Positions 1 to 64,000 of a stretch of 64,000 bases of DNA are shown piece by piece (position 1 is the first letter of the stretch; the number at the start of each line of letters is the position of its first letter). The DNA comes from Neoarius graeffei. Lineage: Eukaryota; Chordata; Actinopteri; Siluriformes; Ariidae. Position numbers and translations under genes: made by a program. The notes beneath the pieces are model-generated. The model made no database searches. It was not told the origin of the DNA and saw only the letters and a program-made list of their open reading frames with translations. The stretch is taken from contig NC_083578.1 in NCBI RefSeq assembly GCF_027579695.1, positions 5,932,460 through 5,996,459 of the forward strand. Reading direction: 5' to 3'.

Positions 1-166
1 GGACTTTCAATCCGGACTGGGTTGTCCCTTGACAGTGGTGGAAGCTGCTTAGCCGTTCTGTCATAGAAAGTCTTTTGTTTAATCTTTTGTTGTTTTAGCT
101 TTTGTTCCAGCTTAGTATGTTTCGTTAGCTTTGAGCAGCTTGGTAGTGTTGTCCTGAGCTTCCTTT

Positions 167-810
167 TCATGAGTAGCTCAGCAGGAGATAACCCACACTC
201 CAAAGGTGATGCGCTGTAGCTGAGTAAAGCAAGGTAAGGATCTGAGTTGCTGTCAGATGCCTTTTTAGGAGTTGCTTGAGAATGTGAAGTCCTTTCTCAG
301 CTTTTCCATTGGACTGTGCATACAGAGGGCTGGACATTATGTGGTTGAAATCATAAGCTTTTGCAAAGTCTTGCCACTCTTTGCTGTTGAAGCATGGTCC
401 ACTGTCACGCATTACTGTATGCGGAATGCCATGTCTGGCGAAGATTGATTTTGCATGTGTTATGGCACAGCTAGAAGAAGTGCTTGACAGTAATGCCATT
501 TCAGGATAATCTGAGTAATAGTCAATGACTACTAAATAGTCCTTTCCTTTAAGATGAAACAAGTCCATTCCTTCTTTGTACCATGGTGCTGTTGGCGCAT
601 CTGTTACAGTCATGGGCTCTTTAGTTTGCTTGTTCCTGTATTTCTGGCATGTTTCACATCTGCTAATCATTTTGTCAATGTCTTTGTTTATTCCTGGCCA
701 GAACACTGCCTCTCTCACCCTTCTTTTACATTTTTCAATACCAAGGTGCCCTTCATGAATCCTCTGCAGTATGTCCTGTCTTAACTCTAGTGGGATAACA
801 ATCCTATTTT
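167..810 (-). pseudogene. Ty3/gypsy integrase fragment
   Basis: The minus-strand reading holds the end of the zinc-binding domain (CETCQKY) followed by the RNase H-fold catalytic core. The three acidic residues are visible: D in KEGMDLFHLKG, D in MRDSGPCFNSKEW and E in SNGKAEKGLHILK. The enzyme would join retrotransposon cDNA to host DNA. The N-terminal histidines are in a different frame upstream (814-1029), and the frame is lost near position 167, so this is a fragment. The family assignment is firm; nothing suggests host use. Confidence 0.85.
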
Positions 811-813
811 GTT

Positions 814-1405
814 TTACAGTCCATTCACCACACTCAGGTCACCTCTTATGTGGTAGAACTGCAGACAGGATCCTGTAGCCCATCCATTCCGCATGTTTTC
901 AATGACACATTGCAGTTCTGTGTCTCTCGCTGTTGCTTCAGCAATCTGTCTGGTTTTTGTGTCTGACACAGGGAGTGTAACAGATATCATGTTGACATGT
1001 GCTTGAACATCATCCTCAGTTGTGCTCACACTGTCCTTTGTGGGTGCTCTTGACAGTGCATCTGCGAGGATCAGGTGTTTTCCAGGTGTGTAGACAAGTT
1101 CAAAGTCATATCTGCATTTTCATCATCATTCGCTGTATTCTAGGTGACATCTCATTGAGATTCTTTTTAATGATGGCAACTAGTGGGCGATGGTCAGTCT
1201 CTACAGTGAAGGTGGGAAGGCCATATATGTAACTGTGAAACTTTTCTAGGCCAAAGACCAATCCTAGGCATTCTTTTTCTATTTGGGCATATCTACACTC
1301 AGTCTCTGTCATGGATCTGGATGCATATGCTACTGGTTTCCAATGCTCACCTTCAGCCTGCAGAAGCACTCCACCGATTCCATTCTTTGATGCATCTGTA
1401 GACAC
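814..1405 (-). pseudogene. Ty3/gypsy RNase H and linker to integrase
   Basis: A minus-strand reading at 1106-1405 begins in the RNase H domain (MSTDASKNGIGGVLLQ, then IEKECLGLVFGLEKFHSYIYG and TDHRPLVAI). These are the typical Ty3/gypsy RNase H blocks with the acidic D and E residues. A second reading at 814-1029 continues through the linker before integrase. They are in different frames, which marks at least one indel near 1030-1105. Confidence 0.8.
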
Positions 1406-1498
1406 TTTAACCCTCTTTGTTGGATCAAAGAATGTCAGTACAGGTGCAGTGGTCAGTGTGTTTCTGAGTTTTTGCCACTCACTTTCATGGTTTGATGT

Positions 1499-2413
1499 TC
1501 ACTTGAAGTCATTGTCCTTGTGCAGGAGTTCACGGATGCATGATGTCTTTGCTGACAGATTGGGAATGAATTTTCCTATGAAGTTTACCATTCCCATTAT
1601 GCGTAGCACGCCTGCCTTGTCTGTTGGTTGAGGCATGTTGAGTATTGCATTGATCTTCTCTTGATCAGGTTGTATTCCTTGTGCTGAGAGCTTGTCACCA
1701 AGGAAAACAATTTCCTGTGCAGCAAACTGGCATTTGCTCTTATTGAGCTTAAGTCCATTCTTTTGTATTCGCTCCAGCACTCTATCAAGTCTCTGATTAT
1801 GCTGCTGAAGTGTGGATCCCCATACAATAATGTCATCCACATAGGCTCTCACTCCATCCAGGCCTTCAATGATGTGCTCCATTGCTCTGTGAAATATTTC
1901 TGAGGCGGATATAATTCCAAAAGGTAACCTCTGGAAACAATATCTACCAAAGGGCATGTTGAAAGTGCAGTATTTGGTGCTACCTTCATCCAGCTTAAGT
2001 TGCCAAAACCCTTGTGATGTATCAAGCTTTGAAAAGTATCTGGCACCTGTCATCTCACTGGTAATCTCTTCATGTTTAGGAATTTGATAGTGTTCACACT
2101 TGATGTTTTCATTCAGATCTTTTGGATCCATGCATATTCGCAACTCTCCAGTCTTTTTCTTCATGCAGACCATTGAATTTACCCAATCTCTTGGTTCTTC
2201 AATCTTTCTTATCACATCAAGTGTGGTCATTCGTTCTAATTCTTTCTTTAGACTGTCTCTCAATGCTATTGGAACTCTTCTTGCAGCATGCACAACTGGT
2301 TGAGCATTTTCTTTGAGCTGTATCTTGTATGTGAATGGCAATATACCAAAACCTTTGAAGATATCTGAAAAGTTTTGTACTATGGTGTCAACAGAGTCAG
2401 GTGAGACAGTCAC
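1499..2413 (-). pseudogene. Ty3/gypsy reverse transcriptase
   Basis: A 304-codon minus-strand reading covers the palm and fingers of a Ty3/gypsy reverse transcriptase. It contains RICMDPKDLNENIK, FSKLDTSQGFWQLKLDE, FNMPFGRYCFQRLPFG and the catalytic box YVDDIIVWGS, followed by FLGDKLSAQGIQPDQEKI and the thumb. The frame is interrupted at about 1500 before RNase H and at about 2415 before protease. The enzyme would copy element RNA into DNA within a capsid-like particle. Confidence 0.88.
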
Positions 2414-2419
2414 ATCAGT

Positions 2420-2724
2420 GTTGATTCAATATACTCTTTTCACGAGCCCCATATCTTCACAGGCTTTATCACCAAGCAGTGAATCAAGTCCTTCAGGAAC
2501 AACTGAGAAAAGTTGATGGTGCACTTTGTTCTTTACAGTGACTTTCAGCATGCAGGTGCCTAAACACTCAATTTCTGTCTATTATAGTCCTTCAGTGTGA
2601 GTGTTTTTCTTTGTATTTTTGGTCTTTCTTTCATTGTTTTAATATCAGACATGCTGATTAGGTTTGCTTTTGCACCAGTATCTAATTTCCAGTGTGACTA
2701 TAGTTCCATTTATTTGCAGTGGTG
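2420..2724 (-). pseudogene. Ty3/gypsy protease region, broken
   Basis: Between reverse transcriptase and gag the minus strand encodes an aspartic protease active-site motif, LDTGAKANLIS, at about 2655-2690. Stops and frame changes on both sides leave no long open reading frame. The position between gag and reverse transcriptase fits the Ty3/gypsy order. Confidence 0.65.
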
Positions 2725-3528
2725 CTAACCATTTATCTTCTTTAACAGCATGTAGCTTATCTTCTCCTTTGGTTTATTCTCACAGTTCACCATGCCGACA
2801 AATAATGTATCACTCAAATCAGTGTCCTCCACAACATTCACAGATTTTCCTCTCTGCTTTTCTTTTCTTTTTGAAAAACACTGTTTAGCAAAGTGGTTCT
2901 TGCCCTGATAATTGTTGCATTGCTTACCAAAAGCAGGACATTGTTTGGGTTTATGCTTTGTGCCACATCTCTTGCAGGTGAATGTGTCCATCTTCTGTTT
3001 GCTGTGCACACTGCGACATGCATTTTCCAGTCTGGAGATGGCATGAACATCCACGCTTTCTTTAATATTCACTTTAACAGCTCCAGTTTCACCGAATGTC
3101 TTTACATGTTTTTGGCACAATTCACTTGCATGGCAAATCTTCATGGCTCCTTCTAATGTCAACTCTGCGTCCCTTAGCAGTCTTTCTCTAATCTTTTTAT
3201 CTTCTATGCTGAACACTATTTGGTCCCTTATCATAGAGTCCCTCAGTGTTCCAAACTTGCATGACTGTGCTTTTATTTTCAGGTCCGTCAGAAAACTATC
3301 AAAACTCTCTCCTTGCTGCTGCATTCTAGAGCGGAACATGTATCTTTCATATCTCTCATTTTTCATTGGAGAACAGTGAGCCTCAAACTTCCTTAGTACT
3401 TTATCCAGTTTTGTACTGTCACCCTCCTCATCAAAAACGAAAGTATTGTATACTTCCATGGCTTGCGGACCAGCTACTGTGAGCAGTAATGCTACCTTTC
3501 TAGCACCCGGCTTTGTATCCAGTCCCAC
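2725..3528 (-). pseudogene. Ty3/gypsy Gag with two zinc-knuckle motifs
   Basis: A 267-codon minus-strand reading has a helical capsid-like region followed by a nucleocapsid part. The first knuckle is CKRCGTKHKPKQC. The second, CNNYQGKNHFAKQC, has tyrosine where the second zinc-binding cysteine is expected. A TGA stop a few codons upstream of 3528 and other breaks separate this reading from the ATG just inside the LTR (near 3696). It would package element RNA. The broken 5' part and the damaged knuckle show decay. Confidence 0.82.
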
Positions 3529-3696
3529 GGCCTCCGTGTACAGTCAAAACTGCTGCTTGAAAGTGCGCCAATTGCTGTCGACATTCCCGGTCAACTTCAG
3601 GTACTCCGGCGGCTTCAGTCCGTCCATCATGTCACTCGTCGCAATCCGCTTCACTCTTCAGATTCTGTCTTCGCAGTAGTTTCACTCATGGTACCA

Positions 3697-3885
3697 TGTT
3701 TTGTTCTCTTCAATAAAGAACTTCATTTCTTGCATTTTCTTAATTTATTAACAAGAAGGTTTAACTTAACACCGTACTTCCATGCTGTATTCTACATGTT
3801 CTTCTTCTACTACATTCTTACTGTCCTAACTCCTGTCTGCTGATACAACAATACTGACACCTGTGGTCTGGAGCAGAATACCACA
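3697..3885 (-). repeat. Probable 5' LTR of the first Ty3/gypsy element
   Basis: The segment begins TG and ends CA on the plus strand, and is about the size of the 185-bp LTR of the second element. Just inside it, reading the minus strand, comes TGGTACCATGAGTG, a plausible tRNA primer site beginning with TGG. The partner LTR is outside the window, so the outer boundary is inferred from the TG...CA rule only. Confidence 0.5.
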
Positions 3886-3915
3886 AATCATCACAATTGT
3901 CTTGTCGGTTTTTTA

Positions 3916-3969
3916 TTGAAAATCTGACATTGAAGTCTGGGATGAACACTGTCTATCAGATTTTCAATG
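3916..3969. repeat. Small hairpin
   Basis: ATTGAAAATCTGA at 3916-3928 is repeated as its exact reverse complement at 3957-3969, separated by 28 bases. It could be the end of a degraded foldback element. No other feature is visible between 3886 and 4102. Confidence 0.5.
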
Positions 3970-4102
3970 GAAATGTCCTGGACTCGCTCAAAGCCAAAGT
4001 TTAGATATGAATGTGAGAGCTCAAGCTTAAAGGCTCAAATTCAAAAAGGAAAAATGAACTGAGTAAATTAGCTTCAGGAGCCTAAATGAAAGAAGGGCCA
4101 TA

Positions 4103-4193
4103 GCGATGTGAGTGGTAAGATGGTGGCCAGATGGCTTCACTCGTCTCTATAGTGGGGAATAGGGTCTGAGCTCTCCAGGCCTGAGCTCAGTGG
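4103..4193 (+). repeat. Repeat W, partial copy (W0)
   Basis: The stretch with GTGAGTGGTAAGATGG and GGGTCTGAGCTCTCCAG occurs again at 12.92-13.00 kb and, inverted, at 4.97-5.05 kb. Here it faces the inverted copy across the hAT MITE, so together they form the arms of an older inverted-repeat structure. Confidence 0.6.
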
Positions 4194-4326
4194 TTTAAAC
4201 GTACAGTTGGATAATTATAAAGGTTCTCTCCTGCTCGAACACATCCTGTTACAGAGCTTCAACCCGGAAGCACAAAGCCCATGGCCTGCCTGTAAATCAT
4301 GCTAACATTTGTGCAATACCACTGAG

Positions 4327-4964
4327 CAGGGCCGTGCAAAGACCTTTGGAGGGGCAGGGGCTCAACATTCAAAAAAGGGCACTTGGAACAAATTTTTCAC
4401 ACAAGTTAACTTTATTCAAAACTATTCAGCCTTAAGTTTTCGAAGCTGCTAGAATATGTTATTAACGCAATTGTTCAAACTAAAGTTTCCGAATCTGCCA
4501 CGTTAATGAAATGGATGGAGCAAACGGTTTAAATATAGCCTAGGCGGCTTCATTAAACGATAAACAACCCTACGCATTTACTGTTGTGTTCTAAGCTGCA
4601 CAATATTGCATGTTCAGATAAGAAATGAAAGGAGACTTTCAGTGTGACCTTACCATGCCGTTCCTCGCACTGTCTCCCACTGTCAACCGCCTGCATGCGC
4701 TTTCTGCACGGAGGCTCACTGAATGCATGATGTCACGGATTGATGCCCGCATTTACATAGAAAAACGTTATTTTATAAATCTATAATTTCATATATTATT
4801 GTCAAATTGTAGAGAATATTGATGTTGGAGCTAACTTATCTTTTACAAATATTAAAAAAAACAACAACAACAAAACAGTCCCCATGAAAAGGGCACTTTG
4901 GACAGCAAACAGAAAAGGGGCAGGGGCTAGAGCACCTGTAGCACCGGTTCATTGCACGTGGATG
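4327..4964 (+). mobile_element. hAT-type MITE, copy 1 of 2
   Basis: The element starts CAGGGCCGTGCAA and ends TTGCACGTGGATG, imperfect inverted ends of about 13 bp. It is flanked by a perfect 8-bp target duplication CCACTGAG (4319-4326 and 4965-4972), the hAT signature. It has no transposase ORF. A second, inverted copy lies at 11550-12249. It would depend on an autonomous hAT transposase acting in trans. Confidence 0.9.
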
Positions 4965-4966
4965 CC

Positions 4967-5335
4967 ACTGAGCTTTATATAAAATCTGGAGAGCTCATCG
5001 GCTTGTCAGAGTGAAGCCATCTGACGGCCATCTTACCACTCGCATTGCGTGTGTTTGGCTTATGTGTTAAATTGTCGTATCCAATCAGACTTCCCCAAGA
5101 AAAGTATCTCCTGACTTTTTATTCTCTTTCATTACCTCCTCTTATTTTCTCAACTTCACCCCCATTCCTTACATATATTTATAGTGCTCCCTTTCACTGT
5201 TATTGTTTTTTTTCTTTTCCAGTTCCGTCATTTTTTTTGAACGGCTCTTTTACGACTATAATTATTTTTAGGGAGATTATTTCAGTTTTTCTCTCATAGT
5301 GTATCTTTCCCTTTCATATATTTATTCTTCCTTTT
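4967..5335 (-). repeat. Repeat W, long copy (W1)
   Basis: On the minus strand this matches 12610-13003 over nearly its whole length, including the motif around AAGATGG and the pyrimidine/purine-rich tract further out. The short open readings in both copies look alike only because the DNA is alike. No known domain is visible. The family is not recognised. Confidence 0.6.
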
Positions 5336-5349
5336 CTATCCACCTAGCT

Positions 5350-5455
<106 letters not shown>

Positions 5456-5477
5456 GTTTTATGGCAGCATGGTGATG

Positions 5478-5880
5478 CAGGCTAGTACTCGAATCCGACC
5501 CGTGCCCTAATTTTAAGGACTCGTGACTTGACTTGGACTTGAGCACTGATGACTTGGACTCAGACTTGTTGATTAACTGCATTCGGACTCGTAAACTGGA
5601 GATGAGGACTCAGATTTCTTCTTTATTTTTTGTAACATGCTGTAATAATTTTGCATAAAATATTTATGTCTACAGTAATTTTTGTACAAATTTCATGCAA
5701 GAATGTCACACCTGCGCACCTTAGTAAATGCATCAGACAGACTCTTGGGTTCACGCTGGACAGCACGCGCACCATAAACGGTTTCACAGAAGGCAGCAAC
5801 AGCCACCGTCAAAGTAGTCATATCAGACGATCACTCACCGTGGTGTGAAAATTCTCCACGCAGACACTCATCTAAGTTTT
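5478..5880 (-). mobile_element. hAT MITE with GACTCGAGTC-type internal repeats, truncated
   Basis: It begins CAGGCTAGTACTCGA and continues with many short direct motifs based on GACTC/AAGTC. The same sequence, reversed, makes up the outer parts of the complete copy at 57799-58674, where an 8-bp target duplication is seen. Here only one end is recognisable and the other is missing or too diverged. Confidence 0.65.
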
Positions 5881-6559
5881 CAAATCTGTCGTTGCTTAAC
5901 TCTTGAATATTTTCTATCATGAATACAATCATTAAAAAGCTTATAATCTCTGCTTTCCACAGAAATGTATCTGGTTAAGATCTGTTCAGTACTTTGGGAG
6001 TAACAGCAGGTTGAAGTCGGTACAACAGAGTAAAAACTCTGCTCGCGGGACGTCGGGAAACTACCGGTGCTTTTCTTTTTGAGTCATGGGAAAGCAGTCA
6101 GGCTCTCTCTCTCTCTCTCTCTCTTCTGATCAGTTTCCCACTGGATTACTCATCAATATCAATCAGATCACTTTTATAGGGATGTTCTCTCACTCTCACT
6201 GTTTCTGATGAAGGATTCAGCAACATTTTCCGTCTGCTAGTTTTGATGTTCTGATTCACGGGAGACTTTGAAGTGAGCTTTCAGAGGTTTACCTACTTAT
6301 TTTTTCAAATCAAACTGATTCCTGTAAATAACTATTTTAGAATATAACTGGAGTTGTTTTGATGAAAAATATTGAGATCTTTGTGGTCGGAATGAGATTT
6401 AAAAAAAAAACAGAAGTCAGAAATGTGAGTGTCAATTTCAGTTCAGTTAATGTGAATTGTTTACTGGATGTGGATCAGACAGTTTTTTCGAGGTTTGCTG
6501 TGAATATTAATTGAAATAAACACTAGTCGGCCCTACTTTGGTGAAATAGAAAGGCCTAC
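5881..6559. other. AT-rich spacer, no gene seen
   Basis: Contains a (TC)n run at 6103-6125 and otherwise AT-rich single-copy-looking sequence. No domain, splice-bounded exon or repeat boundary was recognised. Confidence 0.5.
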
Positions 6560-6791
6560 AGAGCACAAAGAGGGGATGAGAAATAATCTTTTATTACTTT
6601 ATTTATTTTGATAGAGGATGGTAGATGTGAGACATTCAATACTTATTTATGCATATTTTATAATTAACAGTGATTTGTCTTTCTTTGTGATGTATAAATG
6701 AGAGTTAAGATCAGCTTTATCAGCTGTCTCGTCTGTCTAGTGTCTATATTTTTGAGAGACACTCTCTGAATTGCTCTCTGAACTAAAAACC

Positions 6792-7019
6792 ATGGAACTG
6801 ATAAACTGGTCTCTTCACGCAATTGACACAATCTTCTCGACGAGAAGCCTGGGTTCAGGGGAACCAGCCTGTCCTGCTGGAACGTCCGCAGCCGGCTACA
6901 CGATGGACACATGGGAGAAGTGGCGGGTCGTGTGTCTGGCGGTTCTTTCTGTGGAGGACATTGAAGACATCTACCTATTCGGAACCATGATTACAGGACT
7001 TTTGCTGATTGGATTATAG
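6792..7019 (+). CDS. Small membrane-protein ORF, 5' part (unrecognised)
   Basis: A 75-codon reading starts at an ATG in a good context (AAACCATGG). It encodes MELINWSLHAIDTIFSTRS, a short Cys/Gly/Pro-rich stretch, an acidic segment (VEDIEDIYLFG), and ends in a hydrophobic run (TMITGLLLIGL) that stops just before the Academ-like insertion. The ORF that resumes after the insertion (8824-9072) also starts with a hydrophobic run, so the two may be halves of one transmembrane protein. The two halves are not in the same frame across the visible TTATAG repeat. I do not recognise the family. It could be a transposon accessory ORF or a host gene relic. Confidence 0.4.
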   Translation: MELINWSLHAIDTIFSTRSLGSGEPACPAGTSAAGYTMDTWEKWRVVCLAVLSVEDIEDIYLFGTMITGLLLIGL

Positions 7020-7037
7020 TAGAGCAGATAAGCAGAT

Positions 7038-8813
7038 GAATCGTGCACAAGATGATAAAAGCATGAAACTTTCAGGGTTTGTTCTTGAGGGCATAACAAT
7101 TAATTTAAGATCTGGAGGCGCTCTCAGTTTGACCTTGGAGGTCAATTAGAGGTCATTGAGGTCATCAATAGGACATTTCTATGCATGAGAGCTGAAATGG
7201 GTGTGTTTTTGGGAGCAATTTTGCTAAAAATGTACAGTAAGTATAAATATGCATGTATTAAGGCATAATCAAGTAAATAAACATAAATAGATATACACCC
7301 ATAGAGGTAAATGAATGAAATAAACTAAAAACGTAATGATAATAACGTAAAATTGGGAAATGGCAGATGAACTGTAACTGATAGATACCCAGGTAAACTA
7401 CATAAATTTAATCATTAAACTGGAAGGATTTCTTATCTGTTAGTGAAAACAAAACAGAATTGTTCCACTTTCTTTCTGTTCAAATTGCTGCCATGGCATT
7501 AGCTCCTGGCAAAGAAGTATATGCCACAAATGAAAAAAATGTCCTCAGCTCTCCTGTTGACTGTGATGTAAGTAATTTGGTTCCATGCACTCAAGAGGAG
7601 GCAGACACAAGGCTATTCCTTCATGTGGCAGATGCTGCTAAAAAGGGACTTAAGAATGTGTTAGTTAGAACAGTGGATTCAGATGTGGTCGTCTTGGCAG
7701 TAGCTGTATTTCAGAAAGTTGACCTTGAAGAAATGTGGATAGCCTTTGGAACTGGTAGCACTTTCTGCTATATTGGCATCCACAAGGTGGTTGTTGCTCT
7801 TGGTCCTTCCACTAGTGATGCTTTGCTCGCATTTCATTCTTTCACTGGCTGTGATACAACATCAGCATTCTGTGGCCATGGTAAAAAGACTGCTTGGGAC
7901 ACGTGGCTTGTGTACCCAGAAGTCACGGAGGCTTTTCACGAAATGTTGCAAATGCCACAAGAACTGAGTAACCTGTCTTTGTCACAGCTGGAACGCTTTG
8001 TTGTTCTCATTTATGACAGAACAAGTGCATGTGTAGGTGTCAATGAGGCACGGAAACATCTTTTCACACGAAAGTCAAGATCGTTGGAAAACATCCCCCC
8101 TACACAAGCTGCTTTGAGACAACACATCAAACGAGCCATGTATCAGGCCCATGTATGGAACCTTGCCTTGGTTATTAGGCCCCAGTTGCCAAGTCCTTCA
8201 GACTGGGGATGGGTTAACAGTGACGATGGATGGCAGCCACTTTGGACAACACTACCTGAGGCCTCACAGTCGTGCTATGAGCTTTTGCATTGTGGTTGCA
8301 AAAAGGGCTGTTGTGGTCACTGCAAATGCAAAAAGGCAGAATTGAAGTGTACTGCCCTTTGTGCATGTTCTGGAGACTGCAATGATTAAAATACTCACAT
8401 TAGGCCTGTATCACTTGTATCACTCATTTGGAAGTCATTTTACAATTACAAAGTATATACTGCTTGGCAATATGCTACAAAATCATAAAAGTTGTTGAAA
8501 TTGACATAACACATCATATATTTTAGAGTGACCTTCATCTTAACCTTGACTTCTAAGTGTAATATCACTATAAATGGACCCTCATGACCTAGAAAAATGG
8601 AAATCCACATGTAATTACAATTTTTGTCACACTTATATGATAAAATGCCCCAATTTTTAATCCTGTCCATTGAAATTGCACATAACAAGGGTCGATGACC
8701 TCTAAATGACCTCCAAGGTCAAACTGAGAGCGCCTCCAGATCTTAAATTAATTGTTATGCCCTGGAGAACAAACCCTGAAAGTTTCATGCTTTTATCATG
8801 TTGTGCACAATTC
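7038..8813 (+). mobile_element. Academ-like DNA transposon derivative with long terminal inverted repeats
   Basis: About 125 bp at 7038-7160 is repeated inverted at 8691-8813, about 95 percent alike by eye (for example GTTTGTTCT...AGGGCATAACAATTAA on both). Between them lies one exon for an XPG-like nuclease with a cysteine-rich tail. No DDE transposase core fits into the remaining 1.6 kb, so this is an internally deleted copy. TTATAG at 7014-7019 and 8820-8825 may be a target duplication, though it does not abut the clear inverted repeats. The Academ assignment rests on the XPG plus cysteine-rich combination and is from memory of that superfamily. Confidence 0.6.
7445..8389 (+). CDS. XPG/FEN1-like nuclease domain with C-terminal Cys-rich domain, 3' exon
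   Basis: The reading is open for 315 codons and ends at a TAA. It begins directly after a good splice acceptor (TTTCTTATCTGTTAG, exon from 7444), and the protein pattern is continuous back to that point (ENKTELFHF), so this is a 3' terminal exon rather than a gene starting at an internal codon. The middle contains CTQEEADTRLFLHVADAA and LVRTVDSDVVVLAV, resembling the acidic I-region of XPG/FEN1 nucleases. GCDTTSAFCGHGKKTAW resembles the helix-turn-helix that follows it. The tail CGCKKGCCGHCKCKK ... CTALCACSGDC is a compact zinc-binding-like cluster. The upstream exons with a transposase are absent. No stop interrupts it, so decay is recent or the exon is still used. Confidence 0.7.
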   Translation, partial: ENKTELFHFLSVQIAAMALAPGKEVYATNEKNVLSSPVDCDVSNLVPCTQEEADTRLFLHVADAAKKGLKNVLVRTVDSDVVVLAVAVFQKVDLEEMWIAFGTGSTFCYIGIHKVVVALGPSTSDALLAFHSFTGCDTTSAFCGHGKKTAWDTWLVYPEVTEAFHEMLQMPQELSNLSLSQLERFVVLIYDRTSACVGVNEARKHLFTRKSRSLENIPPTQAALRQHIKRAMYQAHVWNLALVIRPQLPSPSDWGWVNSDDGWQPLWTTLPEASQSCYELLHCGCKKGCCGHCKCKKAELKCTALCACSGDCND

Positions 8814-8823
8814 TTATGTTTAT

Positions 8824-9072
8824 AGGGCCTTAACAGCTCTACTTGGCTTTTCCCTGGTTTATCAAGGAAATCAGAAAACGGTGACAGCTGTTCAAAGCCC
8901 CATAAAGCTGCCCGACATGATTGAAGCGGTGGGCAGAGCTGTCGGCACTCGGACTGTGGCTATTCAGAACTTGAACCGCAACATGAATAACATCATGGAG
9001 AAGCTTTCGGCTTTGCAATGGAAATTAGATCATTTTGGAGACCAAGATGGACATAGTGGACATACAGTGTAG
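8824..9072 (+). CDS. Small membrane-protein ORF, 3' part (unrecognised)
   Basis: Just after the Academ-like element an open reading encodes a hydrophobic run (ALTALLGFSLVYQG) and then an amphipathic, Leu/Ile-rich segment with possible coiled-coil character (MIEAVGRAVG ... NLNRNMNNIMEKLSALQWKLD). It ends at a TAG at 9070-9072. It may complete the ORF at 6792-7019. No known domain was recognised. Confidence 0.35.
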   Translation, partial: RALTALLGFSLVYQGNQKTVTAVQSPIKLPDMIEAVGRAVGTRTVAIQNLNRNMNNIMEKLSALQWKLDHFGDQDGHSGHTV

Positions 9073-9689
9073 GCATGCAAAGGAATGTGTCTGCTCACTA
9101 AGACCAAACAAATTCCAATCTTATCTATTTTTGGCTCCCTAGCCAGCACTGGCCTTGGCCAAGGCCGTTGCTGGGACAACAATTCCCCTGGAGAACACTG
9201 TTGTTAGACTCTCTCGTATTCCTTCCTGTGGTCGCCGCTTTCACCCCCAGTGTGACAAGCGGGTGCGTGACCAGCGCCCTCATGGCTGCAGGAGCGGACG
9301 GCTGCTTGCTTGTGCTGGGTCACCTCTACCGCCACAAATAGCACAGGCACGAACTTGTCCAGACATGTTTTCAGCTTGCTGTTAGGTCCTCTTTGTGAGC
9401 TACTGACGAGATGGGCTCTGCTATCTCTCTTCGGGCTTAAATCCGAACTTTCTTCCCGTGGGCGGTCGCAAGCCAAGGTGGGCGAGGCCATGAATACTAT
9501 TTTACGAAGTGACGTAAGATCGTATGGCTTTTTCTGATCCTCTCATTTTTCCGACTATTTTCTTTCATAAGCTAATACAGGGAATGGGGGTAGAATTACA
9601 TTTCACATGCAGCATGCATATGCAACTCGGAGTGAACTATGGCATTTCAAAAAGAGCCAGTATTAAACATTTTTGGTGTAAGGGCACCT
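9073..9689. other. GC-richer spacer, unassigned
   Basis: Sequence with short GC-rich blocks (around 9130-9340) and no supported ORF. It directly follows the small membrane ORF and may be its 3' untranslated part or the rest of the same unnamed element. Confidence 0.4.
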
Positions 9690-9762
9690 TTAACAGTATT
9701 TATTGGTCATATAATTCACTGTCACAATATTCATGTAGCTTGTGACCAATAAATACTGTTAA
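9690..9762. repeat. Perfect 20-bp inverted repeat (hairpin)
   Basis: TTAACAGTATTTATTGGTCA at 9690-9709 is exactly complementary to 9743-9762, with a 33-base loop. It looks like the ends of a very short MITE. Confidence 0.9.
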
Positions 9763-9857
9763 GACATGACTGTGAGAATGAAGTGAAAATGGCAAATAAC
9801 ATGAGAAAATATTCTTGTTTCAATAAGTGTCCTAAATAGAAAGGAAGTGTTGTACAC

Positions 9858-10438
9858 CCTGGCAAAAAAAAAAAACTTTATTGTATTTAAAGTATATTCA
9901 TATTTTCAATAGTATATTGAAAATGTACTTACACAAATTGTACTTTTTGTAAATATATAAAAAGTATACTAACATCACGCTTTCACGCTAACACTTTTAA
10001 CACACTTTAAAATAATTATACTATATTACACTTTATAGAAATATATTATACTAAAATATACTTTAAGTGAAAGTTATGTGTAATTTCTAAAGTGTACTTA
10101 TTTAAGGTACTTATAATACAAACAAAGTACACGTTAATTTGACTAATTAAGCATATATTAGTACATATAAAGTCATGTACTTAAAGTATACAAAATATAC
10201 TTTAAGTTGTTCCACTTCAGCATATAAAAGTACACTAAATACACTTCAAGTTGCACTTTTCTACAATTTAATTACAATTAAAATATATTTAGTGCAAAAT
10301 TAGTTGTTCCAAAATAGCATGCCTCAAGTTAACTAATCATAAACACACTTGAAGTATATTGATGATTAGTGTGGCTTCAAGTACACAAAAGTATGCTCAA
10401 TTTTAGTACACTTAGCACATTTATTTTTCACCAGGGCA
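9858..10438. mobile_element. AT-rich MITE with CCCTGG ends
   Basis: The left end reads CCCTGGCAAAAAA and the right end TTTTTCACCAGGG. The interior is full of AAAGTATAC and AAGTACAC-like motifs in both orientations, so much of it could fold. No ORF and no clear target duplication. Confidence 0.6.
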
Positions 10439-10559
10439 GCCTTTGTGTTGGGATATGAATGATAATTCATTAATCAATTAATTAATGAATATAAAGGAAG
10501 AAAAACAAGAAGACAGAGTCATCTATATCCCACGCCCTATAGACCAACTATAGCCCAAG
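10439..10559. other. Short unassigned spacer
   Basis: Contains TTAATTAATTAATG-type AT repeats. No gene was seen. Confidence 0.4.
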
Positions 10560-10916
10560 TTTCGTCTCGTCTCGTCTTCTTCCGCTTATCCAGGACCGGG
10601 TCGCGGAGGCAGCAGTCTAAGCATGGAAGCCCAAACTTCCCTTTCCCCAGACACCTCGGCCAGCTCCTCGGGAAGAACACCGAGGCGTTCCCAGGCCAGC
10701 CGAGAGACATAGTCCCTCCAGCGTGTCCTGGGTCTTCCCCGGGGCCTCCTCCCGGGGAGACATGCCTGGAACACCTCCCCAGGGAGGCGTCCAGGAGGCA
10801 TCCGAAAAAGATGCCCGAGCCACCTCAGCTGGTTCCTCTCGATGTGGAGGAGCAGCGGCTCTACTCCGAGCTCCTCCCGAGTGACTGTGCTTCTCAGCCC
10901 AAGTTTCAAGATATTA
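10560..10916 (-). pseudogene. 3' end of a non-LTR retrotransposon ORF2 (LINE), 5'-truncated
   Basis: The minus strand encodes the C-terminal end of a LINE reverse transcriptase ORF (RNQLRWLGHLFRMPPGRLPG, then GRRPRGRPRTRWRDYVSRLAW and a final LLPPRPGPG). Such a tail is dispersed in many fish genomes. Only this C-terminal part is present, as expected for 5'-truncated insertion. The clade was not assigned. The SINE at 10937 sits just beyond its 5' end. Confidence 0.75.
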
Positions 10917-10936
10917 TTTGTCATATTTTTCAAGTT

Positions 10937-11314
10937 GGGGCGGCACGGTGGTGTAGTGGTTAGCGCTGTCGCCTCACAGCAAGAAGGTCCTGGGTTCGAG
11001 CCCCGGGGCTGGCGAGGGCCTTTCTGTGTGGAGTTTGCATGTTCTCCCCGTGTCCGCGTGGGTTTTCTCCGGGTGCTCCGGTTTCCCCCACAGTCCAAAG
11101 ACATGCAGGTTAGGTTAACTGGTGACTCTAAATTGACCGTAGGTGTGAATGTGAGTGTGAATGGTTGTCTGTGTCTATGTGTTAGCCCTGTGATGACCTG
11201 GCGACTTGTCCAGGGTGTACCCCGCCTTTCGCCCATAGTCAGCTGGGATAGGCTCCAGCTTGCCTGCGACCCTGTAGAAGGATAAAGCGGCTAGAGATAA
11301 TGAGATGAGATGAG
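10937..11314 (+). mobile_element. tRNA-derived SINE (Mermaid-type), copy 1
   Basis: The head carries Pol III promoter boxes (GGTGTAGTGGTTAGCGC and GGGTTCGAGCC) and the tail ends in TGAGA repeats. A perfect 14-bp target duplication ATATTTTTCAAGTT lies at 10923-10936 and 11315-11328. Open readings through it on both strands are repeat artefacts. The family name is by general resemblance. Confidence 0.93.
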
Positions 11315-11549
11315 ATATTTTTCAAGTTCTGCTGCAGGAAACCAACCCGACCTCTTTACACTGACCTCAGCAGCCCATGGCATAAACCCACCAGATCTTT
11401 GGTCCAGGGGAGATAAAAATTAACATTTCTCACATTTCTTACTATCAAAAGGCACATGTACATTACTTAATCAACTCATACCAACTTTCAAGACCAAACC
11501 ACTCATAGTTTTCAAGTTCTGCTCCAGAAACAAAACCTACCCCTAAGAC

Positions 11550-12249
11550 CACCCACGTGCAATGAACCGGTGCTACAGGTGCTCTAGCCCCTGCCCCTTT
11601 TCTGTTTGCTGTCCAAAGTGCCCTTTTCATAGGGACTGTTTTGTTGTTGTTTTTTTTTTTTTAATATTTGTAAAAGATAAGTTAGCTCCAACATCAATAT
11701 TCTCTACAATTTGACAATAATATATGAAATTATAGATTTATAAAATAACATTTTTCTATGTAAATGCGAGCATCAATCCGTGACGTCATGCATTCAGTGA
11801 GCCTCCGTGCAGAAAGCGCATGCAGGCGGTTGACAGTGGGAGACAGTGCGAGGAACGGCATGGTAAGGTCACACTGAAAGTCTCCTTTCATTTCTTATCT
11901 GAACATGCAATATTGTGCAGCTTAGAACACAACAGTAAATGCGTAGGGTTGTTTATCATTTAATGAAGCCGCCTAGGCTATATTTAAACCGTTTGCTCCA
12001 TCCATTTCATTAACGTGGCAGATTCGGAAACTTTAGTTTGAACGACGGCGTTAATAACATATTCTAGCAGCTTCGAAAACTTAAGGCTGAATGACGACGT
12101 CCACAACATATTCTATCAAGACACACAGAATGTTCAGTTGCAATTGAAATTTAGTTTTGAATAAAGTTAACTTGTGTGAAAAATTTGTTTCAAGTGCCCT
12201 TTTTTGAATGTTGAGCCCCTGCCCCTCCAAAGGTCTTTGCACGGCCCTG
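11550..12249 (-). mobile_element. hAT-type MITE, copy 2 of 2
   Basis: Inverted relative to the copy at 4327-4964 and highly similar, with ends CACCCACGTGC and GCACGGCCCTG. The perfect 8-bp target duplication is CCTAAGAC (11542-11549 and 12250-12257). It carries about 60 extra bases near its right end, including a partial repetition of neighbouring sequence. Confidence 0.92.
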
Positions 12250-12609
12250 CCTAAGACTAACCTGAAAGACTGAGTCTGAAATTGTTTCCATGGAAACATG
12301 AAAAATTTAAATTTCTCAAATTTCTTAGTATGAAAAGGCACATCTACATCACCTTAACAACATGTATACCAAGTTTCAAATTCGTATCATGAATAGTTTT
12401 GGATATATGCTCCGGAAACGAACATTTCTCTTAGAAACTCAGTCAAAATCTATTTTTTATGTAAAATTTTGGAAAATACTTTTTTTCAAAAATAGCAAAG
12501 GGCACCAGTTCACATGTGGCTTGATATGTATACAAAGTTTCATGAAGATATCTTCAGTAGTTTTAAAGATATGGCGCAAAAAACAAAATGTGACCAGACG
12601 GATGGACGG

Positions 12610-13003
12610 AACCCGTTTCTATAAAAATATGAAAGAGAAAGATACACTGGATGAGAGAAAAACTGAAATAATCTCTGTAAAAATAATTATAAAAGTAAAA
12701 AAAATTTTCAAAAAAGATCAGAGACTGGACTGGAAAAGAAAAAAAACACAACAGTGAAGGGGAGTGCCATAAAGATGTGTGTGTGTGGCGGGGGGGGGGT
12801 AAAGCTGAGAAAATAAAAGGAGGTAATGAAAGGGAAATAAAAATCAGGAGATACTTTTCTTGGGGAAAATTTGATTGGATATGACGGTTTAATATATTTG
12901 CCAAATACACGCAATGTGAGTGGTAAGATGGCGGCCAGATGGCTTCGCTTGTCTCTACAGCGGGGAATAGGGTCTGAGCTCTCCAGATTTTATACAGAGC
13001 TCA
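12610..13003 (+). repeat. Repeat W, long copy (W2)
   Basis: Matches the minus strand of 4967-5335 (W1). It contains a G-run and TG repeat at 12777-12800 and the GTGAGTGGTAAGATGGCGGCC block at 12916. Family and origin are unknown. Confidence 0.6.
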
Positions 13004-13182
13004 GTGTGCAAAACACACAATATATTATCAAAATAATAAATTTATACACCTAGTGAAAGGAAGAAAAATATATTAATTACAAATGTATTCTACTGCTCGC
13101 CACGCTTTAACACCGGAAGTGAAGAAAAAAAGGGCAATATAAACATCCATTAGCATTCACATGTAGTAAAATATAGCAAGTA

Positions 13183-13563
13183 TCTCATCTCATCTTATTA
13201 TCTGTAGCCGCTTTATCCTGTTCTACAGGGTCGCAGGCAAGCTGGAGCCTATCCCAGCTGACTACGGGCGAAAGGCAGGGTACACCCTGGACAAGTCGCC
13301 AGGTCATCACAGGGCTGACACATAAACACAGACAACCATTCACACTCACATTCACACCTACGGTCAATTTAGAGTCACCAGTTAACCTAACCTGCATGTC
13401 TTTGGACTGTGGGGGAAACCGGAGCACCTGGAGGAAACCCACGCGGACACGGGAAGAACATGCAAACTCCACACAGAAAGGCCCTCGCCAGCCACGGGGC
13501 TCGAACCCGGACCTTCTTGCTGTGAGGCGACAGCGCTAACCACTACACCACCATGCCGCCCCC
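13183..13563 (-). mobile_element. tRNA-derived SINE (Mermaid-type), copy 2
   Basis: Full-length copy in reverse orientation, from TCTCATCTCATC to the GGCGGCATGGTGG head. No clear target duplication, so it is older or imprecisely inserted. Confidence 0.9.
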
Positions 13564-13726
13564 ATAACATGAAATAAGACTAAATAGAAACTCTGTTTAT
13601 GTATAATGATGTACATGTTTTATATCTGCAACAGATTCATGATTGTAGATTAACAACAGAGCAGAAAATACACTGTTCATCTCTCTCTTCAGAAACAAGG
13701 CGCAGGCGGGAGTGACGTCACATGCA

Positions 13727-13927
13727 CAGACATCCCAAGTCTCCCGGAAGTTCCGGGAGTCTCCTGCATATTGATAGTGGCTCCCTGATGCCCGCAAATT
13801 GGAGAATATCTCCTGGAATCTAGAGCATGCGAGCAAGGGCGTGCACGTGAAACATTAATGTCTGCATCGCACATATCATGGAGAGCGAGAGAGAGACTGC
13901 GTGTGTGCCTGTTTATGTAGCACATGG
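13727..13927. mobile_element. Small MITE, left part (split by the Ty3/gypsy element)
   Basis: Begins CAGACATCCCAA. The inverse, TTGGGATGTCTG, closes the right part at 19213. Without the 5.2-kb retrotransposon the MITE would be about 300 bp. CATGCA borders both outer ends (13721-13726 and 19214-19219), a 6-bp direct repeat. Confidence 0.75.
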
Positions 13928-14112
13928 TGAAGTGTTATTGTTGTGAATAAAGTGATTAAATGAGGAGGAGACTCGGAGATGAGTTTAACGATACTTTACT
14001 GAGGTACTAATTAGCTGATATATTACAGACACAGTGTTGCTACGCGGGCCCTGTTCTAGTGTAGATCACTCCGCGTAAGGGCAATATAGTCCCATAACAA
14101 CATACCACAACA
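13928..14112 (-). repeat. 3' LTR of the complete Ty3/gypsy element
   Basis: Starts TGAAGTGTTATTG and ends CCACAACA on the plus strand, matching 18920-19105. Confidence 0.95.
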
Positions 14113-14865
14113 TACCCCCCTGTTTAGCTTAAGAGACAATCCTAGAATAAGAGGAGATGCATAGCTGTGTAGCAAACATAACCATGAACTACATTAAATT
14201 AACTTCATAAGATTAAGCTTTGGTTACCATTAAATATTTCACTTAAACTCACATCAACACTATATCATGCAGTTATAGTTACTTGCTTTTCTGTAGGCTG
14301 AACATTTCAATTCACATGTCATTCATTCATGTTAGAATTACTTATTTCTTCTTTACTGTAGGCAAAAGGCAAATTATATATAAAAAAATTTTTCAATCGC
14401 CTAGTCATTTAAGGCCTATCATATCTCTCACAGTACTGATTCAGAAAGATAGTGGAATATTAATACTGAGTAAACATATTACTGCAAAGTTGTAAACATC
14501 TGTCAATCACTGTCAAATAACAAGAGGAACATATGTAAAAGAATATAGAAAACACATTTCAACAGTCATGTTCAATCTCTGAAAGTGAGCAAGAGTGAGT
14601 TATACTTGCTACTGGACATAGTCCCTGAAGTGTGCTGGCTTGACCACAGCCCTTCCGAAGCGTGTACGGGCTGGCTGAGGGTTGTTGGGGTCGGGGGTTT
14701 GACCTACAGGTTCACAGGATGGTGCAGTCTCTGTCTGTTCACTGTGACCCTCTCGGTGTCCACCCAGCATTTGTGGCACTGCCAGGTGTGTTCTGCTCAC
14801 AGTAGGTTGTTGTGTCTGTGTGGTGTGTGTGTTGTAAGGTCCATGCAGGTGGCTCCTGCAGCGCC
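14113..14865 (-). other. 3' end of pol and non-coding region of the Ty3/gypsy element
   Basis: After the long RNase H-integrase reading stops, about 300 bases still look like protein-coding decay, followed by AT-rich non-coding sequence up to the polypurine tract beside the LTR. Confidence 0.6.
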
Positions 14866-16566
14866 TCAGCATGTGTCCATTGGGTGTCTGGACGATGGCT
14901 CCTTACACTTCTGCTGGACGACTGCTGGGTGCCATGTCCTTCTCTCCTTGCTCCACACTGTCACGTGCTGTCCAGGCTGGAGTGGAGGTAGTTCTCTGCG
15001 GCAGCTACGGTCGTGGTGTTCTTTCATCACAGCTGCTCTGTGGGCCAGGTGCTGATGGTGTTGCTCTTTACCTGGATTTGCTCGGCTTGGCAGTAGGGTG
15101 GTGACAGGCCTACCAAAGAGCAGTTCTGCAGGTGAAGGCAGCTTGCTGTCGATGGGTGTTGCTCTGACTTGCAGCAAGGCAATGTGGAGGTCACTTTTGT
15201 TTTGCTGTGTCTTCTTGATGATGCCTTTGATGTGTCTGACCTGCCTTTCGATGAACCTGTTGCTTTTGGGGTAGTGGGGGGAGCTGGTAATGTGTGTGAT
15301 TCCCCACCTTTTCACAAATGCTTGGAAAGTCTGTCCCGTGTACTGTGGTCCGTTGTCTGTAAGGATTTTGTCTGGTCTTCCAAATAAAGACATGTAAGAC
15401 TGCATCTTTTGTGTGACTGCATGGCTGGATACTAGGGTAGGCATTTCATCAACAAGTGGGTATTTTGAGTATCTGTCTACAGTCAATAGATAGTGGCATC
15501 CGTTGATTTCAAACAGGTCAGAGGCTATAGACTGCCATGGTCTGGATGGTATCTCATGTGGCTTGAGAGGTTGTTTTGGGTTGGTGTCTTGGTGTTCAGC
15601 ACACACGCTGCACGATCTGCAAACTCTTTCAATGTCGTCATTCATTTTAATCCAATAGACACTATCTCTGGCCAGTTGGCGTGTTTTTTCTATGCCTTGG
15701 TGTGCTATGTGCAATTGTGTGAGAATGTCTGCAGTCATGGTGTCGGGGATGAGTTCCTGTCTGCCCTTGAAGATGACTCCTGACTCCGTGGCAAGTTCAT
15801 CTCTGAAGGACCAGTATGGACGTAGATCTTTAGGCAAGTCCTTGATGTTTTCAGGCCACCCCTGCTGAATGAGTTCTGTCAGTGCACGGAGCTTTGGATC
15901 GTCAGCAGTTTGGTTGTGCAGAGTGTCTTGTTTTTCAGGTGAAAAGTTTACAATGGTGATGGTGTGCCTCTCTGGATCTTCAAACTCTGTGTCGATGCCA
16001 TCTATCCTCTCATCCAGCTCGATGTCACCGTCGTTCTCGGGGTTTGGGAGTCGACTGAGGGTGTCTGCCAGGACCATTTCTGTGCCAGGTCGGTACTTCA
16101 CCTCGTAGTTGTAGCCTTGAGTCTTGATCAGCATACGTTGGAGTCGGGGTGGTGCAGCATGCAGTGCTTTCGAACAGATGGTGACAAGTGGCTTATGGTC
16201 TGTAATCACGGTGAATGACTTTCCGTACAGGTAAGTATGGTATCTCTGCATTCCATAAACAATTGCAAGCAGTTCACGCTCAATGTTGCTGTACCTGGAT
16301 TGGCAGTCAGTCAGGGTCTTTGATCCGAATGTGATGGGTCTGTTGTTCTGCACCAGTGCTATGCCAAGGCCTTTCTGTGATGCGTCTACTTCCAGTGTCA
16401 GGGGTATGCTGGTGTCGTAGTATTTCAGGCATGCGTCCTCTGTGATGGCAGATTTCAAGTCGTCGAAGCATTTTTGGTGGTCAGCTTCCCATATCCACAT
16501 GGCGTCATTTTTCAGCAGTCCTCTGAGTGTGCGCTTTCTCTGCGAACTTTGGTATGTATGTGGCAA
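14866..16566 (-). pseudogene. Ty3/gypsy RNase H and integrase
   Basis: A 566-codon minus-strand reading starts at the end of reverse transcriptase. It includes RNase H (LEVDASQKGLGIALVQ, YSNIERELLAIVYGMQRYH, ITDHKPLVTI), the integrase zinc domain (HIAHQGIEKTRQLARD ... CRSCSVC) and the catalytic core with D in ASDLFEING, D in LTDNGPQYTG and E in FIERQVRHIK. It then runs to a C-terminal domain (QPGQHVTVWS). The reading is long and clean, but it is out of frame with gag-protease-RT. Two single-base frame changes, near 16645 and 16530, separate them, so a full Pol is not made from this copy unless frameshifting intervenes. Confidence 0.9.
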
Positions 16567-16572
16567 GGTAGG

Positions 16573-18729
16573 TTAACATTCCCAAGAATCTGTGCAGTTC
16601 GTCTTTGTTCTGTGGTATTGGCATTTTCTGAATGTCTCTGATTTTTCAGGGTCTGGTTTTATGCCACTGTCTGTGTACATGTTGCCAAAGAATGAAATGT
16701 GGTTTTGTTTGATGACACACTTGTCACTGTTGAACACAATACCTGCCTCTGCAGCTTGCTCCATCAGCGCAGTCAGGTTCCTGTCGTGCTCCTCTTCATC
16801 CTTCCCGTAGATGACGATGTCATCGGCAATGCTGGCCACGCCTTGAAGTCCCTCCAGGATTTGGTCCATCTTGGCCTGGAAGAGATCCTGAGACACACTC
16901 AGTCCGAATGGCAGATGTTTCCAGCAGTACCTGCCGAAGGGAGTGCGGAACGTTGTCAGGATTTGTGACTCTTCATCCAGATGTATGGACCAATATCCTG
17001 CTTTCACGTCCAGCTTGCTGAAGATCTTTGCATTTGCGAATCTGGGATTCAGTTCCTCCACGGTGGGTATTTTGTGTGGGCATCTCTTCAGGCTGGCATT
17101 TAGTTTTTGTGGGTCAAGGCATATGCGTAGGGATCCGTCTTTCTTGGTGCTGTATGCAAGGCTGGAGCACCAATCGGTGTGGTGTTCTACTTTCCTCAGG
17201 GCATCTTGTGCAACAAGCTTGTTCAGTTCACCTTGGAGCTTGTCTTTAATGTGAATGCTGCATTTGCGTGGTGGGTCGATGAATGGTTCAGCGTCGGGCT
17301 TCAGGATGAGTTTTGCAGTTCCTTTGAAGTTTCCTATTTGGTCGAATTGGTTAGGGTATGCTCTCATGAGATCACTGCAGGTGGTTACTTTCAGGTGTTT
17401 TGTCTGTTGTCTGTCTTCCTTGCTGTTGTCAGTCTTTTGCTTTACAGTGTCCACATGCAGGGTGACAAGGTTCAGCAGTTCGCTTGTGGGTAGTCCAATT
17501 ACAGCTGGCCCTGGTACATCCACAACGTAGAACTTGGTGCTTACCCATCTGGAGTCCTTGTACTGGCACGGGATGTTGATGGTTCCGTAGCAAGGTATCT
17601 CATGTCCATTGTATGCTGAGAGCTTCATGTTGTTTTTCTTCAGCCGCTTGTATGCACTTGTGTCACTTCCGTACATCTGCCTGAATGTGCGCAGTGGAAG
17701 AGTGTTTCCTGATGCTCCTGTGTCAATTTTTAGACGAAGTGTGTGTCCATGACCTGGTACGTCGGGTGGTCTCACGTTGAGTGTTATGTAGGCTTCATCT
17801 CTAGGCGGGTTGCTGTTGATGCTGTGCATGCATTTTTCACTGATGGTGATAGAGTGGAATTGTTGCTGGTACATGTATTCATCCTCTGGGTCCTCACAGT
17901 CAACTACATTGACTCTGGCTCTGTGGTGTGGCTTGTATCTTCCCCTGGTTGCCTGGTGTTGTTTGTAGTGTTTGTTTGGTGGTGGATGGGACTTATTTCT
18001 CCGTGGAGTGGAGTCTGGCTTCTGTTGACGTCTGTTGTTTTTTCTGCAGCATCTCGCCCAGTGTCCCTTGGCGCAGCACGCAGAACACTTGTCATTGTAG
18101 GCAGGGCACTGACACAGCTGATGGCTTCTGCCGCAGTTCCGACATGTCCGTCCCCGGTGTATGGCGTGAACTTTTTCTGCAGTAGTCAGACCCAGCTGGT
18201 TCAACTGTTCATTGCCTGCCGATAGCGCTTCATATTTCCTCCCTTCTGTTAGCACTTCAGCCAAGGAGTAGCCTTGAGGTTTACTATACAGGTCATTCCT
18301 CAGTGCATCGTGTGGCGTACTGGCTATTACGAGCTCAATCAGACGTTCGTTCAGCTCAGCGTCAGTGAATTGGCATTTCAGCGCTAACATTCTGGCTCTA
18401 GTCACAAAGTCATCAATGTTTTCGTCGGCTCTCTGTCTGTACTGCATTAAATGAAGTCTGTGTATTCTAAAGTTCACATTCAATTTCAACTGACCTTCGA
18501 AAAACTTCCACAACTCATCAGGTTTCTTCTTATTCTCCTCACTGAGTCCACTAGCATTCAGTCTCTTTAGTCCTTCATCTCCGATCCCTCGGCATATTTT
18601 CCTCGCTTTTTTAGCTTCATCCACTATTTCCTCATCCTCTATATACAGACACATTTTCTGTTTGAAAAGAGAAATAGCCTCACTCAGATCCGGGTCGGAC
18701 CAGTTCATCGTTGGTAGATGTGATGCCAT
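16573..18729 (-). pseudogene. Ty3/gypsy Gag, protease and reverse transcriptase
   Basis: A 718-codon minus-strand reading starts at an ATG 190 bp inside the 5' LTR. It contains a capsid-like region (about 1-190), two cysteine/histidine knuckles (CRNCGRSHQLCQC near 196-208 and CSACCAKGHWARCC near 215-228), the protease active site DTGAS at about 336-340, and reverse transcriptase with ICLDPQKLNASLK, FSKLDVKAGYWSIHLDE and the catalytic box ADDIVIYG. The frame shifts in a short A/T run near 16645, after which the reading is unrelated sequence. Gag and RT are in one frame, so no gag-pol shift is needed here. Confidence 0.9.
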
Positions 18730-18919
18730 TCTTGTCCTCTCTCTGGTCTTGAGCTTGAACTGTTACCACTGTTAGCCACCTAGCTTGATCCCGCTAACCG
18801 CAGTAGCCTTTTCCCCCGTCAGGCGAAAAAAATTATCCTCGGACAATTTTACTGCAAACTTCCGTCGGCACGAAACAGTACTGCGTGGCATCGTAGGCGA
18901 TTGTTTTCCGCTGCCACCA

Positions 18920-19105
18920 TGAAGTGTTATTGTTGTGAATAAAGTGATTAAATGAGGACGAGACTCTGAGATGAGTTTAACGATACTTTACTGAGGTACT
19001 AAATTAGCTGATATATTACAGACACAGTGTTACTACGCGGGCCCTGTTCTAGTGTAGATCACTCCGCGTAAAGGTAATATAGTCCCATAACAACATACCA
19101 CAACA
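18920..19105 (-). repeat. 5' LTR of the complete Ty3/gypsy element
   Basis: Matches the LTR at 13928-14112 with about 97 percent identity. TG...CA ends. Confidence 0.95.
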
Positions 19106-19213
19106 CATGGTAGACAAAGAGCATCCTGATTGGTTTACAGACATCCCCCCCCCCATGGGAAAAAAGTCATGCGGCATCTCCCTGAAATGAGTTTCGGCAG
19201 GTTGGGATGTCTG
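19106..19213. mobile_element. Small MITE, right part
   Basis: Starts with the CATGG target duplication, includes a C-run, and ends TTGGGATGTCTG, the inverse of the left end at 13727. Confidence 0.75.
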
Positions 19214-19336
19214 CATGCAATACGTCAGAGATAGCAAGATGGGGGGGGGTTTCAAAACAGAGGTCAGTAGCTATAATCAAACAGTAGCTGTGTCCAAGGG
19301 TGTAACTTTGGGTCTACCACTGGGGGCGTTAAACTC

Positions 19337-19367
<31 letters not shown>

Positions 19368-20022
19368 TTGAATCATTTACTTGAGTAAAATGAATCATGC
19401 TAATTTGGCATTCTTGTATTAGAAATACATTGTGATACTTTTACTCTGATTTACTTAACGTAGTTGCAGCTGTGCACTTGACTATTTATACCACAATGAC
19501 ACAGTAGTTAATTCATAGTGTTTAAGCACTAGCTAGCAAGACTGTGGCAGCTTCCACTCAATTGATTTTGTGTGTGTGTGTTCACTATCTATGAAAAAAA
19601 AAACAAGAACTTAAAGATTAATCAATTGCATCACTGTATTGACACCAATAAACTACACACAGCAAATGTCTTATGCACAATTCATGACAACACTCAATAC
19701 ATCACACAGTACAGGGTGGCACACTGGAGTGCAGCTTGCATCTCTGTTCTGAACATGGCAAACTAATTTTACATATTGGTGGGCATCACCAGTTCAAACT
19801 AACAAAATCCAAATGGGATTTGTATTTTCATGAAAGCATGAAAATACAAAAGTAGGCCTATCTGTGAATCACATATTAATGTATGTTACAACATATTAGG
19901 CTGCAACTTAACACACATACCATACCATGCCAAGTATTTGACTAAAATAAACAGGATGCCATACTGATGTCTATTCTGCCAGTAACTATACTACTAGCAG
20001 ACTATAGATATTGTTGGGCAAT
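19214..20022. other. Probable 3' flank of the hAT transposon
   Basis: Non-coding, AT-rich, with a (TTTA)n run at 19337-19370. CAAGGGTGTAACTTTGGG at 19298 looks like a hAT-type terminus pointing towards the transposase gene. The matching end on the other side was not found. Confidence 0.4.
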
Positions 20023-22696
20023 TCAGATAAAAGCACCAAATACCTGTTTGCATCTCGGTGTAAAAAAAATGAACTGTGTACACACTGACTTCTTAGTTAA
20101 GAGGTCCAATTTGTCCTGATGTATGTGACACACTGCAACATGGTTCAGCCTCTGCTGTGTCATAGTTGTGCGTAACCAAGTCTTTAATCGTCTAAGAGCA
20201 CTAAAGCTCCTCTCTGCCTCAGAGGACGAGACTGGTACCACAAGGAGTAACCTCATCAGAGTTTCAATTTCAGTGAATAAGCTTCACACCTCTAATGGCA
20301 AACCTTGGAGAATGTTTGTAGCCTCTCCACAGGAACTGTACATGTAATTATGTTTGAACATGGGTAGCTGGATTTCCAGCAGCTGGGCATTAATTTCTGG
20401 ATAGTCATGAACCACCGGGTCAATATTTCCAGAAAGCAAGGTGTTCTCCAGCTTTTGCAGGGTAAGAAGACCACCCTGCTGGAAACATTCTGTGAACTGT
20501 GTGTGAATGGTGTCAAGTAGCTTATAAAACTCAACTCTGTAGTATTCCATAAGAGTTTTAGGAATGAAACCACTTGATTCTCCACTATTGCACTTGGGTG
20601 GTTGTTGAACTCTTGGCATTGTTATAGGTTCTAAGTCTAAAGAATTCACAACTGTAGATGCCTTCTCAAAAAGGCTTCGGAAGGCCTCATCACTTCTCTT
20701 GCCATTGAGAGTAGACTGAACCTTACAAACAGCAGCCTGCATACCAGAAACAGTCTGTGTCCTTCTCTGAAGAGAACTGTTGAGCCACTCTAGCTCTCCA
20801 ACAACCGCTTGTGCCATCACAAGACCAAGTACAGTACTGCCTTTCATAAACTGCTGAAACAGACCATTTGCAGTAGTTGCAGTGGGAAAGTCAGTCCTTG
20901 CCATTTCCTCTAAGGCAGTGAGGATAGAATCATACTGTGTTAAAACAGAATGGATGGCACCATGTCTAACAGTCCACCTAGTTTCACACAGTGGTTTCAG
21001 GGCACTTGGGGTTCCATGGTCAGATATCGCTATCTGATGAAACATCTGTTTGAATTTGCCGGACTGTCCACACAAAACTCCTAATTGATGAACCCAATCA
21101 AGGGCATCTCACACAACTCTAGAAGCTGTGCATACCTTCTGTGCTATCAAATTCACACAGTGTGCTCCACAGTGCACATACAAAGCTAGTGGCTGTTTCT
21201 CCCTAATAAGAGCCTGTGTACCAGAACATTTGCCAGACATATTCGCTGTGCCATCGTATGTCTGCCCACACAGTGCTGACAATAGCAAATTTAGTCTGCA
21301 AAGTACATCTAATGCTACTTTTGCAAGATACTCTCCTGTTGTTTCAGGCACTGAATGCATCCCAATAAATTCCTCATGAGGATTTAAGTCATGATCCACA
21401 TAACGAAGACATACAGATTCTTGTTCTTGACCTGATATGTCTTGTGTCCCATCAACAATCAAGGCAAACTGTGTGACTGGGAGGCATCGAATAGTGTCAG
21501 CTGTTCCTCTTATAATGTCATTGCTCATTATGCCTAGTATTTCGTTCTGAATGAGAGGACTTGTGTAATCCTGCTTGTGTGTCTCTAACCACTTCTGAAA
21601 AGCAGGGTCATCTTCTGCCTTGTCTTTAAGATGTTGGGATAGATTACCCTTTTCTTCCACATGACCTCGTAGAACTAAACCTTGCCGAGCTAAGTATTTG
21701 ATGGAGCCTACAATCTTCAACAATCCATACCTTGCTTCCTCCTGTTGTCTGGCAACAGCTGAAGAAAGCTGTGAAGCTACAGTGTTCCCTTTTTGTGCAT
21801 AGATGTTCATAGCATGGATATGCAACTGACTTTTTGCATGTTCTGAGAACCTCTGGATAGCCTTTTTCCAATTTCTAAAGCCTGCACTCACAAAGGCAGG
21901 GTCACACTTACTTGAAAATGTTGACTGATTCAAAAAAACTTTGGCACAGTGAAAATATATGTATGACCCCTTGTAAGGTAGCACTGTAATGCAACCAAGG
22001 AAAAGTTGTGAAGCATTTCTGTTGAAAAGACAACACACATTTAGCTCGCTTCTGCACTACTATAAACTTAGGATCAGGTTGCACAGGCTTTGTGCAGGTG
22101 ATAATGTCTGAAACATCAAATCCTTCCCTGTCCCTGTTGCCGGTGTTCGACTGGTCCCTGACATGGGGCTTAAGATCCTGTGGTAAACATGACAAGAAAA
22201 CTTGTCACTCTCTGAAATAACAATCCTATTAAATGAATGTATTGTACATATCAATAACACTATTCACAGCTAAATTATGTTTCCTTGCATTCTCACCTGC
22301 TCATTTGCCTGACTGCTGCCCTCATCATGTGTCCCTCTGTGAGGAAACCACACGGACCAAATACAAATCAGTTCAGTGTCCTGACAGTGTGTGCTTGCAT
22401 GCACAATTTCGTTTTTTAAGGTCTGTTACCTGGTCATCTGTGCTCTCCCTCCCTCTCTTTGGTCACCTGACCCTCCGCTGCCTCCTATTCTCTCTCTCTT
22501 CAACTGCTGCAATTCCTCTGTCACCTCCTCCTCTCTCTTGCTCAACTGCCACACCTCCTCCGTCACCTCCTCCTCTCTCTTGCTCAACTGCCACACCTCT
22601 TCTGTCACCTCCTTCTCTCTCTCTCTCTCTCTGGCCACCTGTCTCTCTCTCATCACCTGTACCTCCTTGGCCATTTCCCTCTCTTTCCCTCTTCTC
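20023..22696 (-). pseudogene. Three-exon hAT-superfamily transposase gene (ZMYM1-like type)
   Basis: Minus strand. Exon A, 22696-22430, encodes a charged coiled coil. Exon B, 22336-22297, is 40 nt. Exon C runs from 22177 to about 20023. Acceptors (ATATATCAG, TTTCCTCACAG, TTTACCACAG) and donors (GTAACA, GTGAGA) are canonical, and the frame runs open through A-B-C. Exon C has a zinc-finger-like start (around FTTFPWLHYSA ... FHC), the block FVSAGFRNWKKAIQRF, the catalytic region with FALIVDGTQDISGQEQ and YDGTANMSG, and the C-terminal dimerisation block SSSEAERSFSALRRLKTWLR. Breaks: a frame change near 21972, and TGA stops near 21107 and 20282. It would excise and insert hAT DNA. The copy is only lightly damaged. 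Confidence 0.85.
22430..22696 (-). repeat. First exon of the hAT gene, with 42-bp in-frame tandem repeats
   Basis: The exon holds a tandem repeat with a 42-bp unit (about 22510-22625) that encodes 14-residue, two-heptad units (EEVTEEVWQLSKRE and variants). This predicts a coiled coil. The repeat length keeps the frame. A plus-strand Ser/Pro-rich ORF here is the shadow. Confidence 0.7.
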
Positions 22697-22699
22697 CTG

Positions 22700-23083
22700 A
22701 TATATAAAAAAATCTCAGTTAATGTTCAAATGGTTGAGGGAGGGGGTATATCCACATCAGTTTTGGAGAATGCATGTTCCCTCACAAAAAAGTTGGAAAG
22801 CATTTTAAATAGCTTTTGCCGTCTTACTAGCATATTAAGATTGCTAAAAAAAAAAAAAACATTTTTAAATGTTGTTTCAGTGTTTCCCACATAATTTTAC
22901 TGTCATACTGTAATATTCAGCCTACATTCTTTTTGCAATGTTATACTTTAGGTATTTCATTTTCCTGGTTAGAATGCTCACATGAATTTACCTGGGTTTG
23001 AAATTTGTCAAACCCATGAGGAAAATATTACTCATTTTATTATTTCAAGATTTTATTGTGTCAAGAGAGGAGTTTTCTTAGTG
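22700..23083. other. Probable 5' flank of the hAT gene
   Basis: AT-rich sequence with an A-run at 22847-22859. No ORF. The hAT terminus was not identified. Confidence 0.4.
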
Positions 23084-23088
23084 ACCAC

Positions 23089-23396
23089 TGTAACGGTTCA
23101 GTATTGGTGGGAGGAGCACAGAGGACGGCAGGACAGAGATCAGGTTCACAATAGCATTTATTGCTAGACTTTTCAGCTTAACAACGTTCCACACTCAAAC
23201 AGACACACACAACTGGCATCTTGTTCAGGGCTGAGCTCCTTCCGCTCTCGCTCTCCCTCCTGATATAGGGTGCGGTCACTGGGAAGACACACAAACACAG
23301 GTTAATTGCTCTCAGGTGTAGTGATTCTGCCACTTACCTTCCCTGACTCCGCCCTCCTGTCACAGACCGGCGCTTGACCACGCCCCCGCTGCCACA
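23089..23396 (-). repeat. Solo LTR of the Gmr1-like family
   Basis: A 308-bp TG...CA unit closely related to the LTRs at 28678 and 33292 (shared CAGGTGTAGTGATTCTGCCA and the downstream GC-rich end). It is flanked by a perfect 5-bp duplication ACCAC (23084-23088 and 23397-23401). No internal sequence adjoins, so it arose by LTR-LTR recombination. Confidence 0.92.
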
Positions 23397-23713
23397 ACCA
23401 CTTTAATGCTGTGATTGTAGATAATTAACAAGCTAAATGTCAGACATGCTAGTTAACATCAAAGTTTGCAGTGACTTGGGTTGGAAGACACCAGTAAATA
23501 GGGCAAACATTTCCTTTCCCTTACATTAGATTTTTTTACACCCATTGTTTTACATTAAATCTTTCGGATTTTTTGCATAAACTATTGAACAACTAACCAG
23601 ATGTTTCTGGTAATCCTCAACACACCGTTTCAGTCATAGACTGCATCCTTGTCTTTTGTACCTTGGAGCTAGCCTACTCACATGCACCGTCATTCACCGT
23701 GTGTCTGTATGTT

Positions 23714-25038
23714 CCTGTGTCTGAAATCACTCGATCATTCACTATTCACTATCTAGGGAATTCTGTATAAAGGAATATATAGTGAGCTCATTGGTAAAAT
23801 GGAGGGAAAAAAACAAAATCCCACTTTCAAGGCAAGGCAAGGCAAGTTTATTTATATAGCACATTTCATACACAATGGCAGTTCAATGTGTTTTACAGAA
23901 GTAAAAATAAAAACAGTAAACAATAGAGAAATAAAATTACATAAAATAATTTTATTTTTATTCTAAAATAATTAATTAAAAGAATTAAAAGAAAATAATA
24001 ATAATTAAACAATAGTAGAAATAAAATAATAAAATGCCAAAAAGAAGAGAAAAAAAGAAACCAGCAGAATAAAATAGAATAAAGTTAAAGTAAATTTAAA
24101 ACATGCAGAGAAAGTAAAGATTATAAAAAATGTAAAGAAGACAATATTAATTATTTAACAGAAAGCATCTGAAAACAGCTTGGTCTTTAACCTAGATTTG
24201 AAGCTGCCAACAGCAGGAGCATTTTTAATGTCCTCTGGCAGTTGGTTCCATAGCTGCACTGCATAGTAGCTAAAAGCTGCTTCACCACACTTTGTTTTAA
24301 CAACTGGTTTTAATAGTAAATTTTTCTGTTGCGATCTGGTAGATCTGATTGGGTTAGGCCGCTGCAACATATCAGAGAGGTAATTGGGCCCTGTACCATT
24401 TAGAGATTTGTATACCAGCAGCAATACTTTAAAGTCAATTCTGTAGCTTACTGGAAGCCAGTGAAGGGACCTTAGAATTGGAGTAATGTGCTCTGTTCTT
24501 TTTGTTTCAGACACTACTCCACCCTGATGGTGTTTATGTCATTACTGTCGCCCGATTAAAATATGCCAGATCAGTCAGCTGGTGGGTTTCAAAATAATAA
24601 ACACATGCATGTATTTAAGTGATAAACCCATATTATACTGGGTGTATTTCCCACATTAATCAATACAAAGTACCTGCAGCTTTCACTTCTTTTAAATCAA
24701 GGCTGAATCCTTTCTTTCTTCTTTGCCGCTGCCTTTTATTCAATCACATTTGAGGCTTTTGATGAATTCCTCGCTCTGCACTGTCACTTTTATTCTTGCA
24801 TTTTATCTTTATTCTATTTTAGCTTTTTTCTATCCTCTTACTATTTTTAATTGTGCTTGAATGCCCGTTTATAATGTTAGTGCCCGTCGGTTGTTCACTA
24901 CTTTTCACGGTGCATTGTGGGATACTATGAGTCCACTATATAGGGTGTAATAATTCTCACTATACATTCAGACAGCACTACAAAATGGCGAACTCAATAT
25001 GTAATTCACTATACAGTGAGTGATTTCGGACACATGTA
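23714..25038. mobile_element. MITE with TGTGTC(T/C)GAAATCACTC ends, split by a LINE
   Basis: The left end TGTGTCTGAAATCACTC (23716) is matched inverted by GAGTGATTTCGGACACA (ending near 25034). The interior repeats the theme of TTCACTATA motifs. A LINE tail sits at 23829-24507. The target duplication is not clear. Confidence 0.65.
23829..24507 (-). mobile_element. L2-like LINE, 3' tail with ORF2 C-terminus (copy A)
   Basis: The minus strand encodes the ORF2 C-terminus (HITPILRSLHWLPVSYRIDF ... AVQLWNQLPEDIKNA ... DAFC) followed by an A-rich 3' region ending in CAAGG repeats. It matches the longer copy B at 47802-49088. The 5' truncation is typical of LINE insertion. Confidence 0.85.
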
Positions 25039-25103
25039 GTATATTTTCTGTAATTATATTAGAATTAAAGTTATTTATTTATAACTTCATATAAACCACA
25101 AAG

Positions 25104-25471
25104 GGTGTAGTGGTTAGCGCTGTTGCCTCACAGCAAGAAGGTCCGGGTTTGAGCCCCGTGGCCGGCGAGGGCCTTTCTGTGCGGAGTTTGCATGTTCTCC
25201 CCGTGTCTGCATGGGTTTCCTCCGGGTGCTCCGGTTTCCCCCACAGTCCAAAGACATGCAGGTTAGGTTAACTGGTGACTCTAAATTGACCGTAGATGTG
25301 AATGTGAGTGTGAATGGTTGTCTGTGTCTATGTGTCAGCCCTGTGATGACCTGGCGACTTGTCCAGGGTGTACCCCGCCTTTCGCCTGTAGTCAGCTGGG
25401 ATAGGCTCCAGCTTGCCTGTGACCCTGTAGAACAGGATAAAGTGGCTAGAGATCATGAGATGAGATGAGAT
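25104..25471 (+). mobile_element. tRNA-derived SINE (Mermaid-type), copy 3
   Basis: Lacks the first few bases of the head but keeps both Pol III boxes and the TGAGATGAGATGAGA tail. Confidence 0.88.
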
Positions 25472-25929
25472 GCATATTTTTTTTTCTTTTTTCCTTCAGG
25501 TTGTTCTGTAATGTACTGTGGTGCTCTGGTGGTAAGTAATAAGTTGATGTACTTGAAACAAAATTGAATTGTGTGTGTTTGTGATTTTTAAAGCTGAAAT
25601 AGGTCATTTCAGTTTGTCTATTTACCTTTTGTGCCACAGCTTATACTGCTGTGTTGTGGATCATAATGTTGATTTCAGTTTGTTGTCTTTGCAGATACCA
25701 TCATGTTATAATGGAGACTGTGATAAGATTGGAGCTTTTACATGTTATTTTATGTTTACTTTTAATGCCAATATTTCATGTTTTCTTTGAATAAATTGGT
25801 ATTAAGTTATGGATATAATTGTGTTTTGTGGTTTGTTTGTTTTTTTCCCCCCTGCAAACAGATTAAGTTTTGTGTCATAGCTCTACATGGTGAGCCATAA
25901 CACTGGGACTACCTGTACACAGGTAGATC
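25472..25929. other. AT-rich spacer
   Basis: No supported gene. AATAAA motifs occur near 25790 but without a gene upstream. Confidence 0.4.
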
Positions 25930-26214
25930 ATGTGTAACACTGGTAAGAGTCAGTTAAAAATCAACACTCTTTGGAGTAATTTCTTAATCAACATGTAGTG
26001 TTAAGTACGTTTAACACTGGAAAAGTTATTTCTTAACACTTAACTCTTCAGTGTTGAATGTGAATAACACTATGGGTGTTATTTCTCACATAGTGTAAAA
26101 CTTGATTGATACTTCGTAGTGTAGTGTAAAATATTAACTCTTACCAGAGTAAAATTGACTCTGGAAATTTAACTCTATGTTCAGTGTAGATTTTACACTT
26201 TCTGTAAATATCAG
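25930..26214. mobile_element. MITE with AACACT(C/G) motifs, left part
   Basis: Dense GTGTTAA/TTAACACT motifs. A similar end appears at 27800-27876 (TATTAACACTGGTGATTTTAC). The two parts are separated by the hAT-like element. Confidence 0.45.
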
Positions 26215-27793
26215 TGTTTTCCCCAGAAAAAAATTAAAGCCCTAAATTCTGGCATGATAATACATAGACAATTGAGTGCCAAAGGCACAAAGCGAAACTA
26301 GGGGGGGTCCGGGGGCATGCCCCCCCGGAAAATCTTTTGAAAACAGGTGCTCTCAGGTGCATTTTCAGGGTCTCTGAGAGGTTTTAGATACATGATTATA
26401 GGACAGATTTTACCAGTGTTTCAATGATTTCTGACCTAAATAGTATTAATGTAGACACATTTGAAATTTCACCTTAAAGTTCAACATGCAAGTTAAACTG
26501 TTTTGTTATCGATTACTGAGGTCTACAATAGATTGAAAATCTACGGGGATCCCTTAATTATCTATGATCAAGTAGTGTTGTAATAAAAATGTGCATGAAA
26601 ATATGAACAGTGTTTTGCTCCATCTTATGCAATCCAGTGAAGAGAATCGATCATCATGACCTCCTGTTGATCACAAAGGGATCTGAACCTAAGACCTGCC
26701 ACCTTAAAATAAGTTGCTGTATTACTATAACTGTAATGATTTAGAATGTTTCTGATGCAATTACCATAATACCGGTATATGTATAACTAAGGTACACTGA
26801 AAAGAAAAGTAAGGCAACTGCATATTATAAAGTTTAAATTTTGGCACTTTATTAAATGGACTAGATTAAGATTAAAACATATTTAAAGGAAAAGAAAACT
26901 TAATTCATACATTTAAGTTTGCAGAAAGATTATGTACTTATAAACACATTCATGAAGAGAATTTGTTAATAAGTGTGAAATGTAGCATAAGTTTGAATAA
27001 TAATGATAAGCGTATTTGGCAGTGTGATGTCAATGTGAGCCTTTAACAAAAGAATAATCCAGAGCCGTCTTTTGTTAAATGGATCCCAGTGACATCACAC
27101 TGCCAAAAATACTAATGATTATTATTTGAAATGATGCTATATTTGACACATTTGGACAACTTCGCTTCATGAGAGTGTTTATAAGTACATAATCTTTCTG
27201 CAAACCCAAACTAATGAATTAAGTTTTCTACTCCTTTAAAGCAGATTAATTCTCCTTGGCTTTTGGCCCAATGTTGGGCAGCCCTCTCATAGTCCATCTC
27301 GCTGTCATCCATGCTGATGTGGATCAAATTGTCCAGCAAGTCTTCTCCTAGTTTATTAAAATCAGTTGGCTTTGTCTGTCTGGTGGGGGACAACATCGGC
27401 AGCCAACAAGATTGCTTGTAATGAATTGGAAAATTCCGGGATGTCTGACATTTTCTTTCGATATTTTTATTGGACGGTTTGAACACGTGATCTTGACGTA
27501 GCCATCAGATTACATTTTGTTTACATCATACCACGCGGACATATTACTTTGACAGAATCAACATAAACACTGGAAAAAAAAACAAAAAATGCTTGTTTAA
27601 CACAAATATCAATCAGTATGTAAATGGATCTGTTATTTGCTCTCCTATGTATCTAGTTACTTGTGGGTAGGAAATGTAACGTATCGGTATAAATCTAGGC
27701 GTATCGGATTTTAACTAAAGCGACTAAGCGTATTGGCAGGCAGAGCAAGCGGATCAGGCCCGATACGCTAAAACGCTTTGGGGAAAACCATGA
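26215..27793. mobile_element. hAT-like non-autonomous element
   Basis: The left end CAGTGTTTTCCCCA is mirrored by GGGGAAAACCATG at the right end. It contains a palindromic G/C stretch near 26306-26332 (GGGGGCATGCCCCC) and the foldback at 26882-27240. A clean 8-bp target duplication was not found. A minus-strand reading at 27211-27486 has no recognised domain. Confidence 0.5.
26882..27240. repeat. Long foldback (inverted repeat), 14-base loop
   Basis: Arms 26882-27053 and 27068-27240 are near-complementary over about 170 bp, from TTTAAAGGA at the outside to TTTAACAAAAGA at the inside. Transcribed, it would form a long hairpin. Confidence 0.85.
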
Positions 27794-27799
27794 GATAGG

Positions 27800-27876
27800 G
27801 ACCATATGTTCACTGAGGTAGTGTTGAAATTAACTCTTTAAGTGTTATATTAACACTGGTGATTTTACTGTGAAGT
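27800..27876. mobile_element. MITE with AACACT motifs, right part
   Basis: Short AT-rich end with TTATATTAACACTGG, adjoining the Tc1-like element X. Confidence 0.4.
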
Positions 27877-28677
27877 GATGAAGTGTTTCAGGTGTTATTT
27901 TTGTCCCATTCTTCCTGTAAACAGGTCTTAAAGTGTGTAACAGTTCGGGGTCATCATTGTCATGTTTTTCATTTCTAAATTCTCTACACATTCTCTATTG
28001 GGGACAGAGGGGACACGCCCTCTTCTTCCACAGCCAAGCCTTTGTAATGTGAGCAGAATGTGGTTTTGCATTGTCTTGTTGAAATTTCCCTGGAAAAGAC
28101 GTCGTCTTGTAGGCAGCAGATGTTGCTCCAAAATCTCAGTGTACTTTTCTGCATTAATGCTCCATCACAGAAGTGTAAGTTACCTTCGCCGAGGGCACTG
28201 ACCCAACCCCATACCATGACACACCCTGGTTTTTGGACTTGTTCCTGGTAACAGTCTGGATGGTCCTTTTCCTCTTTGGTTCTGATCACACGGTGTCCAT
28301 TTCTTACATAAAAGAACTGGAATATTGATACATCTGACCACAAAACCTGTTTCCACTGTGTGATGGTCCATCCCAGACACCTCCGAGCCCAGAGAAGCCG
28401 ATGGCACTTTTGAACACCGTTAACATAAGGCTTCCTTTTTGCACAGTGAAGTTTTAACTGGTGTTTGTGGATGTAACTCTGTATTGTAGCTTGATAAAGG
28501 TTTGGAAAAGTAATCCTGAACCCATGTGGTTCTATCAGCTGTAGATGAATGACAGTTCTTGATGCAGTGAGGGATCAGAGATCACGGGGGTTCAGATTAA
28601 GCTTGTGCCCTTTATACACCGAAATCCCTGCAGATTCCTTGAATCTTTTAATGATATTATGCACCGTAGAGGGTGAA
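27877..28677 (-). pseudogene. Tc1-like element X, transposase part 1
   Basis: The minus strand encodes Tc1 transposase blocks in shifting frames: WSDVSIFQ, RTKEEKDHPDCYQEQVQKP, VMVWGWVSALGEGNLH. Further right come helix-turn-helix-type sequence and the target of the Gmr1-like insertion (GTGAA, 28673-28677). The element resumes at 33610 and 46177. Several frameshifts make it inactive. The left terminus is missing. Confidence 0.8.
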
Positions 28678-28988
28678 TGTAACAGTTCTAATGAAGGGCT
28701 GGAGGACAGAGGACAGCAGGACAGAGATCAGGTTTGCAAATACGGCTTTTATTGCCACACTTTTCAGTGAAGAAATTTCCCACTCAGACATACATCAACA
28801 CACAACCGGCGTCTGGTTCGGGATGAGCTCCTCTGCTCTCTGCTCTCCCTCTTTAAATAGCGCACGGTCACTGGGAAGACACACACAAACAGGTTAATCG
28901 ACAACAGGTGTAGTGATTCTGCCACTTACCTTCCCTGACTCCGCCCTCCTGTCACAGACCGGCGCTTGGCCACGCCCCCGCTGCCACA
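28678..28988 (-). repeat. 3' LTR of the Gmr1-like element
   Basis: Begins TGTAACAGTTC and ends GCTGCCACA on the plus strand. Pairs with 33292-33604. Confidence 0.95.
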
Positions 28989-29735
28989 TACCCCCACCGC
29001 CCGACTCAGGCCGGGCGGCCATCCGGCCTGCAGCCGACTCCCCCCCCCTTGACGGGAGAGGAAGTCCGCCACGACCATCTGCGCCCCCGGCCTGTGGACC
29101 ACCTTGAAATTAAAGGGTTGGAGTGCCAGATTCCAACGGGTGATCCGCGTGTTGGCATCCTTCATACGGTGGAGCCACTGGAGGGGCGTGTGGTCTGAAC
29201 AGAGGGTGAAAGGGCGCCCCAGCAGGTAGTAACGGAGGGCGAGGACTGCCCACTTGATTGCCAGACACTCTTTTTCTATGGTGCTGTAGTGCCCCTCATG
29301 CACCGACAGCTTCCTGCTGATGTATAGGACTGGGCGGTCCTCCCCCTCTACCTCCTGGAACAAAACCGCCCCCAGCCCTCTGTCCGACACATCGGTCTGT
29401 AATATAAAGGGGAGAGAAAAGTCAGGGGAGAGTAAAAGTGGCCCCCCACACAGTGCGTCCTTTACCTCAGAAAAAGCCCGCTGGCATTGCTCTGTCCACT
29501 GGACCAGATCTGGTGCCCCCTTTTTAGTGAGATCAGTCAGCAGGCTGGTGACGTCCGAATAATTAGGTATAAACCGCGGATAATAGCCAGCCAGCCCCAG
29601 GAACTGTCTCACCCCCTTTTTGGTCTTGAGCCTCGGGCAGGCTGCAATTGCTGCAGTCTTGTTAATTTGGGGCCGCACCTGCCCGTTGCCCAAGTGGAAG
29701 CCCAGATACCGTACTTCCACCCGCCCAAATTGCAC
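28989..29735 (-). pseudogene. Gmr1-like reverse transcriptase thumb and RNase H
   Basis: The minus-strand reading has VRYLGFHLGNGQVRPQINK, a connection region (FLGLAGYYPRFIPNYS) and RNase H (LQTDVSDRGLGAVLFQ, YSTIEKECLAIKWAVLALRYY, CSDHTPLQWLHRM). It closes Pol just before the LTR. The reading enters after a frame change near 29735, so it is separated from the catalytic RT part. Confidence 0.88.
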
Positions 29736-29763
29736 ACTTCTTCGGGTTGGCTGTGAGACCCGC

Positions 29764-30231
29764 TCACCTCAGCGACCTAAGGACGGCCCTCAGATGTTCG
29801 ATATGCCTCGGCCAGTCATTACTGTAGATGATAATGTCATCAAGGTAGGCGGCCGCAAAGGTGGCATGGGGGCAGAGGACCCTGTCCATCAGCCGCTGAA
29901 ACGTAGCGGGCGCCCCAAACAGCCCGAACGGAAGTGTGACGAATTGGTGTAAACCAAACGGTGTGGAAAAGGCCGTTTTTTCTCGGGATAGTGGAGTCAA
30001 GGGGATCTGCCAATATCCCTTCGTCAAATCCAGTGTCGAATAAAAGCGAGCAGTGCCGAGTCGATCAAGCAGCTCATCAATACGAGGCATTGGGTACGCG
30101 TCGAATTTAGACACCGCGTTGACTTTTCTATAGTCCACACAGAACCGGACCGACCCGTCGGCCTTGGGTACCAAGACCACCGGGCTGCTCCAGTCACTGT
30201 GGGACTCCTCGACGATGCCCATTTCGAGCAT
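29764..30231 (-). pseudogene. Gmr1-like reverse transcriptase, catalytic part
   Basis: Contains VVLVPKADGSVRFCVDYRKV, FYSTLDLTKGYWQIPL, STPFGLHQFVTLPFG and the catalytic box AAYLDDIIIYS. It lies downstream of integrase in transcription order. A TGA stop ends it at about 29764. Upstream, a frame change in an A-run and a TAA near 30235-30265 cut it off from the integrase frame. Confidence 0.9.
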
Positions 30232-30239
30232 GGTCTCAA

Positions 30240-31271
30240 GTTATTCCTGAACCACCTTTTTTTGTGTTCAGGTAACCGGTAAGGGCGGCTACGTACTACC
30301 ACCCCCGGGGGCGTCTCTATGTGGTGCTCTATGAGGTTAGTTCGACCGGGCAGGGGCGAGAACACATCCGAAAACTCGGTCTGCAACTGGGCGACCTCCG
30401 TGAGTTGGGTCGGGGAGAGGTGGTCTCCACAGGGGACCGGAGAGGTATGTGATGCCAATGCCCCTTTTTGAACCTCCGGCCCCAGCTCCGCCTTCTCCGG
30501 AACCATCGACACCAACGCCACGGGGACCTCCTCATTCCAGAGTTTAAGCAGATTGAGGTGGTAAATCTGTAGTGCCCCACCCCTGTCCGTTCGCCTCACC
30601 TTGTAGTCGACGTCCCCGACTCGCCGTGTGACCTCAAAGGGTCCTTGCCACTTGGCGATCAATTTGGAGCTCGATGTGGGCAACAGTACGAGTACCTTAT
30701 CTCCCGGTGTGAACTCCCTAAGGCGCGTACCCTTGTTGTACAGGCGGGCTTGTCGTTCTTGGGCCTGCTGCAAATTCTCCTGGGTTAGGTGGGTGAGCGT
30801 GTGGAGTTTTGTGCGCAGGTCCATAACGTACTGAATTTCGTTCTTACTTTGTGAAGGTCCCTCCTCCCAATTTTCCCACAGCATGTCTAGAATGCCGTGC
30901 GGCTTATGCCCATATAATAATTCGAACGGGGAGAACCCCGTGGAGGCTTGGGGGACCTCTTGCACTGAAAACAACAAGGGCTCAAGCCACTTATCCCAAT
31001 TACATGCATCCTCACTTACAAATTTTTTAATGATATTTTTGAGGGTGCAATTGAACTGTTCCACTAAACCGTCCATTTGTGGGTGATAAACGCTGGTGCG
31101 GATCAGCTTAATCCCCAATAACCCATACAGTTCGCGCAGTGTCCGTGACATAAATGTGGTGCCTTGATCAGTCAGAATCTCTTTCGGGATTCCAACTCGG
31201 GAGATAACGCGGAAGAGCGCCTCTGCAATACTGCGTGCTGAGATATTGTGCAGAGGCACTGCTTCCGGGTA
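30240..31271 (-). pseudogene. Gmr1-like integrase core and C-terminal part
   Basis: The reading continues in the same frame as the gag-protease ORF after a single TGA at 31272-31274. It contains ILTDQGTTFMSRTLREL (second acidic residue), SVYHPQMDGLVEQFNCTLK (third, E) and the C-terminal region with TPGDKVLVLLP and KWQGPFEVTRR, then the start of RT. The TGA looks like a CGA-to-TGA change. Confidence 0.88.
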
Positions 31272-33245
31272 TCACGTTGCATAGTCCACCAGAACTAATA
31301 TAAAGCGGTACCCTCGTGCTGACCGATCTAATGGCCCGACGAGATCCATCCCAATCCTTTCGAACGGGGTCTCAATTAATGGTAGGGGGTGCAAAGGCGC
31401 TTTTGGAATGGCCGCTGAATTTACTAACTGGCATTCGCGGCACGCCGTACACCACCTACGACCATCGCCGCGAATCCCCGGCCAATAGAATCGGGCCATT
31501 ATTCGGGCTAGTGTCTTATCCTGCCCTAAGTGTCCAGCCATGGGATTAAAGTGAGCCGCCTGGAATACCAATTCCCGGCGGCTCTTTGGAATTAAAAGTT
31601 GCATGACTTGCTCTTTAGTTTGAGTGTCCTGCGTCACTCGGTATAACCTATCCTTCATAATCGCGAAGTAGGGGAAGGACGGGGTGGCGTTCGGCTGGAG
31701 CGTTTGACCATCAATTACTCTGACTTGGTCAAACGCATGTCGCAGAGTCTCGTCTCGCGATTGCTCTAATGGGAAATCTGTGAGGGATTCCCCAATAGAG
31801 AGAGGAGGGGCCGGTGGCTCCTCACTCTGACGTGGAGATGACGTAGATGGCTCTGTGACAGCTGCTTTCGCCAAAGCGACACTGGGACCTCCCCCTGTTA
31901 AATGGCAGGACCCACTCTTTACTAAGCGTGTCATTAAATCCCGAAATCCCAGCCAATCAGTCCCCAAAATTAAAGAGTGGGTAAGGCGAGGATTAACCGC
32001 CGCCTTCACTATAAATTTTTCCCCTCTGAAAAAAATGTGGACCGACACCAAAGGGTAGCTGTGAACGTCCCCGTGCACACACAACATCTTCGCCCCCTGT
32101 GCTCCCCCCAATGCCTCGATTTGCACCAGGCTTTGGTGAATTGAAGTCTGATTACAACCCGAATCCACCAACGCCTGATATGTATCCTCTTGAATACTCA
32201 CCGGTATGCGATACGCTCCGGCCCGATCGAGGGCGGCTCCTGGCACATCGGGGATCTGAACCACCGTGCCCACCTCCATGACTGTGCACTGTTGTTGGAG
32301 GTGGCCCGGCTCCCCGCAGTGCCAGCAAACCGGCCTGGGCTTCCTCTCCGCACCGGTGTTCTGGGGCTCACTCATCTGAGGGGGGGAAGAGACAGACACA
32401 GAAGGGAGAAACGGGAGGGCACCGCGGGTGCGGCGGGCCGGCACTGGCGCCGGCCCCCGCCTCCGCTGTGGGGGAATGGGGCGAGGACAAGACACAGGAG
32501 GAGAGAGAGAGAGAGAAGAGGAGAGAAGAGAAGAGGCTGTCTGCTGTACTGCCGCCGGGACAGCTGCCATATGGTCCTCCGCCAGCTCGACTGCCTGATC
32601 CAGCGACGCCGGGCGGTGGCACTGGACCCATGCCGCGGTTCCCGCTGGCAAGCGTGCGATGAACTGCTCCAGCACCACCTGGTCGATGATCCCCTCGGCG
32701 TCGCGGTTGTTGGCCCTCAACCACCGCCAGCAGGCGTCCCGGAGTTGCTGGCCGAACGCGAACGGCCGGCCGACTTCCTCCAAGCACAAAGCGCGGAAGC
32801 TCTGATGCTGCTGTTCAGGGGTGCGCCCCACACGCTGGACGATGGCCCGGTGAAGGTCCGCGTAGGCCAGCCAGCGGTCGGTGGGGAGCTGTAGCGCGGC
32901 CAGCTGCGCCTCTCCCGTTAGCAGGGGGAGGAGGCGCGCCATGTGCTGCTCCATCGGCCACCCCGAGGTCTCCGCGACTTGCTTGAAGAGGGTGATGAAT
33001 GCCTCGGGGTCGTCCTGTGGGCCCATCTTTGTTAGGGTGAGGGGGGACTGGCCCGCGGTGGGAGCGTTGGTGGACCCCGCCGACGCGCGGAGGTGCCGGA
33101 AAACCTGTCGATCTTCTTGTTGGGCCAACACCAGGGCCTCGAACCGCTGTTCTTGCTCCTTTTGGAGGGTGAGTAGCACCTGGTGCTGGCTTTGCTGGGC
33201 CGTGGCGAGGGCGTGGACCAGTTCAGCGAACGGGGAGGACTCCAT
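31272..33245 (-). pseudogene. Gmr1-like Gag (SCAN-like capsid), protease and start of integrase
   Basis: A 657-codon reading from an ATG 46 bp inside the 5' LTR. Residues 1-60 are predicted coiled coil. Residues about 80-230 are a capsid whose second half (QHHQ-like QQHQSFRAL, RPFAFGQQLRDACWRWL, DQVVLEQFIARLP, WVQCHRP, AVELAEDHM) resembles the vertebrate SCAN domain. A CCHC knuckle (C307, C310, H315, C320) follows, then protease with DSG at 361-363, and the integrase zinc domain (H...H in AAHFNPMAGHLG, CTACREC) near 575-615. The reading stops at a TGA within the integrase core (VLVDYAT). Confidence 0.92.
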
Positions 33246-33291
33246 GGGGCTGTTAGGCTGCTGTGCTCCAGATCCTGGGTTTTGGCACCAC

Positions 33292-33604
33292 TGTAACAGT
33301 TCTAATGAAGGGGTGGAGCACAGAGGATGGCAGGACAGAGATCAGGTTTGCAAATACGGCTTTTATTGCCATACTTTTCAGTGAACAAATTTCCCACTCA
33401 GACATACATCAACACACAACCGGCATCTGGTTCGGGATGAGCTCCTCTGCTCTCTGCTCTCCCTCTTTAAATAGGGTGCAGTCACTGGGAAGACACACAC
33501 AAACACAGGTTAATCGACAACAGGTGTAGTGATTCTGCCACTTACCTTCCCTGACTCCGCCCTCCTGTCACAGACCGGCGCTTGGCCATGCCCCTGCTGC
33601 CACA
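33292..33604 (-). repeat. 5' LTR of the Gmr1-like element
   Basis: Pairs with 28678-28988. TG...CA ends; TATA-like TTTAAATAG inside. Confidence 0.95.
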
Positions 33605-33905
33605 GTGAAATATCCAAATCCCTTCCTATCTTTCTTTGAGGAACATTGTTTTAAACATTTCAATAATGTTCTCATGCAGTTGTTGACAAACTGAAGATCC
33701 TCAGCCCATCTTCACTCCTCAAAGACTAGGGCTTTCCTGGATACTGATTTTGTACCAAGTCATTATTCCAATCACCTGCTGACATCACCTGTTTCACATC
33801 ACATCATTATTTAATTGTTTTACCTCATTACTCACCCTAAATTACCCCATCCAAACTTTTTTGGAATGTGTTGCAGGTGTGAAACACAGGAATAGCTGTA
33901 TATTA
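33605..33905 (-). mobile_element. Tc1-like element X, part 2
   Basis: Continues X after the Gmr1-like insertion (N-terminal transposase region, then 5' non-coding sequence) and stops at the TA where element P inserted (33904-33905). Joined mentally to 28677 and 46177, the sequence is continuous. Confidence 0.75.
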
Positions 33906-34491
33906 CAGTTTTTTTTTTTACAATTGCTTACACACTAAAATGAAAACTTTCCAACAGTTAGCAAAACCTTACACTCAAGGAGCAAAACACCAGCCCAGAT
34001 TTGCACAACTGTAAGCACATTGTCAGCTTCACACTTTTTGCAAAACACTACACACAGTGATTTGCAAAACACTAAACACACTTGTATACATTTGACACAG
34101 ATATTTATTATGATGTCATTTCTTTGCAATTTCAAAGCAAAAGCTTTCAAATGAACACACCCATGAACCAATTGGTTAAACACAGCCACCAGGTGTGCAC
34201 ACACACGTGCTTAATTGTAGTCACACCAATCAGGTTTAAACACTATAAAAAGGCAACAGGTAAGTTCACTTGTTTTCATCAAAAATGGACGGTGTCAGAG
34301 GAAGAGGGAGAGTGCGGATGAGAGGGGGAATCCAGAGAGAACAAGGTGGAGGAAGAGGTAGAAGAAGGCCTGGAGGAGGGGTTGGACATGCACAAAGAAG
34401 AAGACAACCAAATCTGTCTAATGAAATTCGTGCTACACTTGTGGACCATGTAATAAACTACGGGCTAACACTGAGGGAGGCTGGACTGAGA
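33906..34491 (+). mobile_element. IS630/Tc1-type element P, left part with exon 1
   Basis: The terminus CAGTTTTTTTTTTTACAATTGCTTA lies next to the TA. After a non-coding region rich in GCAAAAC motifs comes an ATG at 34285 that opens exon 1, a basic Arg/Gly-rich start followed by a helix-turn-helix-like segment (NEIRATLVDHVINYGLTLREAG). The exon is cut by LINE D at about 34491 and resumes at 44454. Confidence 0.8.
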
Positions 34492-34959
34492 GTACATATC
34501 TGTTTAGTCAAGTCTTTTGTTAATGGTGTTTATGAGGTAAAGGTGTAGATATGGAGGGTCCTCAGACAGAGTGCCTTGGTAAACTGGGATGTATGGATGC
34601 TGTCAGTCCCCCACTCACTCGAGTTTGTTGACGGTCTAGTGGCTGCTGCTTTATGTCCCAGGGCTCTGTTCCCTTCTGGCTCTCCCCTTTTAGTTATGCT
34701 GTCATAGTTAGTTGCCGGAGTCCCTGCTTGTACTCCGTGCAATATGTATACTGTTCCTACTTATTCAGGTGACATTAGGCATACCTAACAACCTGTGTTC
34801 CCCCCCCCACCACCAGTCTGTCCCTCTGAGTTACATGTCGGTCCTGGGATCGAGATGCTGACCTCTTCTGCTCCTCGGACCTGCCTGATCCATCCTGGTG
34901 CCCTGTGTCTGGTTGGAGTCTCATCGCATCGCTCCTGTGGAGGATGGCCCCATGTGGAC
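34492..34959 (+). mobile_element. L2-like LINE D, part 1 (end of ORF2 and 3' UTR)
   Basis: Begins in the last ORF2 codons and continues in the 3' UTR shared with LINE C (compare 37490-38345 on the minus strand). Contains a C-run at 34801-34808. It ends in the hAT target ATGTGGAC (34952-34959). Confidence 0.8.
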
Positions 34960-36630
34960 CAGTGGCGGCTGGTAGTCTTTCAAACAGGGGAGGCTGGTCA
35001 GTTACGATATTTCCATATTTTAAAAGAAAAAAGAAAAAACACATCAATTTTGCCCATACTCTTGCCTCTGATCTGGCTGATTGTTGGCAGGGTCACAAAC
35101 TGTGAAATAACAGGTTCTTTTGGCCCATTAGCCTATTGTCCAATATACATGATGGTGGTGTTGGGGGGTATATTTTAACATTTTGTATTTTAAAATTGTG
35201 GCATGTTGTTTAAAAATTGATCATTACTGAAAGCAGCTCTTTGTCAGGAACCTCAGCAGTAACAGCAGAGTGTTCTGGAATAGGCACAAGCACTGACCTT
35301 GGGGAGCCAAACATAGAGCTGGGTGCCACACATTTCATTCAATGACACTTTCCCTATATTTTACTTATTTTGACTGAGAAATGTTTTATTGACAATTTTG
35401 ATAACCCTTCACTTTTAATCCAGGTCTGTAGTGTGAAATGTTCTCGGCTGTGTTTTTGTTTAAAAATGTTTTCCAAATTGTAGCTGTGTTTAATTCATAT
35501 CCAGAAAAAATATATTCCAATATAATATACTCAGCATAAACATTTTAAATAGATTCTATATTTTTGGTCCATCCATGACATATTACTAAAGTAGCCTGTT
35601 TACTGTTGTTGATGTGGGTCACTTGCTGTTAGCCAATTCACTTTCTCATACCAGGAGAGCTGAAAGGAACGAGTATTATTCCCTACCTTTTTCACCAAGT
35701 CAATTTGAGGCGTTGGTCTACCCTGCTCTTTAATTTTAATTTTTCCTCGAAAGGAAGACTGGCAAATGGCTTCGCCAAAATTACATCAGCAATGCTTGGC
35801 ATCCGTGTGCACCTTTCTTGCTAGCTGACTAGCCCCCTCAAGTTCAAGTTCAGTCACTCAAATAAGCAAAATTTCTGGAACTAAGATAGCAAACTTGACA
35901 ACACTATTTACACTTTATTTACAATGAAAATATATACAAACTAAAAAAGCTGGTAGAAACCGTATGTAATGAATGAAATCAAAATGTAAGCTGATCTCTT
36001 ACAATACACCACAGCACTTGCGATTCCGCATGGGACTGAACTGAAATTCACCGCTGCCTGTCTATAGTTGAAACAAGCTGTCAATCAAAGAAAATATCCG
36101 GCCGCTTTCACCAATCACCAGTCTCCTCGCGGAAACTGCCATGTCCCTACCACTGTGAGGCTGGGAGTCCGTGGGCGGGCATTTTCACAGTATTTGTCCA
36201 ATAACCATCTTGCATTTTGAGATTGATAAGCACATAGCTCCCAAATGCCGTTGAAGTCCACTGAGGCTGGGAGTCCATGAGACTCCGTGGGTGGGCATTT
36301 TCGCAGCATTTGTCCAATAACCATTTTGCATTTTGAGATTGAAAAGCGCATAGCTCCCAAATGCCATTGAAGTCCACTGAGGCTGGGCTGCATCGCGCTA
36401 TCACAAGGGGGAAGAACTCACGCACACATTAGGCGAACTGGGGAAAGTTATAACGGAATGGTTTCGCACTGTAGTTGGGTTGAGCACATATATTTCTATG
36501 ATTCTGGATCTGAAATAGCAATGTTATAAGGTCGGCTATAACATAAGCCTAGCGCAATTCATCCTACATGATGTTCATCATTTTTAGAGGAGGCTGAGCC
36601 TCCCTCGTTGTCTTAAAGCAATCGCCCGTG
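34960..36630 (+). mobile_element. hAT-type non-autonomous element inside LINE D
   Basis: Starts CAGTGGCGGCTGG and ends AGCAATCGCCCGTG. A perfect 8-bp target duplication ATGTGGAC lies at 34952-34959 and 36631-36638. No transposase ORF. It includes a tandem duplication at 36157-36388. Confidence 0.92.
36157..36388 (+). repeat. Tandem duplication of ~110 bp
   Basis: Two units (about 36157-36262 and 36263-36378) begin GAGGCTGGGAGTCC, and a third begins at 36379. The second unit has an insertion of about 10 bases. Confidence 0.85.
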
Positions 36631-36735
36631 ATGTGGACAGTTGGGGGTCATGCCTGGAGGACGCTCTGGACTCTTGCAGTGGTACTTTTGTGGTTGGGGA
36701 CTTTAGTTGACTTTCGGACTGCAGTTGACTTGCTG
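36631..36735 (+). mobile_element. LINE D, part 2 (3' UTR)
   Basis: Resumes the 3' UTR after the hAT element and ends with TTGACTTGCTG, which is the SINE target (36725-36735). Confidence 0.75.
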
Positions 36736-37000
36736 GGAGGCGAAGTGGCCAAGTGGTTAGAGTGCTTGACCACTAAGCGAACGGTCCCCGGTTTGAGCCT
36801 CGGCTCGACGGGGATCTGGGGCTCGCTCCCTGTCCACCCAGCAGTGAATGGGGACCTGGTGGAAACACTGGGGGAAGGAAGGCGGCGAGGAAAGGAACTG
36901 GCCACCCTACCTCACTATGCCGATGGCCCAGGACAAGTGCGCTCTCTAACAGGCACTCCCCCAATGTATGAATCGTATATGGGACCCTCTCTTCTTCTTC
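36736..37000 (+). mobile_element. Second tRNA-derived SINE family
   Basis: The head (GGAGGCGAAGTGGCCAAGTG, then GGTTTGAGCC) resembles a Ser/Leu-type tRNA with A and B boxes. The body is unlike the Mermaid-type SINE. It ends in CTT repeats. A perfect 11-bp target duplication TTGACTTGCTG lies at 36725-36735 and 37001-37011. Confidence 0.92.
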
Positions 37001-37054
37001 TTGACTTGCTGACTTTAGGACTGCAGTTGACTTGCTGACTTGAGGACTGCAGTT
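37001..37054 (+). mobile_element. LINE D, part 3
   Basis: Short 3' UTR piece with GACTTGCTGACTT repeats, ending with GCAGTT (37049-37054), the target of LINE C. Confidence 0.65.
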
Positions 37055-38344
37055 AAGTCAAGTCAAGTTTATTTGTATAGCACTTTCAACAATAAACATT
37101 GTCGCAAAGCAGCTTTACAGAATTTGAACAACTTAAAACATGAGCTAATTTTATCCCTAATCTATCCCCAATGAGCAAGCCTGCAGCAACAGTGGCAAGG
37201 AAAAACTCCCTCAGACGACATGAGGAAGAAACCTCAAGAGGAACCAGACTCAAAAGGGAACCCATCCTCATTTGGGCAACAACAGACAGCATGACTATAA
37301 TATTAACAGTTTTAACATAAAGACAGTTTCTTTGATGTTATAAACTCTTCATTGATGGAAACTTGAGTGCAAAACTGTTCATGACAACTGCAGTCCTAAA
37401 GTTAGCAAGTCAGCTGTGGTCCTCAGCCATAAAAGCATTACTGTATGATTCCAGAGCATCCTCCAGGTGTAACTTTCAACTGTCCTCATGGGGCCATCCT
37501 CCACAGGAGCGATGTGATGAGACTCCAACCAGACACAGGGCACCAGGATGAATCAAGCAGGTCTGAGGGGCAGAAGAGGTCAGCATCTTGATCCCAGGAC
37601 CGACATGTAACTCAGAGGGACAGATTGGGGGGGGGGGGGGGGGGGGAGAGAAAAACACAGGTTGTTAGGTATGCCCTAAAAATGACACAAGTATTAAGTC
37701 TGTGTGGCAGGCTCGCAGAGATGAGAATCTTGACATCAGGCATAATACACAACAATGGCATGTTAATATGGTAGAAAAATATCATGACCTGCTCTGGCTG
37801 GATGCTTGATTAGGTGATGGGAGCACAATCCTCAGCAATGATGGGATGCAGATGGGACCCTTAGGGCTGGCCAAGACAATTCAGTTACATTTCACAGGGT
37901 CTGGGACATGCAACAGAATGTCTGACGGCTGATTCCCTGCAGGCTACGATAGTCAGTCGAGGTCTCCACCCTGTCCACCAAAAGATTTCCTGTTGACTGC
38001 ATGTAACTCAGAGGGACAGATTTCGGGGGAGAGAGAGAGAGGGAAAGAAAATACAGGTTGTTAGGTATGCCCAATGTCACCTGAGTAAGTAGGAGCAGTA
38101 TACATATTGCACTGAGTACAAGCAGGGACTCCAGCAACTAACTATGACAGCATAACTAAAAGGGGAGAGCCAGAAGGTAACACAGGCATGAGGGAGCCCC
38201 AGGACATAAAGCAGCCAGCCACTACACCGTCAACAAACTTGAGTGAGCAAGCAAGTGGGGACTGACAGCATCCATACATCCCAGTTTACCAAAACACTCT
38301 GTCTGAGGACCCTCCAGATCTACACCTTTACCTCATAAACACCA

Positions 38345-39103
38345 TTAACAAAAGGCTTGACTAAATAGATATGTTTTCAGCCGAGACTTAAACGCTGAGA
38401 CTGTGTCTGATTCCCGAACATTACTTGGAAGGATGTTCCATAACTGTGGGGCTTTGTAAGAAAAGGCTCCGCCCCCTGATGTAGCCTTCACTATATGAGG
38501 TACCAGCAGATAGCCTGCACCTTTTGATCTAAGTAGGCGTGGCGGGTCATAGAGGAGAAGAAGTTCACTCAGGCACTGTGGTGCGAGACCATTTAGTGCT
38601 TTAAAGGTCAATAGTGGTATTTTATAATCAATACGAAATTTGATTGGGAGCCAATGCAGTGTGGATAAGACAGGCGTGATGTGGTCATATTTTCTAGTTC
38701 TAGTAAGGACTCTTGCTGCTGCATTTTGAACTAACTGGAGCTTGTTTATGCACTTATTGGAACATCCAGACAGTAAGGCATTACAATAATCCAACCTGGA
38801 GGTAACGAAAGCATGAACTAGTTTTTCCGCGTCATGTAGTGACATTAAATTTCTTATCTTAGCAATATTTCTGAGATGAAAGAAAGCTATCCGGGTAATG
38901 TTATCAATGTGAGTTTTGAATGAAAGACTGGGGTCAATAATCACCCCGAGGTCTTTTACTGCTGCACGTGAAGAAACAGAAAGGCCATCCAGAGTCACTG
39001 TGTAATCAGAAAACTTACTTCTAGCTGCATGTGGTCCGAGTACAAGTACTTCAGTCTTGTCAGAGTTAAGCAGAAGGAAATTACATTTTTTTCTGATTGA
39101 TTA
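38345..39103 (-). pseudogene. LINE C ORF2, C-terminal part
   Basis: Contains the segment after the catalytic box (LGVIIDPSLSFKTHIDNITR, SRLDYCNALLSG, LVQNAAARVLTRTRKYDHIT, LHWLPIKFRIDYK) to the C-terminus SQAFC. The reading is open from the start of the thumb onwards. The missing piece between it and the catalytic part is where Q inserted. Confidence 0.85.
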
Positions 39104-41272
39104 GGCACAATTTTTGAAACCTTTGGCTATTTTTGCAAAACTCTTCACACAAATCGCAAAACATTACATCCAATTCACCAAACATCATAGATTACTTGCA
39201 AAAGCAAACACTTTTTGCTAAACTGTTAACACTCTTTTCAAAATGGTATTTTTGTACACAACAGTACACACAACGCATAACATTAATAAGCACACGAAGC
39301 AACAACTGAACACTGACAGTAAGAATGGAAAACACATCTGGCTTTTGCTTTCTCTGTGCATAAGGTAGTCTGTCAGTTTGAGATCATACTTTTTGGTCAT
39401 AGTTCTGTAAACACACAGGGATCCAAATTTCAAGTATTTTCAAGTATTTTTATTCAAGGGGTTTACTGTATTTGCTGTAAACACATCAAAACAAACATAA
39501 GTGATGTGTTTTTACATACAGTTATTCACAGAGAGAAAAAAAACAGTCGTGTCGTCTCTCTGGGTCCGGCCACAAGATTTCGTCAACATCGCATGCAATG
39601 TCTTCAAGTCCAAGGCACCGAGGAAAATACCTACTGGAGTGCCGTATCCAGGCCTGACATGACACCTGGTCAATATCCCCACATGCCTCCTCCATTGCCT
39701 GTAAAAGGGCTATACGTTGATGGGGATGACAGTCATAGACCTTCCAGCGCCAGGCAGAGAAGAACTCTTCGATAGGGTTCAAGAAGGGAGAGTATGAGGG
39801 GATGTAGAGTAAAGCGAAGAGTGGGTGATCTGTAAACCATTTGCAGACCAAAGCAGCCCTATGGAAATGAACATTGTCCAATATGATGACATACCTGGTG
39901 TGCTCTGGTCTCTGAACATTAGTGAACATGTGATGTAAGGTGTCCAGGAATGTAATAATGTGTGCAGTGTTATATGGGCCCAGGGTTGCATGATGGTGAA
40001 CAACACCATTTTGACTTATAGCTGCACACAGAGTTATGTTGCCACCACATTGTCCTGGGACATTGACTATGGCATGGTGTCCAATAATGTTCCTGCCATG
40101 TCTCCTCATTTTAGTAAGGTTGAAACCTGCCTCATCTACAAAAATCAGCTCATGACCCATGGCATCTGCATCTAGCTCCATCACTCTCTGGAAAAGACAA
40201 AACAAATTCAGCATAGCAGGCCCAAGCACAGCACTACAGAATGTACTTCCAGATCCAGCACCAATGATACTATAGCTTACCTGCACATATTCATATCGCA
40301 GTTGTTTTACATGTTCACTGTTTCTTTCAAAAAGGACTCTGTAGATTTGTTTCATTCTGATTCTGCTGCGGGCAAGTACACGAGACAATACAGAAATGCT
40401 CACACTGTTTATGTCTTGAAAGGTGGTGTCATCCTCTATTATGCGCTGTTGTATTTCTCATAGTCTTATGGAATTATTTGCAATGACCATATTGACTATA
40501 TGAGTCTCCTGTTCTGCAGTGAACATTCTTCCTCTGCCCCCAGCTGCTGGATGTCTAGCAATTCTGTAAAGTAACAATTTCAGTATTTTTACATGCATGG
40601 TCTTCTTGTGTTTCTCATTAGAGTATGGCAGTGCTACAAAACTTAGTGTAAAGTGACTGTACTAACCGATTCTCATTTTGAAATGTCCTTATGATGCTCG
40701 CTACAGCGTAGCGGCTCAAGTTAGGCTGAACCCGTTGGCCAGCTTTCTTCAAGGTCATTCCATGGTTGATAACATGGTCCACTATTGTAGCTCTGATGTC
40801 ATCAGTAATTCTATTTCTTACTCTCCTTCCTCCTTCACCTCCACGTCCTCTTCCTCAACCTCCTCTAATTCTCACTCTTCTCACTCTTCCTGCTCCCTCC
40901 ATTATACTCCACACCGACAGCTTACCTGTGGCTTATTTATAGTGCTCAGGCTGATTGCAACGTGAACTAATTATCTAAAACTGTTTTCACATGTGACAGT
41001 GTGGCCAGACAGTTGGCCAAATAGTGTAAATAATAGCCATAAATGTGTATAGTTTTGCTAGGAGTGTGTTGGAAATTTGGAAATTGAGTGTAAAGCAGTG
41101 AGTTGTGTTTACAGTTCTGCAAAAGGTGTGCTCTGCAGTGGATTGTACTTACACTTTTGCAAAGTGTGTGTTACAAAATTACAAACTCCGTGCAAAGCAG
41201 TGTTTGTGCTTTTAGTTTTGCGAACTCAGTGAGTGGTTTTGCGATAGATATTACTAGTTTTAGAAATTGTGC
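39104..41272 (-). mobile_element. IS630/Tc1-type element Q (same family as P)
   Basis: TIRs of about 16 bp (GCACAATTTTTGAAAC left, GCACAATTTCTAAAAC from the right) beside TA on both sides (39102-39103 and 41273-41274), inserted within LINE C ORF2. It carries a three-exon transposase on the minus strand. The flanks contain many GCAAAAC motifs as in P. Confidence 0.88.
39522..40902 (-). pseudogene. Intron-bearing IS630/Tc1-type transposase (DD35E)
   Basis: Exon 1 (40902-40667) codes for a basic start and a helix-turn-helix-like region (VDHVINHGMTLKKAGQR). Exon 2 (40563-40282) codes for the second DNA-binding part. Exon 3 (40187-39522) codes for the catalytic domain. Donors GTTAGT and GTAAGC and acceptors TTTACAG and CTTTTCCAG fit. 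The catalytic residues are D in FVDEAGFNL, D in VIILDNVHFH and E in FLNPIEEFF, with 35 residues between the last two. TGA stops occur in exon 1 (Arg/Gly-rich part) and exon 2 (40458-40460). Otherwise the frame is open. It would cut and paste its own element at TA. Confidence 0.85.
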
Positions 41273-42041
41273 TACAAGAATCATCGTTAGAGTTTAAGCA
41301 TTCAGAAAAAACTGTTATAAGCATCCAGTGTCTCATGTCCTTTACACATTCCTCAATTCTATTAAGCTGGTGTCTCTCATCAGGTTTTGCAGAAACATAC
41401 AACTGTGTGTCATCAGCGTAACAGTGGAAACTAATACAATGTTTACGAATAATATCACCCAGAGGGAACATATATAAAGTAAAAAGCAGTGGACCCAAGA
41501 CAGAACCTTGTGGAACACTAAACTTTACCTCAGTATGTCTAGAAATATCACCATTTATATCAACATACTGATAACGATCAGTTAAATAAGAGCTGAGCCA
41601 GGAGAGGGCCATTCCCTTAACTCCCACAACATTTTCTAGTCTATCCAGAAGAATGGAATGATCAATGGTATCAAATGCTGCACTAAGGTCAAGCAACACA
41701 AGCAGTGAGACACAGCCCTGATCAGACGCCAACAGTAGGTCGTTTACTACTTTAACCAGTGCTGTCTCTGTGCTATGATGAGGTCTAAATCCTGACTGAT
41801 ACATTTCATGGATGTAATTCCTATGTGAATATGAGCATAACTGCTGTGCCACAGCTTTTTCAAGGATCTTGGAGATAAAGGGGAGGTTTGATATTGGCCG
41901 ATAATTGGACAGTTGACAGGGATCAAGGTCAGGTTTTTTAATCAGGGGTTTGATAACTGCTAGTTTAAAGGATTTGGGTACAAAACCAATCCTAATAGAA
42001 TAATTTATTATTTTTAGAAGTGGTTCAACTACTTCAGGCAT
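41226..42041 (-). pseudogene. LINE C reverse transcriptase, catalytic part
   Basis: Contains NYRPISNLPFISKILEK, GFRPHHSTETALVKV, LLVLLDLSAAFDTIDH, SVPQGSVLGPLLFTLYM and the catalytic box YADDTQLYV, typical of L2/CR1-type LINEs. The last residues of the reading lie in transposon Q, which splits the ORF at 41272. Confidence 0.9.
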
Positions 42042-42255
42042 TATCTGTTTGAATAGTTGTGTAGGTAAGGGATTTAGTACGCAAGTTGAGGCTTTTGATG
42101 CCGAGATTAATGAAAGTAATTCAGTTTCTTTAAGGGGAGTAAAACATTCTAATTGATGATCTGATACAGTTATATTGTTAACTACAAGGTCACTTTTATT
42201 GTCTGACCTTAAATTAGTAGTTTGAATTTTTTGTCGGATATTCTCAATTTTGTCA

Positions 42256-43110
42256 TTAAAAAAAAATCATGAAATCGTTGCTACTACATACTACAGGTGT
42301 GCATGTGTCTATAGTGGACTTATTCCTGGTTAATTTTGCTACAGTATTAAATAGGAATCTAGGATTATTTTTGTTACCTTCTATTAGGGAGGAGAGATAT
42401 GTTGATCTCGCAGCACTAAGAGCTTTTCTATACTTCAGGAAACTCTCCTTCCATGCTAATTTGAACGCTACCAATTTTGTTTGACGCCATTTACATTCCA
42501 ATTTTCGAGTGGTCTGTTTTAAAGTGCGAGTATCATCATTATACCAGGGTGCTAATTTTTTGTCTCTGACCATTTTCCTTTTAAGAGGAGCTACATTATC
42601 TAAAGTATGGCGGAATGTTGACTCTAAGCATTCAGTTGCCTGATCGAGTTCTGCAGGGGCTGACAGTGACCCAATCAAAGTTGATAACTCTGGGAGATAA
42701 TTTATAAAGCTCTGTGCAGTATTTGACGTGAATGTACGTTTAATACAGTAGCGTGGTGAGGTGCATATATTATTACTCAGACATAGTTTGAATGAGATGA
42801 GATAATGATCTGAGATAACTTCAGACTGTGGAAGTGTGACTATATTGTCTACGTTTAACCTGAATGTTAGTATTAGATCGAGGGTGTGACCACCATTATG
42901 GGTCGGTCCTATGACATTCTGCTTAATCCCGACTGAATCTAAGATGGACACAAACACTGTTTTTAAAGGGTCTTCTGGGTTATCGAAGTGAATATTAAAA
43001 TCTGCGACAACTAAAGCTTTGTCTAAGGAAATAACCAGATCTGAGATAAAATCTGCAAATTCAGAAAGAAACTCAGAATATGGCCCCGGGGGCCTGTAAA
43101 TAATAAGCAA
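42256..43110 (-). pseudogene. LINE C endonuclease end and ORF2 linker
   Basis: Holds the C-terminal half of an apurinic-type endonuclease (LVVADFNIHFDNP, GHTLDLILTF, EVISDHYLISF) and the linker towards RT. The frame is lost in an A-run at 42258-42266. Confidence 0.85.
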
Positions 43111-43119
43111 TGGAATTAA

Positions 43120-43557
43120 CTAGGTAGACCTATTTTTCGAGGCTACATACATTATATGAGTATGAAGAACTTCAAATGTATTAAATTTATAACCAGGTTT
43201 TTGTGTTACACCTAGATAATCATTATAGATAACCGTGACGCCTCCTCCTCTGCCAGTTAGACGAGGCTGGTGTATATAACTGTATCCAGGAGGACTCGCT
43301 TCATTTAATGCTATATATTCATTTGGCTTAATCCATGTTTCAGTTAAACACAGTACATTAAACTCCTGATCAGTGATGAGTTCATTAACCATTAGCACTT
43401 TTGATGTAAGAGATCTAATATTTAATAGCCCCAACTTTAGATCAAAGGTGCTGGCAGCAGCTGTACAGTCAGTCTGATCTAATTTTATATTGATTAGGTT
43501 ACTGGAACAAACTCTCTGAATATTTCTACCTTTTTGTTGAGCTCGGGGAACAGACAC
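43120..43557 (-). pseudogene. LINE C endonuclease, N-terminal half
   Basis: Contains LGLLNIRSLTSKVLMVNELI, VLCLTETWIKP and GRGGGVTVIY, the N-terminal blocks of the LINE endonuclease. A frame change at about 43115 separates it from the rest. Confidence 0.85.
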
Positions 43558-43653
43558 AGTCTCGATGTAGTGGACCCTGAGTGACGACTCTGTGCAGCTA
43601 GCAGACAGTCGGTTTAGCCTGTTCGTCTGCTCCCTGGCCTTGGCTCTGGATTG

Positions 43654-44058
43654 TCAGCAATTAACTAGGCCTGTCCTGAGACTATGACCTATGCTGCAGG
43701 AAATGAGAGCAGCACCTTCCCGAGTGGGATGGATACCATCCCGCCCTAACAGGCCAGCAGTGCCCTCAAAATTAGCCCAATTATCTATAAAGCCCACACT
43801 GTTTTCAGAGCACCACCTGGACAGCCAGTAGTTCAGTGACCATAACCTGCTGTAAGCTACATCGCCACGCCGCATTGGGATGGGGCCAGAGCATACTACA
43901 GCATCGGACATCGCCTTCGCTAATTTAAACACCTCTACAAAGTTACTCTTAGTAACCTCAGACTGACGAAGGCGTATATCATGAGCTCCCGCATGGATAA
44001 CTATCTTTGAGAACCTGTGCTTGCCTAGGACCCTAAGATTACCTGCTATGTCCGGCAC
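43654..44058 (-). pseudogene. LINE C ORF1 esterase-like (SGNH) domain
   Basis: A 134-codon reading with FSKIVIHAGAHDIRLRQSEV, CSGPIPMRRGDVAYSRL and LLGRDGIHPTREGAAL, resembling the GxxD and DxxH blocks of SGNH hydrolase domains found in ORF1 of some L2/CR1-type LINEs. It lies immediately 5' of the endonuclease. The N-terminal part is lost by truncation at 44086. Confidence 0.7.
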
Positions 44059-44086
44059 CCTGGCTCCCGGTATACACCTGACTAAA

Positions 44087-44453
44087 GCAGTTGACTAGCT
44101 GACTTCAGGACTGCAGTTGTCGTGAACGATTTTGCACTCGGGTTTCCGTCGGTGGGGGGTTTATAGCATCAACAAAGCTGACTTTATGTTAGCACTGTTA
44201 ATGTTATCGTCATGTTGTCTGTTGTTGCCCAAATGAGGATGGGTTCCCTTTTGAGTCTGGTTCCTCTCGAGGTTTCTTCCTCCTGTCATCTGAGGGAATT
44301 TTTCCTTGCCACCGTCACCACAGGCTTGCTCATTTGGGATAAATTAGGGATAAAATTAGCTCATATTTTAAGTTGTTCAAATTCTGTAAAGCTGCTTTGC
44401 GACAATGTTTATTGTTAAAAGCGCTATACAAATAAACTTGACTTGACTAACCT
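44087..44453 (+). mobile_element. LINE D, part 4 (3' end and tail)
   Basis: Continues the D 3' UTR after LINE C and ends with AAATAAACTTGACTTGAC. The same 3' end is seen inverted at 37055-37290 in C. Confidence 0.82.
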
Positions 44454-46176
44454 AAGCAGGTACATGGTGGCATCAATAGTTCAGACATTTCATCAATAGC
44501 ACAGGTGAGAAACTTATCTTCTGTCAACAGACTGCTTTACTGCATGTACTATATCAACAGTTTTGGTATCTATTCCTGTATCATTCTCCAGTAAGCTACA
44601 TGTATTTTGTTTGGCCTACATAGGATTGAATGTTGAACACCAAGGAGGGAGGGGCCCCATATTCACTCAGGAGCAAGAGAGAGAGAGAGAGAGATCATAA
44701 ACCTTGTTTTGACCAATAATGCAATCAGACTTGGAGAAATTCAAATCCATATTGTCAGTGATCACACAATTTTCAATAATGTCCAACAGGTCTCTGTTAA
44801 CAATGGCTTGTATCCTTAAAAAGCATCAAGTTCTGAGAGCATTGCACTGTATAGAGTGCCATTTGAAAGAAATTCAGACAGGGTGAAAGTCCTGTGGCAT
44901 GAATATGTGGAGGTAAGTTTTGTTCACTGACTGACTGTAGTGTTGTGTACTGCACACATAACCTTTTTACTATACATGTAATTTTACTGTATAGCAGACC
45001 TACAGTATATTGATCTACACAATGTGATCTTTTGCTGTATTTCAGAGAGTTTTGCAAATGGATGCAGAGGAAGTCCTGCATGAGTTTATATACATTGATG
45101 AGGCTGGAGTTAATCTGACAACAGTGAGAAGGGGAAGAACCATCATTGGCCACAGGACTATTGTCAATGTACCAGGGCAACGTGGGGGTAACATTACACT
45201 TTGTTCTGCCATTACACAGAATGGGGTCCTCCACCGCCATGCCAACTTGGGTCCTTACAACACTGACCGCATTCTTACATTTTTAGACAGATTACACAAT
45301 ATTATCACAGCAGCGAGCCAAAGGGACCAGATGCAATATGTTGTCGTCTGGGACAATGTACCAGTATCTGTCCATCGTTCTGCTCTGGTCCAAAACTGGT
45401 TTCATCAACACCCACAATTTATAGTTCAATACCTTCCACCATACTCCCCCTTCCTAAACCCCATTGGGGAGTTCTTCTCAGCATGGCAGTGGAAGGTTTA
45501 TGATCTCCAGCCCTATGTCCAGACGCCCCCTCATTCAAGCTATGGAGGAAGCATGTGATCAGATTGATGCAGCATCAATACAAGGGTGGATTCATCACTC
45601 CAGAAGATTCTTCCCACGTTGCCTTGCAAATGAAAATATAGCTTGTGATGTTGACGAGGCCCTGTGGCCAGATCCAGCTAGGCGGAGAGATGTTTATTTA
45701 TTTATTTTTTCAGTACTGAACTGGATATGTATTTTAGTGTTACAGTACTACTGTAAGCTTACAGTACAATGGTACATTCAGTAATACTGTATGAAAACTG
45801 GAAAATGTTTTGTTATGAATGTTCTGTTAATGTTCAGTATTGACTGACTTGAGTATATGAAAATAAATATTTTCATTTAGTCTGCACAACTGGTGTCATG
45901 TAGTGTTGGTGAATTTATTTTTACACTTTCTCTGTGTAAATGCTAAAAGTGTTTTAGGTTGAGCACAGGAGGGTTTAACTGATTCAAACAGAATCAGATC
46001 ATATGATGGACGTTTGTTATGACAAGAATATAGGGGTTTTATAAGAAATTGTACTATAGTTTTGACTAAAGTGTTCCATTTTGCAAAGGATCTGAGGTGT
46101 TGTGCTAATTGTGTGAAGTGTTTTGAAAAACCAGGCCCTGTTTTCAAAATTTTGCTTAAGCAATTGAAGAAAACCA
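44454..46176 (+). pseudogene. IS630/Tc1-type element P, right part with transposase exons
   Basis: Continues exon 1 (to 44513, donor GTGAGA). Exon 2 runs 44624-44912 and contains a (GA)n run that disturbs the frame. Exon 3 starts at 45046 after a TTTCAG acceptor, with YIDEAGVNLTTV (D), VVVWDNVPV (D) and PFLNPIGEFF, where glycine replaces the catalytic glutamate. Two extra residues lie between the second D and that position compared with Q. A frame change near 45515 follows. The right terminus, inverse of TGGTTTTCTTCAATTGCTTA, ends at 46176 beside TA. Inactive. Confidence 0.82.
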
Positions 46177-46338
46177 TAACAAATGAAGTTGACCAACAAA
46201 ACATGAGATATCTTGGGTTCATTCTGTCTGCAATGAAATACAAGTCAAAGTACGTTTAGAAATCACTGCATTCTTTTTTTTTTTTATTTGCATTTTCCAT
46301 ACCGTCCCAACTTTTCCTGATTTGGGGTTGTATCATTA
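46177..46338 (-). mobile_element. Tc1-like element X, part 3 with right terminus
   Basis: Ends in TTTGGGGTTGTA, the inverse of the common TACAACCCCAA terminus of this fish Tc1-like family. Completes the interrupted element begun at 27877. Confidence 0.75.
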
Positions 46339-46372
46339 TCACAATTTGGTTTATTTGATTTGATCTGTTTCT

Positions 46373-46426
<54 letters not shown>

Positions 46427-46682
46427 GCAGATGGCTGAGTGGACAATAGTTGCTATGATAAAATAACGTTTGATTTTTATGCAGAAAATAATATAATTTA
46501 AGAAAAATTAAAAAAACACCCCAAGATGTCTGATCCTACATGTGACAATTTTTATTGACACTAAACTTTTATTCACAAGGACATGACTGTCAGAGAAAAA
46601 TGGCCCACATTCTTCTATATCTAAATGTAAAAAAAAAAAAAAAAAGGGGGGGATGTAGAGCAGCTGAAGTCATATTTTGTGA

Positions 46683-46809
46683 ATATATGTTATTTACCAG
46701 CTGGGATGTCTGTATTGTGAAATACTGTGACCGAGGTCTTGAAAATATTCAAGGCCGAGGTCACGGTATTTCACCATACGGACCGACCTTAAGCTGGTAA
46801 ATAATATAT
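46683..46809. repeat. Foldback of ~60-bp arms
   Basis: Arms 46683-46743 and 46748-46809 are near-complementary (TTATTTACCAGCT outside, CCGAGGTCTTGAA inside). Confidence 0.85.
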
Positions 46810-47255
46810 TTATTTTTTTCTTTACCAAATTCTAACAGAAAACGAGAGCGCCCAAAAGGGAAAACCGAGCCGCCATTTTGAATCCTCATTCACAGCTGTA
46901 ATGCAAATGGCTTCCTCCTTGGTATACAAGTGCACTTCCATGGCAGGAAAAAAACTACATTTTGCCACCTATGTAGTCCCCTATTTATACAAAATTGAGT
47001 CATTCAGGATTCAGCCATGTTTTTGCTCGGCGTTAGCAAGTTACGGGTTTTTAGCTTTCTCCTGAAATGTTTTCTTTTATTTCTTCTTCCTCAGGGGAGT
47101 AAAACTCGCTTTCGCTGTGAACACTGTCGTTATCGCTATCCATGCTGTAAAATTAATGCTATTCTCCTGAGAAATGCGAAAATAAATGTTGACAAAAATT
47201 GCTACTATGTTTGTTGTTGTTGTGAACAAGCGAGTCACCAGAGGTCCGTAACTGG

Positions 47256-47279
47256 GGTCCGTATCGTAGGATACGGACC
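47256..47279. repeat. Short perfect palindrome
   Basis: GGTCCGTATC at 47256-47265 and its exact inverse at 47270-47279. The TACGGACC motif also occurs in the nearby foldback. Confidence 0.8.
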
Positions 47280-47801
47280 TGCTCGCCAGCCAATCAGAGC
47301 GCAGGATTTGATGGAAACTGGACCATGAAAAAAAAATTTCAGTGTAATAAAAATTTTCATTGTCATTTCTATAGTTTAAACTCATAATACATGTTGTTCG
47401 TATTATTGATGCTACAGCTATATACAGTTAGGTCCATATATATTTGGACACGACACAAATTTTGTTTTTTTACCTGTTTACTGAAACATATTCAAGTTAT
47501 AGTTATATAATGGACATAAAGTCCAGACTTTCAGCTTTCATTTGAGGGTATCCACATTAAAATTGGATGAAGGGTTTAGGAGTTTAGGAGTTAGCTCCTT
47601 AACATGTGCCACCCTGCTTTTAAAGGGACCAAAAGTAATTGGACAATTGACTCAAAGGCTATTTCATGGGCAGGTGTGGGAAATTCCTTCGTTATGTCAT
47701 TCTCAATTAGATAAGATAAGATAAGAGGCCTGGAGTTGATTTGAGGTGTGGTGCTTGCATTTGGAAGATTTTGCTGTGAAGAAAACATGTGGTTAAAGGA
47801 G

Positions 47802-49088
47802 GCAAGGCAAGTTTATTTATATAGCACATTTCATACACAATGGCAGTTCAATGTGCTTAACAGAAGTAAAAACAAATACAGTAAACAATAGAGAAATACA
47901 ATTACATAAAATAATTTTATTTTTATTCTAAAACAATTAATTAAAATAATTAAAAGAATTAAAAGAAAATAATAAGAATTAAACAATAGTAAAAATAAAA
48001 TAATAAAATGAAGTAGTAGTTCAAATAGGATGAGAAGAAAAAAAACCCAGCAGAATAGAATAAAGAATAAAATAGGATAAAGTTAAAGTAAACTTAAAAC
48101 ATGCAGAGAAGTAAAAATTATAAAGAATGTAAAGAGACAATATTAATTATTTAACAGAAAGCATCTGAAAACAGCTTGGTCTTTAACCTAGATTTGAAGC
48201 TGCCAACAGCAGGAGCATTTTTGATGTCCTCTGGCAGTTGGTTCCATAGCTGCACTGCATAGTAGCTAAAAGCTGCTTCACCACACTTTGTTTTAACAAC
48301 TGGTTTTACCAGTAAATTTTTCTGTTTTGATCTGGTAGATCTGATTGGGTTAGGCCGCTGCAACATATCAGAGAGGTAATTGGGCCCTGTACCATTTAGA
48401 GATTTGTACACCAGCAGCAATACTTTAAAATCAATTCTGTAGCTTACTGGAAGCCAGTGAAGGGACCTTAGAATTGGAGTAATGTGCTCTGTTCTTTTTG
48501 TTCGTGTGAGAACCCTCGCTGCTGCATTTTGAACCAGCTGAAGTCGTTTGATGGTCTTTTTTGGCAGGCCTGTGAAAAGGCCATTGCAGTAATCAACCCT
48601 ACTAGAGATGAAGGCATGTATTAGTTTTTCCAGATCATTTTTTGACATAAGTCCTCTTAGTTTGGAAATGTTTTTTTAGGTGATAAAATGCCGTTTTAGT
48701 GATTGGTTTCATGTGACTGTCAAAGTTTAGCTCGCTGTCAATGAAAACACCAAGATTTTTAACCATTTCTTTAGTTTTAATCCCTTTTGTGTCAAGAACA
48801 GTGGTAATCCTGAGTCTTTCATCTTTTTTTTCAAATAGAATTACTTCTGTTTTATCTGTGTTCAGCTGAAGAAAATTTTGTGACATCCAGCTATTGATTT
48901 GATCGATACACTGGTAGAGACATTCAAGGGGGGCATAATCATTAGGTGATAGAGCAAAATAAATTTGGGTGTCATCTGCATAGCAGTGATACAAAATTGA
49001 ATTTTTATTGATAATTTGCCCAAGTGGGAGCATATAAAGGTTGAAAAGTAATGGTCCAAGAATCGACTCCTGGGGGACACCACAGGTC
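47802..49088 (-). mobile_element. L2-like LINE, copy B
   Basis: 5'-truncated LINE in reverse orientation with a 7-bp target duplication AAAGGAG (47795-47801 and 49089-49095) and an A-rich 3' region ending in GGCAAGG repeats. Its 3' half matches copy A. Confidence 0.92.
48151..49088 (-). pseudogene. LINE B reverse transcriptase, C-terminal half
   Basis: The first reading (49088-48635) starts GVPQESILGPLLFNLYMLP and has the catalytic box YADDTQIYF and LQLNTDKTEVILF. After a frame change near 48660 the second (48648-48151) covers SRVDYCNGLFTGLPKK, LVQNAAARVLTR and the C-terminus. Upstream RT and endonuclease are missing through truncation. Confidence 0.88.
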
Positions 49089-49095
49089 AAAGGAG

Positions 49096-49207
49096 CTCTC
49101 CATGCAGGTGAAACAAGCCATCCTTAAGCTGCGAAAACAGAAAAAAACCCATCTGAGAAATTGCTACAATATTAGGAGTGGCAAAATCTACAGTTTGGTA
49201 CATCCTG

Positions 49208-49253
<46 letters not shown>

Positions 49254-50150
49254 CACTGGTGAACTCATCAATGCAAAAAGACCCACAGAAGACAACAGTG
49301 GTGGATGATCACAGAATAATTTCCATGGTGAAGAGAAACCCCTTCACAAGAGCCAACCAAGTGAACAACACTCTCCAGGAGGTAGGCGTATCAATATCCA
49401 AATCTACCATAAAGAGAAGACTGCATGAAAGTAAATACAGAGGGTTCACTGCATGGTGCAAGCCACTCATAAGCCTCAAGAATAAAAAGACTAGATTGGA
49501 CTTTGCTAAAAAAACATCTAAAAAAGCCAGCACAGTTCTGGAAGAACATTATTTGGACAGATGAAACCAAGCTCAACCTCTACCAGAATGATGGAAAGAA
49601 AGTATGGTGAAGGCGTGGCACAGCTCATGATCCAAAGCATACCACATCATCTGTAAAACACGGTGGAGGCAGTGTGATGGCTTGGGCATGCATGGCTGCC
49701 AGTGGCACTGGGTCACTAGTGTTTATTGATGATGTGACACAGGACAGAAACAGCCGGATGAATTCTGAGGTATTCAGAGACATACTGTGTGCTCAAATCC
49801 AGCCAAATGCAGCCAAACTGATTGGTCGGTGTTTCATAATACAGATGGACAATGACCCCAAACATAAAGCCAAAGAAACCCAGGAGTTTTTTAAAGCAAA
49901 AAAGTGGAATATTCTTGAATGGCCAAGTCAGTCACCTGATCTCAACCCAATTGAGCATGCATTTCACTTGTTAAAGACTAAACTTCAGACAGAAAGGCCC
50001 ACAAACAAACAAACAAACAACAACTGAAAACCGCTGCAGTAAAGGCCTGGCAGAGCATTAAAAAGGAGGAAACACAGCGTCTGGTGATGTCCATGAGTTC
50101 AAGACTTCAGGCAGTCATTGCCAACAAAGGGTTTTCAACCAAGTATTAGA
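49096..50150 (+). pseudogene. Tc1-like transposase of element Y
   Basis: Frames change several times. The DNA-binding part is followed by a (GAAA)n run at 49208-49252 lying inside the coding region. Then come SKSTIKRRLHESKYRG, the first catalytic D (WTDETKL near 49552-49572), VMAWACMAASGTG, the second D in FIIQMDNDPKH and the E in SPDLNPIEHAF, 34 residues apart. An early stop near 50025 and the frameshifts make it inactive. Its 5' end is separated by LINE B. Confidence 0.88.
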
Positions 50151-50401
50151 AATGAACATTTTATTTACAATTATTTAATTTGTCCAATTACTTTTGAGCC
50201 CCTGAAATGAAGGGATTGTGTTTAAAAATGCTTTAGTTCCTCACATTTTTATGCAATCATTTTGTTCAACCGACTGAATTAAAGCTGAAAGTCTGAACTT
50301 CAACTGCATCTGAATTGTTTTGTTCACAATTCATTGTGGTAATGTACAGAACCAAAATTAGAAAAATGTTGTCTCTGTCCCAATATTTATGGACCTAACT
50401 G

Positions 50402-50590
50402 TAGTAATAATAATAAATGAGACTATTATTATTATGTCTGTTGTTGTTGATTTCTCACACTCATTCCTCCTGCAGTTTGAGAGAGAAATAATCCTGAACT
50501 TGTCTTAACTGATGAATTCAGAAGTTTTAAAGAGTGAACTGATGGATTTAAACCTGACAGCTTTAACAGGTGAACAGTATTGGTTTGAAT
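50402..50590. other. Upstream flank of the MHC gene
   Basis: Short unique-looking sequence between Tc1-like element Y and the promoter region. No gene. Confidence 0.5.
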
Positions 50591-50594
50591 TCTG

Positions 50595-50756
50595 CCTGGA
50601 AACATGTGACTGTGTGTGTGTGTGCGTGTGTGTGGTGCAGGATTGGTGTGTGTGCGAGATCACTGTGTGTGTGTGTAGTGCAGGATTGGTGTGCGTGTGT
50701 GTGTGTGTGTGTGTGGTGCAGGATTGGTGTGTGTGTGTGTGTGTGTGTAGAGTAGA
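50595..50756 (+). promoter_or_regulatory. Candidate X/Y-box promoter of the MHC class II gene, with GT-rich repeats
   Basis: CCTGGAAACATG (50595-50606) followed by TGACTGTG resembles an X1-X2 box (RFX and CREB-type sites). GATTGG (an inverted CCAAT, Y-box core) occurs at 50641-50646, about 26 bp after X2, and again near 50684 and 50720, each within GTGCAGGATTGGTGTG in a GT-repeat background. Class II genes are normally driven by S-X-Y boxes. The match is by eye and the S box was not identified. Confidence 0.45.
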
Positions 50757-50807
50757 GCTGCTTCACCCACACTTTCCTCAGTAAGAGAACACACTCAGAG
50801 AGGAACA

Positions 50808-51612
50808 ATGTCGGAGCTGCTGAGAATACTGCTCCTCTTACTGCCTGCCATCCTGCACACAGCAAGTGAGTATTAGATCAGCTGCTGAGGTTAGGCTGTG
50901 TTAAAGAAAAAAAACACCACATGTGCTCTGTTTAAAAAAAAAAAAAACAGACAAATAAACAAAAGAAAGGATGTAAATTTGTCAGAGGAATATTACAGAA
51001 CTGGAGATTTATTTATTTATTTATTTAGTGTTTAAAGGCAGGTTTAAGTACAGAATTAGTTTTTAAAACAAACATTCAAATCGATTCAAAATAAAAGCTG
51101 TATTACTCTCAGTTTTAGCAGTGAAATAAAGCTTTGTTGTTGTTTTTCTCTCAGATGGGCATTCCGAGGCAGTGCCATTTAGGTGCCTCTGGAGCTCTGA
51201 TGGTCTCAGTGACATGGAGCTCATAGAGTCTTACATCTTCAATAAGATCAAATACATGGAGTATAACAGCACTGTGGGGAAGTTTGTGGGATACACTCAA
51301 ATAGGCATCAAAAACGCAGAGAGATTTAACAATGACACTGCACTGCTGCAAGCACGGAAAGCTGCTGTGGATGGTGTCTGTAAGCACAATGCTCAGATTT
51401 ACTACAGCAACATCCTCAGTAAAGCAGGTGAGATTATTTGTGAACCTCAAAACTTTAATTCGGTAATATTTCCAGTATTTCTTTATTCTGCAGCAGATTT
51501 ATCTTTATTTCGCAGTGGTTTATTTACTCATATTAAAATACAGAGTATATAATATACCCTGAGCTGCTCTTCTCTAGCTGATTAGATACCAAATTAAATT
51601 CAGTGTCTAAAA

Positions 51613-51661
<49 letters not shown>

Positions 51662-52610
51662 GTTTATAATGAATGACTCAGCTGTAAGTTGATGTTGTTG
51701 TGGTTTAATTGTGCAGTTGAGCCCCAGGTTGAGGTCACTTTGGTAAAGAAGTCAGATGGCACTCACCCAGCCAGGCTGATGTGCAGCGCTTACAGCTTTT
51801 ACCCCCCAAAGATTGAGGTGACCTGGCTGAGAAACGGGAAAGAGATTGAGGGAGGTGTAACATCCACTGAGGAGATGGCTGATGGAGACTGGTACTATCA
51901 GATCCACTCACATCTGGAGTACATGCCTGAATCTGGAGAGGAGATCTCCTGTGTGGTGCAACACGCCAGCTTCCAAAAGCCCATGGTCTATAAGTGGGGT
52001 GAGTCTGATCATCACAGTCAGATCTAAATATCTGAGTCCACTGTCATGAACTGAGCTTAAAATAATGGAGATCCTGTTTCGCTCACATTATAACTCAGCT
52101 TTCAAAACCTGGTGTTCAGTCAACAACAATAATCAATGACTTAAAAAATATATAATCATCAAATAAAATTTATTCGGGGTTTTTTCATAGCTGAAAGTAA
52201 AATTAGTTCTTAACACTGTTGTTGTATAAAAATGCTATTCCATAGCGCTTAGTGCTGCTATTAACTGCTATTATATGAGTTATTTTTGTAATCTATCTAT
52301 ATAAACCCCTTTCTGTCTCAGATCCCTCGATGTCTGAACCTGATAAGAGTAAGATTGCTATCGGGGCTTCAGGGCTGGTGTTGGGGATCGTGCTTTCAGC
52401 TGCTGGATTCATCTACTACAGGAAGAAATGCTCAGGTCAGTGGAAGATTGCAGGAAATCTACAAACAGAAACGTGTATTAGAACATCTGTGTATTTGTTA
52501 TTAAAATTGAAGTGCTATTAATAATTAATATTTAACCTTGCTACCTGATATTCATCATTCTGCTTTATTTCTGATTTGTGTTCACAGGACGGATCCTGGT
52601 GCCGACATAA
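50808..52610 (+). CDS. MHC class II beta chain, five coding exons
   Basis: Exons 50808-50865, 51155-51427, 51717-51998, 52322-52435 and 52588-52610 have GT-AG borders, all in the same phase, and give 249 codons without a stop. Residues 1-19 are a signal peptide. Beta-1 spans about 20-110 (C30-C95 disulfide; glycosylation sites N57 and N79; H97 and N98 conserved). Beta-2 is an Ig C1 domain at about 111-204 (C133-C189, W147). A connecting peptide is followed by a transmembrane helix at about 216-237 with spaced glycines, and a short tail ending RILVPT. VGKFVGYT, KNAER and HNAQIYYSNIL identify beta rather than alpha. The chain would pair with class II alpha and present peptides to CD4 T cells. 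The residue matching mammalian Trp61 is F77. The beta-1 start lacks the usual DGYF motif. A DA/DB/DE lineage was not assigned. Confidence 0.95.
51612..51660 (+). repeat. (ATT)n microsatellite in intron 2 of the MHC gene
   Basis: About 16 trinucleotide units, 57 bp before exon 3. Confidence 0.97.
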
Positions 52611-53208
52611 ACACAGGCATCATTTGAAGTTGACATGTTGGTTTCAGCTTCATTCCCCATATTGGATGGAGTTAATTTACCCATAATGCTCACTGTTTAG
52701 CTACAGTTAAGCTGAAATGTGATGATTTTTAAGCTCACACATGTGATGTTAATTTTTACAGGTCTGTGAGCAGAGAAACACTGGAGTGTTTGCTGAAATC
52801 GCTTTATCTGTTAAACATCTGCTTTATTCCAAACAATTAGTACCTGCTGAGAAATGAGCATTTCATAATATGTGCATCTGCGTCTGTATTATCACTTTCC
52901 TTAATGTAAGACCAGCTTTCTGTCAGATTTTGCTGAAACTGATGTTAAATATCTTGATTATAGGCTTTATAAGAGTTCTTGAGTAGAAATTTGACAAACT
53001 GAGCTGAGATACTACATTCAGCTTAAAAATGTATAAATTAATTCCTTATAATGCATCTGAAAGTTATGAAGTAATTAATTACTATTACAGAAGTTAATGT
53101 AGCCTTGTAAAATTTTCATTATAAAATCATTAGCACCGCCTACAGTCTATTTTAACCTGGATCACTTCCTCAGTTTTAGTGATGCTGTTTATTATGATTC
53201 AATACTAA
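52611..53208 (+). other. Probable 3' UTR of the MHC gene
   Basis: Non-coding AT-rich sequence after the stop codon, up to the SINE. Confidence 0.5.
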
Positions 53209-53586
53209 TATCTCATCTCATCATCTCTAGCCGCTTTATCCTGTTCTACAGGGTCGCAGGCAAGCTGGATCCTATCCCAGCTGACTACGGGCAAAAGGCG
53301 GGGTACACCCTGGACAAGTCGCCAGGTCATCACAGGGCTGACACATAGACACAGACAACCATTCACACTCACATTCACACCTACGGTCAATTTAGAGTCA
53401 CCAGTTAACCTGACCTGCATGTCTTTGGACTATGGGGGAAACCGGAGCACCCGGAGGAAACCCACGTGGACACAGGGAGAACATGCAAACTCCGCACAGA
53501 AAGGCCCTCGCCGGCCCCGGGGCTCGAACCCAGGACCTTCTTGCTGTGAGGCGACAGCGCTAACCACTACACCACCGTGCCGCCCC
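53209..53586 (-). mobile_element. tRNA-derived SINE (Mermaid-type), copy 4
   Basis: Reverse-oriented full-length copy with a perfect 10-bp target duplication TCAATACTAA (53199-53208 and 53587-53596). It lies 0.6 kb beyond the MHC stop codon, possibly inside its 3' UTR. Confidence 0.93.
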
Positions 53587-53697
53587 TCAATACTAACAGT
53601 TATCTGTAAATTTCTGGTTTTGTATCATCAGTCACATAATTTCATTTTAATGGTAAGAACTGGATTGATTTTTGATTCTGTATGGATACTGACTCTT

Positions 53698-53703
53698 AAT
53701 AAA
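53698..53703 (+). promoter_or_regulatory. Candidate polyadenylation signal for the MHC gene
   Basis: AATAAA followed by a T/G-rich stretch (CTTTTGGTTG), about 1.1 kb after the stop codon. It is the first such signal seen downstream. Confidence 0.35.
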
Positions 53704-54269
53704 CTTTTGGTTGTAAAAGAAATTGATGTAAAATTTTCTTTAAAACAGTAAATGACTCTTAAATTATATTCATAAATATCATTAGACAGATTTATATATG
53801 TTGCATTATATAGCTGATGAAATTAACACAGTTCTTATGAGTAAACTTTTAATGCTGCTGTATTTCTGTGGCGTCATTACGACTGGATTATACATTATGA
53901 ACTTAATTCAAACTGAAGTGGAGAATCAGGTCCAGTTTGGGGTCGAGAGCTTCACTTCCTCTGGAAAAAAAAAGCAATGCATAAATAATAATAAGAGGAA
54001 GAATGAAATGAATTTAAAAATGAAATGGTTTTCAGTGTGATGGATCATTTTGAGTTTATAAGATGATGCTTTTAATCAGGAGAGTCATTCAGCTGATTCT
54101 AAAATGTGTTCTTTAGCTTTGAAAAAACTCAGAGCTGAAATCTTGTCATTATTTTTGATCTGGAACACCAGAAAATATACACAATGATTTGATTGACTGT
54201 CTACTTTCTATAACAGTACATTTATTATTCTGTCAGAAAATGTTAATCATGTAAGCAAAGCATAATGTT
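53704..54269. other. AT-rich intergenic sequence
   Basis: No supported gene or repeat. Confidence 0.5.
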
Positions 54270-54434
54270 ACATTACAGGCATTTATCAGACGCTCTTAAC
54301 TAGAGCAGCATACAACGTACCATGAGCAGCCTGGGGAGCAGTTGGAGATTAAGTGACTTATTGGTGCAGGGAACTGAACCAGTAACCTTTTGGTCCCCAA
54401 GCTGCTTCTCTATCCATTAGGCCATGGCTTCCCA
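54270..54434 (-). mobile_element. Old tRNA-derived SINE of a third family
   Basis: On the minus strand: a head with TGGCCTAATGGATAGAG and GGTTCAGTTCC boxes, and a tail CGTCTGATAAATGCCTGTAA. No target duplication. Diverged. Confidence 0.65.
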
Positions 54435-54836
54435 ACATAAATAAAGCACAGTGGTGACCAGCTGAGAGTTAAGTGTGATATTTACAGGCCTAACTGTGAC
54501 TTCCTTTCAGTCATGGGATTTGACCTCACAACCTTTGGATCAGTAAGATCAAATCTTGTAGCCTGAGATTGAGAAATACTTTAACATGTGGAGTTTCAGC
54601 TGTGAGTGAAAGGTATAAACCGTATTACAGCTATCAAATCTGGAACAGGATTCCACCCTGGTATAGCTCCAATGTCCTATTTCATTCAAAGTGGCTTACA
54701 ATTCAGACAGGTTATAATTGAACAGGTGGGGGTTCGAGCAGGTTAGGGTTCAGGATGTATGGATGTACAGGTTGTGGATGATTTCAATTTCTTATTAGAG
54801 TAATAGCCTGACTTGCTTGATTTAAATAAAAGAAAC
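54435..54836. other. Intergenic sequence
   Basis: No supported gene. A few short direct repeats (CAGGTGGGGGTT, CAGGTTAGGGTT type) near 54720-54780. Confidence 0.4.
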
Positions 54837-54850
54837 AAGTTTCACAATAG

Positions 54851-55214
54851 GGCGGCACGGTGGTGTAGTGGTTAGCGCTGTCGCCTCACAGCAAGAAGGT
54901 CCTGGGTTCGAGCCCCGGGGCCGGCGAGGGCCTTTCTGTGTGGAGTTTGCATGTTCTCCCCGTGTCTGCGTGGGTTTCCTCCGGGTGCTCCGGTTTCCCC
55001 CACAGTCCAAAGACATGCAGGTTAGGTTAACTGGTGACTCTAAATTGACCGTAGGTGTGAGTGTGAATGGTTGTCTATGTGTCAGCCCAGTGATGACCTG
55101 GCGACTTGTCCAGGGTGTACCCCGCCTTTCGCCCGTAGTCAGCTGGGATAGGATCCAGCTTGCCTGCGACCCTGTAGAAGGATAAAGCGGCTGGAGATAA
55201 TGAGATGAGATGAG
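54851..55214 (+). mobile_element. tRNA-derived SINE (Mermaid-type), copy 5
   Basis: Full-length. Target duplication AAGTTTCACAATAG (54837-54850) versus AAGTTTTACAATAG (55215-55228), one mismatch. Its right duplication is also the left duplication of the next SINE. Confidence 0.93.
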
Positions 55215-55228
55215 AAGTTTTACAATAG

Positions 55229-55582
55229 GTGGCACAGTGGTGTAGTGGTTACCACTGTCGCCTCATAGCAAGAAGGTTCTGGGTTCAAGCCCAGCGGCTG
55301 ATGGGGGCCTTTCTGTGTGGAGTGTGCATGTTCTCCCCGTGTCTGTGTGGGTTTCCTCCGGGTGCTCCGGTTTCCCCCACAATCCAAAGACATGCAGGTT
55401 AGGATAATTGGTGGCTCTAAATTGACTGTAGGTGTGAATGTGAGTGTGAATGGTTGTGTGTCTCTCTGTGTCAGACCTGTGATGACCTGGTGACTTGCCT
55501 CTCACCCATAGTCAGCTGGGATAGGATCCAGCTTGCCTGCGACTGTACACAGGATAAGCAATTCCGGATAATGGATGGATGG
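55229..55582 (+). mobile_element. Related SINE, older subfamily, copy 6
   Basis: Same head with more changes and a different tail (GGATAATGGATGGATGG). AAGTTTCACAATA follows at 55583-55595, matching the copy before it. Confidence 0.9.
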
Positions 55583-55794
55583 AAGTTTCACAATAACAGC
55601 ATCACACTCACTGATATTAAAAGTGATTTTGGCTGCAGTGTAATAAACCCACGAGTCAGAAATCATCATCTTTCAGTCTCTTGCTCTCACTGCTTATGTG
55701 TAGGTGATTATGCTGTATGTTAGCATTTGGCTAAAATGAAGATGTAAAACATAGAGGAAATCTGAAACCAGCGGGATGTGTTTGAGGAAATATT

Positions 55795-56225
55795 TACACT
55801 GATCAGCCATAACATTAAAACCACTGATCAGTGAAGTGAATATCATTGATTATCTCATTACAGTAGCACCAATCAAGCGGTGGGATATATTAGGCAGCAA
55901 GAAAGAGTACAGTCAGTTCTTGAAGTTGATGTGTTGGAAGCAGGAAAAATGGCTAAGTGTATGAATCTGAGCAACTTTGCCAAAACTGTGATGGTGAGAT
56001 GACTGGGTCTGAGCATCTCCAATATGGTACATCTTGCGGGGTGTTCCCGGTATGCAGTGGTTAGTACTGAACAAAAGTGGTCCAAGAAAAGACAACCGGT
56101 GAACTGGCGACAGGGTCATGGGTGCCGAAGGCTCATTGATTCACATAGCACATATGGTACCATCCAGAAGAACAGAAGACCTACTGTAGCACAAAGTGCT
56201 GAAAAAGTTAATGCTGGCTAAAACA
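55795..56225 (+). mobile_element. Tc1-like fragment, 5' part
   Basis: Starts ACACTGATCAGCCATAACAT, a fish Tc1-type terminus, and covers decayed N-terminal transposase sequence (the ATG near 55948 region onwards, GGCTAAGTGTATGAATCTG). No catalytic part. Truncated on the right. Confidence 0.7.
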
Positions 56226-56379
56226 GAAAGGTGTCAGGTCTATAAAGGTGTCACTGGTTCACCGTTATTCACATTTTATACATTTGTGTAGATCTATATC
56301 CATTGTATTGCTTTTAAAAAGACTGCTTGCATTCCCACTTGCATCTGCCTCACATTCCCTGACTGATATTGGGAAAACT

Positions 56380-56755
56380 CATCTCATCTCATTATCTCTA
56401 GCCGCTTTATCCTGTTCTACAGGGTCGCAGGCAAGCTGGAGCCTATCCCAGCTGACTACGGGCGAAAGGCGGGGTACACCCTGGACAAGTCACCAGGTCA
56501 TCACAGGGCTGACACATAGACACAGACAACCATTCACACTCACATTCACACCTACGGTCAATTTAGAGTCACCAGTTAACCTAACCTGCATGTCTTTGGA
56601 CTGTGGGGGAAACCGGAGCACCCGGAGGAAACCCACGCGGACACGGGGAGAACATGCAAACTCCACACAGAAAGGCCCTCGCCGGCCCCGGGGCTCGAAC
56701 CCAGGACCTTCTTGCTGTGAGGCGACAGCGCTAACCACTACACCACTGTGCCGCC
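56380..56755 (-). mobile_element. tRNA-derived SINE (Mermaid-type), copy 7
   Basis: Full-length in reverse orientation. Target duplication TATTGGGAAAACT (56367-56379) versus TATTGGGAATACT (56756-56768), one mismatch. Confidence 0.92.
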
Positions 56756-56768
56756 TATTGGGAATACT

Positions 56769-57559
56769 GTATTTATGAAATCAGTTATTCCAGGCTGTAA
56801 TGTAAAAATGAGGTAGAGTCAGACATTATGCCATGCCTCAATAACTCATGAAGAAATAATCTATAAATAAATGTAATCTTGGACCTAATATGTTATGTCC
56901 ATGGAAATTTTAGCATAAAAAAGCTATATTGCTCTTTGGATTAGCCAAAGATATTGCAGTGTATAATGAACTCCCAAATAATGAGATTTCATTTGTGATT
57001 GCAATATATAGCATAAAAGCAAGACATAAAAAAAAAAATTAACCCAATTTTATGTACAAATGGAAATGCATAAGCATAAAATGACCATTTTAAATATTGT
57101 TTTATAATTTTATCCATTATATTAAGGCTGAATAGTCATATGTAAAAGATCTTATCGATTTTCAATCATTGAGTTTTTTTTTCTTAATTTAACAATACAG
57201 TATGTGTTTACCCACAATTATTGTCCACATTTTTTAATTATATTTTTGTTGCCAGCATACCACACTGTGCACCTGACAAACATCACGTGCGATGTGGCCA
57301 TGATATAATACACTGATGTAATAAAATACTGTGTGGATTCAGTGTTCTGGATTATTTTGTGCTCCACATTATGGAAAACATTCCCATTGTTAAAGCTGAT
57401 CAAGCACTCATCTGATACAGTTACAGCTCACTTCCAGTAAGTGTAGTTTACATTTTTGCTCATCAAAATGTCATTTATACATCCAGGATTGCATATTTAT
57501 ATATACACATTATTATACAGTAAGCAAACACTCAGTTCTGATCGTCAATATATTGGCTG
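56769..57559. other. AT-rich intergenic sequence
   Basis: No supported gene or repeat. Confidence 0.5.
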
Positions 57560-57798
57560 TGGGAGAAATGGGCAGGCGTGAAATCCTGAGTGACTTTTAT
57601 AAGAGCCAGAACCTTATTGCCAGATGACTGGGTTTGGAGCATCGCTGGTAAGGCTTATGGGCTGCTCCCACTCAGCATTTGTGAGTTCTGACTGAATGTG
57701 GTCTGCGGAGGAACAAACCATGAACCAGCACCGGGGGGTTGTGTGCCTGAGGCTGATTGACAGAGAGAGCAATGAAGCCCATCCCATCTGATCTAAAC
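57560..57798 (+). pseudogene. Tc1-like transposase fragment, left half
   Basis: Decayed N-terminal coding sequence of the same Tc1-like family as 55795. It ends at the 8-bp hAT target ATCTAAAC (57791-57798). Confidence 0.6.
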
Positions 57799-58674
57799 CA
57801 GGGTTGTAGTCGAGTCACTAAACCTCAAGTCCGAGTCCAGTCTCGAGTCCCCAGTGTTCAAGTCTGAGTCAAGTCCAAGTCATTAAATAAAATTTCAAGT
57901 CGAGTCCACAATTGGTCTGAGTCAAATCCGAGAACAAGACTCCAACTCCAACCGCACAATTTGACGATGTCTGTTTCAGTGCCATTAACATTAGTTTGTT
58001 CTTGAACATGCCGTATGAACAGGTGAATGTGCTTCTCTTTATCAGGGAGTGTGAAGTATTCTGTCAGAGATGGTTGGGAGACGGATGTAAGTGCAGAAGG
58101 TGTGTTTATTAATACAAGTGAAGATGGTAAACAATCCAGAACGGCAGGCAAAATCGCAAAACGGTGATACAGGCGATATGTCGAGCGAGGCACAAACAGG
58201 CTATCGTAGACTCGGCAGGATCAAAGAAGAGAAACAGGGAATCAGGGATCAGGAAACCAAACAAGGAAATTAGGCTCGGTAATGTATCAGTTTAATGCAG
58301 GCACGCTGATTGCACCTTAATCCTGTGCAGGTGCAAGTCGTTTATAGCGTGTGCGAGAGTCCGCTTGTCGTGTGCGATGTCCAGAGCGCCCGAGAGTCTA
58401 TCTGATGCACGCGCCAAGGCACGCAGGTGTGACACTCTTGCACGAAATTAGTACAAAAATTAATGTAGCTATAAATATCTTATGCCAAATTATTATCCCA
58501 TGTGACAAAAAATAAAGAAAAAATCAGAGTCCTTGTCTCCAATTTATGAGTCCGAATGCAGTTAATGCCTGTCTGAGTCATCCGTGCTCAAATCCAAGTC
58601 AAGTAACAAGTCCTTAAAATCAGGACATGAGTCGGACTCCGGTCTGAGTCCTGGACTCGAGTACTACAAGCCTG
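57799..58674 (+). mobile_element. hAT MITE with GACTCGAGTC-type repeats, complete
   Basis: Ends CAGGGTTGTAGTCGAGTC and GACTCGAGTACTACAAGCCTG (20 of its bases shown in the other copy's entry), with a perfect 8-bp duplication ATCTAAAC (57791-57798 and 58675-58682). The middle (about 58053-58437) begins TGTCAGAG, ends GTGTGACA and reads like an LTR. Its last 50 bases also occur in the copy at 5.5 kb, so its limits are unclear. Confidence 0.88.
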
Positions 58675-58920
58675 ATCTAAACCAACAGGAGGGCTACTGT
58701 GGCACAGAAAAGCACAGATGATATTAATGATGGTTACGGGAGGAATGTGTAACAAAACACAGCACATCACACCCTTTTGTGTATGGGGCTGCATAGCTGG
58801 AGACTGGTCAGAGTGCCCATGCTAAACCTTTTGTACCATCAAAAGCACCTACAATGGGCATGCAAATATCAACCTTGGGACAATGGAAGAAGATCACCTA
58901 GTCAGATCATCATGTTATTA
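58675..58920 (+). pseudogene. Tc1-like transposase fragment, right half
   Basis: Continues after the MITE with recognisable Tc1-like sequence (TATGGGGCTGCATAGC, GTCAGAGTGCCCATGC, CAATGGAAGAAGATC). Stops and indels throughout. Confidence 0.7.
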
Positions 58921-60485
58921 TATCTTAACATCATGCTAAAATGATGGACAGCTCATTTAAAACCAATGGGACTGATTTCAGCTTTTCAGCTGTCTAAAGC
59001 GCATCATTTTACAGCATCATCATTTTCATGCTCCACTGGGATTTAATCAGAGTTTCCTGCCCTGTTCCATCTTCTTCAAACCAACATTATATTATTACGC
59101 CTCTTATTCAACAGGACATCACTATAATATATTTAAAGAATAAGTGTTTCTTTATTCTTTAGACTTTCAGGGCAGGCTTTTCAACATATTTTTTTTCCGA
59201 GAAACTGATGATGTAATAATATCCCTGCCCTGTGATTGGCTAACATTTGGAAAGGGTTTCAGTGAACTTCTCCAAGATGCGTGTTTAGTGACTGTGGGGC
59301 TTTTTTTTTTTTTTAGCATAAAGTCTGCTGTCTCTCTCAGAAAAAAAGAGTACTTAACTGTACCGTTCTTTATTGCTGGAGGGGTACCTTTTGTACCTTT
59401 ATTATGTATCTTTCAAATGGAAATGGAGAAATAGCATACTTTAATGGAAGGTACATAATTAGACTGGAATTATCTTTAAAGCTGTAAAAGCCAACATTTG
59501 CACCTTTCAGTGCATATAAATAATGTTGAATTGGATTTAATGTGTACAATTGCTGGACATTTTAAATATTAATTTAAAAAAAACCCCTCCATACACCAAC
59601 AAATAGCCACAGTGTCATTGTACACATTTAAATGACAAGTCTAATATTTCAATAGTCTGAATAGGATTATGTTAAGGGGTACAATAAATATTGTACTATG
59701 TGATTCCTCTCCCCTTAATATTTATGGAGAAAATAGCAAACCAATCAGCCATCTGTCAACTTAATGCAACCTTTACATGAGCTAAAGGAGTCAGAGGTTC
59801 AGTTCCTCCATGTTTTGTGATTCCCTCTTTCTTCATCTGACCTCATGCATACATATGAACACATACAGCACAAACACAGTGACGTCTAGTGGAGATACTG
59901 AGGCATCAGTGTTCATTTCAAATACATAATAGTACAGTACAGAGTTCATACAGTTTGAAAAACAGCCTTTCAGTCCAATTCAAGGTTACAGATATGTTCT
60001 TTTATTTATCTTTTAGAGAGGCCGTGAACATAAGAGAAAGGAACAGAGCTGACAAAGTGTGACCTTTGAAAGTGTTGGTGGATTTGATTGTGGGGAAAGT
60101 CCTGAAATATTCAGACTGTGTATTATTTTGTTTTACCGGTTGAGTTGTTGTGAGCATTCTGTAAAGTGCCTGTTGGAGAAATAAAGCAAGACCCAAAGCT
60201 AAGTCAAAATCTGCTGATCTCCTGAGTCCTCCTTCCCATCCACCTGCACACATACCAGGTTCGACAGTCTTTATATACAGGAAATTATTGCATAAAAATA
60301 TCTCTTCCTTATCTGACAAAGTTCGTAAATAAAGAGCTACAGATCACTGAACCAAGCACTCCCAAACTTTTTGCAGTCAGGAACAACTTTAACTGTAGAA
60401 TAAACTTCACAGATCCCCACCAAACATATCATTATTGGAATGTGAACAATATTATTTTGGATATTTATTTTTTTCAGTATCATAA
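58921..60485. other. Intergenic sequence, mostly AT-rich
   Basis: Contains a T-run at 59303-59315 and GGTACC motifs near 59380-59450. 60000-60330 on the minus strand has a 105-codon reading without recognised domains. No gene is supported. Confidence 0.5.
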
Positions 60486-60677
60486 ACCCTGGTTGTGCAG
60501 TGGTTAGCACTGTTGCCTCACAGCAAGAAGGTTCTGGGTTCGACCTTGTGGCCAGCTGGGGTCTTTCTGTGTGGCGTTTCCTCCAGGTTTTCTGATTTCC
60601 TCCCACAGTCCAAAGACATGCAGATTAGGGCAACTGGCCCATTGGTGTGAATGTGATGGCTGTTCATCTCTGTGTTA
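60486..60677 (+). mobile_element. Old SINE (head part), split by a MITE
   Basis: Diverged head with TGCAGTGGTTAGCACTG and GGTTCTGGGTTCGACC boxes. Continues at 61369. It resembles the older subfamily of copy 6, including the final GGATGGATAG. Confidence 0.8.
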
Positions 60678-61368
60678 GGCTACGTTTACATTACGTCGAA
60701 TCAGCGGATCATCAGATTAACGTTCTTAAAACGATTCGCGTTTACACTAAAACCGTTAGCCGTGCACACAGCAACACCAATACGCGGATACGCTCGGCTC
60801 CGCAGGCATCCTGCGCTCCAAATCACTCCGCCCTGAACAGCGAGTGCCCTCTGGAGGGTGTGCACTCCGGCCCTGCGCAGCTCACAGAGCGCGCGAGTGA
60901 AGTGAACAAGCCACGATTCGGGACTGAGCCGCTGTGTGTGAGATCCCAGCGCATATCACTTATTACTTGCAAGTGGAAGGATGGCAAGCCTAAAGACAAT
61001 CATAACTACACAATGGGCAGTATTTGCATCAGTATTTGCAGTATTTTCATACTTTTATACTCTTTAATGAAAGGTGATACAAGGCGGAAGTCTGCGCCGT
61101 TTTTCAGCAGTCGCGTCACATGACCAACGCCAGCGAATCAGGAAGGTGGATGTCACAGTGACGTTGTCCAATGAGACGCCAGCTAGAGCTCAGCACAGCG
61201 TATTCGCGTATTCTCAATGTTTACACAGCACCGGAGCTGATACGATCTAGATTGAATACGTGGACGCTGGCGGATTCCCGTTTCCCCGCTTTTTCAGGGG
61301 GGTTAATGTAAACGGACAGTGCATCCGCGAAGAAAACGAGACAGATACGGTCTAGTGTAAACGTAGCC
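60678..61368. mobile_element. Harbinger-like MITE inside an old SINE
   Basis: Inverted ends GGCTACGTTTACA and TGTAAACGTAGCC, flanked by TTA on each side (60675-60677 and 61369-61371), fitting a PIF/Harbinger 3-bp target. 691 bp, GC-richer than its surroundings, with CpG-rich TACGCGGATACG motifs. A plus-strand reading of 158 codons has no recognised domain. Confidence 0.8.
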
Positions 61369-61492
61369 TTAGTCCTGCAATAGTCTGGTGAGCTGCCCAA
61401 GGTGAACTCCGACTCTCACCTGAAATCATCTGGGATTGGCTTCAGGAACCCCCTCAACCCTGATAGATAAACAATATACATAATGGATGGAT
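61369..61492 (+). mobile_element. Old SINE (tail part)
   Basis: Completes the SINE after the MITE, ending TAATGGATGGATAG. Confidence 0.78.
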
Positions 61493-61800
61493 AGTTTAAT
61501 TATTATTGATTATGCATCACAGACCCCCAGGGTGTCCTCAGATAACATTTTGAGAAGCATTGCATTAAATCAGTAAAGGCCCTCAGCATTTTATTAAAAT
61601 TATTTGATGGTATAATATACACTCAGACTATCAGACCTCTGGTTTGAACCTAAGCTTGGTTTATTGTTTGTGTGGAATTTTGCATGTTCTCCCTGAGTTC
61701 CAGAGATTCCCCCAGGATTTCTTTTATCTTTTTTTCATGTTATTGCAATGGGGTAAATCACAACCCACAATTATCCATGTTATTATATTTTATGTTGGGG

Positions 61801-61853
<53 letters not shown>

Positions 61854-64000
61854 AGCCTGTTTGACCTAATAAAATCTCAATCACTATTGAGGATGAAAAG
61901 GAAAAAGAGAAGACAATTTTACCAGAAGCAGCAGAAATATACAAATCAAAGTGAGTGCGCTAGCCAGTTAGCCAACACGCTATAAAATGAGTGAAGCTTC
62001 TTCAGGAGTGATTTCCACTACAGGAGCAAAACTGAACAGAACATTTGTTCACATTGTGTCTGAAATGTGAGTTACTATGACACTATACAGTTACTTTGTC
62101 AGATACGATATTTATTTCTTCTTTACAGTCTTGTTGTAAAAAGGAAATTTGGCGGTTAGGATTAGCTACAGCACTCGGCCTGCAGTTTTGTGTCTACAGC
62201 TGAATCACAGCCATGTGGATATTTAGTATCACCACGCTCCTGTGAGTTCGTTATTGCTTCATTATCGCCCGCTTGAATGGATCTCAAACGAGTGGCCACT
62301 ATTTTCCTGGCATTATAAATAAAAAAACAAACTGATTCAAAACTATGTCCATATTAGATGTTTTTATAGACTCAAACTAAAGCAACAAATTTCATTAAAT
62401 TCAGAAAAGTATGATTTCAGGAGCCATAAAAACAAAGACAGTTTTTTTTTTCTCCTAAAAATCAGAGGACTCTTGATTCTGCAGCTTTCGGTCTTCTTTC
62501 TTCTTCGCTCATCTCCTCCTCAGGACAATCATCAGAAAGAGACACGGCCAGATGAGGTGTCATGAACAAACAAATGAATCTTACTGTTCTTGATTATTTA
62601 TTTTTTCAGACTTATTAGATCATAGATTTGATTATTCACTACTCAGTATCATGATAACTTTCATATTTCTTGATAAAAATCAGGTTAACTTATCTGACTG
62701 AGCCCGAGTCAGAAGTCAGTGGTAAGTGCACAATCTGTCTGAAAACCACTGAAACTAAACACTACCGTATACCTCGGTACAATTAAAATAAAATCCATCC
62801 ACTGTTCAGTAAATATCTGCTAGCTCATGAGCTGTTAATTAGCAGCAAAAGCTAGCTACATAAATGGAGGTTACCTTTGCAACAGACCAATTTCCATATT
62901 ATATCTGTTGGAGTGACAACTGGTTCTGCCACGTTTGCCAAAATTTCCAGAACTCCAGTCTGGCACACTGAATTATGGGATTGTCTTCTGACTGGGACAG
63001 TCCTTTTCTCAGGAGCGCACAGATGCTGCCCCAAGAATGCTGCCTACACAGGATGCCGTCTTCCGACTGGAACGCACCAGTCCTTCAGTGCACTTGGAAT
63101 TAAACATTTAATTGTGGTTTTCTACTGGACTACTGGTTGAGATGTGTCTGTGCAAAAAGTGAAACATAGTTCAGTTCAGGAACCCTTGTGGTTTTTTTAG
63201 AAATACTAAAGTAAAAGATGTGGGAATTTGACTACGCAGGCCGCCACACATATAATGTGCACTACAGAGTGTATACAGTGTTTACACAATGCTATTTAAG
63301 ACCGTCTGTAGTGAACTGTACAGAACACCACAGCAGATTTATTCACAAGAAAAGAGACGCCAGTACGTGTTTACTGACAAAACTACTTACGGTACAGATA
63401 TCACTTCTAGCACAGACACTTTGTTTATTTTGTTTTTATTGTTATAAAATGTGTACGATGCCAAACATAAAATAGAACAGGATACACAGCTTTTCATTTC
63501 TTTCTTTTTTAATTCCAAACCCCTTTTTCTATGTCAAGAACAAAAGCTCAAAATTTCAAGAGCTGTAAAACTTAATGTCATTGTTGTTTGTTTAACCTTT
63601 GAAACCTAAACTTTTATTTTGTATTATTATTTCAGAACCTTTATTTATTTTACTATTTCAGGCACAAAAGCTCAAAAATTCAGGAATTATTATTATTATT
63701 ATTATTATTATTGTTGTTGTTTTGTTTGTTTGACCTTTGAAACCTAAAGACTATTCAGGATTTTAATATTGCTCTGATGTCTCGCTTTCTCTCCTGCTTG
63801 CTTTTCATTTCTTCCTTTTTGTGCTCCCAGTGTTTTAATTCTTTGTGTTTGTAATGATCAGCGCACCTCAGTATGGAAAGAGTAAAGGATCAGGAATTGT
63901 GAAACTCACTTGAGTGTCTGCCTGAACCCAGCTGACTGTGAGGAGAGAACTGATCTGATTGGATGATTTATTTATCACTGACTCTGCACTCGGCTGTATT
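61493..64000. other. Intergenic sequence to the window end
   Basis: AT-rich, with microsatellites at 61799-61852 and (ATT)n at 63686-63720. No ORF with a recognisable domain, no splice-bounded exon and no known repeat terminus was found on either strand. Confidence 0.5.
61799..61852 (+). repeat. (GAT)n microsatellite
   Basis: About 18 units. It makes a methionine run in one frame, which is not a protein signal. Confidence 0.97.

Follow-up and report, generated by a model that had tools for sequence, protein, structure and literature searches.

Stacks of mobile elements nested in one another occur commonly in large genomes and are read by an established method. The order in which elements were active is taken from which element interrupts which, as Transpositions-in-Transpositions (TinT; PMC3014933) and as an interruption-matrix chronology (PMC5657132). 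The same ordering principle is used here at one locus, with a duplicate as the pre-insertion site. The locus is of an ordinary kind, and what is uncommon is how well it can be checked; a duplicate made in mid-history gives empty sites directly, so that a single locus allows nesting order to be set against empty sites and divergence. Among comparable elements, the ends are CAGTC or CAGCC in 74 of 78 Traveler elements, the other 4 lacking them, and intact Traveler elements of ray-finned fish measure 1,072-2,191 bp (PMC7093834). More than half of frog Gmr elements are reported to have a SCAN domain (PMC4131045). Plant LTR elements prefer relatives as targets, with a weak palindrome preference and with coding regions not commonly targeted (PMC6911290). 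None of the titles listed in several of our literature searches bears on the present locus or on the clade of P and Q.

The DNA is from Neoarius graeffei (GCF_027579695.1, NC_083578.1, positions 5,932,460-5,996,459 of the forward strand). The window is this whole stretch of 64,000 nt, and the stack shown occupies its positions 27,877-46,338. The window contains an 18-kb pile of mobile elements nested in one another (27873-46338), and the features are collected in Table 1. The pile is genuine and its layers arose by nested insertion, as the sites close with intact copies and, independently, with the duplicate. The flanks of P in X, of D in P, and of Q in C run continuously into intact copies, which is the check that the earlier note had proposed, while the Gmr1-like site, the hAT site, and D through the SINE and C site are closed by comparison with the duplicate. 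The nested stack and the target duplications described in the earlier note are present in the sequence, with some refinements. They are clear at the Gmr1-like element, hAT, and P. That of Q is mutated, those of the SINE and C lie in tandem repeats, and D has none.

Table 1. Features of the nested stack in window coordinates, and the duplicated segment.
Feature	Position	Strand	Basis
X first piece, Tc1-like DNA transposon, left end missing	27873..28677	-	copy matches, breakpoint
Gmr1-like LTR retrotransposon; LTRs 28678-28988 and 33292-33604; TSD GTGAA	28678..33604	-	LTR pair, domains, empty site
X second piece	33605..33905	-	aligned with L003, L004, L006, L008
P 5' piece with exon 1, IS630/Tc1-mariner-type transposon	33906..34496	+	P copies L041, L042, L044, L046/L050, L049
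D first piece, LINE, 5'-truncated, ends in hAT target ATGTGGAC	34497..34959	+	inverted match to C; joint to P
Non-autonomous hAT, 1671 bp; TSD 34952-34959 / 36631-36638	34960..36630	.	genome copies; empty site
D second piece, with beginning of 26-bp repeats	36631..36735	+	sequence, duplicate
SINE, 265 bp; duplication TTGACTTGCTG inside D's repeats	36736..37000	+	genome copies
D third piece, 26-bp repeat units	37001..37054	+	sequence, duplicate
C 3' piece, LINE, antisense to D	37055..39083	-	C copies L054-L060
Q, IS630/Tc1-mariner-type transposon, TA target in TTAA	39084..41314	-	ends from other Q loci; DDE_3
C 5' piece; GCAGTT at 37049-37054 and 44087-44092	41315..44086	-	RVT_1; closed Q site
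D 3' end piece	44087..44446	+	inverted match to 37052-37416; joint to P
P 3' piece with DDE exon	44447..46176	+	P copies; DDE_3
X last piece, with remaining inverted repeat	46177..46338	-	alignment with X copies
Duplicated segment, there without Gmr1, hAT, SINE, C, Q	27310..49624 -> C10:6066402-6078743	.	

The three pieces of X reported previously are confirmed, except that the first starts at 27873 rather than 27877, where the match to other X copies begins, and that the left end is absent. The best 40 of 7354 candidate copies that were scored, the window copy included, match at 87-100%; the Tc3_2 HTH of X falls below the Pfam cut-off. In the two copies inspected for this (L006 and L007), X continues for another 280-300 bp or so, up to a second inverted repeat, where the DNA of the window is unrelated. 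In a leftward search for the rest of X, the strong matches fell on the known inverted repeat, apart from two that were 19-20 bp long.

The Gmr1-like element, with LTRs 95% identical to each other, is flanked on both sides by GTGAA, and the duplicate has this site once, as GTGAC, in agreement with the insertion into X proposed earlier. The Pfam domain order is SCAN and protease, then integrase, then reverse transcriptase (RT); read along the minus strand, Integrase_H2C2 and rve precede RVT_1, with rve and gag-asp_proteas scoring below their cut-offs. Integrase ahead of RT is what we take to be the mark behind the Gmr1 label (Ty3/Gypsy). This order and the SCAN domain are common to our element and to Gmr1-type elements, which were compared by description.

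P (33906-46176) split X at a TA inside an intact TTAA, as had been claimed, and the alignment spans the closed joint in five of the six X copies examined. The P family comprises 8 loci with the window and the duplicate, and the main pieces of the other six are 85-94% identical. D (34497-44446) lies in P, and the P/D site is closed in L041, L042, L049, and L050, and on one side only in L048. The claimed insertion of D stands on its closed joint with P copies; D has no target duplication, and at its 5' joint 2 bp are lost next to a 3-bp match.

The insertion of the hAT element into D, as first proposed, is borne out by the 8-bp target duplication ATGTGGAC on both sides, single in the duplicate, and by an empty site there. 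The element has short inverted ends, CAGTGGCG and CACGGGCG. The best 40 of 4893 candidates that were scored all match, the window copy included, and of the genome copies extending to the right end, most terminate at query 1668-1675. We consider GTGAA and ATGTGGAC strong evidence because each is single in the duplicate. The target duplications given for the SINE and for C, TTGACTTGCTG and GCAGTT, are present as well, but they are weak alone because both lie inside the 26-bp tandem repeat of D, which amounts to about one unit in the duplicate. D is uninterrupted in the duplicate where the window has the SINE, C, and Q. Apart from the window copy, 39 SINE copies were scored among 969 candidates, with 98-99% identity along almost the whole length, and the SINE is absent from the other loci that were fetched. 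Of a possible tRNA-like head, box-like motifs are visible by eye, and ARAGORN and Rfam gave no match.

C (37055-44086) and D belong to one LINE family, 89-96% alike in long matches. Q lies within C, its limits set by its other genome copies, and its termini are CAGTTTTTTCTG. The claim that Q split C at TA holds for the closed site, which is seen in the 3 C copies printed of 7, and needs correction at the right TA, which has become TT. Uninterrupted C has GGAAATTAATAAGC at this place, from which one of the three printed copies departs by a single base. The Q family has at least 20 loci, counting the window, with most pieces at 94-99% and the lowest at 89%.

The duplicate lies about 106 kb downstream and is 93-95% identical. 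It contains X, P, and D, with empty sites for the Gmr1-like element and hAT. As these sites are empty or uninterrupted there, X, P, and D very probably came before the duplication and the Gmr1-like element, hAT, SINE, C, and Q after it. P and the duplicate's P have 33 of 2084 derived sites in common (15.8 per kb), against 5.5 per kb for the pair of family members that comes next, so P preceded the duplication. P is therefore older than the Gmr1-like element in X, which nesting alone cannot tell.

Outside CpG sites, the window and the duplicate differ by 2.76%, or 1.38% per lineage, and the two LTRs of the Gmr1-like element by 8/287, or 1.4% per lineage. The corresponding values are 49/2137 (2.3%) for P and 18/2034 (0.9%) for Q, and C differs from its relatives at 59/2907 (2.0%). 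Divergence from the majority base includes subfamily differences. These values are mostly concordant with the order P > duplication ~ Gmr1 > Q. By K2P, the LTRs are 0.043 apart against 0.041 for the duplication; nominally they are no closer, and the two values agree within error. C seems older than the pooled duplication date, yet it is missing from the duplicate; this fits only the faster clock of LINE D, whose window and duplicate copies differ at 5.0% of 715 sites. Apart from this fast LINE clock, nesting order, empty sites, and divergence agree. Absolute times, and an order among the Gmr1-like element, hAT, SINE, and C, would be matters of inference.

Two other histories can be considered. 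If the layers were separate fragments joined by rearrangement, the missing left end of X and the missing target duplication of D would be explained as atypical joints; however, the flanks close across P, D, and Q, which excludes separate fragments there, and the duplicate has empty sites for the Gmr1-like element and hAT, so that this history is scarcely credible. It is also very improbable, if slightly less so, that the duplicate once had the Gmr1-like element, hAT, SINE, C, and Q and lost them afterwards, which would make its empty sites uninformative on order. The duplicate does lack window 44415-44610, the pooled clock makes C appear older than the duplication, and excision is possible for hAT and Q-type elements. 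On the other hand, an LTR element and a LINE would not be expected to be lost so exactly that single target sites are restored, and the divergence of the Gmr1-like element is about that of the duplication, while that of Q is below it. We infer that the window gained the five late elements and the duplicate did not lose them, and likewise that the 26-bp repeat has expanded in the window instead of contracting in the duplicate.

In the nested history that we prefer, with a probability of about 0.93, a truncated Tc1-like X took in P at TTAA, P then took in the 5'-truncated LINE D, and duplication placed a second X/P/D segment about 106 kb away. The later events are confined to the window copy: the Gmr1-like element entered X, hAT entered D, and the 26-bp repeat of D expanded and took in the SINE and LINE C, after which Q entered C at TTAA. 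Every step is a usual cut-and-paste or copy-and-paste insertion.

What is the relationship between P and Q? By custom, a family is bounded at about 80% DNA identity. P and Q fall short of this, with 59.5-65.7% identity in coding DNA, 75.6% over 78 bp at one end, and 61% over 158 amino acids of the DDE region. The description of Q as a second member of P's own family is thus not upheld, and judged by sequence P and Q are two families of one clade. Activity before and after two LINE insertions, which the earlier note had deduced, fails for a single family and survives as continued activity of the clade. Compared by description, Q resembles Traveler (DD35E) Tc1/mariner elements in its TA duplication and in a spacing of 35 residues, by eye count in Q, from the second D to the E. 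However, Q ends in CAGTT and not in CAGTC or CAGCC, and it is 2.2 kb long with apparent introns, unlike Traveler.

Q lies within the remains of P, perhaps because Q-type elements prefer to insert into or near relatives, an explanation that we regard as doubtful. Slightly more doubtful is the general form, in which the low-copy Q family prefers diverged relatives of its clade, sometimes at the same TTAA, with kin as landing pads. At 7 of the 19 other Q loci a diverged relative is present in the fetched stretch (1.5 kb flanks), the weakest match being L018 (E = 3.5e-5), and at three loci (C5, C11, C2) Q is inside the coding region of the relative. The 29 stretches of these loci total 78,896 bases, with several overlapping and some DNA counted twice. 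The controls (9 stretches of six P loci, 6 of X, 7 of C, the window, L039, and L052) gave 0 relatives in 147,268 bases, but they are mostly LINE or X sequence, unmatched in place and kind. Protein queries were used in place of a search with the sequence of the relative R, many of whose matches were a common repeat in R (45 in 26 sources), excluded by eye. The clade may also be very common, with 21,787 first-look candidates, of which 150 were scored. At the 1-Mb scale, Q and R cluster (7 pairs vs 0.38 expected, from positions entered by hand), and the 7 pairs stem from only four Q loci, two of which are the Q-in-R cases, so a shared TE-rich environment may suffice. Moreover, the association was noticed after the fact, and Q in the window sits in C, not directly in P. 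With imperfect controls, the occurrence of Q in or beside relatives is suggestive.

Preference for relatives, if real, would be shared with the plant LTR elements (PMC6911290), whereas Q is cut-and-paste, enters other families of its clade, and in three cases is in coding sequence. If the association held across the genome, 'autoinsertion' would come to include a cut-and-paste transposon of a vertebrate. At C5 and C11, two Q copies occupy the identical TTAA of R in opposite orientation. A single R-borne insertion can be rejected, since R-R divergence is 153/2179 (7.0%) vs 54/1834 (2.9%) for Q-Q, which indicates independent insertions; the R-R figure is from six of seven same-strand alignment pieces of at least 86%, the seventh, in the common repeat, being omitted. 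The two Q copies have 1 shared derived site in 1834. R contains 4 TTAA, a count that leaves out the Q site itself, because part of the target site is missing where the R flanks were joined.

The earlier note described a nested transposon stack, and this was borne out: the X/P, P/D, and C/Q sites are closed in intact copies elsewhere, and the flanks align continuously. In the window, P sits between ATATTA and TAACAAATG of the Tc1-like element X. The uninterrupted X site is ATATTAACAAATG in L003, L006, and L007 and ATATTAACACATG in L004 and L008, so that the alignment is continuous in 5 of the 6 X copies examined, with no alignment across the joint in L005. The uninterrupted site of P is GAGAGTACAGCCTAACC; its GC is replaced by LINE D in the window, and D therefore made no target duplication. 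Four P copies (L041, L042, L049, and L050) align through the P/D joint, and L048 aligns on one side only. Among three copies of LINE C compared, the uninterrupted site is GGAAATTAATAAGC in L055 and L056, and L054 differs at one base; the right-hand TA of Q in the window is now TT. The stack belongs to a known kind of locus and is a well-documented case of it.

Layers of the stack and Q copies inserted in R, a diverged relative from the P/Q clade
Feature	Position	Context
X	27873-46338	outermost layer; interrupted by Gmr1-like element and P
Gmr1-like LTR element	28678-33604	inside X
P	33906-46176	inside X; interrupted by LINE D
LINE D	34497-44446	inside P; interrupted by hAT, SINE, and LINE C
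hAT	34960-36630	inside D
SINE	36736-37000	inside D
LINE C	37055-44086	antisense to D, inside D; interrupted by Q
Q	39084-41314	inside C
Q in R (L013)	C5:96171295-96173458
Q in R (L024 + L034)	C11:53703887-53717337

The window occupies C10:5932460-5996459, and the kinds of element in it point to a fish. Pfam detects DDE_3 in P as well as in Q, and RVT_1 in C; the Gmr1-like element has SCAN, protease, integrase, and RT domains, with integrase preceding RT. X matches Tc1 only weakly (Tc3_2 HTH, under the Pfam cut-off). An LTR-like stretch at 23084-23396 has 85% identity to the LTRs of the Gmr1-like element.

Because the DNA searches of the 2.34 Gb genome score at most 40 candidates each, copy counts are lower bounds. 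The best 40 of 7354 X candidates, window copy included, have 87-100% identity. For C, the best 40 of 4621 were scored (the other 39 at 96-97%), for the SINE 40 of 969 (the other 39 at 98-99%), and for the hAT 40 of 4893. Q occupies at least 20 loci with the window, most pieces at 94-99% (minimum 89%), and many copies are themselves interrupted. P has at least eight, including the window and its duplicate; the main pieces of the remaining six are at 85-94%, below which matches drop to ~70% and belong to other families.

L002 was fetched first as an X copy, but its similarity to the window extends past X on both sides. Together, L002 and L039 span window 27310-49624 at C10:6066402-6078743. In this duplicate, the Gmr1 site is empty and uninterrupted, with a single GTGAC; the hAT site likewise, with a single ATGTGGAC; and D is continuous through the SINE/C site, with ~1 unit of its 26-bp repeat versus ~4 in the window. 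P is retained. The insertion history read by the earlier note is largely right, and P before Gmr1 is added to it. Window 44415-44610 is missing from the duplicate, whose P has its own insert of ~3.75 kb (C10:6069845-6073601). In the 10 kb beyond the duplicate, matches of ≥100 bp with E up to 1e-20 involve only the Gmr1-like element and one more LTR-like stretch.

Several smaller features were seen. The repeat units in the window (36703-36735, 37001-37054, and 44091-44116) enclose the SINE and C. By eye, the ~3.75-kb insert has hAT-like ends and a frame resembling a BED zinc finger. Window 47801-49085, outside the stack, is probably another post-duplication insertion, since it is absent from the duplicate and overlaps LINE reading frames (48151-49123). 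A long inverted repeat (26869-27253; two 183-nt arms, 79%) lies near the left boundary of the duplication, and a further Gmr1-like element, inverted and at 87.5% identity, immediately follows the duplicated segment (L052:1-4822, C10:6079001-6083822).

Window and duplicate differ by K2P 0.041 (5364 sites), and the two LTRs of the Gmr1-like element by 0.043, error ~0.011 (311 sites). With CpG excluded, the values are 2.76% for the duplication, 8/287 for the LTR pair, 49/2137 for P versus its family, 18/2034 for Q, and 59/2907 for C, whose seven relatives show 1.3-2.0%. Among 2084 sites, P and the P of the duplicate have 33 derived sites in common; in the next pair the rate is 2.9-fold lower. Q shares 18 derived sites, among 2135 sites, with the copy at C22, so its own branch is even shorter. 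C is the discordant value. D belongs to the same LINE family and shows a window-duplicate divergence of 5.0% (715 sites), so a faster LINE clock would remove this conflict, without thereby being proved.

P and Q each encode a DDE_3 transposase, with introns placed by eye from frame and GT/AG. They had been called one family active before and after two LINE insertions; this is corrected here, as their coding DNA is only 59.5-65.7% identical, and identity across 158 aa of the DDE region is 61%. They are two families of one clade, possibly a very large one (of 21,787 protein candidates at first look, the best 150 were scored). Nesting is also reciprocal elsewhere: the window's hAT family interrupts three other Q copies (L018/L031, L020/L027, and L022/L025) with 8-bp duplications, a C-family LINE lies within the gap of a C11 Q copy (L034), and at C15 (L014) Q is inside a Gmr1-like element. 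The activity periods of these families overlapped, and nesting at a single locus therefore orders insertions, not families.

Among Q flanks recognised by a fixed pattern, 14/15 left flanks end in TTA and 13/15 right flanks start with TAA, the window's Q being one of the two exceptions; across the window, T precedes TA in ~1/3 of cases. After masking of Q and P, 7 of the 19 other Q loci still contain another transposase gene from this clade (78,896 free bases of fetched stretches, some counted twice). Even if every one of the 21,787 candidates were genuine, simple arithmetic predicts ~0.7 relatives in these stretches. No such gene was found in 147,268 control bases (P, X, and C loci, window, L039, and L052). 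At C5, C11, and C2, Q interrupts the coding region of a relative, and at C5 and C11 it hit the same TTAA of R in opposite orientation. These two are independent events, because the R copies differ at 153/2179 sites versus 54/1834 for the Q copies.

Only this association with relatives is possibly new, and matched controls are needed. Regional accumulation stays a serious rival, because Q and R are also clustered on a 1-Mb scale, with 7 pairs versus 0.38 expected; four Q loci account for the 7 pairs, and two of these loci are the Q-in-R cases. At C2 (L015, C2:127275334-127278289), Q lies within the DDE exon of a clade member with 56-66% amino acid identity to P and Q.
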